Translations under genes and position numbers: made by a program
NCBI RefSeq assembly: GCF_002234675.1
Contig: NC_019864.2
Location: forward strand, 21,082,582 to 21,146,581
Origin: Oryzias latipes
Taxonomy: Eukaryota; Chordata; Actinopteri; Beloniformes; Adrianichthyidae
Direction: 5' to 3'
Length of the DNA: 64,000 nucleotides
Part shown: positions 1 through 64,000 of the stretch, in pieces
Position numbering within the stretch: position 1 is the stretch's first letter
Layout: the number at the start of each line of letters is the position of its first letter
Notes under the pieces: generated by a model
Database searches by the model: none
What the model was told of the DNA's origin: nothing
The model's input: the letters and a program-made list of their open reading frames with translations, nothing else

Positions 1-144
1 GTTCAGTTGTGCATGCCAGCTTCACTGGTGTTTACCTTTCCGTATGATTACCAAGCCACCACTGTACAGCACAAACTCCACAGGGTCAGGTCCGCGCGCT
101 GCCCCTTTCCATCAGTAATTATCAGGCATCTTCGTACTGTGTAA
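1..144 (+). CDS. Possible C-terminal end of an unidentified plus-strand gene
   Basis: Frame 1 is open from the first base to a TAA at 142-144 (47 codons), and an AATAAA signal follows at about 242-247. That is the layout expected for the last exon and 3' UTR of a gene entering from the left and ending tail-to-tail with rad52. I do not recognise the peptide and 47 open codons can arise by chance. It may equally be 3' UTR or plain intergenic sequence. Confidence 0.25.
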   Translation, partial: VQLCMPASLVFTFPYDYQATTVQHKLHRVRSARCPFPSVIIRHLRTV

Positions 145-376
145 GGCCACTGACAGATTTCTGATCCCTCCTTTTTTGACTTTCTGTGATCCTGTATCTG
201 TTTTGTGTATGTTTTTTCACGTTGTACAAAATGTAAAAACAAATAAAAATATCAGAAGTCATGGTGCTTTTGACATTGATTTAAATTCTTTTTTCGAGCA
301 TCTTTTCATTAAGTTTTTCATTTTCTTAAAACATGAAATTTAATCTGAGGACTTCTGTTTCTATATACAAATTGTT

Positions 377-382
377 TTTATT
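377..382 (-). promoter_or_regulatory. Candidate polyadenylation signal of rad52
   Basis: An AATAAA on the minus strand lies about 120 bases past the rad52 stop codon, a normal distance for a short 3' UTR. This is sequence-only support. Confidence 0.45.
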
Positions 383-501
383 TTTTCAGGGGAGAAATAA
401 AACGAGTAACGTCTTCACCAAAAACACATTGCAGCACCCATTAACAGTGAAAACATGAATGTATTATTGAAAAAACAAGATCCGATCAGCGACTGAAGCT
501 C

Positions 502-3500
502 TCACGTGTCGAGTCTGCGTTTCTTCATGTGCTGCCCGTTTCTGTGTGGACTGTATTCACCTGATTTAAGAAAGAAAAGTGAGTGAGGAACCTTCTTACT
601 GAGTAATGGAGACTGTTACACCTCACCTGGTCTTCCCTGATGATGCTGGGGTCTGTACAGAGCCTGGTTGTGTGCCATGTTGTCCACCAAAGATCCGGAA
701 GGTCTGCCTGGAGCTCTCTGAGGCGTCTTACTGCGAGTCTGCATCTGGTGATTACTGGGAGTGCTGGGCGTGAGACCTTTGGGAGACGAGCCGCACGCTG
801 GAATGTTCTGCTCATCAATCCCATCCAGAGTGAAATCCCAGAGCTCGGGATCGTCTTCAGAGAGGAACAAAAACAAAAGGCGTAAGAAGCACAAGTCGCC
901 ATGCGGTCCTCCTGTGGGGATTTATTCTGCTTCACAGAACCTGCTAAACATGGGTCCTTGCTGCTGGGATGGTTTTCAGTAGAGATGCTCTCGCTGGACC
1001 TCAACTCTCCGCTGTGACCTGCAGAACAGAAACAACGGAGTGAAAAAGCTCCCTATGAGACATCTGAATAACAGAACAGCTTCATTTAAATGCATTTCTG
1101 ACATAAGTTAACTTTATGGATAAGCCAAGTCATTGAGCTGCACAACCATCTTCTCAGTTTGTGTTTTAAATAAAAATCTTAAAGACCTACTCAGATAAAA
1201 ATGTTGTGTTTAACGACTTCTTGTGGCATTTTTCTCATAATTATGCTTAAATTAGCATTTCTGAGTATTTCTTTAACCCTTCTGCTATCCTATGACCCCA
1301 CCCTTACATTGACGTGTTATTCCTAGCATGACAAAGGTGGAAAAAGGTGGAAAGATTTCATGTAGTCCATGGACACCAGTGAAGATCACAAATCATTGAA
1401 GAAAAAAGGTTCAGAGCACTGTCTAGTGGGTCTAGATGACCCAACTCCCAATGGTAAAGTGCCTAGGATAGCACAAGGGTTAAACAAATTGTGGTAAATC
1501 TGTAACAGATGAGGAAATGCCGTTGGAAAGAGCTTGTACAGCCACAAGCTCTGCTTCATTCTAATGCAGGGGTGGGCACTGAGGGCCGCATTCCTGCATG
1601 TTTTCCAGCATACCCTGCTCTGGCATGTTCTGATTGGCTGGACACACCTGAACCAGGTAATCAGCCATGAGTAGAGCAAGACTATCTAGAAATCATGCAG
1701 ACACACCAGCCCTCGAGGCCTGGAATTGCCCACCCCTGTTCTAATGCATCCACTTGTAGACGACTAGATGTCCGAGCGGGCACCTGGCACAAATGTACGG
1801 CTTGATAGATAATGAGCATGAAAACAGGTGGATGATGGGAAAGGGGCCGGGGTTACCCCATGCCAACAGTCCATCCACAACTCAGTGAACTACTGCTGAT
1901 CTGTCTCATTAAAAATGACATGTTTTTTTTTTCTAAGGCTAAAAACAGCATAATCAAAATCACTGGGAACACTTTGATATAGATCAAGAGATAATCGGAG
2001 TGGGAATTTTTCTACTGTAATTGAATGGAATAGAAATTTCAGGTTGCCTCCATACTTGTTCCTCTCCAAACCTTTACCTCCAGAGGATCGCCGTTCACCA
2101 GGTGCCGGAGACTCCTCTGTCTTGACTTGATCCAGGTTCTGCTGGAGCTTCTTGGCCTCCATCTCCTTCTTGAACTTCTGCTGAAGTTCCTGCTGTCTGA
2201 GTTTTCGTAAGTGTTTAGGGTCTGTGTGCACCTCTGACCCAAAAGATCTTCAAAGAAGGACAGTGAGAGAAGGTGATGTGAATTTGTATGGGAAGCTAGG
2301 GTCTCAAAGCAGCTTTTACTTTTTACCTGGAGCTGACATCCTCACTCTTTACGTTGGGAACAGAGCTGGCAGCACTCGGTGTGTGAAGTTCAGACTGATT
2401 CTGGTTCAATACTCTGGGTTCTAGTGGCATCCTGGAAGAACCCGCTGCACATAGTAGTTTCTCCTCTCGGCCAAGACTGCTGAACCGGGCCTTCTCGATT
2501 GACGGTTCGCCTTCAGAACGCTTAGTCTTTGCTGGGTCCAAAGGTGCTGGAGGCTTTGTACAGAAAATGAAAATCTTAGAACCATAAATGGAAGACAATA
2601 ATCCAGACTAAAGGAGAATTTACTTCATATGTTGAGTCTGACCTGTCTGGGGATCTTATTAATGGCAAGAAGATATTCTTTATCGAGGATGCAGTTTCCG
2701 AGGGCATTACCAAAACATCTGAACAAAAAAAAAGCAGATATTTATGTCAAATAGTGGATTAATCTAATTGATTTATGAAGTAATAAATACTGCTGTGTGA
2801 ATTATTGACTTCAGTGCTCTCTTCATGCCGTCAGTGACCGCCTCTTTCCTGGCTTTTTCCAGAGACAGAGCTTTAGATTTCAGGCCCTCACTAACTCCAT
2901 ATCCCACGTCCTCATGAAACGACCCATCCTAGAGGCAGGAGATTTGTTAGACAGTACTTTAAATCATTCACTGTGGGATTATAGGTGCAGATTCAAACAA
3001 ATGACAACGCCAAACCTTCAGCTGCACTTTGACAAAGGCGCTGACTCCCACGTAAAACCTCCCATTGACAAGGTCTACAAAGTCTGGAAGCAAAACCTCT
3101 GACTGTTAATCTGCTTTGCGGAATTGAACTGAACGCTTTGGAGTTGAGCTTCTCGTACCGACATTCTGCTGGGAAATGGAGTGAGACCATCCATTGTACC
3201 CAAACATCTCGTTGGCCAGGCCAATGACACGGTGTCCTTCAATGTAACACACCTGGTGAAAAAAAACCAAAAACAATTAGGAATAAGTGTTTAGATAGAG
3301 AATAATTTGGGCAAAAAATGAACATATGTTTGCTATAATTGCCTTCTGGCCTCCTCCTGCCATTCTGGTACTGATGTACTCTGGTCCCAGTTTCTGTCGC
3401 AAGGCATTGTGGACAGCCTGGTACTCCTCTGCTGTGTAGGTGCACTGGGTGGGTGCAGAACAGTATAACACGCCACAGAAGAAAAGGTAAACAAACAAGT

Positions 3501-3773
3501 TACACGTTATTTATTACAGCCTTGAGGATTTTATTTTGCACTTAATGAATCTATATAAACACATTAAAGGAGATGGTGGTTCCACTTATCTTGCATGCAT
3601 CCTTACAGTGATGGGGATGATGTGAGAATAGGAGCATCCAATTTTCTAGCTAAGTGAGTGGAGCATGCGCACATCTACTCAATCGTATCATGGCGTTGTA
3701 GTTGTACGTTTGTAAATCGACTAACCTGTCCGAACTTTGTGGGTGCAGGGAAGCCCCTTTCCTCAGCCGACAT
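502..3773 (-). CDS. rad52: RAD52 homologous-recombination / single-strand annealing protein
   Basis: RAD52 forms rings that bind single-stranded DNA, anneal complementary strands and assist RAD51 in double-strand break repair in the nucleus. Coding exons, minus strand, 5' to 3': 3726-3773, 3343-3444, 3159-3252, 3016-3083, 2810-2928, 2643-2718, 2327-2553, 2078-2247, 941-1018, 627-854, 502-560. They total 1,269 nt (422 residues plus stop), close to the usual 418. The N-terminal half carries the conserved annealing domain, with recognisable stretches [43 protein letters not shown] and [13 protein letters not shown]. The C-terminal half is variable but has a [11 protein letters not shown] segment, a [14 protein letters not shown] acidic motif and a basic KKRRLDT tail. 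Intron 2 appears to use a GC donor (AAG|GCAATT). The intron 1019-2077 contains a nest of mobile elements. The exon 941-1018 / 627-854 junction is inferred from phase and is the least certain. Confidence 0.93.
1277..1479 (+). mobile_element. TTAA-target MITE (piggyBac-like), copy 1
   Basis: A 203-bp element is flanked on both sides by TTAA (1273-1276 and 1480-1483). Its inverted ends are CCCTTCTGCTATCCT and AGGATAGCACAAGGG. TTAA duplication with a CCC start is typical of piggyBac-type elements. The same sequence recurs at 13862-14066 (reverse) and 32670-32874. An apparent reading frame inside is shared by all copies only because the DNA is. No transposase is present. Confidence 0.88.
1567..1738 (+). 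mobile_element. hAT-type MITE with perfect 8-bp target duplication
   Basis: A 172-bp element has terminal inverted repeats CAGGGGTGGGCA / TGCCCACCCCTG, flanked by the identical 8-mer TTCTAATG at 1559-1566 and 1739-1746. The 8-bp duplication and CAGGGG ends are hAT hallmarks. It is inserted into the older repeat at 1179-2014 and is non-coding. Confidence 0.92.
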
Positions 3774-5379
3774 TATGGCTAGCCTGAAACACAAACTTGC
3801 ATGCAGCTAGTACTTCAAATGTCATCTCAATTCACCCAATCATGCAAAAAGTGACGCAGAAAGCTAGCCAAAAAACACAAGGAGATCAAGCTAGCTTTAG
3901 CACGCTCGCTAATATTCCATTATTAGGAGATAAAATTCTACAATAAATGCTCTTAGACACAACTCACCTTATTTAAAATGTGTTTTCCGTGTTAAAAACG
4001 AACCTGAATAGTTAGCATTTACACTACGAGGATTTGAACCTCCCGCTTAGAGAACCGGAAGAGGATGAAATGATGCCATCAGGGTAAACGGAAATTCAAC
4101 TATTGGCATCAGTTTAACATGTATTCTTCAAAGTGATCTTTAGTCACTTCAACTGATATAAGCACACATGGAACGCATTCAATATTACTTATGTTTAAAC
4201 TACCCATGTTAGATAGTGAAAAGAATGCATTTAACTTCATCGCAACTATCTGTTTTCAGTCTTTTTTTGGGTAGATACTTGCATTAACGAGATATACCTG
4301 AAATAGCCTAAAACGTAACAACATTACAGTCTATTATTAGTATTTTTTACATATGATTTTTAAAAAGTGAAGCAAAAATTGCTCACAAACTGTTCTAATC
4401 TTAAACCATAGTAAATGTTTAACCTTTTGTACTTTTTGTGCCTTTTGTACTTATAAGGTTTGTGAAAACAAACAAACATAAAAACAAAAAAACAGCCCAC
4501 CCCACCACCCCCCGATGATGATGATGATAATAATAATAATAATAGTAGTAATAATAATAGTAATAATAATAGTAATAACATACATTTTGATTCGTTTTAT
4601 TTGTCTAATTTCATTTCGGAAATCTTCCTAAGATCTCCAACAGACCATCAGAAAAACAGAATGCTGATATTGAAGTCTACATTATTTACGGGAAAAACCG
4701 TCATCTCCCTTTCTATTTTTTTTCCTTGAAAAATCTTTCGGATTTTTGTTCCTATTTTTTTTATTTCGGTATCATATTTGTTTTGATTTTCTCGTTTGGC
4801 CTTTTTTCATCTTTGGAGATAAATGACTAAACTTACACAAATTGTATAAACATTTTACGATTTTATGCCCTTTTTTCTTGTTTTTTGTGGGTTTTGGTGT
4901 TTTTTCATCATTTTGCAGAATTGTTCCTGCTTTGATATTTTTTCTTTTGTCCTACATTTATACATCTTTTTTTTTAATCAGGTCATATTCTAGTTTATGT
5001 CTCAATTTGCCGTTTAAACACGTTTATTTGTTTTTCGTTCAGTTAAAATACAAACATCTTGCGCCAATTTTCGCATCTGGTCAATGAGTTTATACTAAAT
5101 TATCTGATGGTTTAATATTTATGCCGTTTTGGGGGAAACTATAGTGTAATCCCGGGCAACGTGGCGCATTTTACGCATTTTTGCGCTCAGGTCATCAGTG
5201 AGACTCGCTTTCCTCGTCACACACGCTCCGTGTGATGCGATGCCTTAAAAAGTTGTGTTTGTTCCTCTTCCAAACATTTTATAATTTCCCTTTCATGCAC
5301 GCAGCTGTAACCACAAAGCGCGTCCACGCGTCCAGATTATCTTTTGCATCACGTCAAAACAAAGCGGGGACGAGCCAAA
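3774..5379. other. Intergenic interval between divergent rad52 and prr5
   Basis: This presumably includes the rad52 promoter and 5' UTR just above 3773. The rest is AT-rich with no convincing coding exon. The long apparent frames around 4842-5087 are phenylalanine-rich translations of T-rich DNA. Confidence 0.6.
4513..4579. repeat. ATG/ATA/ATT-type trinucleotide microsatellite
   Basis: GATGATGAT runs into an impure array of ATA, ATT and AGT triplets. On the minus strand it mimics a poly-leucine/serine frame, which is not a gene. Confidence 0.9.
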
Positions 5380-5830
5380 GCCAGAGAACGAGGGAGGAGC
5401 GACGGAGCGAGCTGCCACTCCACCACCAGCCTCCTGAATGAGCCTGCGGCGTCCCAGGTAGGATCCTTCTTCCACCCGCGACCCGATGCCTGCAAGGCTG
5501 CTCCGACCACGTGGGATCTGTGGTGGATGAGCTAATGAGCCAACAACAGGCGCTTTCCTCTCCGCTCTTCAGGATCGTTTCATGTTACAGGGAGCAGCAC
5601 CGGGATCAGGAACGGTGAGTTCGGGTTCTGTGGGCGGGCAGAGGCGCAGGACACACCGCAACTTGGCGACACACTTTCCTATCCATACAAGCCCCCCCTC
5701 CCTGGCCCTCTGCGCCAGCTTCTCCGGGTGCCTTCAGACGACGAGCGGCTTTGTTTACACTGCGCTCCATTCCGGCCGCACAGATCAATGGAGCAGCTCC
5801 ACGTATACGCACGACTGCTCGCGCATTCTC
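5380..5830 (+). promoter_or_regulatory. GC-richer candidate promoter / first-exon region of prr5
   Basis: This is the most GC- and CpG-rich stretch between rad52 and the prr5 coding exons. It contains strong splice donors, CCCAG|GTAGGA at 5457/5458 and AACG|GTGAGT at 5614/5615, as expected of non-coding first exons. A further donor after an open frame lies near 6720. Which one joins the coding exon at 8836 cannot be decided from sequence. Confidence 0.45.
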
Positions 5831-8800
5831 CCCCGCGCGATCAACGTGGACTGTTTGAAGTCTTGTTTGCTTTTATTGACAGGTCACGTAGCTTCAACCA
5901 GAAAAAGGCGATTCCATATGTGCAGGCCAGAAAAGGAGCAATTACGAGAAATGGCATCTGACTGTAACCGACACACAGGAGGAGGAGGGGTGGGGGTACA
6001 AAAGCAGAAATACCCAGACTAACCTGGTGTGGCGTTTCCTGGTTAATCTAAACCAGCTGGATTTTTAACGTTGAATAAAAGCGGGACTGCTGAACACAAA
6101 CAATAAAACCTCTTTGTTTTGTGTGACTGAAGATGCTCGCAGAGCTTTTATGTTGTCTTTGTCTGAGAAGCCAGACTGCATTTCTCCCCTCTGACCACTG
6201 GGGGGCGCTTCATCGTGTGTGCAGTTTTGTTTCAATGGGGGAGACACCCAAATACACTGACTGGGAAAACGAACTTGTCGTTACCGTGAATTCGCCCACG
6301 CACAGATACGTGTACAAACAGGCGTTTGTCCCCCGGGTGTTTGTGCGGGAAGTCCGCCCGCAAAAACGGGCTTTTGTTCAAATAACTGTGACAGTAGGAA
6401 GGAAATCTGCACTTCTGCATTGCGTGATTTGATTTTCTCCACGGATCTGACCGCAGGTTTCGCCACATTCCGCCTTTCAGTTTCTTTCATCTGCATCCCC
6501 AAGCTTTTGCAATGAAATAAAAATGCTCAACCCATTTTTCAAAATTTCCAACAAAAAATGACTTTTTTTAAAAAACCATATGTGCTCAGATGCTTGATGG
6601 ACTCCGGCGGAGGCACGCCTCCAGGTCCTCCCCCAGACCCCTTTCCCTCAACTTCAGCACCTTCTCGGCTCCTCCCCCGAGCCCAGACATGGACAGCAGC
6701 AGCGAGCATCCAATCAGGAGGTAAGGGCCCAGCATTTCACAGCATGCAGCACTCTGAAGAATGCATTAAATATTCATAAGCACTCAAAAAAAATCTCACC
6801 ATCTTCTGTCCCAGTGGATTTCAATAACCAGACCAGCTGAGCATCTCCAGCAAACACGCAAGCCCTCCTGATAACGATCTCCTGTTGTGATTTTTCATGC
6901 ATAGCATCTGTGTTAATGTGAAGTTCCCCTTTGAAATAAATAGTTTCTCTATTTTAAGTGATCAAAAAAGCTCAAATTGTTAATTTAGGTCCAAACGTGC
7001 ACTAAAAATTAAAATTAGGCTGCATCTGAGCTGCTGAAACACTCACCAATATGGAGACACTCCTAAAGGAGATGCCCTAGATTTAAAGAGAGCAGCAAAC
7101 CAGGCAGACACACGGTTTCAGCTTCACAGCCCTGTCCACCCTTTCATCAACTAATAATGAAAAAGGAAAGCATCATCCTTTAACTGCTTCATGTTGGAAA
7201 ACTCACATATTTAATCAGGTTGAGAAATTAAAAATTTACATTTTTGTTCCAGAGTTCAGATGTGAATTTTCATCAAACCATTTCAACAAATAATTAACGT
7301 AATCTTCTTGAAAGCCAAAACCTAACACGATTTTCCATAATTGGAACAAAATTCAAGCATCATGGGGTTTTAAGTTGGGATGCAAAGGATACAGATACAG
7401 AGAGTAACAACAGTATTGGTCCAAAGCCACAGATAAGATTCTGTTGGTAAAAAGATATAAAACTCTGTACTGCCCGACCGGGAAGTAAATAATCCGTTTC
7501 AGGCGAACTTTAGCAGTTTCTCTTCCTGTTGTGTCTCTACTCTCTTTGTCTTTTTATGTACATGTGATGCAAACAAAAAGACGTCCAATCACAAGCTTGC
7601 TCCTATCGGGTTAATTACAATTGGCAGGAGGTGAACCACAGTCAGGGATTTGTGTTGTGTGCATTAAACATATTATAACCTCTTTCTTTTCACAGGACTG
7701 CAAACAATAAAGTCTATCATTTTTAAACATTTAAGACTATTTAGGATTTGCTGAATATTTAAGACTTTTTGCTTATGATAAAAAGTACCAGTAAGAAAAA
7801 AAAGAAGACTGTCCCTGTCAAAATGCATTTTTATTCATAGTTTTTAAATGTCAAATGCATAATAAATAATATTCATCGTTAGTTAGTCAGTTTTTAATCT
7901 TTTAAATATCAATTTGTGGACCATGTATGGAGATGTGTGTCAAATCATGTTAGAGGGAAGATACACAGCCCTAGTTTTAAGGCATAAAGTATGTTGTGAA
8001 GTATAAGGGATCTGTCTAAAATTAAGATAAAAATCCCTCCTATAACTTCAGGACATTTGAATTTCCAAACGACAACGTTATAGTTCTGAGAAATACTTCC
8101 AACCCTGATATTAATCCAATCTCTGGCTAATTTTAATTTGGTTGCTTTTATTCAACCAGTAAGTTTCTACTAGAGGCGAGAAAGTGTGTGCTAAAAGTAA
8201 TAAGAGGATGTACAAGAACAGTCTTTAACTTTTATCAATCTTAAAAAAAGTGACATGTAGGAATGATTCCTGGCTCAACTGTGTCTGCCATGTTTGCACG
8301 CTGCAGTGTTCCTGTCTCCTTCCTTCCTGTTGTGGAGGGACAGGAAAGCCTTCTTTTCTGTCACTGCTTCCTATCGCCATTTCAGAGGTGGTCAATAAAC
8401 CAAACCACTTCCTCCTCCTCCTCCTCCTTTCAGTCAGTACAGTCACAAGCACAACTGCTTACCCTGCAGTTCCTCTGGCATCTGGGCTCTGCATAAATAT
8501 TTGTTTGCTTCAATGCCCGTATTGTACTGTCGGAGGCAGAGAGGGAAGAAGAGCTCGTCCCCAGCAGGGTGAGCGCTATTGTTTTCTGCCGCTCTGAAAC
8601 CGCAGGCCTTGCAGTGACACTGATCCTCCTCAAAGCTGGGCTCCGCCCATCCTGTTCATACCGGCCCGGCCATGTCTCACCATGCACCACTCTGTCCCAC
8701 TTCTCTTCTCCTGTGTCACCGGCTGCTTATGCTCTCTTCCCCTCTGGCATTTTATTTCTCTTCTTTCCTCTCTGTGTACACCAGTCTGACCTTCTTGTCT

Positions 8801-8835
8801 TTTCTGCTCATTTTTCCTCCCTTCATGTTTACCTC
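5831..8835. other. Probable 5' UTR introns of prr5
   Basis: No coding exon is convincing here. A frame at 6558-6720 ending at an AGGAG|GTAAGG donor could be an alternative first exon. The region 6800-8200 is AT-rich without recognised repeats. 8250-8800 is C/T-rich, as seen upstream of acceptors. Confidence 0.4.
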
Positions 8836-11800
8836 ATGAGGACTTTGCATCGACTCAAGTTGATGAGCTCTCCAAGCCTCAGTGAGCTTGCAAAAAGTGA
8901 GAAAGGTTCCCCAGAGGACCGAGGGGAAAAGCAGAAGAGGGCAGGAGCCAATGCCACCTGGAACAGGTAAACCTCACACTTAGGAGCCAATCAACTGTTT
9001 TTTTAGTCACTTGGATGCAAAGTTACTTTGCTTTTTTGTGTTCCAGCATCCACAACGCTGTTATAGCAGTTTTCCAAAAGAAAGGCCTGGCTGACAATGA
9101 ACTCTACACCCTCAACGAAGGCGTGCGGTATGTTCAGTCGGATGAGGACCCCCCACACACACACTTTGTGAACAGCAAAGCCCCCCCTGCACTTTGTGGA
9201 TGTCATTCCATGCTATAATCAGGCTCTGTGTCTGCTGCTAACTTAGTGTTTTTTTGTTACTGGTCCTGTTTGTGTGTGAAGTGTTTGTGGGCCTGAAGAG
9301 TCGTGTGCTCAGACCTGATATCTCATTATCTTTCTAAGCCATCCTCTTTATTTCCATCTGCTGTCAGTTTGCATATTTCCATAAGATAGAAAACACTCAG
9401 AGAGGCTGACAGACATTTTTTTCTTACTGTACAGACAGATCTGAAAACGGCGTGTGAACACTGGGTGTCTGGCTGATTTGTTTGCGTCCTGTTCTTCATA
9501 ATGAAACAGCACAATCATGTTATCATGTCTTTACGTAAAGTGACGCAGGATACTTAAAGATTACTTTTTTTATCTACTATCTATATATTTTTTATTTAAA
9601 ATGTTCCAATTTAGTCTGTAGACATTCAGTTCCTACACTATACAGCACTATACTTTAATTACACTCAAGTGTACTTGATAAAATAAACTACTTTTGTGCT
9701 GCGGGTGTTTATGTCATGGTGGTTATGAAGTGTATTTATTTTTATTCTTTGGGGGTAAAAGAGATGTCAATTTTGTTTTTCCTCAGGCATCTTCTGAAGA
9801 CAGAGCTGGGGTCCTTCTTCACTGAATATCTTCAGGTAACTGCTGGTAAAACAGTTTTGATAAGAGGTTTCTACATTTTTGTGCTGAGCAGATGTGAATG
9901 AGCATTACCCCCTATAATTAATGCTAAAATCTCCACAGAACCAGCTGCTGACTAAAGGCATGGTTATCCTACGGGACAAAATCAGGTTCTATGAAGGTAT
10001 GGCTGAACCCGTTCCTCCTAAAGGTGGGTTAGGAATCATCTTCTCACTTCACTTTCTGACTCTTGCAGGTCAGAAGCTGCTCGACTCGCTGGCTGAGACC
10101 TGGGACTTCTTTTTCTGCGATGTTCTCTCCATGCTGCAGGCCATCTTTCACCCCGTTCAGGTAGACGGGCAGCAGAGAAGTCCACTCATTAGGAGTTTGA
10201 GCATCACCCTGAGTTCTGCTCACTCCTGATGCTCTTTTTTAATCTGTCCTTCAGGGTAAGGATCCTTCTGTCAGACAGCTGGCCCTGCTTCATTTTAGGA
10301 ACACCATAGTCCTGAGCGTGAAGCTGGAAGATGCTCTGTCTCGGCCACGGGCCCGCGTGCCCCCCTCTGTTACACAGATGCTGCTTATTCTGCAGGTTAG
10401 CGTGCAGTCAGGGGTCACCTTTTGTTCCACATCAGTTATCATCAAACATGCAAGACAATTTTTTTTCTGAAAGCAATTCACAACTGAATTAAGATAAAGT
10501 GTTAAAAATATATTAAACAAACTCATGAAGACTGTTAAGTACCCACTATAACCATCTTTTGATCTATTGTAAAAGTGTTTCCAGTGGTCTTTTAATTATG
10601 ATCATTCTGTTTTTAGCCAGAATAGTTTCTAGGACATAGTTTCTGTGGGCAGGACTGTTGGTGCAGAGTAAGCCCACGCCCACTTCCCATAACTCGTTTG
10701 TTTACAATGTCCCGTGGTAGCTTATAGCCATTCACACCCCCAACATAACAGTGCAACAAAAACGGTGAGCAAAATTGGAGCTATCCAGCCGTGTAGTTTG
10801 AGCCAGATTCCAGCTCAGATGATGAAAATTAAGACGTATATGGATCTATTTGTCTGCGAGTGGATGCATCGGAATGGAGCGGAGCAGGGAGCTTGTGGCC
10901 CGCCCAGCGTATTTCCTGCGTCACAAATAAACTCTTTTTCAACCCCTTTTTTTTCCTCTGCCCCCGATTCTCAACGATTTGAATAAAGAAATACTCAGAA
11001 ATATATTTTCTTTATTTATATTTTCCTTATGATGACAAAATGCTACAAGGACATGTTAAAACACCAAAAACACAGTATTCATCAGAGTGGGTCTTTAAAC
11101 AGTCAAAAACTTTATTGTATCAATCAAAAACTTATCTTTAAAAAATCTTTAAAGTTAAAGCCTACATATTAATTCTTTACATAAAAATTCTCAAGAATCC
11201 AAATAAGGAAGTCAAACCTGTGGGCATAAACACGAATAAACCTTTAATTGGTTGCTGGTCTCTGGTTTTAGGGGGTTCATGACCTGCATGGTGTAAATGA
11301 GGAATACTTGAGATTGGAGTCTCTGGTTCAGAAAGTGGTCTCCCCATACCTGGGCACCCATGGTCTATATTCTGGTGATGATGATGACGAGGATCATTGC
11401 TCTGTTATGGGTGAGTCAGAGGAAGCCCGATGACTTTTTGATCTTGGAGGAAAGAGGGTTTGACAAAAGCCGTCTGCTTTTTCTCGTTTCACTGCAGACA
11501 AGCGTTTACCGTGGGGCTGGCCCAAGGATCAGCAATCTAAAAACCCTGTGGTACGATCAAAAAGCTACAACATCCCTCTGCTGCTCACTCCGGTGGCTGA
11601 GTACGACCCCGATGCCAGCTCGATTGGTAGCGGAGGAATCCGCCGCCACTCAGCCTGTGAGATCATATCATGTCTGGAGGAACCGGGACTGTCCTTCTCT
11701 GACCTGACTGCACGGTCTGAAACAGCTGGAACTTCTTCCAACAGGCTGTGTGTCGGCTCTCAATCTCAATTCAATGGTATGGCTGGTTTGAAGACGTCTG

Positions 11801-12151
11801 TGTTCGTCATAACAGAAGTTAAAGAGAAAAAAACGAAGAAAGAATAATCCAACTGTTTTGTTCACAGGTATTCTACAAGCGGGGGCTGCAGTGATGGACT
11901 TGCCACTGTCTTCTCCCTCCATCCTTCATTCCTCTGGAGCTCTTCACGGCACTGAGGCCACAACGACAGTGACTGATCTGAGTAAGGGGGCCTCCTCCAC
12001 ACCGCCCAGTGAGTGCTCCAGTCCAGAGACCATAATAGGACAAAGGCTGGAGTCGACCGACTCGGACTCGGACGGCATATTCCTCGATTTCCCACCTCAC
12101 TCCTCAGAGGCTGTGGGACGTATCTGCGACAGCAGGCAGAGCACTGTGTAA
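8836..12151 (+). CDS. prr5: PRR5 / Protor-1, mTORC2 subunit
   Basis: PRR5 binds Rictor and is a peripheral subunit of mTOR complex 2, which phosphorylates AGC kinases. Coding exons: 8836-8966, 9047-9127, 9787-9835, 9939-9996, 10069-10160, 10255-10395, 11272-11410, 11498-11776, 11868-12151. The total is 1,254 nt (417 residues plus stop; human about 388), all with GT-AG sites in phase. The start MRTLHRLKLMSSPSLSEL closely matches the mammalian start. Then comes the HbrB-like core: ATWNSIHNAVIAVFQKKGL, LLKTELGSFFTEYLQNQLL, AETWDFFFCDVLSMLQAIF and VRQLALLHFRNTI. The C-terminal part retains NPVVRSKSYN, IRRHSACEI, ESTDSDSDGIFLDF and RQSTV. It is PRR5 rather than PRR5L because of these tail motifs. 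A repeat copy (10539-11094) sits in intron 6. Confidence 0.95.
10539..11094. repeat. Complete copy of the ~500-bp TTAA-flanked element (prr5 intron 6)
   Basis: This 556-bp copy is bounded by TTAA at 10535-10538 and 11095-11098. Its ends are GTACCCACTATAACCATC and CAGAGTGGGTCT, imperfect inverted repeats of each other. Internal sequence matches copies near 29281, 55747 and 56267. No coding capacity is seen. Confidence 0.75.
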
Positions 12152-14810
12152 ATGCGTTTGCCTTAAGGGATGCACCCTCCAAAGTGTATTTCAGAAGGGA
12201 ATCCTCTCACGTTAAGTCAAAAACATTGGTACAATCTTCCTTACTTTAAACAAGGTAACTATGAAAAATCTCTTCCAAGTTATTTCAATGGTGGATTCAT
12301 CCTTTTTCATTTCCCAACACGATTAGCAGCTGATAAAAGTGAAACACGACTGGTACTTAGAACGCTGAAAAGGTGTTGCTCAGGATGGTCTTACATTTTC
12401 ACAACAGAAAATAATTCAATCTGCCATCAACTCAAATGTACAAGCCAAAGCCTAAGTAATCCTGCTGATTTGTTAATGAACTCCAGTTGCACTGTCTTGA
12501 TCAAATGAGTTTTTATTCACAGCTAACAATGTGCCATGGTGCATATGTGTGTAGTGAGCAGCATTGTTTGCACAAACTTAAAGATAAGGAATTTGTTTTT
12601 TAATTTAATAATAAGACTTTTGCATGTGGAAGCCAAATGTAAGGAGGAGGTGTTCAAAAAATGAATGAGCTAAAACAGCTGAAGAGGGAAAGTATTTCTT
12701 GGGCATATTATTCAGCTTCTTTCCATCTTTAATTGTATAATTTTAAACTAAAAACATTTCATATTCCCTGTTTTTATGCTTTTTCATGCCAGCTGTGCTC
12801 TGAATGTCTGTTACATGGCTTCTTTCCTTAAAAAATAACATTTTATTCCTGCATTGACTTGGGAGTAGGAGGAATTCGGTGATGTTTATTGTTTACATTT
12901 GACAAAAACATGAACATTTCAATGAAATGTCTGATACACTGTATTTTGCACCACCACTACCATGTGCATAAAAGTGCTTCTTTTCTCTTTTAGGACAGTG
13001 AGATATTGTACAGCAAGCATTTAACGCAGAAGAAATTTCAATAAGGGCTTTGTTATGGAATCTTTTTTAATGATGTTTTACCTCAAGTGTTTTGTACTTT
13101 GCTTTTTTGACAATCTTTGATGTTCATGGAGTTGTACTTTGTATAATTTGATATACTAGCCCTGTAAAAAATACAATTTAGCAATATTGACAGAAATTGG
13201 AGATGTCCTACTTAAAACAACTTAATAAAAACAGAATGTTATTAATGGAATGTGTGAATGCTAAAAGGACAGGAAGATCAATGGTTCCAACTGAATGTAT
13301 ACATTGATTTAAAAGTAAGATGAACTTAATTGTCAAAGTTCAAAATTACAACATAGTTTCCTATTTTTTTAAATAATATATTATAATTTCAATGCTTTCT
13401 TTTGGTCATAGGGTTTGATAGATTTCTTTTAACATTTTTTTTGGTAACTTTTTTATTTTAAGTTTAATGTACAAAATAAACCAAGAATCTTAAACAAAGC
13501 CTATAAACTACTTAACAAACACAATGATGTTACAACATCCCATTAACAAAGATGACGTGCATCGATACATATCTAACAATAGATGATCTACATGAAAGGG
13601 ACAAAGAGACAAAAACAGAAAAGAAAAGAACAAAACGAGTCAGATCTTAACTGATTTTCCATCTTCTATTCATTTGTTTACTCATTTATCTATAGTCATA
13701 TTTGGGTATTTGTCCACAGTCACATATTTATATTAAGTTATTGATTTAGTTCTTCATTAAACAACCTCAAACTTAAATTTTAGGTATTCTATTACTCTAC
13801 TCCATCTCCCGTTAAAAGCATCTACCTCCATGTGAAGGGAGGCAGTCAGCATTTCTAGTAACCCTTGTGCTATCCTAGGCACTTTAACATTGGGAGTTGG
13901 GTCATCTAGACCCACTAGACAGTGCTCTGAACCTTTTTTCTTCAATGATTTGTGATCTTCACTGGTGTCCATGGATTACATGAAATCTTTCCACCTTTAT
14001 CCACCTTTGTCATGGTAGGAATAACACGGCAAAGTAAGGGTGGGGTCATCTAAGATAGCACGAGGGTCTAAGATAGCATAAACTTGTTTTAGTTCATTTA
14101 TTATTTTATTGCTGGTGCTTTGATATTTTTTACTGCAATTACCAATAATATACAGAGTAGATTTATTTGTTGTCTCTTGCAAATGACATTAGGCATTACA
14201 CCTAGCAGATATAAAAGCATATTTGAAGGTGTTTCTTTTAAAATTATTTTTTTATTTCTTCTTTAACCATCATCCAATAATCATTATTATAGGAAGTCCC
14301 AAACTATGTGTTTGATCTATTTTTTCACATTTTTTTCCCAACAGCAGTACTGATAATTGCTTAATGAATTTAGAAATGTCCGTGTCTAAAAGTATCTTAT
14401 TTTTAGTTTCCAATCAAATTCTTTGAATTGTTGACTTTTTAAAACATAGTTTTGTTACATAAAAATATGATACTTTTTAAGATTTACTTTTAGAGATTTG
14501 TTATTCATTTTTTGAAGCATATGTATGCCAAAAATTTAGAAAACATTTAATGGTATGTCAAATTGAGGATCCAACAAGGTCACTTTGCATTTTTGTACAA
14601 TTCAAGAAAAATGCAAAAACAGCTGCAACAGGGATATTTAAAATAGAAAGGAAAAAAAACTCAAAATACAAAGGGTATTGGGAAAAAATAAAAATATAGA
14701 CATGTGTTCACATTTTAAATAACTGATTTTAATTTATTTTAAACTGTGATTTTGTGTCAGTGTGTTTTTAATTCCTGTTTGAGAAATGTTTTGTTTTGTT
14801 TTTTGTTTTT
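12152..14810. other. prr5 3' UTR and spacer to tmem60
   Basis: This begins with the prr5 3' UTR. Candidate AATAAA signals lie near 13223 and 13476. Beyond a MITE at 13862-14066 the sequence is AT-rich with no supported gene. The T-rich block near 13430-13500 may be the tail of an old retroposed insertion, but no coding homology was visible. Confidence 0.5.
13862..14066 (-). mobile_element. TTAA-target MITE (piggyBac-like), copy 2, inverted
   Basis: This is a 205-bp reverse-complement copy of the element at 32670-32874. Ends are CCCTTGTGCTATCCTAG and TAAGATAGCACGAGGG. The target duplication has decayed (GTAA on one side, TCTA on the other), so it looks older or was mutated after insertion. 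Confidence 0.85.
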
Positions 14811-15246
14811 TTACCGGAAGTTACAAAGTAAACACAGGATGCGCTTTATTTTGAAAATCTTTGACAGAAGACCGGATGTTTTCTTTGAGGAACATGACGT
14901 TTTCTAAAATATTTTACGTCTTTTAAAACATATTGAAATGCGTTAAAGCCTGTTTTTTTCCATGGATATCTGCTTTTTATTCTCAAACGGTCATACTAAG
15001 CCAAGGGTGAACTTGGTAAGACGTCTTTAAAGCAATGTTGTCACGTTAGCTGCGTCTCACTACACTTTAGCTTTTAGCTTGTGATAATGTTGTCCTGAAT
15101 TTGGTATTTGAGGACATACATGGCAGTTAATGAAGCCTTACAACCACTGGAAGTGTGTCGCTGTACTTTCAGGTTACCTGGTGATCGCTGTGGTCGCGTG
15201 CTTCTTCTTTGGGAGACTCTGGCTCCAGACCGTCGTCCTTCCATAG
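14811..15246 (+). promoter_or_regulatory. tmem60 promoter region and 5' UTR with probable intron
   Basis: A likely 5' UTR intron runs from about 15017 (CTTG|GTAAGA) to about 15172 (TTTCAG|GTTACC). It leaves the start codon in the second exon, as in mammalian TMEM60. The exact transcription start is not visible. Confidence 0.5.
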
Positions 15247-15651
15247 ATGAAGATGTCCCTGGCTCAACGTGTCCTCCTCTCCTGGATATTTACCTTGATC
15301 TTTCTCATCATGTTGGTCCTCAAGCTGGACTCCAAAATCCACTGGAACTGGTTTCTCATCTTCCTTCCTGTTTGGACTTTTGACGCCATCCTCATCCTCA
15401 TGCTGATAGTGAAGATGGCAGGTCGCTGCAAGCCGGATTTTGACCCAAGGGACGGCGACGAGAGCGTGAAGAGGAGGCTGTGGTACCTGGCAGCCCTGCT
15501 GCTGAAGCTGGCCTTCTGTCTGACTCTGTGCTCCCGCCTGGAGAAGCACACCGACGTGCTGGTCAGTGTTGTGTGCGTCCCTCTGTGGCTGATGCTCGGT
15601 GGAGCATTGCTGGAGTTGGGACACAGTGTTTTCTGCTACAGGAGGGACTGA
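15247..15651 (+). CDS. tmem60: TMEM60, four-pass membrane protein
   Basis: This is a single coding exon of 134 residues plus stop, essentially the family length (133). The start MKMSLAQRVLLSW mirrors human MRMSLAQRVLLTW. LIFLIMLVLKLDSK, WNWFLIFLPVW, LIVKMAGRCKPDFDPRDG, LLKLAFCLTLCSRLE and LGHSVFCYRRD are all recognisable. Four hydrophobic segments lie at about residues 8-26, 34-56, 80-98 and 105-124. Molecular function is unknown. The gene is convergent with rsbn1l, the same relative orientation as in mammals, which supports orthology. Confidence 0.97.
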   Translation: MKMSLAQRVLLSWIFTLIFLIMLVLKLDSKIHWNWFLIFLPVWTFDAILILMLIVKMAGRCKPDFDPRDGDESVKRRLWYLAALLLKLAFCLTLCSRLEKHTDVLVSVVCVPLWLMLGGALLELGHSVFCYRRD

Positions 15652-17519
15652 ACTTCCAACATTTAGGACTTTATTCCATGTATGTGGCAATAACACCATT
15701 CAGAAGCAGCTCCAAAGGAAGATAAAGTTAGCTTACTTCTGATTAAATGTCACAAAGTCATAAATGAATTTATGGAAGGTTCCTTTGAGGTTTTCTAAAA
15801 GGTAAAAAAACGGCAACTATGTGTGGTATAAACGACAGCTCGCAGTACTAAACTTACAGTCCACAGGGTTAAAATAAATGAACTTTTCACTTAGATTTTT
15901 ACAATTTGTTGCGTTTTTTTTCCATCTCCCCATCAATGCGAATAGAGTACAGAGCAGAATTTTGGACTTGATTGGGGATAAAAATGGTTCTATAATTAAT
16001 TTTAGAGTTTACTGTATCTACTTCTATATGTATTAAAGATATATTTGCAAAAAATGGTTTTTGTTTGACTGTGAGAGATCACAAACAAGCTTTACTACAA
16101 CCCATTTAAAAAATGAAGTAATCTAAATCGGATTTTTGATGAGATATTTTGGACCTTATTCTATATCGGAGTCTATTCATGTCTCAAATGGGATTTAAAT
16201 ACAAAATGAGTTTTGAAAGAATCTCAACATCTATCCTGGAGGATTAATGTCCTATTATTGGTTATTTAAAATTCTAAATAAAGGTAGAGGAAATAAACAA
16301 ATTACGACTAAGTGTTCACTAAGACTAAGTGAACACTTTAGCAATTATTCAATTTCATTGACATCAGTTATGTGGGGGAATTTTCTTATTTTTTGGTCAC
16401 ATGTTGCATTTTGCAAAACATGCAGTTTGGAGTAAACGGCATCTTCCATCACACCACTAAACCAAAGGTGAAGCCATAAAACCGTCCAGATCAGCTCTTC
16501 TTTCATTTTTCTGCTTTATATTGCTGATTATTATTGAAATGACAATAGACGGTTGGGCGGTTTTGTGCACTTTGACTCAACGTGGAGGGAAAAATCTTCA
16601 GCCTTTATCTTGATCTTTCATTAGCTGCAGTAATAGTTTTGTTTTAACATACAAACTAAAATGTATATGCAGTGATCCAGTTTACCAACATTCATTAGAT
16701 TTGCTGTACTAATATTTTAACTTGTCACATGGTAGGATTTCAGCAATACTGGTTAAACGTAAATAACTTTGGACTTCTTCAACATGTGGAACCATTTATT
16801 GAGAGGTTCTGATCAGAGTATAAATCACACTACCAAGTCTTAATCTTAGGAAATAAAATGTATTTACAACAAAAGTTTCACATACATCAGTTTCCAAATA
16901 AAAACAGACAATAAATGATATAAATAAGTTCTATGGAAAATAAAACTTGTCTTACAAAAAATATATGCAATTTCTGTATACATTTTCTCACATTGGTGCT
17001 AATAACATCTATACTGTACAGTTTTGGTACATACAGTATCATTTACAGCCCTGTGTGAGTCAAACAGTCCAGTCTGAAAACATGTACTTCGCTCTGATTT
17101 GGGCGTCTTCCACACAGCACATCCCATCAGCTAAAACCGGGAACATCCGGATTTCAGCTCTGAAGAGCATCAAGTTGTTTTGAAAGTGGTTCATTTTTAT
17201 GCTAAAGAGCCAGGATGGTTGGTTTTCAGATTGGTTAGTTCAGTACCTAAATTAGGTGCTTTAGAAGCAAAGCTAAGTAGTGCACAGGCACTGACACACA
17301 GGTCACATGACAATTCATATAAAGCCTACATACATCTGCTAACAAACGTGAAGTGAGCTACTCGCCTTACATTCTTCGGCCCCATTAAAATACTCTGGAG
17401 AACATCCTTGTTTCTCTGCGTCACAAACATGTGGCTGATGATGTCTAAAAGAAGGATGAACCTTCAGTGTTTTAACAAAGCCCTGGAGTAAGTTATACAG
17501 TAAAAAAACAAACAAACAT
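15652..17519. other. 3' UTRs of convergent tmem60 and rsbn1l
   Basis: tmem60 has an AATAAA near 15871 and another near 16275. rsbn1l (minus) has an AATAAA on its strand near 16795, implying a 3' UTR of about 0.7 kb. The interval between is AT-rich and I see no gene. Confidence 0.55.
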
Positions 17520-20500
17520 TCATATCAAGAAGTCTTTCTGCGTCTGCTGTGTGTGAGTTTTCTGGGGCGGTTTTATTGAGTGCTGTGGCCCAGTGTCCTG
17601 TAGAGCTGTCGAAGGTTTCCCCGGCACAGAGTCCTTTGTTTTTGGTCCTTTAGAGGTCAAAAGGGATCCAGGTTTGGAGGAACTGTGATGGTGAGGTTTA
17701 GGTCTACTGTCCGTTAGGGACAGGGCCAAAGTTTGATGAGCGTCCATTGGTTCAAAGAGGTCAAAAGTGACAAAAGTCCGTGGGGGTTTCTGTTCACCGG
17801 CTTTCTTCTTTTCCTCTTTGCTGTTAAAGTCCTTCTCCTTCTTAACTTCTTTTTTAACCTGAAGGTTTGTGGGTTTGTGCGTCTTCCCGTCTTCTCTTGC
17901 TGGCTTGGCCTGCATACCCACGCTGCTGTCCTTTCCCTCCCTATGGCCGCTCTTCTCCGTCTTCCCTTGAAATGACTTGTGCTTGTGTGTGCAGGCGTCT
18001 AGCGCCTCCTCTTTTTCGAGTCGGGAATGAGGCGGCAGGCCTCCCCGGTCGTGGTCCTTCTCTTTCTTGGTGTGGTGCTGCGATTTCAAGTCCCACTTGT
18101 CCTCTTTATGGACTGGTGGGACGGTCTGAGAGGTTTTCTCTCTCGTCCTCTCTTCGTCCTCCTTTTTCTTTGTCTGCTGGGGCATCGGCGTGCCGTCTTC
18201 CTTTCCTCCCTCTGCTTTGACCTTTTCTCGTACTCTGTCCTTTTCCCTGTCTTTGCCCCGGTCTCTTTTGTCCCTGTCCTTACACCTATCTTTGTCCTTT
18301 TTTTCTTTCATTCTGATTTTTTCATCTTTTTCTCTTTTGCCCTTTTCCTTTTTGATATGCGGCGTGTTGGAAGGGCTTGTTGAACTATCTTTAGCTTTCT
18401 CTTTTAGACTGGGACCTGACAGAGGTGTCTTCTGCTGCCTCTCTTCCTCCACGTCATTCTCCTTCCTAACATACTGCAAAGACTTGAATGCAGGGCCGTC
18501 CTCTGTGCTGCCTTCAGGGACCTTCTGCAGCCTTTGATATGCGTCTACACCCCGCTCACTGCCTTCTTTCTCATTTTCCTCAACTTTGGAAACTGTCAGT
18601 GTGGAATAGTGTACTTCACATCTTTCATTGTTAGCGGAAAGTGGGGGATTTCCTGCTGACACCTCCTCACTTTCAATTCTGTCCTCCAGCTCTTCCTCCT
18701 TAAAAGTCTGTGTCCGATTTTTTAAGGGCAGCTCCTGCTTTTCCTCCAGGTCTTCCTCCTTAAGCTTTATACCTGTCTGTACAGCTAGGTCAATCTTTAC
18801 CCTCTCTTCATGCTCATCTTCCTCGTCTTTGATATTGTGCGTTAAAACTCCAGGTGAAGACTTGTCCTCCTCCCTCCTTGCTTCCTCCTCCTCCTCCTCC
18901 TTGTTCTCGTGCTGGTGGTAGAGTTTGAGTCGGATATGCCAGGCCAGGCTGCAGACGGCAGACACCGTCTTGAACTGGTGGACGACTCCTCTGGGGATGA
19001 AGTAGATGTCGTCGTGGTACAGCTGGATGCGGGCATATCTGATGCCTTCTCTCCTCAGCTGGTTAAGCTTGGCATCGTCTATCCACTGCACACACTGTGG
19101 GGGAAAAGATGATGGTGAAAAGATGGACCAATGAGTGTTCAAAGAGCAGGGTGAGGTGCCAAGTTCACACCAAACAAGATGAGCGCGTCAAATCTGTGTC
19201 CACTGCCTCTCCTTTTCAACTGATCAAATTCTCTGCTGGACACTTGTCCACCACCAGGAGCTACAATCAAAGGTTTGTCCTCCTCATCACTACACGGGAA
19301 ATCAGGTTTTTTTTATTTTGAGGAGCTCTACACAGGCGTTAGCAAGCGCACTGCCGGTGCAGGTACCAAAACTGTTCGGCCTGCAATAAGTGTTCGGGGG
19401 GCCTGTGACTGATGATGATGTCACTCTGTTTGATTGGATGTACGTTGGTCTGATGACATGTAAAATAGTGATTGGTCTGGATAAATTACAGTACAGCAGT
19501 AGTTGTAAACAAACAGTTGCAGTGTAGAGCAAGAGGATCTTCTAAACAAGCTTTTCTTGTTACGATTATTATTTAGTGCATGTTCGCTGATTGTTTTTTT
19601 TAAATCTGTGCGGCCAGTGGTTTATTCTTGGCGGAAGGAGCCGGAAGAAGGGTTAGGATAAGGCTAATACGTGGTAACAACATTTAGCCGTGGATGAACT
19701 TTAACTGGACTAACATCAGCCTTTATTTTGTCTGAACCCGACTGGTAACACAAATTCATATGATTGTTTGACAAATCTTCAAGGTTTTCACAAAATCACT
19801 TAACAAATCTGTTGAATAAAAAAAAAAAAAACAGGACCTGTCCATCCTCTCCATACACAAACCACCACAAACCTGCAGGCCAACAGGTGCACTAAATCAA
19901 ATTCAGCCCTGATCACGTGACATAAATACCATGGCAGCTTCAGGACTCCACAGACTGGAGACTTTCATTGTAAACGTTGCACCCCTCTGTGATGCAGTGG
20001 AGTCAGTGGTCCAGTCCACAAACAACTTTTTCTTCTTCAAGCATTTGTGTTTAGCATGTAAATATTTCAAATATTGCAAACCAAAACTGTGCCTCTTAGA
20101 GGAATGAGAGAATGTTTGGGACTTTTCTCTCTATCAGGCGCAGCAGTTTGTGTACAACAGTTGGGTTTCTTTTGCTCTGGTTATTTCTGCAGCTTAGAAG
20201 GAAGTTGGTTCTAATTTAAACTGTGCTGTGGCTTTCTTTAAATACACATGCCTCTCTAACCATAGTTAAGCCGTTACTTAAAAATATGTGTTTTAGCCAC
20301 TCATCTGTCTGCATGCGGCTTGGTCCAGATCAGGTGACATCAGAGAACGAAGACGATAGGCTACAAGCCCCAGTGACTCATTGATTTGAGAGTATCTGAC
20401 TGTGATGATCAACACCTTTTTAAAAATGGGCATTATTTACTAATTATTTGTGCCTATTTTAAACATTTTACTTAATGCTGGCTTTAAAATAAGCACGCTT

Positions 20501-23500
20501 TTTTTCTTCTTTTAGAAACAGGACATAACTTGTGCCTATACCAAGCAGATCTTGCTACAATCAGAGAAGTGAGGCTACCTGAGACAGTGGGGGTTCGTGG
20601 AGGTCCAGCTGCAGCCTCATGACCACATCTGGGAAATCTCCAGCGTGAAAACACACCACATCTTTGGTGATCCGGGCGGGGGTGTCACTGCTGGGAGCAA
20701 AAAACAAACCAACTTTTAGTGATCTCAGTTGAAGAGGAGGTGAAAGAAAATAACCACCATGCAGACGTCTGGCTCTGTGGTGGCGTTCTTATGAGTTTTC
20801 AAAGTATGTAATGCTCTGCTTAAAGAGTAAAAAGATGTCTCTTGGTACTCACTCCTCTCCACAGCGCACTGCCTTCAGCACACCCACAGCAGCAGTAGTT
20901 TGTCTTTCGAAGCCTTGACCGATGTGGTCGGCGTGAGCTCTGGTGCGGTCCTCAAACAGCATTTCTCTGGGCTCACTGGCGCGGGGGAGATACTGCAGAT
21001 TCTTGATCTCATTGGTAGACCTGAAATGAATGTGTTAATCACCGTTTAGCTTTCTGTAAGTCATTTAATTGAATGACAGTTTTAAGCAATCCACCTGAAA
21101 CAAACTTGTCAAACCATCTAAAATCCTCCGAAGTATAATTTCTGTCCAAAATCCTTCAAAATAGTACATTTTTGTGAATGAAGAAATGCTGGCAGATTCC
21201 ACTGATCACAGGACAAAAAGCAGCCAAAATGTGATGATGCAGACGGAGCTTAGTCAAAGCTGCTTCCACTAAAAGCAAAGCTTGTTGCAGAGAAGAGCCC
21301 TTCTTGAGTTTGTTGTGCACTGACCCCGGGGTCAACATCAACCACGCACCTTTTCCTTTTGAAGGGGGATTTTGGCATGTCCGCCATGGGAATCATCTGC
21401 TCCCCGGGTCTAACCCACATGATGGGCCCATCGTCACTCTCTGTAGGACTCTGCAGCCTCAGGCTGGAAAATGTTCCCCAGGGCAGAGTCCGCTGCACAC
21501 GTGCAGAGAAACGTTAGCTTACATAATGACACACAGCAGCGGTTGTGTGCATGTACACAGACGGCTGCTCTTACCTCAAGGAACGGAGATTCCTCCAGCA
21601 TCCTGATGAACTCTGGGAAGTAATCTCCAACTTCTTCATCCACAGCTCCAACCAGGCTGACCTGCCGCATAGCACCTGCACGGTACGTTCCCTGGGAGTA
21701 TGTCCTCTTGACCTGCAGGAAGCAACACGGATGCCGTCAGGGTCGTTTTTACAGACCCACTCTGATGACAGGACTCTGCCCTGCTCTGTTCCATTCTGAT
21801 GCATCCACTTATATCACTAGACCCATGAACGTCTTTGCTTTCCTCGTCTGAGCTTACATCTGGCTCAAAACCGTTTGGCTGGATAGCTCCAATATTGCTT
21901 GCCGTTTTTGTTACACAGAAAATTTCAGGTTAAGGTTGTGAGGGGCTGTAAGCTAGTGGGAGAGCAAGTAAACAGATGGGTGACGGGAAGTGGGGGTGGG
22001 GTTAGCTCTTATATGCCGACAGTCCCGCCCACAACTCAGAGGCAAATATCTAATAACTCCTGCCGCTCTGCAGAAACGATGTCGTAGAAAAGGTGTTTTA
22101 ATTTAGGCTAAAAATGTCTAAAATTCTAAAAACAACAACACATTTTTCAAGCTGGGATCAATAAAGTATATTTGTCTATATCTTGTCTTATGTCAAAATC
22201 ATAAATAAAAGACCACTAGAAACGCTGTTACAATAGATCAAAAGATGATCGGAGTGGGACTTTAAACATCATGTGCATCTTTTCGTTTTCTTTTTTTTCT
22301 TTTTTAAGCAAACTGGTCTAAAATGTGGGCTTTACAAAAAGAAAGCACACAATTTTGGCGAGCCCTGAACATTTTTCTTGGCCGCACGGACCCAGAAGGT
22401 TAGGATTGCGGTTTTGGCCAGGGTTAAACCACCAAATAGCTCCCGTTTCTGCAGCTCCCCACTCCTCCAGGATCAGTGATGGATGGATCAAACGTGGGGA
22501 ACACAGGTCACCCACCTCGGTGCGTGACAGCTAATGGGACTGTGAGTTTAATTTTAAATATGTGCGGCCAACAACAAAATGCAACCTTGGACGCACTTCA
22601 AACACACGTGGGTAGCAGCAATGCGCATCGTGGCTGCATGTAGTACGTGTGGCCAACATGAATTTCCATCATTTTTGTGCTGGTAACACACGTAACATCA
22701 GCCTCACAAAAATCTGACCATTTTCAGAGGCACTATTAAAAATTCAAAGCAGAAACAAACCAAACATTTTTAAATTGATAAAACAGCATCTTCTATTAAA
22801 CACGAGGCTACAACAAAACCTGAGGTGAGATTTTGCCCTTTGCTCATTATTTCTCTCTCAACCAGACAGACAGAAGTTCATCTGAATGTTTCACTGCACA
22901 CAACAAACGGTGTATTCTGTACAACCAAAAATGTGTTTCATGACAGCAGACCAAAATGTGTCATTAGCATTTTGACCCTAAATTCAGCATTAAAACTCAG
23001 GCACAGACATAATAATTCAAGTCTCAATCAATCTGCATTATATTGACATTTTTTAGAGTTTATTTGGTGTCTGAAGATGTATCTCCATAAACAGGAACAT
23101 ACCGTAGTTAAGTTTATTTTAGTGATTCTGTTGAAAAAGAGACTATTAGAACACAGAGTGATACCATTGACAGTGTTTTTTAAACTTCTGATGATTATAT
23201 TGGAAGAAAATGCTGCACATTAGACCAGTGTTTTTCAACCAGTGCGCCTCGGCACACTAGTGTGCCGTGGGAGATGGTCAAGTGTGCCGTGGAAAATTGC
23301 CCTCATTAATTGATCTAAAAACATTTCCCATCTCCAGGAAATCAGCTCTTTGTTCATCCAAACAGGTCCTGATAAAACACTGAGTAGTTAGGAATATGAA
23401 AGATCATGAAATACTTTTTTCTTTGTGTTTATTTGATTCTATTAAAGACATTTTTATAAGAATGACGGTAACGCGATTTAGCTGCAGCTATAACTGTTAT

Positions 23501-24611
23501 CTGAAAAGTCCCGCAGCTTCTTGAAGGCTTAATCACATGTCATCAGTCTGACCAATCAGAAGTGTTTAAAGTATTCACTTCCTTGTTCCAATTTAGCTCA
23601 TAACTCACTCAGTTCCAACAAAAATACCAGCTAAAGCTCGTCTTTAGCGGTGTAGCTTTCCACAGAATCCGGTATCAGACTGGAACAAGTGAACAAAACC
23701 ATGAAGCTCAGAGACGCGAGTCTTTCTGCCTTTTTCTGGCAGTTTTAACACTACATCTCCCATGATGCATTGGCTTAAAGGGACGGGACAGCGCCTCAGC
23801 GTACAATGAGTCGTCCTTGTTACACGTCTTGAAACCACAACCAACATACAGTTTGTATGCAGGGCTCCAGACTGCGACCATTTGCTCGCATTTTGCGACC
23901 AAAATTTGAGACTGTGCGACTGAATTTTACATCCAGTCGCACATGCGCGACCAGTAAATTTGCCTCCCCCACCCTCCGTATTTTTTTATTCATTAAACGT
24001 GGAAGCGGCCCGTCAATGATCAATGAAATGAGCAATGAAATCATCAATGAGACGCGAGCCCACACGCACGCAGACAGACACACACACACTCGTGAGACTG
24101 GAGCACACGCGAGCGCACACTCGCATGTCATTGAGTGATGCCTGAGGCGGCCAATGCGTGTGAGAAGAATAGGGAAAGTCACTGCAAGTGGCTAAAATAT
24201 GTGGAGGGGCGGGGCCTAGAGATAATCGAGTGCGCGTTAACGTCTGTGGGAAGGAAACGGAGACAAATCATCACAACCTGATATGTGCGTCTGAGCTATG
24301 AACAGCTAGCGAACTATTGATTCGTTCTTCCGACCTGCGGCTAGTATACCAGTGCCAGAGTGTACAGCAGGGGTCTCAAACTCGCGAAGCAAACCACGGC
24401 TCTCATGCACGGCTGTAACGACAGCACACCGCTCCCGCGGGAGATGGTCAGCTGAGGAGCATAAATGTCCCACACCTACATGCGTGACAGTTAACGGGGC
24501 TCGAACATAAACACGTGTGAGCGACATTATTCTAACGATTTAGTCTTAGACGCACTTAAAACACGTGTGGAAAATGCAACGATAGACGTGTTTGAGATGA
24601 ACCAGCGCCCG

Positions 24612-24648
<37 letters not shown>

Positions 24649-27600
24649 TGAAGGCGAAGCTGCAACAGGAAGTTGGAGTTGTCCTTAACATTCAATTTAA
24701 TAATTATGCCTCTCCCCCTAAGTATGATCTGTGATATTACATCTTTTATAATTATTTCAATGTTTTGTGATGTATGTAGCCTTTTTTAAATCAGTTGGTA
24801 TTTTAAATTATTTTAATTGATCTGTGAACTACAAAAACCCATCAGGACGCATGTCCCATAATGCATTGTTTTGTAGTCTGTAGGGCAGCTTTCAGTCAGT
24901 TCAGTACTAAATTTCCAGCTGTGTTTGGTCAGGTTGGGGTCTTGCTTCCGCCCCTTTCTGGTGATATTTTGGTTTTGATTGACAGGTGATGTTAGAGCAA
25001 AAACAAAAATATGTCTCACACCAGGTGATCTGTGCAGCGTTACGTCCATCTGGGTGATCTCAAATTATTGTGCATCTTGGCTGCACGTATTTGGTGTCGC
25101 AAACATGAATTTCCATCCCCTAATGTTTACATACATTTAAGTATTGTTCTTAACTGTGAAATGACCGAAAGGTTATTACGGTAATCACTTGTTACTAAAA
25201 ACTTTTTTTATTCTAAATTTATGGTATTTTGTTTACTATTTTTTCTGTCATGACAGCGATGCTGCCGTCAGTTTACCTTCTTGTTGCATCTTCAAAAGTG
25301 CAGAATAAAATCTGACACTGAATTTGAAAAAGCAGATTGTAATTTTTGCATCTATAATTAAAGTATTTATTTCCTTTATTTATTTTATTTAGTGTATTTA
25401 TAATACAGTGGAAATTAGAAGATCTGGTTTGCATGTTGATTTACGGTATGCGCCCCTAAATTTTCAGGTTGTGCCCCTAAAATTTTCATTTAGGGGCCAC
25501 AGTGCTCCTAGTGAAAAAAGTTAGTCTGGAGCCCTGGTATGTAACTTAAGTTTTATTACATCTTTTAGAAAAAACATCTGCAACTTTCTGCTTTTTCTGC
25601 CACAATTATCACAAAAATGCACGTCAGATTGCCCGGGGGGGGGGGGGGGGGGGGGCTGTAGATCAAAACAGACTATGAGTTTCTGCTTTTTTTTTTTTTT
25701 TGGGATGCTGGTGTGCCGCGACATTTTTGTCAAGGTTAAAGTGTGCCGTGGCTCAAAAAAGGTTGAAAAACACTGCATTAGACAATTAAAATAGTACTTC
25801 AGACATTTTTAAGGAAATGTTGGACTACTGACAGGAATGAACCTGTGAAGTGCTCAATCCTTTTTACATGAATGACCCCGGTGTTGCAGTGTGGCACGCA
25901 GGTGATCGTAGTGTGGATCTGCTGAGATGTTATGGAAGCCGTTTGTCCCGACAGTCTCCAGGTATTTCCTGATCGACTTCTGACAGGTGACTTCCTTTGC
26001 CAATTTTTCACAAGAATGCCACGACCTTCAAACCAGTCCTGCACTAGAAGTGACATAAACGTCCTGCATTCATAAACACAGCAGAACAACGCCAGGAAAT
26101 GAAACAGCTCCTCAACCAAAGTGGAAATAAAATTAGATTCTGTGGCTCTGCTCTTTCTTTAGATCGTGAAGAAAGTGTCTATGGGAGCTCGGACAGGCAC
26201 CCATAAATTAAAAGAATTATTATTATTAAAAGACACAGACTGCTGAGCAAAATTAATATTTTCCATGTACTTTCAGTTTGTACTCAAAAATGCTACGTAC
26301 ACACCAAGCATTTGACGCCTGTTCTTAAATGCACGTTTAATTCCTTTCTTCAACAAAAACTTCACCAACGTATGCAAATAAATCTAGAGGTACTTAAGAC
26401 TTACTTTGAAATAGGGCTGCACGATATGTGGGGGAAAAAAATTCGCAATTTGCAATATTAGTGATCGATATTTGGATGGCGATATAACTTGCGATACATG
26501 AACAAAAAGCAAAAAAAACGAAATACATTATTTCAATTTCACTGCTGCAGTTTAATTTAAATAAGAGTCAACATAACTTAAATTACACTCTAAATGACCC
26601 TCATCTAGGAGGCAAACATTAACATAAAAGGAGTCCATCAGACTGGTCAAATAAATGGATTTATTTGATTTGTTGAATACTTCAAGCTGCCATTAGGTTG
26701 TTTTAGCACATTTAACATCACAATTTATCGCAATTTTCGCCATCTTTTACGCTATGCGTATTGCACAGCTTAAAATCGCGATAACAATTAATTTGCTATT
26801 TATTGTGCAGTCCTGCTTTGAAATATGAAGTTTATACTTGTTTATTTGTCAAACATATTTTCCTGTTCTCAAACATCAGTTTAAAACGTGAATTCTTTTT
26901 TTTGCCTAAATCTCAATTGAATATTCTTATAATCTTTTATGAAGATAAACTTTGAAGGGAAACAGATGCCCAAACAATGGCCTCCTCCAATGACTATAGG
27001 TAGTAGAATCTGTTTCTGTTTTAACCATGATTTATGGTTTATGGAGTTTATATCTCAGACGCAAAAATATGCACAAGTCGCACTTTGGGGAGAAATGTAT
27101 CTAAAAACATATGGGAACAAGAATGGACATAATAGTTATAGAATTTTTTTTTTAAATCAAAGGACTTCAAACTTTTCATCTAAGTTGGTTCAACTGGCCA
27201 GAAAGAAAAAAAATAAGTGAGCCAAAATTCTTTGATTTTAAAGAAATTTTGGTGCCAGAGGTTAAAGAAAAACAATTAGGATGGTTCGAGACGACAAACT
27301 AGCAATGGTCTATGACAGTGTTTCCCAACCCTGGTCCTCGGGGCATGTTTTCCATGTTGCCCTGGTCTGCACACCTGATTCAGCTCATCATCAGGCTCTG
27401 CAGAAGCCTGACGATGACGGCCATGAAAGGCAGGTGTGTTTGAGCAAGGCTGGATGGAAAAAATGCAGTACAGTGTGCCTCCAGGACCAAGGTTGGGAAA
27501 CACTGGTCCACATTACATATTTCTATCAGAATCTCTACTGTTTCTACATCAACATGGGTGGGTTTATATTCAGAGCAACCAACATGGTACCATGTATCAG

Positions 27601-30600
27601 CAACCATTAAAGCCGCCTTTCTTCCTGCTTTGAACTTTAGCAGGTCACTCTGACCGTGTGGTCATGCTTAAATGCTTTGCTTATTTGGACTGATATTTAC
27701 ACAACCAGCAGTTTGAATCTGTGGTTATTATGAAACCGAGCTAACTTTGTTTTAGGTGCAAACAAGGAGTCAAAATAAAGCAACAAATATAAGAAACTGC
27801 TGTGAAGTTAACTACAAAAAAATAATGCTCCAGTCTTCCGCAAACAGTTTTTTGGACTGAAATAATTTAATACATAAAAAAAAAACTGAGTTAAAACTGA
27901 TGTAATTTTGTCTCACAAAGGCTTATTCTTATAAACAATATGTTTTAAATTATATATTTTTATTTCCTTTTTAAAACAGAAAAATGCATTTTTTTATTTC
28001 ATTTCAATGTGATCTCACTGATGTATGAATGGTTGTTTCTTATAAAATGTCCACATCTTTAAATTTCCCCATAAAGAATTAAAGCCACACGTTAAAAAAC
28101 AAAGTATTTGAGACTGCAAGTAGAAAGTCAAAGAAAATCCGTTTTACTGTCACTGCACGGTAGAAAGAAAGCAACTTCAGCTTCTCTACGTACCAGTGTG
28201 GATTTCTACGTCTAAAAACAAACACTGTCACTCCAACTTTCACCTGGGTGTCCCATGAGGATTATTTTCAACCACAAACATCACAGCTTGAAGTTATAGA
28301 AGACAATCTCAAGATGCTTTGAAACTGGAGGAAATGTTGACACCCGAATGTGGTCAGAATAGCTCACGACAGCTGTGTGTGTGTGTGTGATGGTTACAAA
28401 AGCTCCTCTTTCTCCAACACTTCAATAAAGATTCTTTTCAAAAAGGTCTTACCTGAGAGTGAAAATTGGCCATGGTCGTCGTCTCAATGTCCTTCTTTCC
28501 AAGCACCTCCATCTTCACTGGGGCGTTGGGGAAGTTGTATGAAAAGTAATCCAGGAAGTCTGGAAGGTAGGATGCTGCTCCGTGGATGATTCCCATCACA
28601 AAGCACGCAGCCTGGGACTCGTCCTCGCTGAACGACAAGCTCACAAACTCCTCCGCGAAGCGCTCCAGCTCAGACGGAGACAAACAGGCGAGCTGGTCGT
28701 AGTAGGCGTGCACCACAGACGCCCCTCCGTTAGCCTGCTGCTCAACGTGGATTAGACGGCCGAACTCCAGCTCAGGCAGGACCGCCGTCGGGGTGCAGTG
28801 GAGCGGAGAGCTGTACTCCAGCTGATCTCTAACCATGGAGTGGATGGAACTGGAGGTAGAGGCAGTAACAGCAGGATCCTGCAGGTGTTGATGCGACACG
28901 CTGCTGCTGCCGATTAGACTGCCGCTGTTGTTCCCGTTGATTCGGCTAAACAGCTCCGGCAGGCCCAGTGACACCCCTGAACACACAGTCTGGCACGAGC
29001 GGTGGTACATTTTGGGCCGGCTGTGGCGCTCTCTGAATCGCTCCCCGTCTTTGTGCTTCTTTTTCTTCTTCTTCTTGAGTTTTTTCAGTAGCAGGTCTTC
29101 CTCTGAAACAGCTTTGAGCTTCTCCTTATCTGTCACACAGAAAAAGAGTTGTTTACAGCAAAACACAGCGTTGATTACCTTTTGATGGCTTCCTGAAAAC
29201 CTTTTGATTTCACAAGAATTCATCTGCAACATTACAATTTTTGTTATTACCCAAAAAATTGTCTGCTTGAAGTCCCACTTCAATCATGTTTTGATCTATT
29301 GTAAAATCCTTCCCAGTGATCTTTTAATCATGATTCTGCCATTTTTAGCTAAAATAACATAAATAAATAATAAAAAGACACTTTCTAGGCCATAGATTGT
29401 GTCTGAATTCCTCACTACACAGTTCACTTTATAGTGCGTTCGCCTTTGTTGTTTTGTGTGCTGATCGATTTCACAATTCCAATTCAAGTGCCTTAGAAAT
29501 CTCCCAGACGTCTGTGCAAAAAACCAGTGTGCATCGATGCTCACTAGATGGGGGACTATAGACCACAATGCACTGCGTTTGGACAATTGTAAAAAACAAT
29601 CTGTAACTTTGTACATAACAACTACAAGCTTTTTCTAACGGCATTTTGTCATCTGATTTAATACGATTTGAATAAAGAAAATACTCAGGAACATAATTTT
29701 AAGCTTAATTTTCTTTTCATATCCCTTATCATGAATATAACGCCACAAGAACATGTTAAAAAACAATTTCATTGTAGTGGGTCTTTAAAAGCAATTACCA
29801 CAAAGTTACATAAATTATTTCTTACATAAGTTATTTCTGTTTGTTTTGTGATATTTAAAAAAAAGTTATATAAAAACATTTCTAGCTTTTTTATTTTTTA
29901 AATAAATTAGTCTATAATCCTTTTTCTTACCTTTCTGAGGGAAAAGCACTTCTCCGTTTTCTCTGGTAATGTCGTGCACAGGTGGTAATAAGCTGTTGTT
30001 TTTCCATTCGTTCTTCTTTTCCTTCTTCCTCTGTCTGTCTTTCTCCTTCACGTGAGGATCTGAAAGGAGCAGCATGCAGAGCAGAGTGAGCTTCATTTCA
30101 TCCATAACTGATGAACAAACATTTCCACGTGTGTATTTCCCACCATATGGGCCCATTAAAACACTGAGGCCTGTCAAAGCGTACCCCCCCCCCCCCCCCC
30201 CCGACACACACACAAAAACTCAAATATGTTGAAATAAATCCTTTAAATGGCAGCGTTGTTGTTTTAACAGCCCACATTAGTGTAGAACGGTGAAGTGAGC
30301 GGGAAGCAGGCTGTCCTACCTCTGGGTGGCATTTTAACGTCGCCGTTCTCCGTCTTTGTATGGCAGCTAGCGGGGCTGACTTTCTCTACGGCGGCTGTGG
30401 AGCTCCGCCGAGCGTCGCCGCTTTTCTCTTTCTCTTTCGGTCGTTTCTCTTTAGCCTTTTTCACTTTGGGAGGCGAGGCGAGAAAGTTGCTGATTTTGAA
30501 GATATTCCGCACCGGGGTAACTGGCATCCCAGCCGCGGTGGAGTGGCTGGTCTTGGCCGGGCCGAAACTCCATTTCGCTGGGCTTCCACAACTCTGCTTC

Positions 30601-30815
30601 CCGTTGCCGTTGTGTTTTTCCCCTGCGCAGACGTCTCCGTTGAGTTTCTTGTGCTTCAGGCCTTTCTCCTCCACGCGGATCTTCTTAGGGGGCGGCGGGA
30701 AAATGTCGCTGGAAGACTGAGGACGGCTTTCGGGCGGCCGTTTGGCTGTCAGGGGTTTAGGGGAATTTGTTTTGCTGTTCGCTGCGAAATGCATGGAGTC
30801 TACGGACTCGGCCAT
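17520..30815 (-). CDS. rsbn1l: RSBN1L, JmjC-type histone H4K20 demethylase family protein with long charged tail
   Basis: RSBN1/RSBN1L proteins are vertebrate relatives of worm DPY-21, a nuclear JmjC demethylase acting on H4K20me2. Coding exons, minus strand: 30320-30815, 29931-30059, 28453-29129, 21575-21712, 21350-21492, 20853-21020, 20579-20690, 17520-19094. The total is 3,438 nt (1,145 residues), all in phase. The N-terminus is basic and low-complexity, with a [20 protein letters not shown] run. The core is strongly conserved: [65 protein letters not shown], and [20 protein letters not shown] followed by [20 protein letters not shown]. An HAD at about 557-559 and the His of VVHQF (about 660) are candidate iron ligands (my inference). 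After about residue 672 comes a roughly 470-residue Lys/Glu-rich tail, much longer than I recall for the mammalian protein (846 in total). The exon 7 acceptor is a CAGCAG tandem, which could add or drop one serine. Confidence 0.94.
21770..22261. repeat. 5'-truncated copy of the ~500-bp TTAA-flanked element
   Basis: The right end is intact (GATGATCGGAGTGGGACT then TTAA at 22262-22265). Internal sequence (GGGGCTGTAAGCTAGTGGGA, CATCCACTT) matches the copy at 34520-35029. The left third is missing or diverged, so the start is approximate. It lies just inside the intron upstream of rsbn1l exon 4. Confidence 0.6.
22325..22690. repeat. Fragment related to the sequence at 24366-25120
   Basis: It shares GCGTGACAG, GACGCACTT, CATCGTGGCTGCA-type and AACATGAATTTCCATC blocks, in the same order, with the innermost element of the nest to its right. 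Boundaries and superfamily are unclear. Confidence 0.4.
24366..25120. mobile_element. Probable third-level insertion with a CAGGGGTCTCAAACTC start
   Basis: A hAT-like start, CAGGGGTCTCAAACTC, occurs inside the second element. The following sequence resembles the separate fragment at 22325-22690. I could not locate a matching right end, so the end coordinate is approximate. Confidence 0.4.
24615..24646. repeat. 32-base G homopolymer
   Basis: An uninterrupted run of G lies within the innermost nested element. It could form a G-quadruplex and its length is a likely assembly uncertainty. Confidence 0.9.
25635..25655. repeat. 21-base G homopolymer
   Basis: A second long G run lies inside the outer hAT element, about 1 kb from the first. 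A 19-base C run (the same on the other strand) is at 30184-30202. Confidence 0.9.
26412..26815 (+). mobile_element. hAT-type MITE with perfect 8-bp target duplication
   Basis: This 404-bp element has ends TAGGGCTGCACGATA and TATTGTGCAGTCCTG, which are imperfect inverted repeats. It is flanked by the identical 8-mer CTTTGAAA (26404-26411, 26816-26823). The CGATAT/ATCGC-rich interior is of a kind common in fish genomes. Confidence 0.88.
27316..27505 (+). mobile_element. hAT-like MITE, older copy
   Basis: This 190-bp element has inverted ends CAGTGTTTCCCAACCCTGG and AAGGTTGGGAAACACTG. The flanking 8-mers GTCTATGA and GTCCACAT are only partly alike, so the target duplication has decayed or the ends shifted. 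Confidence 0.75.
29281..29784. repeat. Copy of the ~500-bp TTAA-flanked element (rsbn1l intron 2)
   Basis: The left end is TTGA then AGTCCCACTTCAATCATG. The right end is GTAGTGGGTCT then TTAA at 29785-29788. Ends and interior match the copy at 10539-11094. Confidence 0.7.
30184..30202. repeat. 19-base C homopolymer beside a CA-rich tract
   Basis: A poly-C run is followed by ACACACACAC, in rsbn1l intron 1 about 120 bases downstream of the exon 1 donor. Confidence 0.9.
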
Positions 30816-30930
30816 CTTGGAAGTTTCTATTTTTTACGGTCAGACGTAGCTGCGCGAGAGACAGGCCGGGGGCGGGGCTTCGGGGCTTACGTCAGACGCA
30901 GAGGCGGGGGGAAGGGGCAATAAACAAGAC
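30320..30930 (-). promoter_or_regulatory. CpG-rich rsbn1l promoter and first exon
   Basis: CpG density rises sharply over exon 1 and about 100 bases upstream of the ATG at 30815. A GC-box-like GGGGGCGGGGCTT lies near 30868 and CGCGCGAG near 30850, with no TATA box. This is typical of a broadly expressed gene. Confidence 0.65.
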
Positions 30931-32669
30931 ACTGCGGCGCTGTGATGATCATATAGCCGAGGAATGGAAAGACTTCTGCAGATGTGTTATTGATCATCTC
31001 CATAACGACTTTTCTCTAAAATGGAAAAGCATTTTATCTTTGCTTCTTTAATATGTCATAATGAATTTGTTGATCATATTTGCAAAATATTAACAAATGT
31101 AAATATAGTAAACGATTACCTGCTTTTGGACACCTTTATAAAAACGTTGTTTTCTATACATTTGAAACACCTAACAAAAAGGTGTTAAAAATGACGAATA
31201 TTTATCAATTTAATGAGGCAAGATGTTTATAAAATAGACCCAAACCATTATAATATTTTTTTAAAGTGAAATAAATGAAATTATAATCGATATAGGAAAA
31301 TCCCATTTGGATTGAGGCACATAGGTTTATTCTTCTATAGCGTAAAAACAACCAAGTACATCACAGTGGACAACACACATGTGAAGGCAGCAGAAAATGA
31401 TCACACAGGCATAACTGGTTATTGAAAATACATAAACAGCGCTAAAAAGTACAGGAATTTGGATTTGATGGATTATATTTTGCTTTAAAGAATTTTTTTT
31501 GCCATAAAAGCTCCTATTTTTGGAGGAATTCTTTTCTCAAGGCATTGAATTTTGCTCCAGCTGCAAAGAAAAGTAGTTTGTGGTATGGGTTTTACAGAAG
31601 AAAAAAAATATATATATATATATTCTCTGCCATTGTGAAAACAGCTTTTGAGGCCACACTGGCAGGCCATTCCACCCTCTCCACTCTCAAACTATGGAGG
31701 TAGTTTGATCAAGCTGCTCTGTGAAGCCAATTTAGTCATCTCAGGGGATGTGGTTTGGTCTCAGACTGTGTAGAAATGGGATTGACACTGATTATAAAAC
31801 TCAATTTGATGTTTTTCTGTCCTGAGATTGCCTAAAATGATGACAAGCCTCATTTCCCAATCAAGGCGATGGGGTCTCACACTGCCTCCACCAAATGATG
31901 AACAATCAGCATAAAATTCTCTGCAACTTCTACATATTTTGATCCCAACATCCAGCTGCTATGGAGATTCGTGCATGTTTGAGATTGTTTTTTGTTCATT
32001 TATTCCAAGCATAAAAAATAATTGACTACTGCAATAAAAAATAAAAAAGCACTCAATTCAGATATCCAGTCATACATCGCTGTTCTTTACATAGGTGACT
32101 AAGGTAAAAGGTAGATGAACTTGCTTTCCAGCAGTGTAAAAAATTTGGCCCAGATTAGAAAATAATCTACCAAACATTGTGATAAAAATATCATCTATCA
32201 AAGACAGATATTCGTAGTTTTTCTACCCATTTAAAAAGACTAGATTTAGATCTTCATAATTTATTACTAAAACATTTTCTACAGAAATAGATGTCTGAAT
32301 TCTCATAACTGAACATACTAAAGTTTGCCACAAGCTTGATGGAAGTTTAAAAAACGGAAAAATTGGCTAAAACTTTCAGGTTAGGCTACTACTTCAATGC
32401 ACCTATTAAAAAATATAAAAAACACAGATGAAAAAAAAATAGTTTTTGACTAACAACCTAAATAAACACATTTAAGAAATCTACATGTCTAATCCGAAGA
32501 TTTTGGGGAAGAATTAAAAAACTCTTTAGTGTAGCCACCTTTTTTTTTTATTGCACAAAGCCATTTTGATATTTGTTTTGCTGTCTTAATTTAATAACAT
32601 GTAATTTAAAAAAACATTAAGTTTGTTTCATAAGGTATTAGATCACATCATTTTTCTTAACATGGTTAA

Positions 32670-32874
32670 CCCTTGTGCTATCTTAGATGACCCCACCCTT
32701 ACATTGACGTGTTCTTCCTACCATGACAAAGGTGGATAAAGGTGGAAAGATTTCATGTAATCCATGGACACCAGTGAAGATCACAAATCATTGAAGAAAA
32801 AAGGTTCAGAGCACTGTCTAGTGGGTCTAGATGACCCAACTCCCAATTTTAAAGTGCCTAGGATAGCACAAGGG
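32670..32874 (+). mobile_element. TTAA-target MITE (piggyBac-like), copy 3
   Basis: This 205-bp copy is flanked by perfect TTAA at 32666-32669 and 32875-32878. Ends are CCCTTGTGCTATCTTAG and CTAGGATAGCACAAGGG. It is nearly identical to the copy at 1277-1479, so the family was active recently. Confidence 0.9.
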
Positions 32875-34220
32875 TTAAACACATTTTTTTTTACACATTT
32901 TTCTTTATTTTGTAAAGTTATTTTGTCATTTTTGTTACCACATAGATACAATATGGTGTGTACTGTATAAATTGACTTTATCACCATGACATTTTTATTA
33001 CAATTATTTTCAAGCACCACTGTAACAACAGCATTTATTAAAAAGATTCTGTGCCATTTTTTAAATCCCTTCCTAGGATATCTTTATTTACGCCAATAGA
33101 TGGCAGTAAAACGGTGAAAATAACTTAAATTCTCTTAAAAATTACTCAGTCATCTTTAATATGGGGGGGTTTTCATCCAACGAGATGTTATATAACAAGT
33201 GTAGTACACTTGTTATGAACTGTTCACTTTTTCTTTTTAATGTTTGAATTTATACATGGATATGTTGACAGTTAGAACATTCTACTTTCATTAGACGACT
33301 CTAACCCTATCAAATTAAGGCCTTTATGAGTCACAAAACTTGTAGTGAGCAGTTGTTTTTTTCTTTATGCTTATGTTCAACAAATAACTTTTAGCTTTTT
33401 AAAGGTGTTTGTATCAGGTGAAAGCGATGCCCCTCAGCATAATAAGTAAAATAAGCACCACTCTGACTTTTGAATCCATGTGAGTCAATGTGTAAAGCTG
33501 AAACACATATATATTCAGACCCTAAGACCTAGTTTGACTGAGAAATAAAACCTCCTTAAAGAAGCAAAACATCAGTTTAGTTCATTTAAATTCAGGATTT
33601 TTGGATGAAAATGATCAATTCCTATTAATTTCTACGCCATCAAACACTTCGATGTCTGTTGCACATTTGCAACAAGAAAAAGCTTAAACTTTTAAACAAT
33701 CCTTTCTGTGACATATTGCATATTTCTCAAGCTTGCCAAGACATCATAAAAATCCCCTCTGTCCCCTTGGAGTCCCCTCCCGTAAGAACAGCAGAAGATA
33801 ATCTGTCCCGTGGTTCTCTCACTTTCTCTATCACTCATCGGTGCGTGGACTCCAAAATTCCAAACAACTCTTTAATGAATCCCATGCTTTCAAATTAGAA
33901 ACAAATTATAAATTTATCTAGTGTTAAAAATCAAACAGAGACAGTGGACTTCTTCACTTTTAAGACTCACTATCAGTGGTTTGACAAATGGAAAGCACTC
34001 ACACATGCAAAACGAATGTAGACTTAATGACCTGGCCACGGATAATTCCCCAAAATATGAATCAGCAAGACATGACAGAGAGGAAATGATTTTGAGATGA
34101 CAGTGACTTGAATTATTAGAACAGGCTTTGTTTTCAGTAACGCTTCTGCTACACAAATGTGTAATTATTATTATTGTGAGTCTTTCTTTGACACGCCAAT
34201 ATTGACGCTGTGGAATAGAT

Positions 34221-35153
34221 CATTGTTTTTCAACCAGCGTGCCACTGTTGTTGTGAGAGATGGTCAGATGTGCTGTGGAAAATTATTCAATTTCACGTAA
34301 TTGGTCCAAAAACATTGACCATTTCCAGGATATCAGCTCTGTGTTTATCCAAACAGGCCAGGTTTCACAACTAAGCAGATAGAAATATGACAAATCATGA
34401 AAGAATTTTCTTTGCATTTATTTGATTCTCATTCAAAACATTTTTACAAGAATAACAGTATGTTGTTTATACAGACTATAGTTTCCTTTGTAGTCATTTA
34501 TTGCTTCATTATGCATTAAACACCCACTCCAATTAAAGTCATGTTTTGGTGTTTTTAACATGTTCTTGTGTCATGTTTTCATGATGGAGGACATGTATAA
34601 AGAAAATTAAGGTTAAACCTTTATTTCTGAATATTTCTTTTTTCAAATAATTATAAATCAGGGGCAGATAAAAAAAATGCAGTTGGAAAAAGCTTGTAGC
34701 TGTGACGTAGAACATACAATGCCAAGCTACAAGCTCCCTGCTCTTCCTTTATTCAAGGTATCCACTTGTAGATGACTAGATCCATGCTGGTCTTCGTTTT
34801 ACTTGTCTGAGCTGGAATCTGGCTTAAAAAGTTACGCCTGGATGGCTCCAATATTGTTCTCCATTTCTGTTGCACCCCGGTTAGGCTGGGATGTGAGGGG
34901 CTGTAAGCTAGTGGGAGAGAATGTTGATAAATGGATGGTGGGAATTGGGGGCATAATCGTAATTAAAAGACCACTTAGAACTATTTTAAAATAGATCAGA
35001 AGATGATCGGAGTTGGTCTTTAACTGACATTAACAATTGGACTGTTATTGTAAAGTGTTAGACATGCTTTTTTACATTTTTGGTTGGTGGTGCGCCTCGC
35101 GATTTCATAATTGAAAATGTGTACAGTGGGACAAAAAAGGTTAAAAAACACTG
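34221..35153 (+). mobile_element. Older copy of the CAGTGTTTTTCAACC hAT family
   Basis: The ends CATTGTTTTTCAACC and GGTTAAAAAACACTG and the first ~150 bp (AGATGGTCA, GTGCTGTGGAAAATT) match the element at 23226. Possible target duplications, GAATAGAT and GAACGGAT, differ at two positions. It is split by the TTAA-flanked element at 34520-35029. Confidence 0.75.
34520..35029. mobile_element. Well-preserved copy of the ~500-bp TTAA-flanked element
   Basis: This 510-bp copy is bounded by TTAA at 34516-34519 and 35030-35033. Inverted ends are ACACCCACTCCAAT and ATCGGAGTTGGTCT. It is inserted in the old hAT element, which fixes its borders independently. It lacks a convincing protein frame and appears non-autonomous. 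Confidence 0.8.
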
Positions 35154-36370
35154 AACGGATAACAAGTTTTACCTTCACAGAGAGTGTTTTGACTATGTTA
35201 GATTCTGGCTCTGCTCTCACAGTTGCCAAGTTCACTCCAGTTCATTTGGAAAAGGGACGTTAAAGTCTGAGTGCTTTTTGTCGGCTTACTTGGTCATAAC
35301 AAACAAGGATGAGGACAGGGTCTCCTCTGCCCAGTTTGGAAGGAGATGAAGTGTCCTGCCATGAAGTCCTGGCATCCGAGCTGGACTGATGGTCACAAGT
35401 TTGTTTTAGCCTGTATGGAAATAACCACAATGTTTACACGATTCACGACAGAGCCTCAGGGGAATAAAGTTGTTGTTTAGAAACAGGCAAAAAGGGGAGA
35501 GCAGTACGTTAGAAGGAATGACAGAATTTAGCAGGAATTAAAAAGAATTATCAAACACACCATAATTTCTGTTCTTTCTTTAAATGGATTGTTTTGATGT
35601 GACTACGCAACAACAGAGACATTTTCTTTTTTTTATTTCTGCAAAAGATACACATCATAAATCAAAACGTGTTCAGCCCTAAATTCCTCAGAAGTATAAA
35701 CACATCGTTCTGACCATTTCCAAGTGTAAAGTTGGAACACTGACAGAGGAAGGCAAAAAGACATTTAATCTGGCCTTTATCTTGCCAATGACTGTAAAAT
35801 GTCAAATGAGTTCATAGCTTCATTAGCTCTGGAGGAGGAGGAAGAAGACGTCAACTTATGATGTACAGACAGTCACAGCAGAAGGGGGTAAACTTACGTG
35901 TGTGCAAACCATTACGACATTTTATCTGGTGTGAAAACATTTGTGGGAAACGTCGATTTATATCTGAAAGTTAGAAAACAACAGATTTTTTTCACTTCTT
36001 TCAGCAAAGTAAACTTATCAAATTAGTAATGAAGGGGATAAAAGCCCAAAGTCTGTAAAAATAAAAGCTTGTTAAAGATACCAAGGAACATAGACAGGCC
36101 TTTAATTAGAACATTCAGCTCATTTACATGGCCTGTTTTTTAGTCTCGAGATGGAGCTGCTGATTAATTTTGAGGATTGGGGCAAAAATCTCTGAAGCTA
36201 CGGTCAAACCGCCCTTGGCAACATGCATTCAAGCAGCCACTTCCAATGAAGTCGGCATAAATGTGAGTAAACACGCTGCGACTGCTTTTGGGAACTCCGT
36301 ACTAAAACCGTGCTGCAATCAGGGACTGGGATTTGAATTTATGGAAGGGCCAAACGTTTGAAAATCGATC

Positions 36371-36592
36371 ATGGAGGAGAAAATTGCAGTTTGTGCCAAA
36401 CTGGGATTATATGACACCAAGTCTTTTATACATCGGAATAGAGCTGTGAAAGAAAAAGCCTGGAGGAAGATTGGCAAGATTTGCACTCCTTCTAAATTTC
36501 GCACCAAGCCTCCTCCAATTAAAAATGGTGGGCATGCGTTAGTAAAAGAAGAAGCCCCTTCCTGTTTGTGCTGTGTGAAGGCCATGGGCTAA
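36371..36592 (+). pseudogene. Small MADF/SANT-like frame in a repeat-like block
   Basis: A 73-codon frame begins MEEKIAVCAKLGLYD and continues HRNRAVKEKAWRKIGKI. That spacing of ELYD-like, NR and aWrkI residues is the signature of a MADF (Myb/SANT-like) domain, commonly found in PIF/Harbinger transposon proteins. The surrounding 36200-36640 looks like a transposon derivative (ATGCATTCAAGCAGCCACTT on the left, GTGCGTTCAAGAACTTGCAT on the right). I treat it as a relic. An independent host gene is less likely because no flanking exon is evident. Confidence 0.4.
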
Positions 36593-38618
36593 ACGTGCGT
36601 TCAAGAACTTGCATTCAGCGCCTTCTTGATCAAGTAAGAGGTGAGGCTGATCGCTTAGCTAACCCCACATGACTACTTATTGCAAAAAAGTAATTAATCA
36701 GTCTTTTTTAGAAATAAAGCGGCAGCATCCTGTTTAAAGTAATACTGTTTAACCACTAGAACATTTTAAATTAATTCTTGGAAAGATGTTTTCTTTTCTA
36801 TTTTGCTATCTGTTTTAACTTTAATCACACAAGACTTTGTTCAAATATTCACTAGAACTATTTTGACATTTGTTTAAAAAATGTCGACATCTTTCCTGGG
36901 GTTTCAGACCTCAGTTTGACCTCCAGTGTTCGTGCCATTTCCCAACAGTAACATGAACTAAGATAACAAAAAAATAGCTGTATATAAACTTTTCTCCCAG
37001 GCATTTAATATTTTTATATTTCAAAGTGCAAGACAGTTATCCGAAAATCCTCTTGAGCCTAATGTTCTGCTCCTTAAAGTTTACAGAAAATTAAGCCTGG
37101 GGTCAAATCGTTTGCATACCCCATGGACATATGGAGAATTTCACGGCCTCAGCCTGGTAGCACTTTAGTCAAAACCTTTTGATCTTTTTCTCTGAATCAA
37201 AATGTCAAACTGAAGCATTTATACTTGTGATGTGCTTATACAGTGCAGATGCCTGCAAAAGGTCTACAGAGGGCCTTTTTCTTCCATGTTTAGCTTTGTT
37301 TTCCAGCTGCTCTACAAAACAAATGGTTTCTTTTGTCATTTTAAAGAGAACAGCTGAGAAATCTCTCAGCCCTCAAAAGACCAAAACACTTAGGTCAAGT
37401 TTCAGTTAAAAAACAATAATATAGCTAAAGTGATCTTTAAAAGCAAATGGAAAAACATCAGAAAAAAAAAACGAACTCTGGCACTGCTCGTTTGTTCCAT
37501 CCATATGTTCGAGCTGGAAACAACCCAGGAGACTGGTTGGCTCAGGTGTTTTGTCTTAGCCAAAAATCAAGTTCTCAGGAAGAGGGTGTTCATGGTTAGA
37601 AGTGCTACTCCACCCTGATTACCTCACCAGTTCCAGAAACTTGTAGGGGATCAGTGCTGTCTAAATAAAGCCAATTTTACATGAAATATTTATCTATCTC
37701 TGGCACCACAAGTGAATTCAACTTGGATAAATCTGACTTTCCTGGCTTTGTCAACACAGAAGCGGAACCCCCTTATCTGGTTTACCATAAAAACTAATGA
37801 TGTACCTGTGAATTTGACTAACAGCCTCTTGGTTCTGGCCCAGCAGCCAGTATTTTTGCTCAATGTGCATTTTTTGACCTGTAACATCTGTCGCTCACGT
37901 GTTTGTGGACGCACCAACAGGAAACTTGGGATGCGCCTGCCAGAGCAACTGTGTGTGTTCCACATGCAAGGCAGTGACATTTATCATTACAGCATGGAGT
38001 GAGAATGTCAGACAAATGGTCTTCATTAAGTAATGTGATTCAAATGGAGTTAAATGTAAGAACAGGATTAGAAGAAGGTGCGTGTTTTCCAAAATGTGTA
38101 TTTTAGGACTTTTTCTATCCACTGATGTTAATCCTGTTCATAATGTGAAATAAAAACACGTGTCCACTTCCTTACACTGCTTTATCTCCAAGATGACTTC
38201 TGTAGGAGGCTGTGCACTGCCAAAACAAGTCCCTACAAATAAGTCAAAAGTTCTTAAATAAAAATAAAAATCTTCAATTAAGCAAATTCTTACCAAGAAT
38301 TAAGAAAATTCTATACTAGGACATATTTTCTTAGACTTTCTTGCTATTGAGAAACCCTATTGTTAATATTATTTTTCTTGCAAGACAAGTCACATTTTAT
38401 TTAAACAAGTGTCTTTTTACGTAAGACATAGTTGTTGCAGTGATCTAGTAACACAGTAGTCCTCTTTATGTTGTGCTCTCTTTTTCACCTGCTTCCCTCT
38501 AACATAGTCTCAGAAATTTTGTTTTCACTTCTCAGTTTCTTCAGGTCCTCCTCCTTCCTTCTCACCCTCCCACCTCAACTCCTCTCACTGTCACTGGGCT
38601 TTACAACTGAGTTGGGTG

Positions 38619-38625
38619 TATATAC
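38619..38625 (+). promoter_or_regulatory. TATA box of fgl2
   Basis: TATATAC lies 48 bases before the proposed ATG (38667), so transcription would begin near 38650. This argues against any upstream in-frame start. Confidence 0.65.
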
Positions 38626-38666
38626 AGTCCCTCCTTTCTCTTGCCTCATTCTTTCCTCTGAAGACA

Positions 38667-41600
38667 ATGAAGTTAACAGCACCATGTGTGTTTGGGAGCC
38701 TACTGGCCTTTTTGAGTCTATCTTGGATCAAAGCAGATGAGGAGGTCGTCCTGAAGGGTCAAGGATTTGGGCCCTGTGTCGCAACTTTACGACCTGAGAG
38801 AGCGTGCTCGCCTGGACAGCATGACGCCACGTGCCCTTACCTGCTCCATCTGCCACCACTGACGGTTCATTTGCCACAACAGTTCCAAGAGCTGGAGAAG
38901 ATCATGCAGGACCTGCAGAAACTAAAGGAGAGCGTGGACGAACTGAGAGAGATGTGTGCGAACTGTACAGTAAGCCAAACTGGGGGAGAGTGTGGGAGAC
39001 AAAGTGGTGAACATGAGAAGATGACTGCAGGTAAGGGAACACGTGAGGATGAGAGGACCTGGGTGCGTGTGATACTTGAGAAAAATGATGGAGATTTCAG
39101 AGAAGACTGTGAAAAAGACAAGAAAACAAAAAAGACATATGAGGATAACACAGACGACTGGTTGGTTCAGGAAGGGATGGAAGATAAAAAATTAGAAGCA
39201 GACAAAACTAAAAACAAAAAAGAAATAGCAGAAAAGGAAACAAAAGAAATTATGTTAAAAAACAACAAAAAAACAAAGACAGGAAAAGCTAAACCTTTTG
39301 ATGAGACACAAATGTCCACTGCAGACCCAAATGGGAGTGCAGCTGATTTGACGACAGAAAAAGTAGCTGAGAAAAATCACTCAGAGCCAGAAAGAAATAA
39401 GGAAGATTCAACCAAAGAGGATACAAGAATATATCCTACAGAATCAAGGCAGAGTGAAGAAGAGAAATACATACAGAAATACACAAAAACTAAGGAAACT
39501 GATGGAATATTTGTATCTGCGAACCAGGAATATGGGGAAGAGACAAAGAAGACCTTGGGGGATGGAGTGAAAGTGAACAGAAATAATGAGAAACCAGAAC
39601 AGACTGAGCTCACAGAAAACGAGAGGACTATAAAAGAAATGGGCTCGGATGAAAAAAGCAGGGCAATTGGGAAAGAAATCAAAACAGAGAGAGTGAACGG
39701 CGACGGGGATGGAGAATTGTCCTCCAGCAAAACAACTAAAAGAGCAGACTTTGTTTCTATTAGTCCAACTCCCCAATTCAAAATGAGAACAGCTTCAAGG
39801 GTGGACTCGATAGACTCAAGGAAAGTAAGAACTTTTACATCATCTCTTCCATTGCCTTCTTTTCCCATTTCCCCATTAAGCTCAATCACAGATGTCAGTC
39901 AAAGCACAGCAGCTGGTCGTGGACCAACCCAAAGTACAGGCCCTTACACAGCTGGTGTTCCAGGGCCCCGAAGCTTTGATGCAGATTTGAGTACAGATAC
40001 CTTAGCAACAACCACAGTGGGTGGTCCAGGACTGCAGACCGTACCTAACTCAGCATCCACAAGGAAACTTGAGGGACAACTCCAGGGCACCTCTACTACA
40101 ACTCCAACAACAATCCATCAGACACCATACATGACTACATCACCAAGAGTTGAAGATGACAGCCACTGGAAATCTAAGACTACTGGCAGGCGACCTCAGC
40201 CTGAACAAGATATGCACGCAGATAAAAAGCCTCCACTTGGAACTAAGCCTGAAGCAAAGAAAAAACTAAAAAATCCCCTAAATAAACCTGGCCAAACTCT
40301 ATTTCCTGTCAAAAAGAGTCCACCCCATCAAAAGGAAAAACCTTCACAACAAAAACCCAAAGCAAACAAAGCTAAACCTGACAGAGACTCAATACAGCCC
40401 AAAAATGTCAAACCTGTTCAAAAACGTTTTCCTGGTATTTCAAAACCAAATACCAAACCAAACCAAAAGAAAAATTCATTAGATACACACAAACAGGGTC
40501 AAACCCCTGACCAAGATGAAATCACTTCTCAGTCAATAACATTTCCTTTAAAATCACCACCTGCTGTCCTGAAACCTACAACTCACAGGCCTCAGATTGT
40601 AAACACAACTTTGTCTGATGAGCTTTCTTCAAAAACTGGTGGTTTAACGCCAAAACAAGAGGAAAATCATCCAATTAAATCAAATATATTATCTAATGAA
40701 AATCCTCTGCCTGGGTCTAATTCCAATTCTGAATCAAAATATAAAGAAAATGTATCTGAACAAGATCATATAACACCTGAACAGGATGTTGAATCAGACC
40801 TGAAGATCCCAACAGGTCATCTAAACCAAGAACCTAAACATGAGCTGGAATCTAATTCCAATCAAAAGGCTACAGTAAGACCTGATGAAAAGCATAACAT
40901 TGAGATAATTAAAGAATTTAAGGAAAACAAATTTTTAGAGACAAATCCAGGACCCAACCAAAATAACACGTGGCCCACTAAAAAGCCTACACTCAGCAGA
41001 AACTTCTCGAAAATGAACCAGACTTCTAAACTTGATCAAGCACCAAAGCAAAATCCAAAATTTAAAAAAACAGGGACAGGCTTGAATATAAACCCAAATA
41101 AAAAACCCAAACCAGGACAACCACCACAAAATAACCTAAAACCTAAAGCTCCCAGACCTGGACTAAAGCCTCATCCAGGATTTACACCTGTCCAGGACAA
41201 ATTCCACAAAGCACAGTCCAACAGAACCACAAAACCAAGGCCCCCTTATCGATTTAGACCTCCAACCAGACCTTCATTGGAACCACCAGCAGAAACAATT
41301 CAAAAGCCAAATCCAGAAGTTCAACCACAGCCAGAGTTAACAATGAAATCAGGTGCAAATCCAACTCAATCCAGCAGGAATTATGAAACAATGCAACCTA
41401 CTTTTGGTTTTGTAAAAAGGATAACAGAAGATACTCATACTCCACTGGACAAAAGTTCCAATGTCAGTTTCAAGAAAACCACCACTGAACAACCAAATAA
41501 TCCAATATATTCAAGAGAAAGATTTGATGACAAGCTTTTGCTTGAGCCTAAATCCAACCTATACTCAACATCTGAAGAAGAGAAAAGACATCAACTGGTT

Positions 41601-44600
41601 ACATCAACAGCTGATTGGGACATGAAACCAACACAGAAGACCTCAACAGTTCATCAAAACCCTAAGAAAATCAAAGAGCTGGAATCTGCAGATGCTCCAA
41701 CACCCACACCAAAACATTTGGAAGAAATAAAGGACGTTTCTGGTGATAATCCTCTTCATGAACCAAAGTCCAAAGAAGAATCAAAAACCAAACTGACTAC
41801 AACCTCTGTTCAAACTACTGCATGGCCCACTAAAAGGCCTACAATCAGCAGAAACTTCTCGAAAATGAACCAGACTTCTAAACTTGATCAAGCACCAAAG
41901 CAAAATCCAAAATTTAAAAAACCAGGGACAGGCTTGAATATAAACCCAAATAAAAAACCCAAACTGGGACAACCATCACAAACTAATCCAAAACTTAAAG
42001 CTCCCAGACCTGGACTAAAGCCTCATCCAGGATATACTCCTTTTTGGGACAAAATCAACAAAGCACAGTCCAACAGAACCACAAAACCAAGGCCCCCTTA
42101 TCGATTTAGACCTCCAACCAGACTTACATTGGAACCACCAGCAGAAACAATTCATAAACCAAATCCAGAAGTTCAACCACAGCCAAAGTTAACAATGAAA
42201 TCAGTTCCAAATCCAACTCAATCCAGCAGGAATTATGGAACTATGCAACCTACTTTTGGTTTTGTAAAAGAGATAACAGAAGATACTCATACTCCAATGG
42301 ACAAAAGTTCCAATGTCAGTTTCAAGAAAACCACCACTGAACAACCAAATAATCCAATATATTCAAGAGAAAGATTTGATGACAAGCTTTTGCTTGAGCC
42401 TAAATCCAACCTATTCTCAACATCTGAAGAAGAGAAAAGACATCAACTGGTGACATCAACAGCTGATTGGGACATGAAACCAACACAGAAGACCTCAACA
42501 GTTCATCAAAACCCTAAGAAAATCAAAGAGTTGGAATCTGCAGATGCTCCAACACCCACACCAAAACATTTGGAAGAAATAAAGGACGTTTCTGGTGATA
42601 ATCCTCTTCATGAACCAAAGTCCAAAGAAGAATCAAAAACCAAACTGACTACAACCTCTGTTCCAACTACTGCATGGCCCACTAAAAGGCCTACACTCAG
42701 CAGAAACTTCTCGAAAATGAACCAGACTTCTAAACTTGATCAAGCACCAAAGCAAAATCCAAAATTTAAAAAACCTGGGACAGGCTTGAATATAAACCCA
42801 AATAAAAAACCCAAACCAGGACAACCATCACAAACTAATCCAAAACTTAAAGCTCCCAGACCTGGACTAAAGCCTCATCCAGGATTTACACCTGTCCAGG
42901 ACAAATTCCACAAAGCACAGTCCAACAGAACCACAAAACCAAGGCCCCCTTATCGATTTAGACCTCCAACCAGACCTACATTGGAACCACCAGCAGAAAC
43001 AATTCAAAAGCCAAATCCAGAAGTTCAACCACAGCCAGAGTTAACAATGAAATCAGTTCCAAATCCAACTCAATCCAGCAGGAATTATGAAACAATGCAA
43101 CCTACTTTTGGTTTTGTAAAAAGGATAACAGAAGATACTCATACTCCAATGGACAAAAGTTCCAATGTCAGTTTCAAGAAAACCACCACTGAACAACCAA
43201 ATAATCCAATATATTCAGGAGAAAGATTTGATGACAAGCTTTTGCTTGAGCCTAAATCCAACCTATACTCAACATCTGAAGAAGAGAAAAGACATCAACT
43301 GGTGACATCAACAGCTGATTGGGACATGAAACCAACACAGAAGACCTCAACAGTTCATCAAAACCCTAAGAAAATCAAAGAGTTGGAATCTGCAGATGCT
43401 CCAACACCCACACCAAAACATTTGGAAGAAATAAAGGACGTTTCTGGTGATAATCCTCTACATGAAACAAAGTCCAAAGACGAATCAAAAACCAAACTGA
43501 CTACAACCTCTGTTCAAACTACTGCATGGCCCACTAAAAGGCCTACACTTAGCAGAAACTTCTCTAAAATGAACCAGACTTCTAAACTTGATCAAGCACC
43601 AAAGCAAAATCCAAAATTTAAAAAACCAGGGACAGGCTTGAATATAAACCCAAATAAAAAACCCAAACCAGGACAACCATCACAAACTAATCCAAAACTT
43701 AAAGCTCCCAGACCTGGCCTAAAGCCTCTTCCAGGATTTACTGCTTTTTGGGACAAAATCAACAAAGCACAGTCCAACAGAACATCACAACAAAGGCCTC
43801 TATATCGATTCAGACCTTCAACCAGACCAACATTGGAACCGCCAGCGGAAACCAACAAAAGGGTAAACCCAGAAGTTCAACCAAAGCCAAATGAGGCAAA
43901 CAAAACAACTCCAACTCATATTAGCTGGACCTCTTCTGATGCCTTGCAAAATACCAATACCAATATTATCTCAAGCACTATTTCAGGATCCACACCACCT
44001 AGTGGAGTACCTAAATTTGACTCCACCTCAAAAATAGCTGTCAGTGTGGAGAAAAGCACACTTGCAACCACAGTCCCTTACTCCAGTTCCAAAACTACCT
44101 TAACGATCAGCCCTGACTTCAGGTCAGTGACCACTGCCACCTCTGGCTTTGACCCCCAGACCTCTGCTGACAGCACACTAGAGTTGCGTGTGAAGATAAA
44201 CCAGGTGGCGGCTTTTCCTTTTAACAGCCAGAGTCCAAACAGGAGGCCAGCAGACGAGCATCCAAGGCAGATCCCCAGAGGCACAGACAGAGACAAGACC
44301 TACAGACAACCAGATAGATTTCCGTTTCCAGGCAAGTGATCATTTTTACTTCATCTGTGCGATTGAACACTGCAATATCCTTTCACAAATCAAATCCTCC
44401 TTTTATTAACCACATCCTATAGCAAACTCACTGTAACATCTTTTTGTATGATCCCCTTAAAACTGAAAACTTTTTCTCACACCACAATTGATTGAAGAAA
44501 AATATGTTTACATGGGTTTTTGACTCAATTCTAGAAAAATAATATAAAATAATTGCATCAAAAAGATGTGGATTAACCTGACCACATGTTATTTTCTTTA

Positions 44601-46527
44601 GACACCCACACATAAATAATTACAGTCTGTGGTCTGAGAACATCTTTGCATAAGACACTGTGACTGTTATTTGTCAGAGAAGGAATCTGCATGTGTGTGA
44701 AATGTGTGGCGCTGTGTGATTATTATTAGAGATGTTGAAACCACATCAGTTCAGGGACCAGCAGCTCCAGTACATCCCTCTGTTGAGGAATTTAAATCAA
44801 ACAGTGAAAACATCTGAGTGGAATAAATGAATTGGAACTATCAGATGTCAAACGACAACTTTTAATTTGGCAGTAGCAGGAAGAAAGGTTTATCACAAGC
44901 GAATTCATGTTCATTTTTATAAAATCTGTCATATATTACACAATAAAAGGTTTAAGTGTAAAACACATACGTTTTTAGTTATTTTTATTCAGGTGCATTC
45001 ACTGTTTCCCTTTCAATAGCCTATTGTTGGGTTTGTTTGTTTCTTTTAACCGTAAAATCCACTAAATCCAATAATTGACAAAAAATTCATTTTCTTTTGA
45101 ATTAATTTGTTTTTCAAACCATTTTCTGAAATCCACAAAAAATTCAATATAATTTATTTTAATGGGCTATAGGTTGCATCAATTATGATATGTTGGCTGA
45201 TTAATTAAGTTTTTGGTCATGACAATGTCAGTTTAAGATGCAAAAACATTCATGGCTGTTTAATAAAAAAAGCACATTTCCCCTCTGTCCCAAGTTTGAT
45301 GCACATATTTTTAACATTGTATATTGTAATGAATTAATTATTAACACTTTTTGCATTATTTTAATACACCAAGTTGTAATAAAAAAAAAGAATAACAATG
45401 ACTGAATATTTTCACCATAAGATTTGGAAAATAAGCAAAACCTTTCCTGCCAAATGGAAGGAGCTGTTTTGAAATGACCTCTACTGCCCCTAGTGGAATC
45501 ATAATTTACTACAGGGTAGAACATATTGGAGCAAGTTTAAAACAATGGGTTTTTAAGGAAAGTTTGGATCTTGGTAAAATCTAGGGGTCTCAGAACTGTG
45601 TGTATCAAATATGATATGAATGGTTATATAGGCTTAAAGTGCTGGAGTATTCTCTGAAAATCCATCCTCAAAAGTCGTGTTTTATATTGCTAGAATTCTG
45701 TGGCCTGTTGACCTCATCAATCATCTTTTATACACCCCATCTGCAAACTTATAGTTTAAACTGTGAGGAATTTAAAGCCAGGCCTTCACGGCGGACTTGA
45801 TTTGAGTTTGTTTTGTCTTTCTTCAGCAAGGAGAGACTGCGCAGAACTCCTCATGTTAGGGAACAAACACAGTGGAATTTACCGTGTGTCCCCCAACCAC
45901 CGCCACGCAAGCTTCAATGTTTTCTGTGACATGGAGCAGGAAGGTGGAGGATGGACTGTTCTGCAGCGTCGAATGGACGGGAGCGTGAGCTTCAACCGCA
46001 CCTGGGCGGAGTACCGGTCCGGCTTTGGAGAGCTGAGTGGAGAGTTCTGGCTGGGCAACAATATGATCCATCTGCTGACCCATGACAGGGACATGGTGCT
46101 TCGGGTGGAGCTGGAGGACTTCAATGGTGTGAGGGAGCATGCGCAGTACGCGCACTTCAGCGTTGCTGGTGAGCAGCTGCAGTACAGACTGACGGTGGGC
46201 GGTTACACAGGCACCGCAGGTGATGCTCTGCTCTTCAGCAGAATGTACAACCACAACAATAAGGCCTTCACCACCCCGGATAAGGATAACGACCGCTACC
46301 CCTCCGGGAATTGTGGAGCCTACTATAGCTCCGGCTGGTGGTTTGATGCCTGTATGGCTGCAAACCTCAACGGGAGATATTATGCGGGACCTTATAAAGG
46401 ATTGCGTGATGGGATTTTCTGGGGCACATGGCCCAACATATCCAGAGAGTATTACCCCACTAATGACAGGCATTCTTTTAAAAATGTTAGAATGATGATC
46501 AGACCTGTGGGTTTTCTGCCACCTTAA
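38667..46527 (+). CDS. fgl2: FGL2 (fibroleukin) ortholog with a giant repeat-bearing central region
   Basis: FGL2 is a secreted or membrane-associated fibrinogen-related protein of immune and endothelial cells, known as a prothrombinase and immune regulator. Two coding exons, 38667-44331 and 45827-46527, total 6,366 nt and encode 2,121 residues. The two-exon layout matches mammalian FGL2 (about 440 residues). Residues 1-22 are a signal peptide. Then come CPYLLHLPPLTVHLPQQF and a short coiled coil ending CANC, clearly the FGL2 N-terminus. Residues from about 125 to 1888 are new: a Lys/Glu-rich part, a Pro/Thr/Lys-rich part, then a 284-residue tandem array (769 to about 1740). Exon 2 is a complete fibrinogen-like domain: RRDCAELL, GGGWTVLQRRMDGS, FWLGNNMIHLLT, then TPDKDNDRYPSGNCG, YYSSGWWFDACMAANLNG and FWGTWP. 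The intron uses a GC donor (CCAG|GCAAGT). The open frame through 5.6 kb, with a repeat period divisible by three, argues that it is translated. Confidence 0.92.
40971..43880 (+). repeat. 852-bp in-frame tandem repeat array inside fgl2 exon 1
   Basis: Units start at 40971, 41823, 42675 and 43527 with an exact 852-bp (284-codon) period. The fourth is partial and diverges after about 350 bp. Each unit opens WPTKKPTLSRNFSKMNQTSK or a close variant and carries sequons NFS, NQT, NRT and NVS. Units 1 and 3 share VQDKFHKA where units 2 and 4 have FWDKINKA, suggesting duplication of a two-unit block. Differences between full units are few, so the array is young or homogenised. Confidence 0.95.
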
Positions 46528-46718
46528 GTAGTAAAGAGGCTTTAAAAACTCAAACTGGTCTCAAATCAAATACTCATATTCATCTGAATTAACAGTTCCA
46601 AATTGTTTATCATTTTAGCACAATACTGTCATCTTGTGGTGATGCATTTTTCAGAACAGTTTTGTTTATCAAGATGTGAATGGTTGAAATGGCTTTGTAT
46701 TTTTGACAGTTCTATTAG

Positions 46719-46724
46719 AATAAA
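46719..46724 (+). promoter_or_regulatory. fgl2 polyadenylation signal
   Basis: AATAAA lies about 190 bases after the fgl2 stop, followed by AT-rich sequence. It is the first good signal downstream. Confidence 0.6.
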
Positions 46725-48355
46725 ATAAGCTATATTTTAAAAGATACAATTATGGCAACGTTCTCTCAATTGTTAAATAAAAAAATCTAGGTCTGAACAT
46801 GATCATTGAACTTTGTCGGTGATGTTTTGTAAAAAAGTTTTCCAAGAAAACTACAAGTACTCAACGTGAGTGGCTGTTTATTCTTGTTAAAGCATAAAAT
46901 AGCTACACACACCAAATAATAGTGGTTTTAAAACTGTTTTAAAATTTCAAGAGATACCAATCAGTAAATGGTGTATAGACTAAAGTAGAAACCACAAATA
47001 TAAATAACTTGCATGTAGACTAAATTTTTTTTTACTTTATTGTACAAAATGTGAGTACATGACAAAACACAGTTTTACAAAGTAAACTTCAGATTTGCCA
47101 GGGGAGCATACGTATTACATGCATTTTACATAAAAACATTCAGGTTTCTACAACTTTCATACAAACATACAACTTTCCGATGAAGGCTTCTGGAGATTTT
47201 ACTGAGATACATTTCAATTTGTTTGATTAACACAGGTAAAAAAAATAGAAGATGAAAAAAAAATGCGTTTATGAATATAAAATTGGCCAAATATAATATT
47301 GAGATTAATTATGAGTTTTCTTATTTGAGTCTAAGTTTTAATCATGAGAGCCAAAAATTATATATTCAAGTTTCAGAGTGAAGTTGGGGTGAATATGATT
47401 TATGATAAATTGTAAACACTTTTCCCCCAAAAAATTCTAATTTCAGTACAATTCCAAAAAATATGGTTAATTTTTTATGGTTGTATTTTGCAAAAGGTAC
47501 AGTTAAGATCACTTGTTTTAATGTATCTTAGCATGAATTGATTGGTGGGGTAAATTTGGTGAATTATGTTAAAAGAAACTTCTTTCATTTTATTATTTAG
47601 CATAAAAGTTTGGGTCACATTCCAGTTTTTCCTCCAAATACTAACAGGAACAAAACGTCTCCAGTAGGTTTTAGTACAGAAATGACATCCCTTTGAAACA
47701 AGGCTCTTGTTTTTTTGTTTTTGTGGGTATAGGAGTAAAGCACATTTTTCCTATGCATCCATAGAGAGCATTTCTTCATTCGTAGCAGTTGTTTTAAACA
47801 TTTGGCATATTTCTTTGGAAACGGCATCAAACAAACTGAAATTATACTCAATTTCCATTCAGTTGTCGGGCTGCAACAACGTAATCTCACTGTGATTCTT
47901 TGATTGGACAAAGCTAAAAAGAGGGCGGATCTAGATTTTATGCAAGAATGCACATCCGGTTTTCAAGTTCAAATGTTTACCCTTCAACATAAGAGCACTA
48001 AAAATAAAACAGATTTATTTTAAGGATAAAAAGGAATGTATGTATGCTAATCGACTATCCAACGTAATTTGAAAGGTTGAAAAAATTGGCATGTTTGAGA
48101 ATTTATAGTTTATTAATTTCAAATAATGTATTTAAAATAATTGATTAATTTAAAATTATGTATTTAAATTGTTTAATTAATTTAAAAATAAGCCATTTTT
48201 TGTTCATATATTTTTTAAATCAATAAATATGCCTCCCTGAGGCTTTCTTAATTTTGAAATACAGTGGTATGAGAGCTGCTACAGTTTAAAGTATATAAAA
48301 GATAAACTGTTCAAGCTGACCGATTTTTTTACCTACTATTTTAGATGGAACCTGA

Positions 48356-48450
48356 AACAATCAGAATCAGAATTACTTTATTGATCCCACACGTGGGAAA
48401 TGTGTTTGTTACCATAGCAACTGACAGCAGAGGGGAAAAAAGACTAAGAA
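48356..48450. repeat. Short LINE/SINE 3'-tail-like fragment
   Basis: ACAATCAGAATCAGAATTAC followed by TTTATTGATCCCAC is a motif often seen at the tails of fish L2/CR1-type retroposons. Only this tail remains and the family is not certain. Confidence 0.45.
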
Positions 48451-49159
48451 TAATATAAAAAACAAGAACAAAGAAAATGTAGCATAAATGCAAACAACAA
48501 GGTGGTAGAAGAATCTACAAATATATGAACTACTTATGAATAGCAGAATCATAGAAAATTACTTACTCAAGGCTCACTTTGGACAGTTTATCTTTTAACA
48601 AAATACAAAATACTGCTAAACAAAACAATACCATAAAAAAGTATTCTTAAAAAAATATTGAAGCACGATTCAATTCCAGATACACAAAGAGCACCAATTT
48701 TCATTTTAGACTTTTAGTCACAATTAAAAAAATACAAAAGATTGTAGTCTAACACAGTCAAGATCATTTCATGAAGGAAAATTACACAGCATTCAGCTTC
48801 TTTGCTCCACCCTTATGAACAGACTTCCAGAACGCCTTAAACACTCAGTTAATAAAATCCAGGACAAAGACCCACCTGTTCTCTGCTACATTAAAAAAAT
48901 GTATTCAAAAAGCTACATCCTTCTCTTACTGTTACTTTAAACTTACTTTAAATGTATGTATTTTAAACTTATTTAAAAAAAAGAAAATTATCTTAAAGAT
49001 AACTCAGTTGATATTTCTTTGAGTGTTTCTTTAAATGCTTTATGTAAAAAAAAACAATGAATTGTCTTGCTTCACCTTTAAGATTTTTACAAAAATAGGC
49101 AATACCAACAAACAACAGCTTACACGACTGTTTTTTGTATTAACTTCTGTATTATGAAT

Positions 49160-49760
49160 TCTTCTTTCTCTTTCGGCTTTTCCCATCAGGGGTCGCCACA
49201 GCGAATCATCGTTTTCCACCTCACTCTATCATGGGCATCTTCTACCCTAACATTAGCCAACTTCATGTCCCCTGTTAAGACATCCATAAATCTCCTCTTT
49301 GGCCATCCTCTTGCCCTCCTGCCAGGCAGCTCCATCTCCAACATCCTTCTACCAATATATCCACTATCCCTCCTCTGAACATGTCCAAACCCTCTCAGTC
49401 TGGCTTCTCTGACTTTGTCGCTAACACAGGCAACATGAGCCGTCCCTCTGATGTACTCGTTCCTTATCCTGTCTAACCTGGTCACTCCTAAGGAGAACCT
49501 CAACATCTTCATCTCCGCTACCTCCATCTCAGCCTCTTGTCTCTGTCTCACTGCTACCGTCTCTAACCCGCAGAGCTGGTCTCACCACTGTCTTGTACAC
49601 CTTTCCTTTGAGTCTTGCTGACACTCTTCTGTCACACAATACTCCTGACACTTTCCTCCAACCGCTCCAACCTGCCTGCACTCGCCTCTTCACCTCCTTT
49701 CCACACTCCCCATCACACTGAACTGTTGACCCCAAGTACTTAAACTCCTGCACTTTCTTC
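49160..49760 (-). mobile_element. 5'-truncated non-LTR retrotransposon (LINE) with perfect 17-bp target duplication
   Basis: Minus-strand frames give the C-terminal end of a LINE reverse-transcriptase polyprotein: EFKYLGSTVQ, VKRRVQAGWSGWRKVSGVL, KGKVYKTVVRPAL, then AEMEVAEMKMLRFSLGVTRL, GHVQRRDSGYIGRRML and RRFMDVLTGDMK. ACTTCTGTATTATGAAT flanks both sides exactly (49143-49159, 49761-49777), so the 601-bp insertion is precisely bounded. A small internal deletion and frame change lie near 49550-49570. Clade (RTE-like or other) is not assigned. The identical duplications imply a fairly recent insertion. Confidence 0.9.
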
Positions 49761-49982
49761 ACTTCTGTATTATGAATAACTTCTTGAATTAATATTTGAA
49801 CAGGAAATTCACACTTTTATTATGAAAAGCTTCACCGGAATTAGTTACGGTTGCTTGATGGGGTCAGAATTGTGGCTGCAATGTTGAATAAGGAGGTTTC
49901 AGGACATGAGTTTGTGTTAAATCAGAAGCTGGGTCAGAGTTAGTTCTATCAGCAGTTTAAGGAAAGCTGGTTAGCAGACAAA

Positions 49983-52900
49983 ATGTTTTGGACATTAGTT
50001 GCTAGTCGAGGATCCGGCGGAGGTGTCCTCCTCCGGTCCCTTTGCCCCGGGGTTGTCACAGCTTCCCGGTGTACGCAGCCGCAGTCACGGTCATTCTCCG
50101 GCACCGTCCCCACCACCCAAAGCGAGGCGAAGCCGTGTCCGGTGCGGCGGAGGTCTATCTCCGTCAGCCCGTTCGTCAACGTGCGGACCCATCTTGACTG
50201 CAGCATCTCCATCCGTCCTCTCGACACTCACGCCTTCCCCGGGGCTGACCGAGCCTTTATCACCGTCCACGGCCCGGACTCCGAGCAGCAGGAGGTGGGC
50301 TTGGACCACCTGCACGTCCACTGTGACGGGGAGGGCAAAGAGTTAGTGATCACCTCAGAGAAGATCAACACCAAAGCGATAGTTGAGATGGACGCACCGA
50401 TCAAAAGCAGTGAGTGCGAAGCATCTGTGCAAAGCAGTTTTCCATTTTCTGTCCAACAATTCTTTGTTTTTTGTCAGATCTCTTCATCACAGCTCGAGGA
50501 CAGGGCAACGTGCAAATCAAACAGATGGAGTGTGATATCTGCAGAGTGGAAACAGAAAAGGGCCACTGTTTGTTGCACTCTATTAGGGTGAGTGTTGAAA
50601 GTATTCAACCTCAGCAAAAAACAAAATAAATAAAAATAAAATAAAGCTGAATTCAGATAGATCAGGGGTCTGAGACATTTAACACACAAAAAAACCCCAG
50701 CAAGAGACGCAAATTTCAGACAAATTGCCTTTATTTATGTTTTTGTGGCCATCAAGCCATTTTTTTAAAATAAAATGTAGCTTAATTGCAAAAATTGAAT
50801 CATTACCATATCATATTTTTCTTTATAGAACTTTAAAAAAAAACTTTTGACAGCAGAACATTCATGCTCCTCTCAAAATGAAATACACCAAGTGTCCAAA
50901 AGACCCTCCTGCTGCGACAGATTTACCTGAATAAAAGAGGAAGAAAATCAAGTCAAATATGCCATTTTCTATCATTTTGACTTTTGGAAAATTCATCATT
51001 TGGCTCGTTTTATAATTGAATATAAACATGAAAACACTGTAAAATCCTTTTGTCAATGCATTTCTGTTCTTTTGGAACTTCACCTCTGAACAGACACTGT
51101 TGTGCAGCAGATGATAAAAAATGTGCTTTAAGTTTTTTCTAATAGTCAAGAGTTCTGACTGTAGATTAACCCTCATGATGTCCCCATTATGAAAGAGCCA
51201 CATGTGGCTCAAGAGCCTTGGGTTGCAGAGTCATGTCTTAGATGATCGTGAAGTCATGGTCCAGCCATGCAGACGTCTTTCATTAACATTTGGGAAAGAG
51301 CGGGAGCTCAATGATTTCTGTACAAGTCTAGTTTATTATTCAGCAGTCAGTTGTCAGTGGTAATATAACACAGTGGAAGTCATAAGAAATTCAAGCATGG
51401 ATTAGTAGACTATGTAGAGGGAGGTCAGCAGATGTGGCATTGTTCACAAAGGTCAACACCTAAAGGCTTTCAAACTTTATTTGATCTCCAGATTAGACCA
51501 AGAACAAAGCAGAGAGTTTATGGTACTTAATCTGTCCACATTGTGCCAAATGCAATATCGGTGGAGGATGTATCATGGTGTTGTTTTTTTTATCTGGAGC
51601 TGGGCTTGGCCTTTTAAAAACTCTGAATGTTTCAGCATTAAGGTTCTATCCCTATAGCATTTTTGAATCAATTAAATTTGATTCCCAAGTTTACAATTCG
51701 ATCAAATATAGAATTTATTAGTCACATTTATGTCTTAAACCAGTTTTGCTTGGCCACAAAAAAACCCTGATTCTTTATAATTGATTTAAACTGGAAAAAA
51801 GTCAAAATGTTATCAATAAAAAGTGGAATTCCTAAATAATGGAAAGAAATAAAAAGGGGGATTGTTTCAAAAGAAACACAATTAATGACATACTTTGACA
51901 TTTTGCCCAATTCCAGACACCCAATGTTTTTGGGACCTCTCCTAAATAATCTATATTCATTAGGATTAAATTGAATGAAGACTTTAAGTCCGGCCTTCTC
52001 ATCCAAGATCAGATTCTGATCTCACAAAGTTGCTTCCAGAAGAACAGTGGAACACTCATAAATACAAACCCATGGAAATTCTGCCTAGAAGAATTGAAGC
52101 TGTTATAGCTCCAAAGGTTGTCTCCATGGATTTGCTAATCATATTAAATGTGTCTTTTTCTTTAAGTTAGGTCTCTGTAAATGTTAGAAATACTGGATCA
52201 CCAATTAGTGCTGCCTATTTCTAAACATCTGTGATATTCACATTAGAAAACTTTTAAAAGCGTATAAAAACTGGTCGGCAGCTCACATCGATGCACCATT
52301 TTCTTTATCCTTGTTTCATTTGTCGTCTTTTGTTTTTTTCTTCCATTTCAGGGTCATGAGGTGAAAGTTCAGTCCCACGGAGGAAACGTTACAGGCACAA
52401 ACACAATCCATGGAAACGTGGACATCAGAACAGAAGGCGGTGGTGTAAGTAAAGCGGCTTTGAGGTGATGCTCTCAACGGTCACTAGGGGGCGCCAGCAG
52501 CCTGCAGCATCAATGCTCTCTGACAGAATAGATTCATGTTAAAAACCAAGTTAAAACAAGTACATTGGAATTTTCTTTTAGCAGCTCCAATGTCAGGTCA
52601 GGGAATTACAGAAAAACAACAGCTAGCAAATTAGATAACAAAATTCAACAATCTGTTTTTTTGTAGGAGGTGAACATCAAGAAACTCCAGGGCACAAAGA
52701 TGAATGTTTGCACAGAGTCTGGGTCTCTAAAGGTGAAAGCCATCTATTCTGAGTCCAGCTGCATGTCTTCCTCATCTGGGAAGATTGAATTTGGGCACGC
52801 ACACGGTAAACAAACGCACACGGTAAACAAACGGCTGCATCACTTTCTCCTATGCATCCTCATACTGCAATGTAGAATTGGTGATTCACCCAAATGGCAG

Positions 52901-55378
52901 AAAAAAAGGAAGCAGGAATGCCCAAGTGTTCATTATATAATTCAAAACGACGACTAAACAAGGAGAAAGAATAACAGAATAGTCAACAATCTTGGCAAAC
53001 TGGATTTAAATAAACACACAAAAATGAAACATGCTAATCTCATATCCTTTTTTCCCTATCCATGTTAACCGATAATAACAGACTTTTCTTTTTTTTTGTG
53101 GCATTTTTTTCATAGAAATTATAACAGCAAAGGAATTAACACAAATCAAAATTAAATTTTATAATTAAAAAGCGCAGTGAAAACCACTGATCAAGCCGGC
53201 GAGGCCTGGAACAAAGAATCCCACAGGGAAACACTGCTGCTAAAATCATAATAAAAAACAAAGTGAAATACAACAAAAGGTATATACGTACATAAAATAC
53301 AAAATAAAAATCATATACATTAAATACATTGTAATAAAAATAATAAAAACAATTAATAAGCAGGTAAGATCATCTAAAGGTGAAATTAAAATAGTGGTTC
53401 TCTTGAGCCTACTATTGTCTACACTGAGATGCTCTGGCAACCGTTCCAGAAGTGAGGATCGTAACAAAGCCTCGCCGTAAGTTTTGGTCCCCCCGCCGCA
53501 GGGTCTGTGATGGCACAGCCTTTTAAAGTAAATCACTGAGATAAGAAAGCCCCAAAACCATTAAAACAGTCATAAATCATTGAAAGAATCTTAAAATCAA
53601 TCCTGAAATGCACAGCGAGCAAATGCAACAGTTAATAAACCAGTGCAATGTCTTCCCGCCCCCTGGTCCTCGTCAGAACTTGTGCTGCTTGGTTCTGTGA
53701 CAATTGTAGGCCAACAATGAAGAAACATTATGAAGTTTCAGCATACCTTTGAATAATATAGTTTCTCAAAGGTATTCTTCAACTGAAGGTTTACTTCTGC
53801 TTCACATGCCTTTTTGAACTCACAAGGTTGCTTCTGGAAGAATAATTTCTGTAATATAATTTGCACTATTTTGCAGAAATTAGCCAAGCTTCAGAGTTTG
53901 TACACAAACGTAAATCAGCTTCCATTTATGTCACCACCAGAACATATCCTGAAAACATTTAAAATAAATGCCTTTTAGAGTCAAAATCTCATCTCTAAGA
54001 ACACATTATTTCCTGCACAACTACAAGATTTCCACATCATTGATGTAAAATATGGATAAAAAGGCCTGCAGGGGGCAGCATGGTGTTTCTAAAAACCAAA
54101 ACAACTTAATTAAAGGTATCAAAAGATAAAAAAACATATTTTGCAAACATACTGTACTAAAAACTATACAGATGTTTATCATTTGCATTTATGCCTCATG
54201 ACAGTTAGAAATTTGGATTTGATCGTGCAACCTTGTTGTTCAGTGTCATGCTCAAAGGCACCAAGAAGAAAACTTACAAAGTGCATTTGAATTGTAATTT
54301 TGCTTCAGCTGATCTTCAAAAGGAGATTTTTTTTTTTCTTCTTTAAGCTCAGTTTTGTGCACAGCTGCTTTACATTAGTTTGCTTGGTAAAGCTGGCCTG
54401 CAGGGGGAAAAAAACCCCTAAAAACCTCTGGGCTCACATCCAAACAGGCTTGATTTAAGTGAAATGTGGTCCCAATTGATCACAAATGTCCCAAATATTT
54501 TTGCCTTGAGATAGGTATGAAAACAAATGAGCTTTAAGATCAGAAAACATCCCTTTGGCATAATAGCAACGTCATTCTGTAGGAACTTTTATGGATTGTT
54601 AATTAGGATGACCATGTCGTCATGGAAACACTGAAGCAACTTAATGATGACTGTCTGTCACACAAGGCTTTTAGTGTCTACCAGAATCCTTACCTGAAAA
54701 TATTGATGCTATTATTTTGACTGAGGGCTTTTATTTTCCTGAAAGGTAAGACCACGGTGACGAACGTCTCTGGAGACACAGTCGTCGGTAAGCTGACTAT
54801 CGTCTGCTTCACCCCAGAATCTACAAAGGACGATAAAGTAGAAACTGAGCCCTTTTGCTTCAACAGATGGATCAAATGGTTTCCTGAAGGTTTCCTCTAA
54901 CACCGGAGGCATTGATGTTTACGTGGGAGATGGTTGTTCTGCTGAGCTCCACAGTCAGGAAGGTAACTTTGGATCAAACATTAACTCTGATGTTCTGCTT
55001 CACACTCAAACGTTTTCCTGGTTTTTCCTCCGGTGAAGGCGCGGTGACTGTACGTGTGCCCTCCACAATAAGAGTCGGGGTGGAGCTTCGTGGAACATCA
55101 GTGGACGTCCAAGACGAGGCTGTTGTGCATGGAGTAAAAAACACCACCGATGACTTCACCACACTCCGCGGTAAGCTAGTAGTATTAATTTAATCACTTT
55201 ATAAAGGAAAAAGCAGATACAAATTAGACAACATAAACACTTCCTTTCCTGTATTTTTACATCAGGTTACATAAACGAAGAGCCTCCAGCTGAGCAATGG
55301 ATCAAGGCTCGAGCAGACAAAGGCTCCGTCACACTGAAGACGCAAAGCTGGTTTGAGTCTCTGAAATTAGGGAGCTGA
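49983..55378 (+). CDS. fam185a: FAM185A, beta-solenoid (DUF4097-like) protein
   Basis: Coding exons: 49983-50409, 50478-50587, 52352-52444, 52667-52805, 54746-54787, 54867-54962, 55039-55170, 55266-55378. The total is 1,152 nt (383 residues plus stop; human 392), with GT-AG sites throughout. The first about 40 residues are Arg/Ser/Leu-rich without acid, like a mitochondrial presequence (inference). The rest has the repetitive short beta-strand pattern of the family: GNVQIKQMECDICRVETEKG, GGNVTGTNTIHGNVDI, SGSLKVKAIYSESSCMSSSS, SNTGGIDVYVGDG and VTVRVP. The conserved end is WIKARADKGSVTLKTQSWFE followed by SLKLGS. Biochemical function is not established. It neighbours lrrc17, as in mammals. 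Confidence 0.95.
51533..52135 (+). pseudogene. Degenerate Tc1-like transposase remnant in fam185a intron 2
   Basis: Two separated stretches read as Tc1 transposase. Near 51553 is GGGCIMV followed by SGAGLG. Near 52023-52130 is LTKLLPEEQWNTHKYKPMEI then LPRRIEAVIAPK, the usual Tc1 C-terminus. Between them about 370 bp is unrelated or highly diverged. No inverted repeats were located. This is a decayed copy of a plain DNA transposon. Confidence 0.7.
53160..53700. repeat. Probable interspersed-repeat block in fam185a intron 4
   Basis: Sequence such as AAAACCATTAAAACAGTCAT and TTAAAATCAATCCTGAAATG resembles tail regions of dispersed fish retroposons. No terminal repeats or target duplication were found, so boundaries are approximate. 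Confidence 0.35.
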
Positions 55379-55741
55379 GAGACACAACAGACATTTTACT
55401 GCAGCCCCAATGACTGAGCAGGATCTACCAATCATTGGACTTCATGTCCATGCATCTATTGAATGTCACTTTGTACAGGTATTTAATAGGAAGCATTTCT
55501 TCTCCAAAGTTCTAAGCTGTGTGAACTTATGAAACAAACTATTTTTTCTTGTCTTTAAAGTTCAGTTTTAATTTGAAATTGCTTTTTTGCATCTTTGCTC
55601 TACCATGTACATAAAGTGTCAAAACTGATGAAAAATATAAAAAAGCAGCGAACTGTGCAGAACACAAGCCACCGGTATAAACTTTCACATCACCTAAGTG
55701 CAACATTTCTATTTAGTTGGTGCAATGACAATACAGCATAT

Positions 55742-55747
55742 ATTAAA
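55742..55747 (+). promoter_or_regulatory. Candidate fam185a polyadenylation signal (ATTAAA)
   Basis: ATTAAA lies 364 bases after the stop codon. It overlaps the TTAA border of the repeat at 55747, so the element may have supplied or disturbed the 3' end. Confidence 0.35.
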
Positions 55748-56125
55748 GGCCCACTCTAATGAAAATTGTGTTTTCTGTTCTTTTCATGTGTTCTTGTGAT
55801 ATTTTTCTCATGATGGAGGACATGTATAAAGATAATTAAGCCCGAAATTGCATTTTTGAGCATTTCTTTATTCCGATCTTTGTGGGGGGGGGCGAAATAA
55901 AAAAAGGCATTTGAAAAGGATCGTATAGGTGACATAGAAAAGACGCTGGGTGGGTTACAGGCTTCCTGCTCAGGGCTCTGAGCAAAGAGAAGAAAAGGGG
56001 GGGGGCGGGATTGCACAGCTCCAATTGTCCTGCCCACAAATCAGATTTGAATTTCTGATGAACTGCAGCTTTTTGTGTTTAAAAATGGCATCAATTTAAT
56101 TAAAAGATCATTAATCTTATTATAA
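55747..56125. repeat. Copy of the ~500-bp TTAA-flanked element, right end unclear
   Basis: It begins TTAA (55743-55746) then AGGCCCACTCTAATGAAAA. It shares CATGATGGAGGACATGTATA and GCATTTCTTTATTC-type blocks with the copy at 34520. The right end is degraded. Confidence 0.65.
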
Positions 56126-56266
56126 ACTATTTTATTTAGACACAAAAATTAAAAAGTAAACACTTAAAAGTATGTTTTTGATTGAAAATTATCATTTGCA
56201 AACTGTTACACTTTGGAAAGTCACATGGAGATCCAAAGGAGATTCATAACACTCCAAATAATAACC

Positions 56267-56612
56267 TAAAGACCCACTTCGATCATCTTTTGATCTATTT
56301 TAAAAGCGTTCTCAGTGGACTTTTAGTTTTTATTATGCTGTCTTTAGCCAAAATAAAAAAATCTGTGTCGTTGTCCTTCTTGGACATCATTTCTGCAAAA
56401 TGGCAGGAGTTCATAAGAAATTCACCTCTTTTGTTGAGGGTAGGACCATTGGTGAGGAGTAAGCCCGCCCCCACTTCCCATTATCCATTTCTTTTCACGA
56501 CGACTTGAATAAAGAAATACTCAGAAATGCAATTTTGAGCATAATTTTCTTTAAATGGGTCCTCCATCATCAGAAAAATGCCACAAGATCATGTTTAAAA
56601 TACCAAAAACCT
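56267..56612. repeat. Second adjacent copy of the ~500-bp element, opposite orientation
   Basis: It starts CTAAAGACCCACTTCGATCA then TCTTTTGATC, the other end of the family, about 140 bp from the previous copy. It ends near CACAAGATCATG without a clear terminus. Confidence 0.65.
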
Positions 56613-56619
56613 GACAGAC

Positions 56620-58723
56620 TTTGAAAATAAAATTAGCCCAACGTGTATATGTTAGTTTCGGAGTGTTGAGATGAGACTGGTCCAAAGACGGAGAAAACAT
56701 GCCAACTCAGAGAAGTCCCAGCTGGAACTTAAAAAAAGCTACTCTGTTCTTCATGCCACTGGACGCTGGACCGCCATATTTGTCCCTTTAGATTGTCCAA
56801 GAGAACAAGTATGCTTTTCATGACACTTTTTTGAGTGAGATGAAAGAAACTTTTTTTCAGGATAGCCTACATAGGGTGAAATTAATGGCCGTCAGTATTA
56901 CGTAAACAAAACTGAGTAAGATGGTCGTCTTGGACCAAGTTTAAAAAGCTTTCAACATAAAGCCTATGGTCTTAATTTAGAAAATATTTCCCCTCCTTCA
57001 AACAAATCATCTTTATTGCAGCGGAGCTTCAGGCTTTGTTCTCTGAAGCAAAAAACAATTCTTGCTCCATCACAGCTTGATATTTCAGATCAGGCTTTGC
57101 TGACTTTTAAGAATCATATAATTGAAAAACACATTTATTTTGCAGCGTGGCCATGTATGTCATAAGTCCACTGTAAACTAACAAATATATTAAAAATGTA
57201 TTTAAAATCATCTAAAAAAGACATGGAAACTCTGTTTCCACTATAAAATCTGTGGAAAAGATAAAATGATAAAGTAGATTGATCAAAACAGAACATCGTG
57301 AGAGTGATGAGTGTTATTTTCCAGTGCTCCGCTAAGGAGTTTACATATGATGTGTGGGCTGGAGGCAACCATATAAACCCTTCCCACCCCTTTGGCCACA
57401 GCTGTCTTTTACCCTTCCAAACCCTAAGATGTTGCTTCATTCGCCTCTGAGCCGTGAGTAAAAACACTCTGCAGCACCGAGCCAGAAAACAAGAGCTGAC
57501 ACGTGAGAGGAGAGCTGATCTGTTTGTCCTCGGTGGGCTCAGGAGGAGAGAAGACACATTTTGCTCAAAGGAACAGAGGACGAAACAACTGAATTGAGAG
57601 CACCTGGACGGTTGGTGGATGAAATCAGGACAATTATTTGAGGTACAGAAGGTCTCAGACTGCGGCTCTGATGAAAGCTGAGCTGCAGAAGGCTGACACT
57701 TCTTTTAAAAATGTTATTTAATGAAATCATGCAAATTTATTTCAGTTCTGTTTGTGTTTTTGTTTTGCTACTGTTGAGTACAGGCTGTACTCTAGGAGGA
57801 ACATGAGATGGGTTGAGTCTTTAAAAGCAATAATAGGGAAAAAATGTAAAAAGAAATCTTTTGAATAGCTGCTCTGAAACTCAGCACTTGGGATTCTTCT
57901 CCAGAATTCTGACCCTGTTGCTGATGACTCTCATGACAAAAACACTACAGGCTGGAGCTTGCACTTAGATAAAAGGGAGTTTGACTCAGGTTTATGGCAC
58001 AAATATATTTCATGTAAGTGTAAACCCTTATTTAAAGCTGGTAAAGTGTTAGTACTTTTTGAAAAGTTGGTCTTGCTTTTGTTCAAGAGTCTAGAAAAGG
58101 TTGAACAACCCAGCCTTCAGCAGTAATCTGAACCTCATGTTGCAGAGCAGGTTTACACATTTTTGGCAAAGTACGTATTACATTACATATATTTCAACAT
58201 CTATTTTTAACAAAATAGCCCCAGGTTAAGGCGTTGATTGAACATTTGTTAATGTGCAAAAAAGATGCTTTTGAAGATATTAAGCTTTTATTTATACACC
58301 CTTGGCTGGGGTGTTTGTGTTCAGGCTCCCAGAGTTATGGCCATGCTTTTACTAGTGTTTGTTTTTGAGTATTTTGTTATGAGGGGCTCATTTAAGTGTT
58401 TCATTGCATGAGTGGGGATTGATGTTTTTGCATTCTTGTTTGTTTTTATGTACAGCACCTTGAGCTGCCTTCTTTTAATGAAAGGTGCTTTAGAAATCAA
58501 ATGAATTTCAATTTATTTTCAGTGTTTTCTCCTCTTCTATTACAGTGGCAGAAGGCTATTGCATCCTGTCACATGTGCTGCCTCCAACTTCTTCACTCAG
58601 GATAAACAGCAGCTGAGCTTTGTTGACAACATCTCTGTTGCTGTTGCCTTCTGTTTCTGTTCATAAACTCCTGATTTGGCAAAAGCATCTGTCGCTGATC
58701 AGAGGACGTCTGCACTGTTCAGG
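56620..58723 (+). promoter_or_regulatory. lrrc17 promoter, 5' UTR exon and intron
   Basis: A TATA-like CATATAAACC lies near 57369. A plausible first exon would run from about 57400 to a donor at about 57641 (TTTGAG|GTACAG). The coding exon follows an acceptor near 58545 (CTATTACAG). The sequence before 57300 shows no gene. Confidence 0.45.
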
Positions 58724-60953
58724 ATGCGCCTCACCCACTTTTTCGTGTTCACCTCTTTATTCTTCCTCCTGCTCCCATCAATCCAGATGAAAAGGGCAGG
58801 AAAAGGCAAAGGTCTTAAAAGAGCGAGGCACAAGCTCACGCAAGACAGGTGGGGATTTATTTTAACGCATATTTATGTTTCAGATGTTGCTGTGACTTCA
58901 ATGACAAACTGGAGTTTTTCTGTGTTTAAAGAGGCAGGGTTCGAGGTGCACGGCGCTACAGCAGATCAGGGCTTTCTGGGCTCGTGTCACCCAGCTGTTC
59001 AGAACTGAAAGAATCCGGAATGATTTTTATGGATTGTCAAGAACGACAACTCACTTTCATCCCCCCTGCAAACTCCTGGTTCAGGAAGCCCAGGCATCTC
59101 CTGTTAGCTCTGAATCAGATCAAAATCCTCCAGGATGGAGCTTTTCTTGGATATGACAGTTTAATCAGTTTGGACCTACAGCAAAATCAAATCTTCCAAG
59201 TGGAGGAAGGGGCTTTTCAGGGTTTGACACGGCTTAAAACCCTTCTGTTGCAGCACAACCGTCTGACAACTCTCAGCGACGAGGCTTTAATCTCCATGCC
59301 CAATCTTCGAGATCTCCGTTTAAATGGTAATCCCTGGAAATGTCTCTGTCCATTGGAAAGTCTCATCCGTACTCTTCAAGTCCCAAGTAACCGTAATCTA
59401 GGAAACAATGCCAGGTAAGTACTTCCATTAGCCTAACATGCTATTGTTGAGACCTCTGAATAATTATTGCCTCTAAACATGTCTCCTTGAAGGTGTGCAG
59501 AACCCACCTGGCTAAAAAACAGAAAGCTGAAGACAGTCGATCCTGAGCTGCTTTGCAAAGATGTGGAGGCCATCAGTCACCGAACCGGCAACAACACAAG
59601 TACTTTCGAACCCATTCCTTTACGGGGCAAAGCGGACACTGCCTCAGTTTGCCACACTTACCTGTTCCCCCACATGAGGATGGACTGCAGCAAAAGAGGC
59701 AAGTTCAACAACGGCTTTCTTTGGCCAAAACAAGTTTGATTACCCTGCCCTGAGCCCCCAAGCCGTCATTCCTGCCACAGTTTGTGACTGTGACTGTCAG
59801 AGCATGGGTGATTCATTATTTCTACTGCATGACTTGAATTACTGAAATTCCATTTATCAGAGCGTTTTATGTTGAGACATCCACTTTCATGAGCCAGGCC
59901 ACATCTGGCTTGGCATATGTTTCGATTTACAGACATTGAGCCAGCTCAACTTTAACCATGACTTTGGACTATTTTGAGTTTTAACCAGCAGCTTCTTTCC
60001 ATTAAGGTCTGACTGAGGTGCCCTCAGGTATTCCTGACGATGTCGTACAGGTGGACTTATCCCACAATTCAATCCGTCGACTCCGACTGAAAGACTTCCA
60101 GGGTGCAAGTGGCCTCAGAATCCTGAACCTCAGCAGTAACAGCATGGAGCACATTGATCCCGGTGGGTGTTATGGGTTTCAATCCAATTGACTGCTTTCA
60201 GTGTAAAAAAAGAAAATGGAGAAGAAGAAAAAAATCATATTTTTTCATAATTATTAACGAATGCACTTAATTGTGTCCCAACAATGATTGTGAGAGGCAT
60301 TGATAAGAGGACTCTCTCATCAGGCTTAAAGGAAGTCAGCCCACACAGCCATATTCCAGTTCAATTACTGGACAGGGTATCTGGTGTAAACAGCAGCACA
60401 AATGTCTGCATGTAATGCCCACCTAGTGTTTTCCTGCTTTTTCTTTCCTAGGTTCCTTGTTTGGGCTCTTGCACCTTCAAGAACTTGATTTGTCAGACAA
60501 CAATTTGCATTTCCTTCAGTACGGGGTCCTTGAAGACCTCTACTTCCTATCACGGCTTAAACTGGGAGGAAACCCCTGGGTGTGCAACTACAGGTGAGTT
60601 CATTTCCTTTGATGCTTAAAACTTTTTTTTAACTGTTATTAAAAGCTCCTCCCCCTCCCCCCCCCAGCATCCATTACATGGTGTACTGGCTGCGTCTGCA
60701 CCCTGCAGTGAAGCACTCGGGCCTGTGGTGTCACTCCCCTTCTGAGTTTGCTGGAGAAAGAGTGGAGGAATATGTGCATTCCTACAACAGAGAGTGCCCG
60801 AAGGACAGGCAGCCCAGCAGAACTGACCCGGACATGCTGGACTCTGTGAACTGGGGCACACCAATGGAGCTGCAGGGAGAGGTGGAGGAGGAGGAGCTGG
60901 AGCCCAGCAACTTGAGAGCGCCACAGAAATACGAAGTTTTCAGACTGAGATGA
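58724..60953 (+). CDS. lrrc17: LRRC17, secreted leucine-rich-repeat protein
   Basis: LRRC17 is a secreted LRR protein described in mammals as a regulator of osteoclast formation. Coding exons: 58724-58848, 58965-59414, 59493-59698, 60007-60162, 60452-60593, 60668-60953. The total is 1,365 nt (454 residues plus stop; human 441). Residues 1-22 form a signal peptide, followed by a basic linker. Two LRR blocks follow, each capped by an LRRCT. The first has MDCQERQL, SLDLQQNQI, LLLQHNRL, NGNPWKCLCPLESLI and NRNLGNNARC. The second has LTEVPSGIPDDVVQVDLSHN, LNLSSNSMEHIDP, GVLEDLYFL, GGNPWVCNYSIHYMVYWL and ECPKD. Intron 3 uses a GC donor (AGAG|GCAAGT). Exon 2 has a CAGCAG tandem acceptor. The last acceptor follows a poly-C tract. 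The Glu-rich tail ends in VFRLR. Confidence 0.95.
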
Positions 60954-62402
60954 TTCAACACACCCAAATGTACAGACCTAATAACTGTTTACCAAAAAAA
61001 AACAGCTGATAAATTTCATGATTGATGGTTTTAAGCATTCTGCTGTAGTGCACAGTGAATGAGATTGCAATTTTTTCATAATTACCGCAACCACACAGTT
61101 TCATCAGCTACGTCGCTTTTCTTTGCAGAGATCTGATCTAAAAGTTATGAACTTTGCAGTGTTGTGTGCAACAGTCTGAAAAACACACATTTACCCACAA
61201 ACAACAAAAGTTTCCAGAAACAGGCTGCTCCATGGTCACCTCTGCTCACCTTTGAAACGTCTCAAGGAGGGTTGATGTGAACAAGGCTAAACAGTCATGC
61301 TGTGGCGTCGAGATAGTAGGGATGGTTTGCAGAGACAGCATGAGAGACAAAAACATCTGTCTGTGATATTTAGATGTTGATGACATCTTTAAATGACTCC
61401 CTACATTTACAGTTTCCACTTGTGGTCTTATAATAGAGCAACAAGGTCAACACTAACTTTTTGGAGCTTTGATGCAGTTTTAAAAACCATGAACCTAGCC
61501 ACATTACTGTAAACCAAGCAGGTTTGGCAGTATGGAAAAACTGAAACATAACACATGATTGCTGCAGAAGAGCAATCTGTGAGGCAGCACTGAGAGTTCC
61601 TGTTTGAAAACATGAACAATCAGTGTCAGATTCAGTTAAGCAATAGACGAAAAATGAAAAGCACTTGTTGCATGCTCCCATAAGACGTTTTGTACTCTTT
61701 TTTTTTTAAACGCCTTACATCTATAATGTGCATTTTGCGGTCATTGTTTGTTAATATCTGGTTAAAGATAATTAAATAAACTACCAGGAAAAATGAATAT
61801 ATCTTGCCAGCCTGCAGTCACATTTGTTTTATCCAGAACAAAGATTAAATGAGTTTGAGCTGCTTTCAATATTATTTCAGTTCCTATAAGTTTGGATTGA
61901 AGGGAAATTTAGAGACGTCGAACAGGGACAAAATGAATCACAGACTGTCAAGAAAGTACGGTATTTGATTTAAAACCCAATATTAGTCACAACAAGCAAG
62001 TCTTCGAAAATCTATTCAATGTCTTTGTTCCTTCTGGTCCATATCTGTCTAACACGTGAATAAAAATGACTTATTATGCTCTATAATCTGCTTTTTGTAA
62101 CTATTAAAGATGGGTTGTGTCATTCTTTTGTGGCATATCCAGTCTCCACATGAAAGCTGAGAGAAGTTCCTGTTTCCTCAACATTTACTTGAAAAACGGT
62201 AAAAGTAGAACATCATTTTACAAACCAAAAAGTAACCGTTAGTTTTGTTGATGCATTTAAGGACACAACGCTGCACAAAGGCAGCAGGAAGTTTGAAAGC
62301 AGCTGCAGTTAATTGGACAGATTGTCAGAGCTGCAGCTGCAGTTTTAATCAATAGTGTGCTGCTGTCAGCGTTTCAGGTGAATTCTGCTTGAACTTGCAC
62401 TC
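60954..62402. other. lrrc17 3' UTR and short spacer
   Basis: An AATAAA near 61775-61780 would give a 3' UTR of about 820 bases. No gene or recognisable repeat was seen between there and 62400. Confidence 0.5.
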
Positions 62403-64000
62403 ATGGCTCTTCAGTTACGGTATAAAACTAGATTTATTAAATTATCATGTTGGTTTGCTTTTTTTTGTTGTTGTTTTTTCATTTTTCTTTTCATTTTTTC
62501 AGGGTTTCATGGCTTTTTATGCTGATGTGTGTTTGTTTTCTTCCACAAGACGGTAAGGGTTTCAGTCAGTGTTGACTGCATGTGTTCAAAAACTTGTTTA
62601 GCTTACTTTGTTTTTACTCATACAGGTTACAGACATGTGCATGGATACTACCTGTTTGGGGGGCCACTAACTTCCAACCAGTTTAACCCTGGAAAGTTTC
62701 TGGAGGCTAACTTTGAGAACAATTTAGAATATTTGAGACAACTATATAAAAACGGAAATAATGCCAGGCCTACTCGGAGTCTCATCGAAGGGGTGCAGCA
62801 AGGTCATCCAGGCTCTGTACATAAGAGGGATAAGCCTTTGGTTTCCCAAAAGGAGAGGGGTGGTGCTTGGAGATCACGTGGAGCCAGTTGTCAAGATGAA
62901 TGTCCCTCCTTTGACCCAGTTCACTCCACCAAAAACCTCATGTCCACCAGAGAAAACCAAGAATTTACCCCGACCCCACTAAAACAAGAAGCAGCTGTGA
63001 GACCTTATTCCAATGGTAAAGAAAATAGCGGCCTTTCAAGAGGCAACAGAGAGACTTTACGTTTCTCCAACAAACAATTTGTCCAATCAAACTACAAGCA
63101 ACCAGGGCGCACTCTGCTTACTTTGGATTCATCCCCAGGAAAAGATTTCTTAAGTGGTCGCAGGATTGCTCCGAACTCTCCCAAGAGCCTTTCTCAAGGT
63201 TTCAACCACTTTTCACGGAAGAAAGTCCCCGTGCTTCCCCTCAACGGTAATGGGAATGTCCTAAAGTCAAAGTACAGGTCGAACAGAAAATATTTATCAA
63301 AACGGTACAAAACACCATCAGCTAGCTTTGACAAAGGCCTCCAAAGAGGAATCCAAACTGGCCTTCCCCCTCAAAAGCCACAATTTCTGAGCGCGTATGT
63401 ACCAAGAAGTCAGCCCAACGTCAAACACTTGAAGAAACCAACCCCGTTGCTTCAGTCCTTCCAATCGAACGGCAGCAGAAGAGCAAAGGGCATACACCAT
63501 CCTCCCATGCTCAATCAAGGAGTGTCTAGTGGTTTTGTTGTGATTTCCAACAACCGTTTCCCACAAAGCACAAGAGGCCACATAACTGTTCAGTATAAAC
63601 CTCCGACGCTTCTGGATAATCCTCATTTGGTGATGAAGGTGCCAAACTCTCGCCACTCCTCTACTACAGAGTGCAAGTACCTGAATTTTCATAAAGTTGA
63701 TGCTATGACCCCTCAGAAGGATGACATCAACTTGGACCTCCATAACCAAAACCTGGTCCCTGACCTTCAGGAGTCCAATATAAGTGTTACCAAACCAAGA
63801 GAAACCAATTTAAAGCAGAAAGTAATGCCTTCTAATCAATCAGAAAATCAACTGAAATCCTTTTCCGCTCAGGACCGATTTCTTCTCATAAATGGAGGGT
63901 ATGAGGACGCATTGAAGGCTGGTCTTTTAAAGCCTCTCAGCCAACCTGACTTTCCAATTCTCTCAAGCTTGTTGAATGAAGACCCAGCGAAGCTGGAGCC
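62403..64000 (+). CDS. 5' part of an unrecognised secreted-protein gene (runs off the window)
   Basis: The reconstructed exons are 62403-62419, 62503-62552 and 62626 to beyond 64000. Donors TTACG|GTATAA and GACG|GTAAGG and acceptors TTTTTCAG and CATACAG join in phase. The joined start MALQLRVSWLFMLMCVCFLP is a good signal peptide, followed by DGYRHVHGYYLFGGPLTSNQ. Exon 3 then stays open for at least 1,375 bp (about 458 codons). The product is basic and rich in Ser, Pro, Lys, Asn, Gln and Arg, with few cysteines (CQDEC early, one later), dibasic pairs such as KR, RR and RK, and no domain I recognise. A structural or matrix protein is possible but unproven. Tiny first exons make the start less certain than the long exon. 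Confidence 0.7.

Follow-up and report, generated by a model that had tools for sequence, protein, structure and literature searches.

The FGL2-type gene in the window, the 64-kb stretch of Oryzias latipes DNA analysed here, carries a first exon that is enlarged by a long in-frame segment with an internal tandem repeat. We give about an even chance to the explanation that the giant FGL2 is real and that alternative donors probably allow the enlarged part to be kept or left out in splicing.

The frame from the ATG at 38667 to 44331 contains no stop in 1,888 codons, whereas the other five frames contain 61, 80, 87, 113 and 149. In the ORF list this stop-free frame spans 38508-44339 on the + strand, and in first-order Markov sequences of 39031-44331 the mean number of in-frame stops was 82 and the minimum 58 (n=300). 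The exon end at 44331 joins in phase to exon 2 (45827-46527), giving 2,121 aa or 4.8 times the 439 aa of human FGL2 (PMC5356913). An earlier note on this DNA had described an open 5.6-kb frame and an about five-fold enlargement of the protein, and both were recovered here with exactly the same exon 1 coordinates. There are no runs of N in the window. The gene comprises the following features:

38619..38624, + strand: TATATA, 43-48 bases 5' of the ATG, of putative function
38667..39030, + strand: FGL2-type core of exon 1, 121 codons plus 1 base, with a hydrophobic start, CPY..LPPLT..LPQQF, a coiled coil and C97-x-x-C100
39028..39036, + strand: internal GT donor CAG/GTAAGG, phase 1, predicted exon end 39030, score 7.43 of 8.63
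39031..44331, + strand: central in-frame segment, 5,301 bases or 1,767 codons, removed by splicing from the internal donor
39031..39746, + strand: Lys/Glu-rich part, residues 122-360
40116..40946, + strand: repeat copy 0, old and diverged, about 277 codons, start extrapolated
40947..41798, + strand: repeat copy 1, 284 codons
41799..42650, + strand: repeat copy 2, 852-bp unit
42651..43502, + strand: repeat copy 3, 852-bp unit
43503..43886, + strand: repeat copy 4, partial and more diverged, of the 852-bp unit
43887..44331, + strand: Ser/Thr/Pro-rich tail of exon 1, by composition
44329..44337, + strand: terminal GC donor CAG/GCAAGT, phase 1, predicted exon end 44331, top-scoring donor in 38.6-44.4 kb
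45805..45826, + strand: predicted 3' splice site AGTTTGTTTTGTCTTTCTTCAG, with the better pyrimidine tract of the two AG sites passing the filter in 38.9-45.9 kb
45827..46527, + strand: exon 2, fibrinogen-related domain and stop, PF00147 (E 1.7e-85), phmmer matches to PDB fibrinogen-domain chains
46719..46724, + strand: AATAAA, candidate poly(A) signal, with a second AATAAA at 46776

The gene is of the FGL2 type and most likely FGL2 itself, a probable fish copy. As the earlier note had proposed, its ends are FGL2-like: the hydrophobic start is followed by the segment CPYLLHLPPLTVHLPQQF, read in the exon 1 core, whose letters we take to resemble human FGL2, and the PF00147 match covers residues 2-227 of the exon 2 product. 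The core has the cysteine pair C97/C100 and a coiled-coil helix predicted for residues 71-98 (pLDDT blocks 91, 96 and 78) in a single-sequence AlphaFold2 model, which is weak overall (mean pLDDT 53) and served for helices only. A second inter-chain cysteine pair, 184/187 in human, has no counterpart in exon 1, where only C109 and C148 are found past C100; this pair is reported for the mammalian oligomer and is not treated as FGL2-defining. At the predicted junctions the gene has two coding exons with a single intron just 5' of the fibrinogen domain. In human FGL2 the first 204 of 439 residues are reported to lie in exon I (PMC11141035), so that exon 2 would encode 235; in the present gene 233 residues are encoded from the junction on, so the intron position agrees and the two-exon structure suggested before holds.

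Among the best 60 of 68 phmmer matches in PDB none was FGL2, and the top match was FGL1. RSBN1L and TMEM60 are neighbours of human FGL2. In the same window a TMEM60-like frame (15247-15648) matches PF10269, and a candidate RSBN1L, in three pieces, gave no family match. Exon 2 was the only fibrinogen domain found in the 64-kb window by tblastn (E up to 1). With the patterns used, no relatives of the domain were found in viral_contigs and genome_contigs, which are viral and prokaryotic collections, and none of the first 333 residues in viral_contigs.

Three features go beyond the earlier note: an 852-bp tandem array, the GC donor at 44331 and the in-phase GT donor at 39030. The 852-bp unit, exactly 284 codons long, is present in 3.45 tandem copies (40947-43886) 3' of the older copy 0. 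Copies 1-3 are 94.5-96.9% alike, with 53 of 852 columns differing, and copy 4 is 9-14% diverged. In copy 0, 40664-40853 is similar to unit positions 549-741 with the codon phase preserved; in tests against each of three copies, none of 1000 codon shuffles reached the score of this DNA match. At the protein level the likeness is modest when local composition is kept (1 to 36 of 400 shuffles reached the score in 18 tests), so the identification of copy 0 rests on the DNA match. TRF, with a longest period of 500, reported no array in exon 1, and the array was detected by a separate repeat search. The repeat unit has no similar sequence in residues 122-480 (score 52 vs a shuffle mean of 53) or in residues 1742-1888 (35 vs 44).

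The extra part of exon 1 looks coding. The codon-periodicity chi-square reached 132 in the non-repeat part and 168 in the repeats, where the maximum of 300 stop-free shuffles was 37, and 26.7 in the tail, where the shuffle maximum was 23.3. Together with the stop-free frame this supports the enlarged coding exon that had been claimed. When only codons differing at one base were counted, synonymous changes were in excess between copy 4 and either copy 2 (p 0.010) or copy 3 (p 0.00075), with omega about 0.29. Comparisons within copies 1-3 gave a synonymous share indistinguishable from neutral (p 0.37, 0.64 and 0.70), and copy 0 gave no purifying signal (pS 0.35-0.41 vs pN 0.42).

The array consists of 13% Lys, 15% Pro and 19% Ser+Thr, with a pI of 9.9 per repeat unit. 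The dense Ser/Thr with Pro across repeats that marks mucin-type domains is thus not found in it, and the term mucin-like used previously suits just two short regions, residues 361-480 (33% Ser+Thr) and 1741-1888 (30%), and not the Lys/Pro-rich array. The many N-X-S/T sites reported with it are there, as 21 of 24 fall within residues 122-1888. Pfam gave no match to exon 1 above cut-off; MC_hydratase, DUF3106 and SNAP-25 matches stayed under the curated cut-offs and were taken as chance. A second helix is predicted for residues 126-201 with moderate pLDDT in the single-sequence model, beginning right after the GT donor.

The two best donors of 38.6-44.4 kb are those at 39030 and 44331, both in phase 1. 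The latter matches the consensus in all bases apart from the GC, has no equal in score among GC sites on either strand of the 64 kb, and shares its last base with the first base of the frame-ending TGA (44337-44339). The exon would end 6 bases 5' of the stop. Reading this end as a GT site, CAGGCAA/GTGATC, was rejected as it is in phase 2 and gives no in-frame join to exon 2. The GT donor sits 22 residues past C100 of the FGL2-type core. GT donors this good are expected by chance 0.31 times per 5.66 kb at the density of the window and 0.095 times in exon 1 shuffles, and one third of them would fall in phase 1. GC-AG junctions are reported to make up ~0.8% of the splice sites of coding genes, to have weaker donors and acceptors than GT-AG and to be enriched in first introns, and alternative 5' splice events to affect 31.6% of human coding-gene GC-AG introns vs 10.1% of GT-AG introns (PMC7242645). 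Closer consensus adherence of GC donors and their enrichment in alternatively spliced genes have also been described (PMC2490688).

Most of exon 1 may therefore be removed as an intron with its predicted donor at 39030, which was named earlier as the observation that would speak against the giant protein; the gene could then make the giant form alongside a second isoform or not at all. That only a compact form is made from this donor, the long frame being an untranslated open intron or a coding relic, we regard as improbable. The strong GT donor would yield a complete 354-aa FGL2 and purifying signal is absent among copies 1-3 and for copy 0, but 1,767 codons without a stop and with codon periodicity, the synonymous excess of copy 4 and a top-scoring, phase-matched GC donor placed just before the first in-frame stop argue against it. 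Even less credible is an assembly artefact, either misjoined repeat copies or a frame made by polishing. Repeats as long and as alike as copies 1-3 are hard to assemble, and their number could be wrong or polymorphic; however, the differing columns and the divergence of copy 4 are not those of one copy repeated erroneously, the sequence is free of N runs and the frame is also maintained in the non-repeat parts.

A stronger contender, though short of an even chance, is a constitutive 2,121-aa protein spliced from the GC donor, with the GT at 39030 as an unused chance match. This is consistent with the otherwise perfect GC donor, with coding signatures across the segment and with the 0.1-0.3 GT sites of this quality expected by chance. 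The moderate-confidence helix just 3' of the GT site points the same way and would count against a donor switch, as if this donor cut a stalk. Against it, a near-consensus GT donor 5' of the GC donor would need suppression, and this donor is in phase and close behind the cysteine pair of the core.

In the preferred reading, a giant FGL2 with two donors, the first exon would have grown by gaining a coding segment, A-rich and in frame, with the 852-bp repeat, which would have spread via unequal exchange or conversion. As both donors have the same phase and would share the acceptor at 45827, the whole spacer could be kept or skipped with both ends unchanged. Splicing from 39030 would give a 354-aa FGL2 (mature 331 aa, 37.6 kDa, pI 6.24) and splicing from 44331 a product about six times larger, 2,121 aa (mature 2,098 aa, 236 kDa, pI 9.57). 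The full form would be secreted or membrane-anchored and joined by its coiled coil, holding the fibrinogen domain at the tip of a spacer that is long, basic and largely disordered and has many N-glycosylation sites. The compact form would be mildly acidic and soluble, and the giant, basic one retained on polyanionic surfaces or matrix. More tentatively, and we consider this doubtful, the choice of donor could produce two proteins with opposed functions, one a small, soluble regulator of immunity and the other a cationic, glycosylated tether of 236 kDa by which the same fibrinogen domain is anchored on matrix, cell surfaces or microbes. The reach of the tether would be set by a repeat number that unequal exchange changes and that may vary within the species.

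With mammalian FGL2 the gene shares two exons with the intron just 5' of the fibrinogen domain, an N-terminal hydrophobic segment, a coiled coil, the C-terminal fibrinogen domain and a cysteine pair, 94/97 in human (PMC5356913) and 97/100 here. It differs in the 1,767 extra codons with 852-bp repeats between the core and exon 2, in lacking an exon 1 counterpart of human cysteines 184/187, and in the GC donor with an internal donor able to give 354 aa. For human FGL2 three spliced variants and one unspliced form have been claimed, and FGL2 is described as both a membrane-bound coagulant and a soluble immune suppressor, with one compact protein for both (PMC5356913). A named fish gene, zebrafish fgl2a, is a reported IL-10 target with expression in macrophages (PMC9489698) and is listed among macrophage markers (PMC11505477). 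In the open-licence literature on FGL2 and fish, no title or abstract among the matches listed described a giant FGL2. An FGL2 with an exactly removable 1,767-residue basic spacer would be a natural test of free vs tethered fibrinogen-domain functions, and also an uncomplicated example of a giant coding segment held in frame adjoining a GC-AG intron. Mucins and lubricin-type (PRG4) stalk proteins likewise have long disordered, glycosylatable tandem-repeat spacers, whereas the array here is Lys-rich and basic with 19% Ser+Thr, in an exon that matches no Pfam family above cut-off. The fibrinogen alpha-chain is another fibrinogen-family protein with a disordered tandem-repeat stretch, but here the repeats stand between the coil and the fibrinogen domain of a two-exon gene.

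The open frame claimed by the earlier note is real and spans 38508-44339. From the ATG at 38667 to the end of exon 1 at 44331 no stop is found in 1,888 codons, and the other five frames contain 61 to 149 stops. In sequences of the same dinucleotide make-up (300 trials) a mean of 82 and a minimum of 58 in-frame stops is expected over the central segment, 39031-44331, called the spacer below. Exon 1 is joined to exon 2 (45827-46527) in phase 1, giving a predicted product of 2,121 aa, and the fibrinogen-like domain also holds, as exon 2 encodes a fibrinogen-related domain (PF00147, E 1.7e-85). The predicted protein and its repeat are divided as follows.

Residues 122-360: Lys/Glu-rich part
Residues 361-480: Ser/Thr/Pro-rich part
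Residues 481-760: old, diverged repeat copy (copy 0)
Residues 761-1740: repeat array
Residues 1741-1888: second Ser/Thr/Pro-rich stretch (tail)
40947-43886, + strand: 852-bp unit (284 codons), 3.45 tandem copies (copies 1-4)

Because openness alone could mean mere stop avoidance, codon-position composition was compared by chi-square with 300 stop-free shuffles. The values were 132 for the non-repeat part 39033-40946 and 168 for the repeats, both against a shuffle maximum of 37, and 26.7 for the exon 1 tail against a shuffle maximum of 23.3.

Copies 1-3 are 94.5-96.9% identical to each other, and copy 4 is 85.7-91.4% identical to them over the 384 nt compared. In the translations, common variants form a mosaic, some occurring in copies 1 and 3 and others in 2 and 4, a pattern suggesting that the copies have undergone unequal exchange or conversion. 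Upstream of the array, 40664-40853 within copy 0 aligns, with codon phase preserved, to positions 549-741 of the unit; it has alignment scores of 54, 52 and 44 against three copies that none of 1000 codon shuffles reached in each case; two control stretches upstream scored 26-27. Copies 1-3 also carry an Arg/Pro-rich stretch, TTKPRPPYRFRPPTR, which we take to resemble proline-rich antimicrobial peptides.

The evidence for selection between the repeat copies is mixed. All six copy pairs, which are not independent, were tested for synonymous excess using codons with one differing base and excluding those with two or three. Copy 4 shows an excess against copies 2 and 3, with omega near 0.29 and p values of 0.010 and 0.00075, and a borderline one against copy 1 (p 0.051), and copies 1-3 show no departure from neutral among themselves (1-2 p 0.64, 1-3 p 0.70, 2-3 p 0.37). 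Over all codons, the Nei-Gojobori dN/dS is 0.74, 0.66 and 0.77 for the pairs within copies 1-3; the pairs that include copy 4 give 0.44, 0.33 and 0.33. No purifying signal was found in copy 0 over 63 codons (pS 0.35-0.41, pN 0.42). We infer that the reading frame is maintained and that the exact residues of the recent copies are little constrained, which fits the expectation for a spacer.

The exon 1 end given in the earlier note leads to a GC donor, CAG/GCAAGT at 44331. It outscores every other GT or GC site between 38.6 and 44.4 kb and is the sole GC site of such score on both strands of the window, with a score that omits the two bases after the cut and thus does not charge the site for its C. 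An overlapping GT alternative is out of phase and was ruled out. Ranked second in 38.6-44.4 kb is CAG/GTAAGG at 39030, also phase 1 (score 7.43 of 8.63); 0.095 GT sites as good are expected by chance from exon 1 shuffles and 0.31 from window density. Splicing from 39030 to 45827 would yield a 354-aa FGL2 that keeps the coil, C97, C100 and the fibrinogen domain.

GC donors are reported to be enriched in alternatively spliced genes and to match the consensus more closely (PMC2490688). In coding genes, GC-AG accounts for about 0.8% of all splice sites, is enriched in first introns, has weaker splice sites than GT-AG, and in human coding genes shows alternative 5' splice events in 31.6% of introns versus 10.1% for GT-AG (PMC7242645).

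By choosing between the two donors, the cell would keep or drop the spacer whole, all of its 1,767 codons and no others. A fish fgl2a is described as an IL-10 target turned on in macrophages after injury (PMC9489698), so a switch, if it exists, would best be sought under injury or infection. Assuming cleavage after residue 23, a site chosen by eye, the mature giant form is computed at 236 kDa and pI 9.57 and the compact form at 37.6 kDa and pI 6.24. Judged by charge, the giant form might be retained by polyanions.

Relative to the charge-hydropathy boundary, the Lys/Glu-rich part (-0.30), copy 0 (-0.24) and the array (-0.26) are clearly on the side of disorder, and the tail lies at the line (-0.01). 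On the opposite side are residues 361-480 (+0.11), the fibrinogen domain (+0.05) and the coil (+0.01). The central part holds 21 of the 24 sequons. A single-sequence model of residues 24-333, with pLDDT below 50 at 186 of 310 residues, predicts helix 71-98 confidently and helix 126-201 moderately. Since the second predicted helix begins just past 39030, the internal donor may be the newer of the two.

The neighbours in the window may fit the FGL2 region; among the genes expected beside FGL2, the TMEM60-like frame alone has a family match.

15247-15648, + strand: single-exon frame (PF10269, E 3.7e-10), which we take to be TMEM60-like
17520-30833, - strand: frames we take for RSBN1L exons, no Pfam match in three pieces searched; one, 17523-19187, is very Lys/Glu-rich
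49186-49581, - strand: 131-aa open frame, presumably resembling the terminal part of a LINE-type reverse transcriptase ORF; no Pfam match
49944-50588, + strand: first-exon-like frame, presumably resembling FAM185A; no Pfam match
58930-59415, + strand: leucine-rich-repeat exon (LRR_8, E 7.2e-25)

In the PDB comparison FGL1 was the top match and FGL2 was not found among the best 60 of 68 rows. In the literature on FGL2 and fish, an enlarged FGL2 protein was absent from titles and abstracts among the matches listed. The two-exon structure is, as had been proposed, the known one: the intron falls where it does in human FGL2, whose exon I encodes 204 of 439 aa (PMC11141035). The second human cysteine pair, 184/187, has no counterpart here. 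The pair 94/97 of the human protein (PMC5356913) corresponds to 97/100 in the medaka gene.
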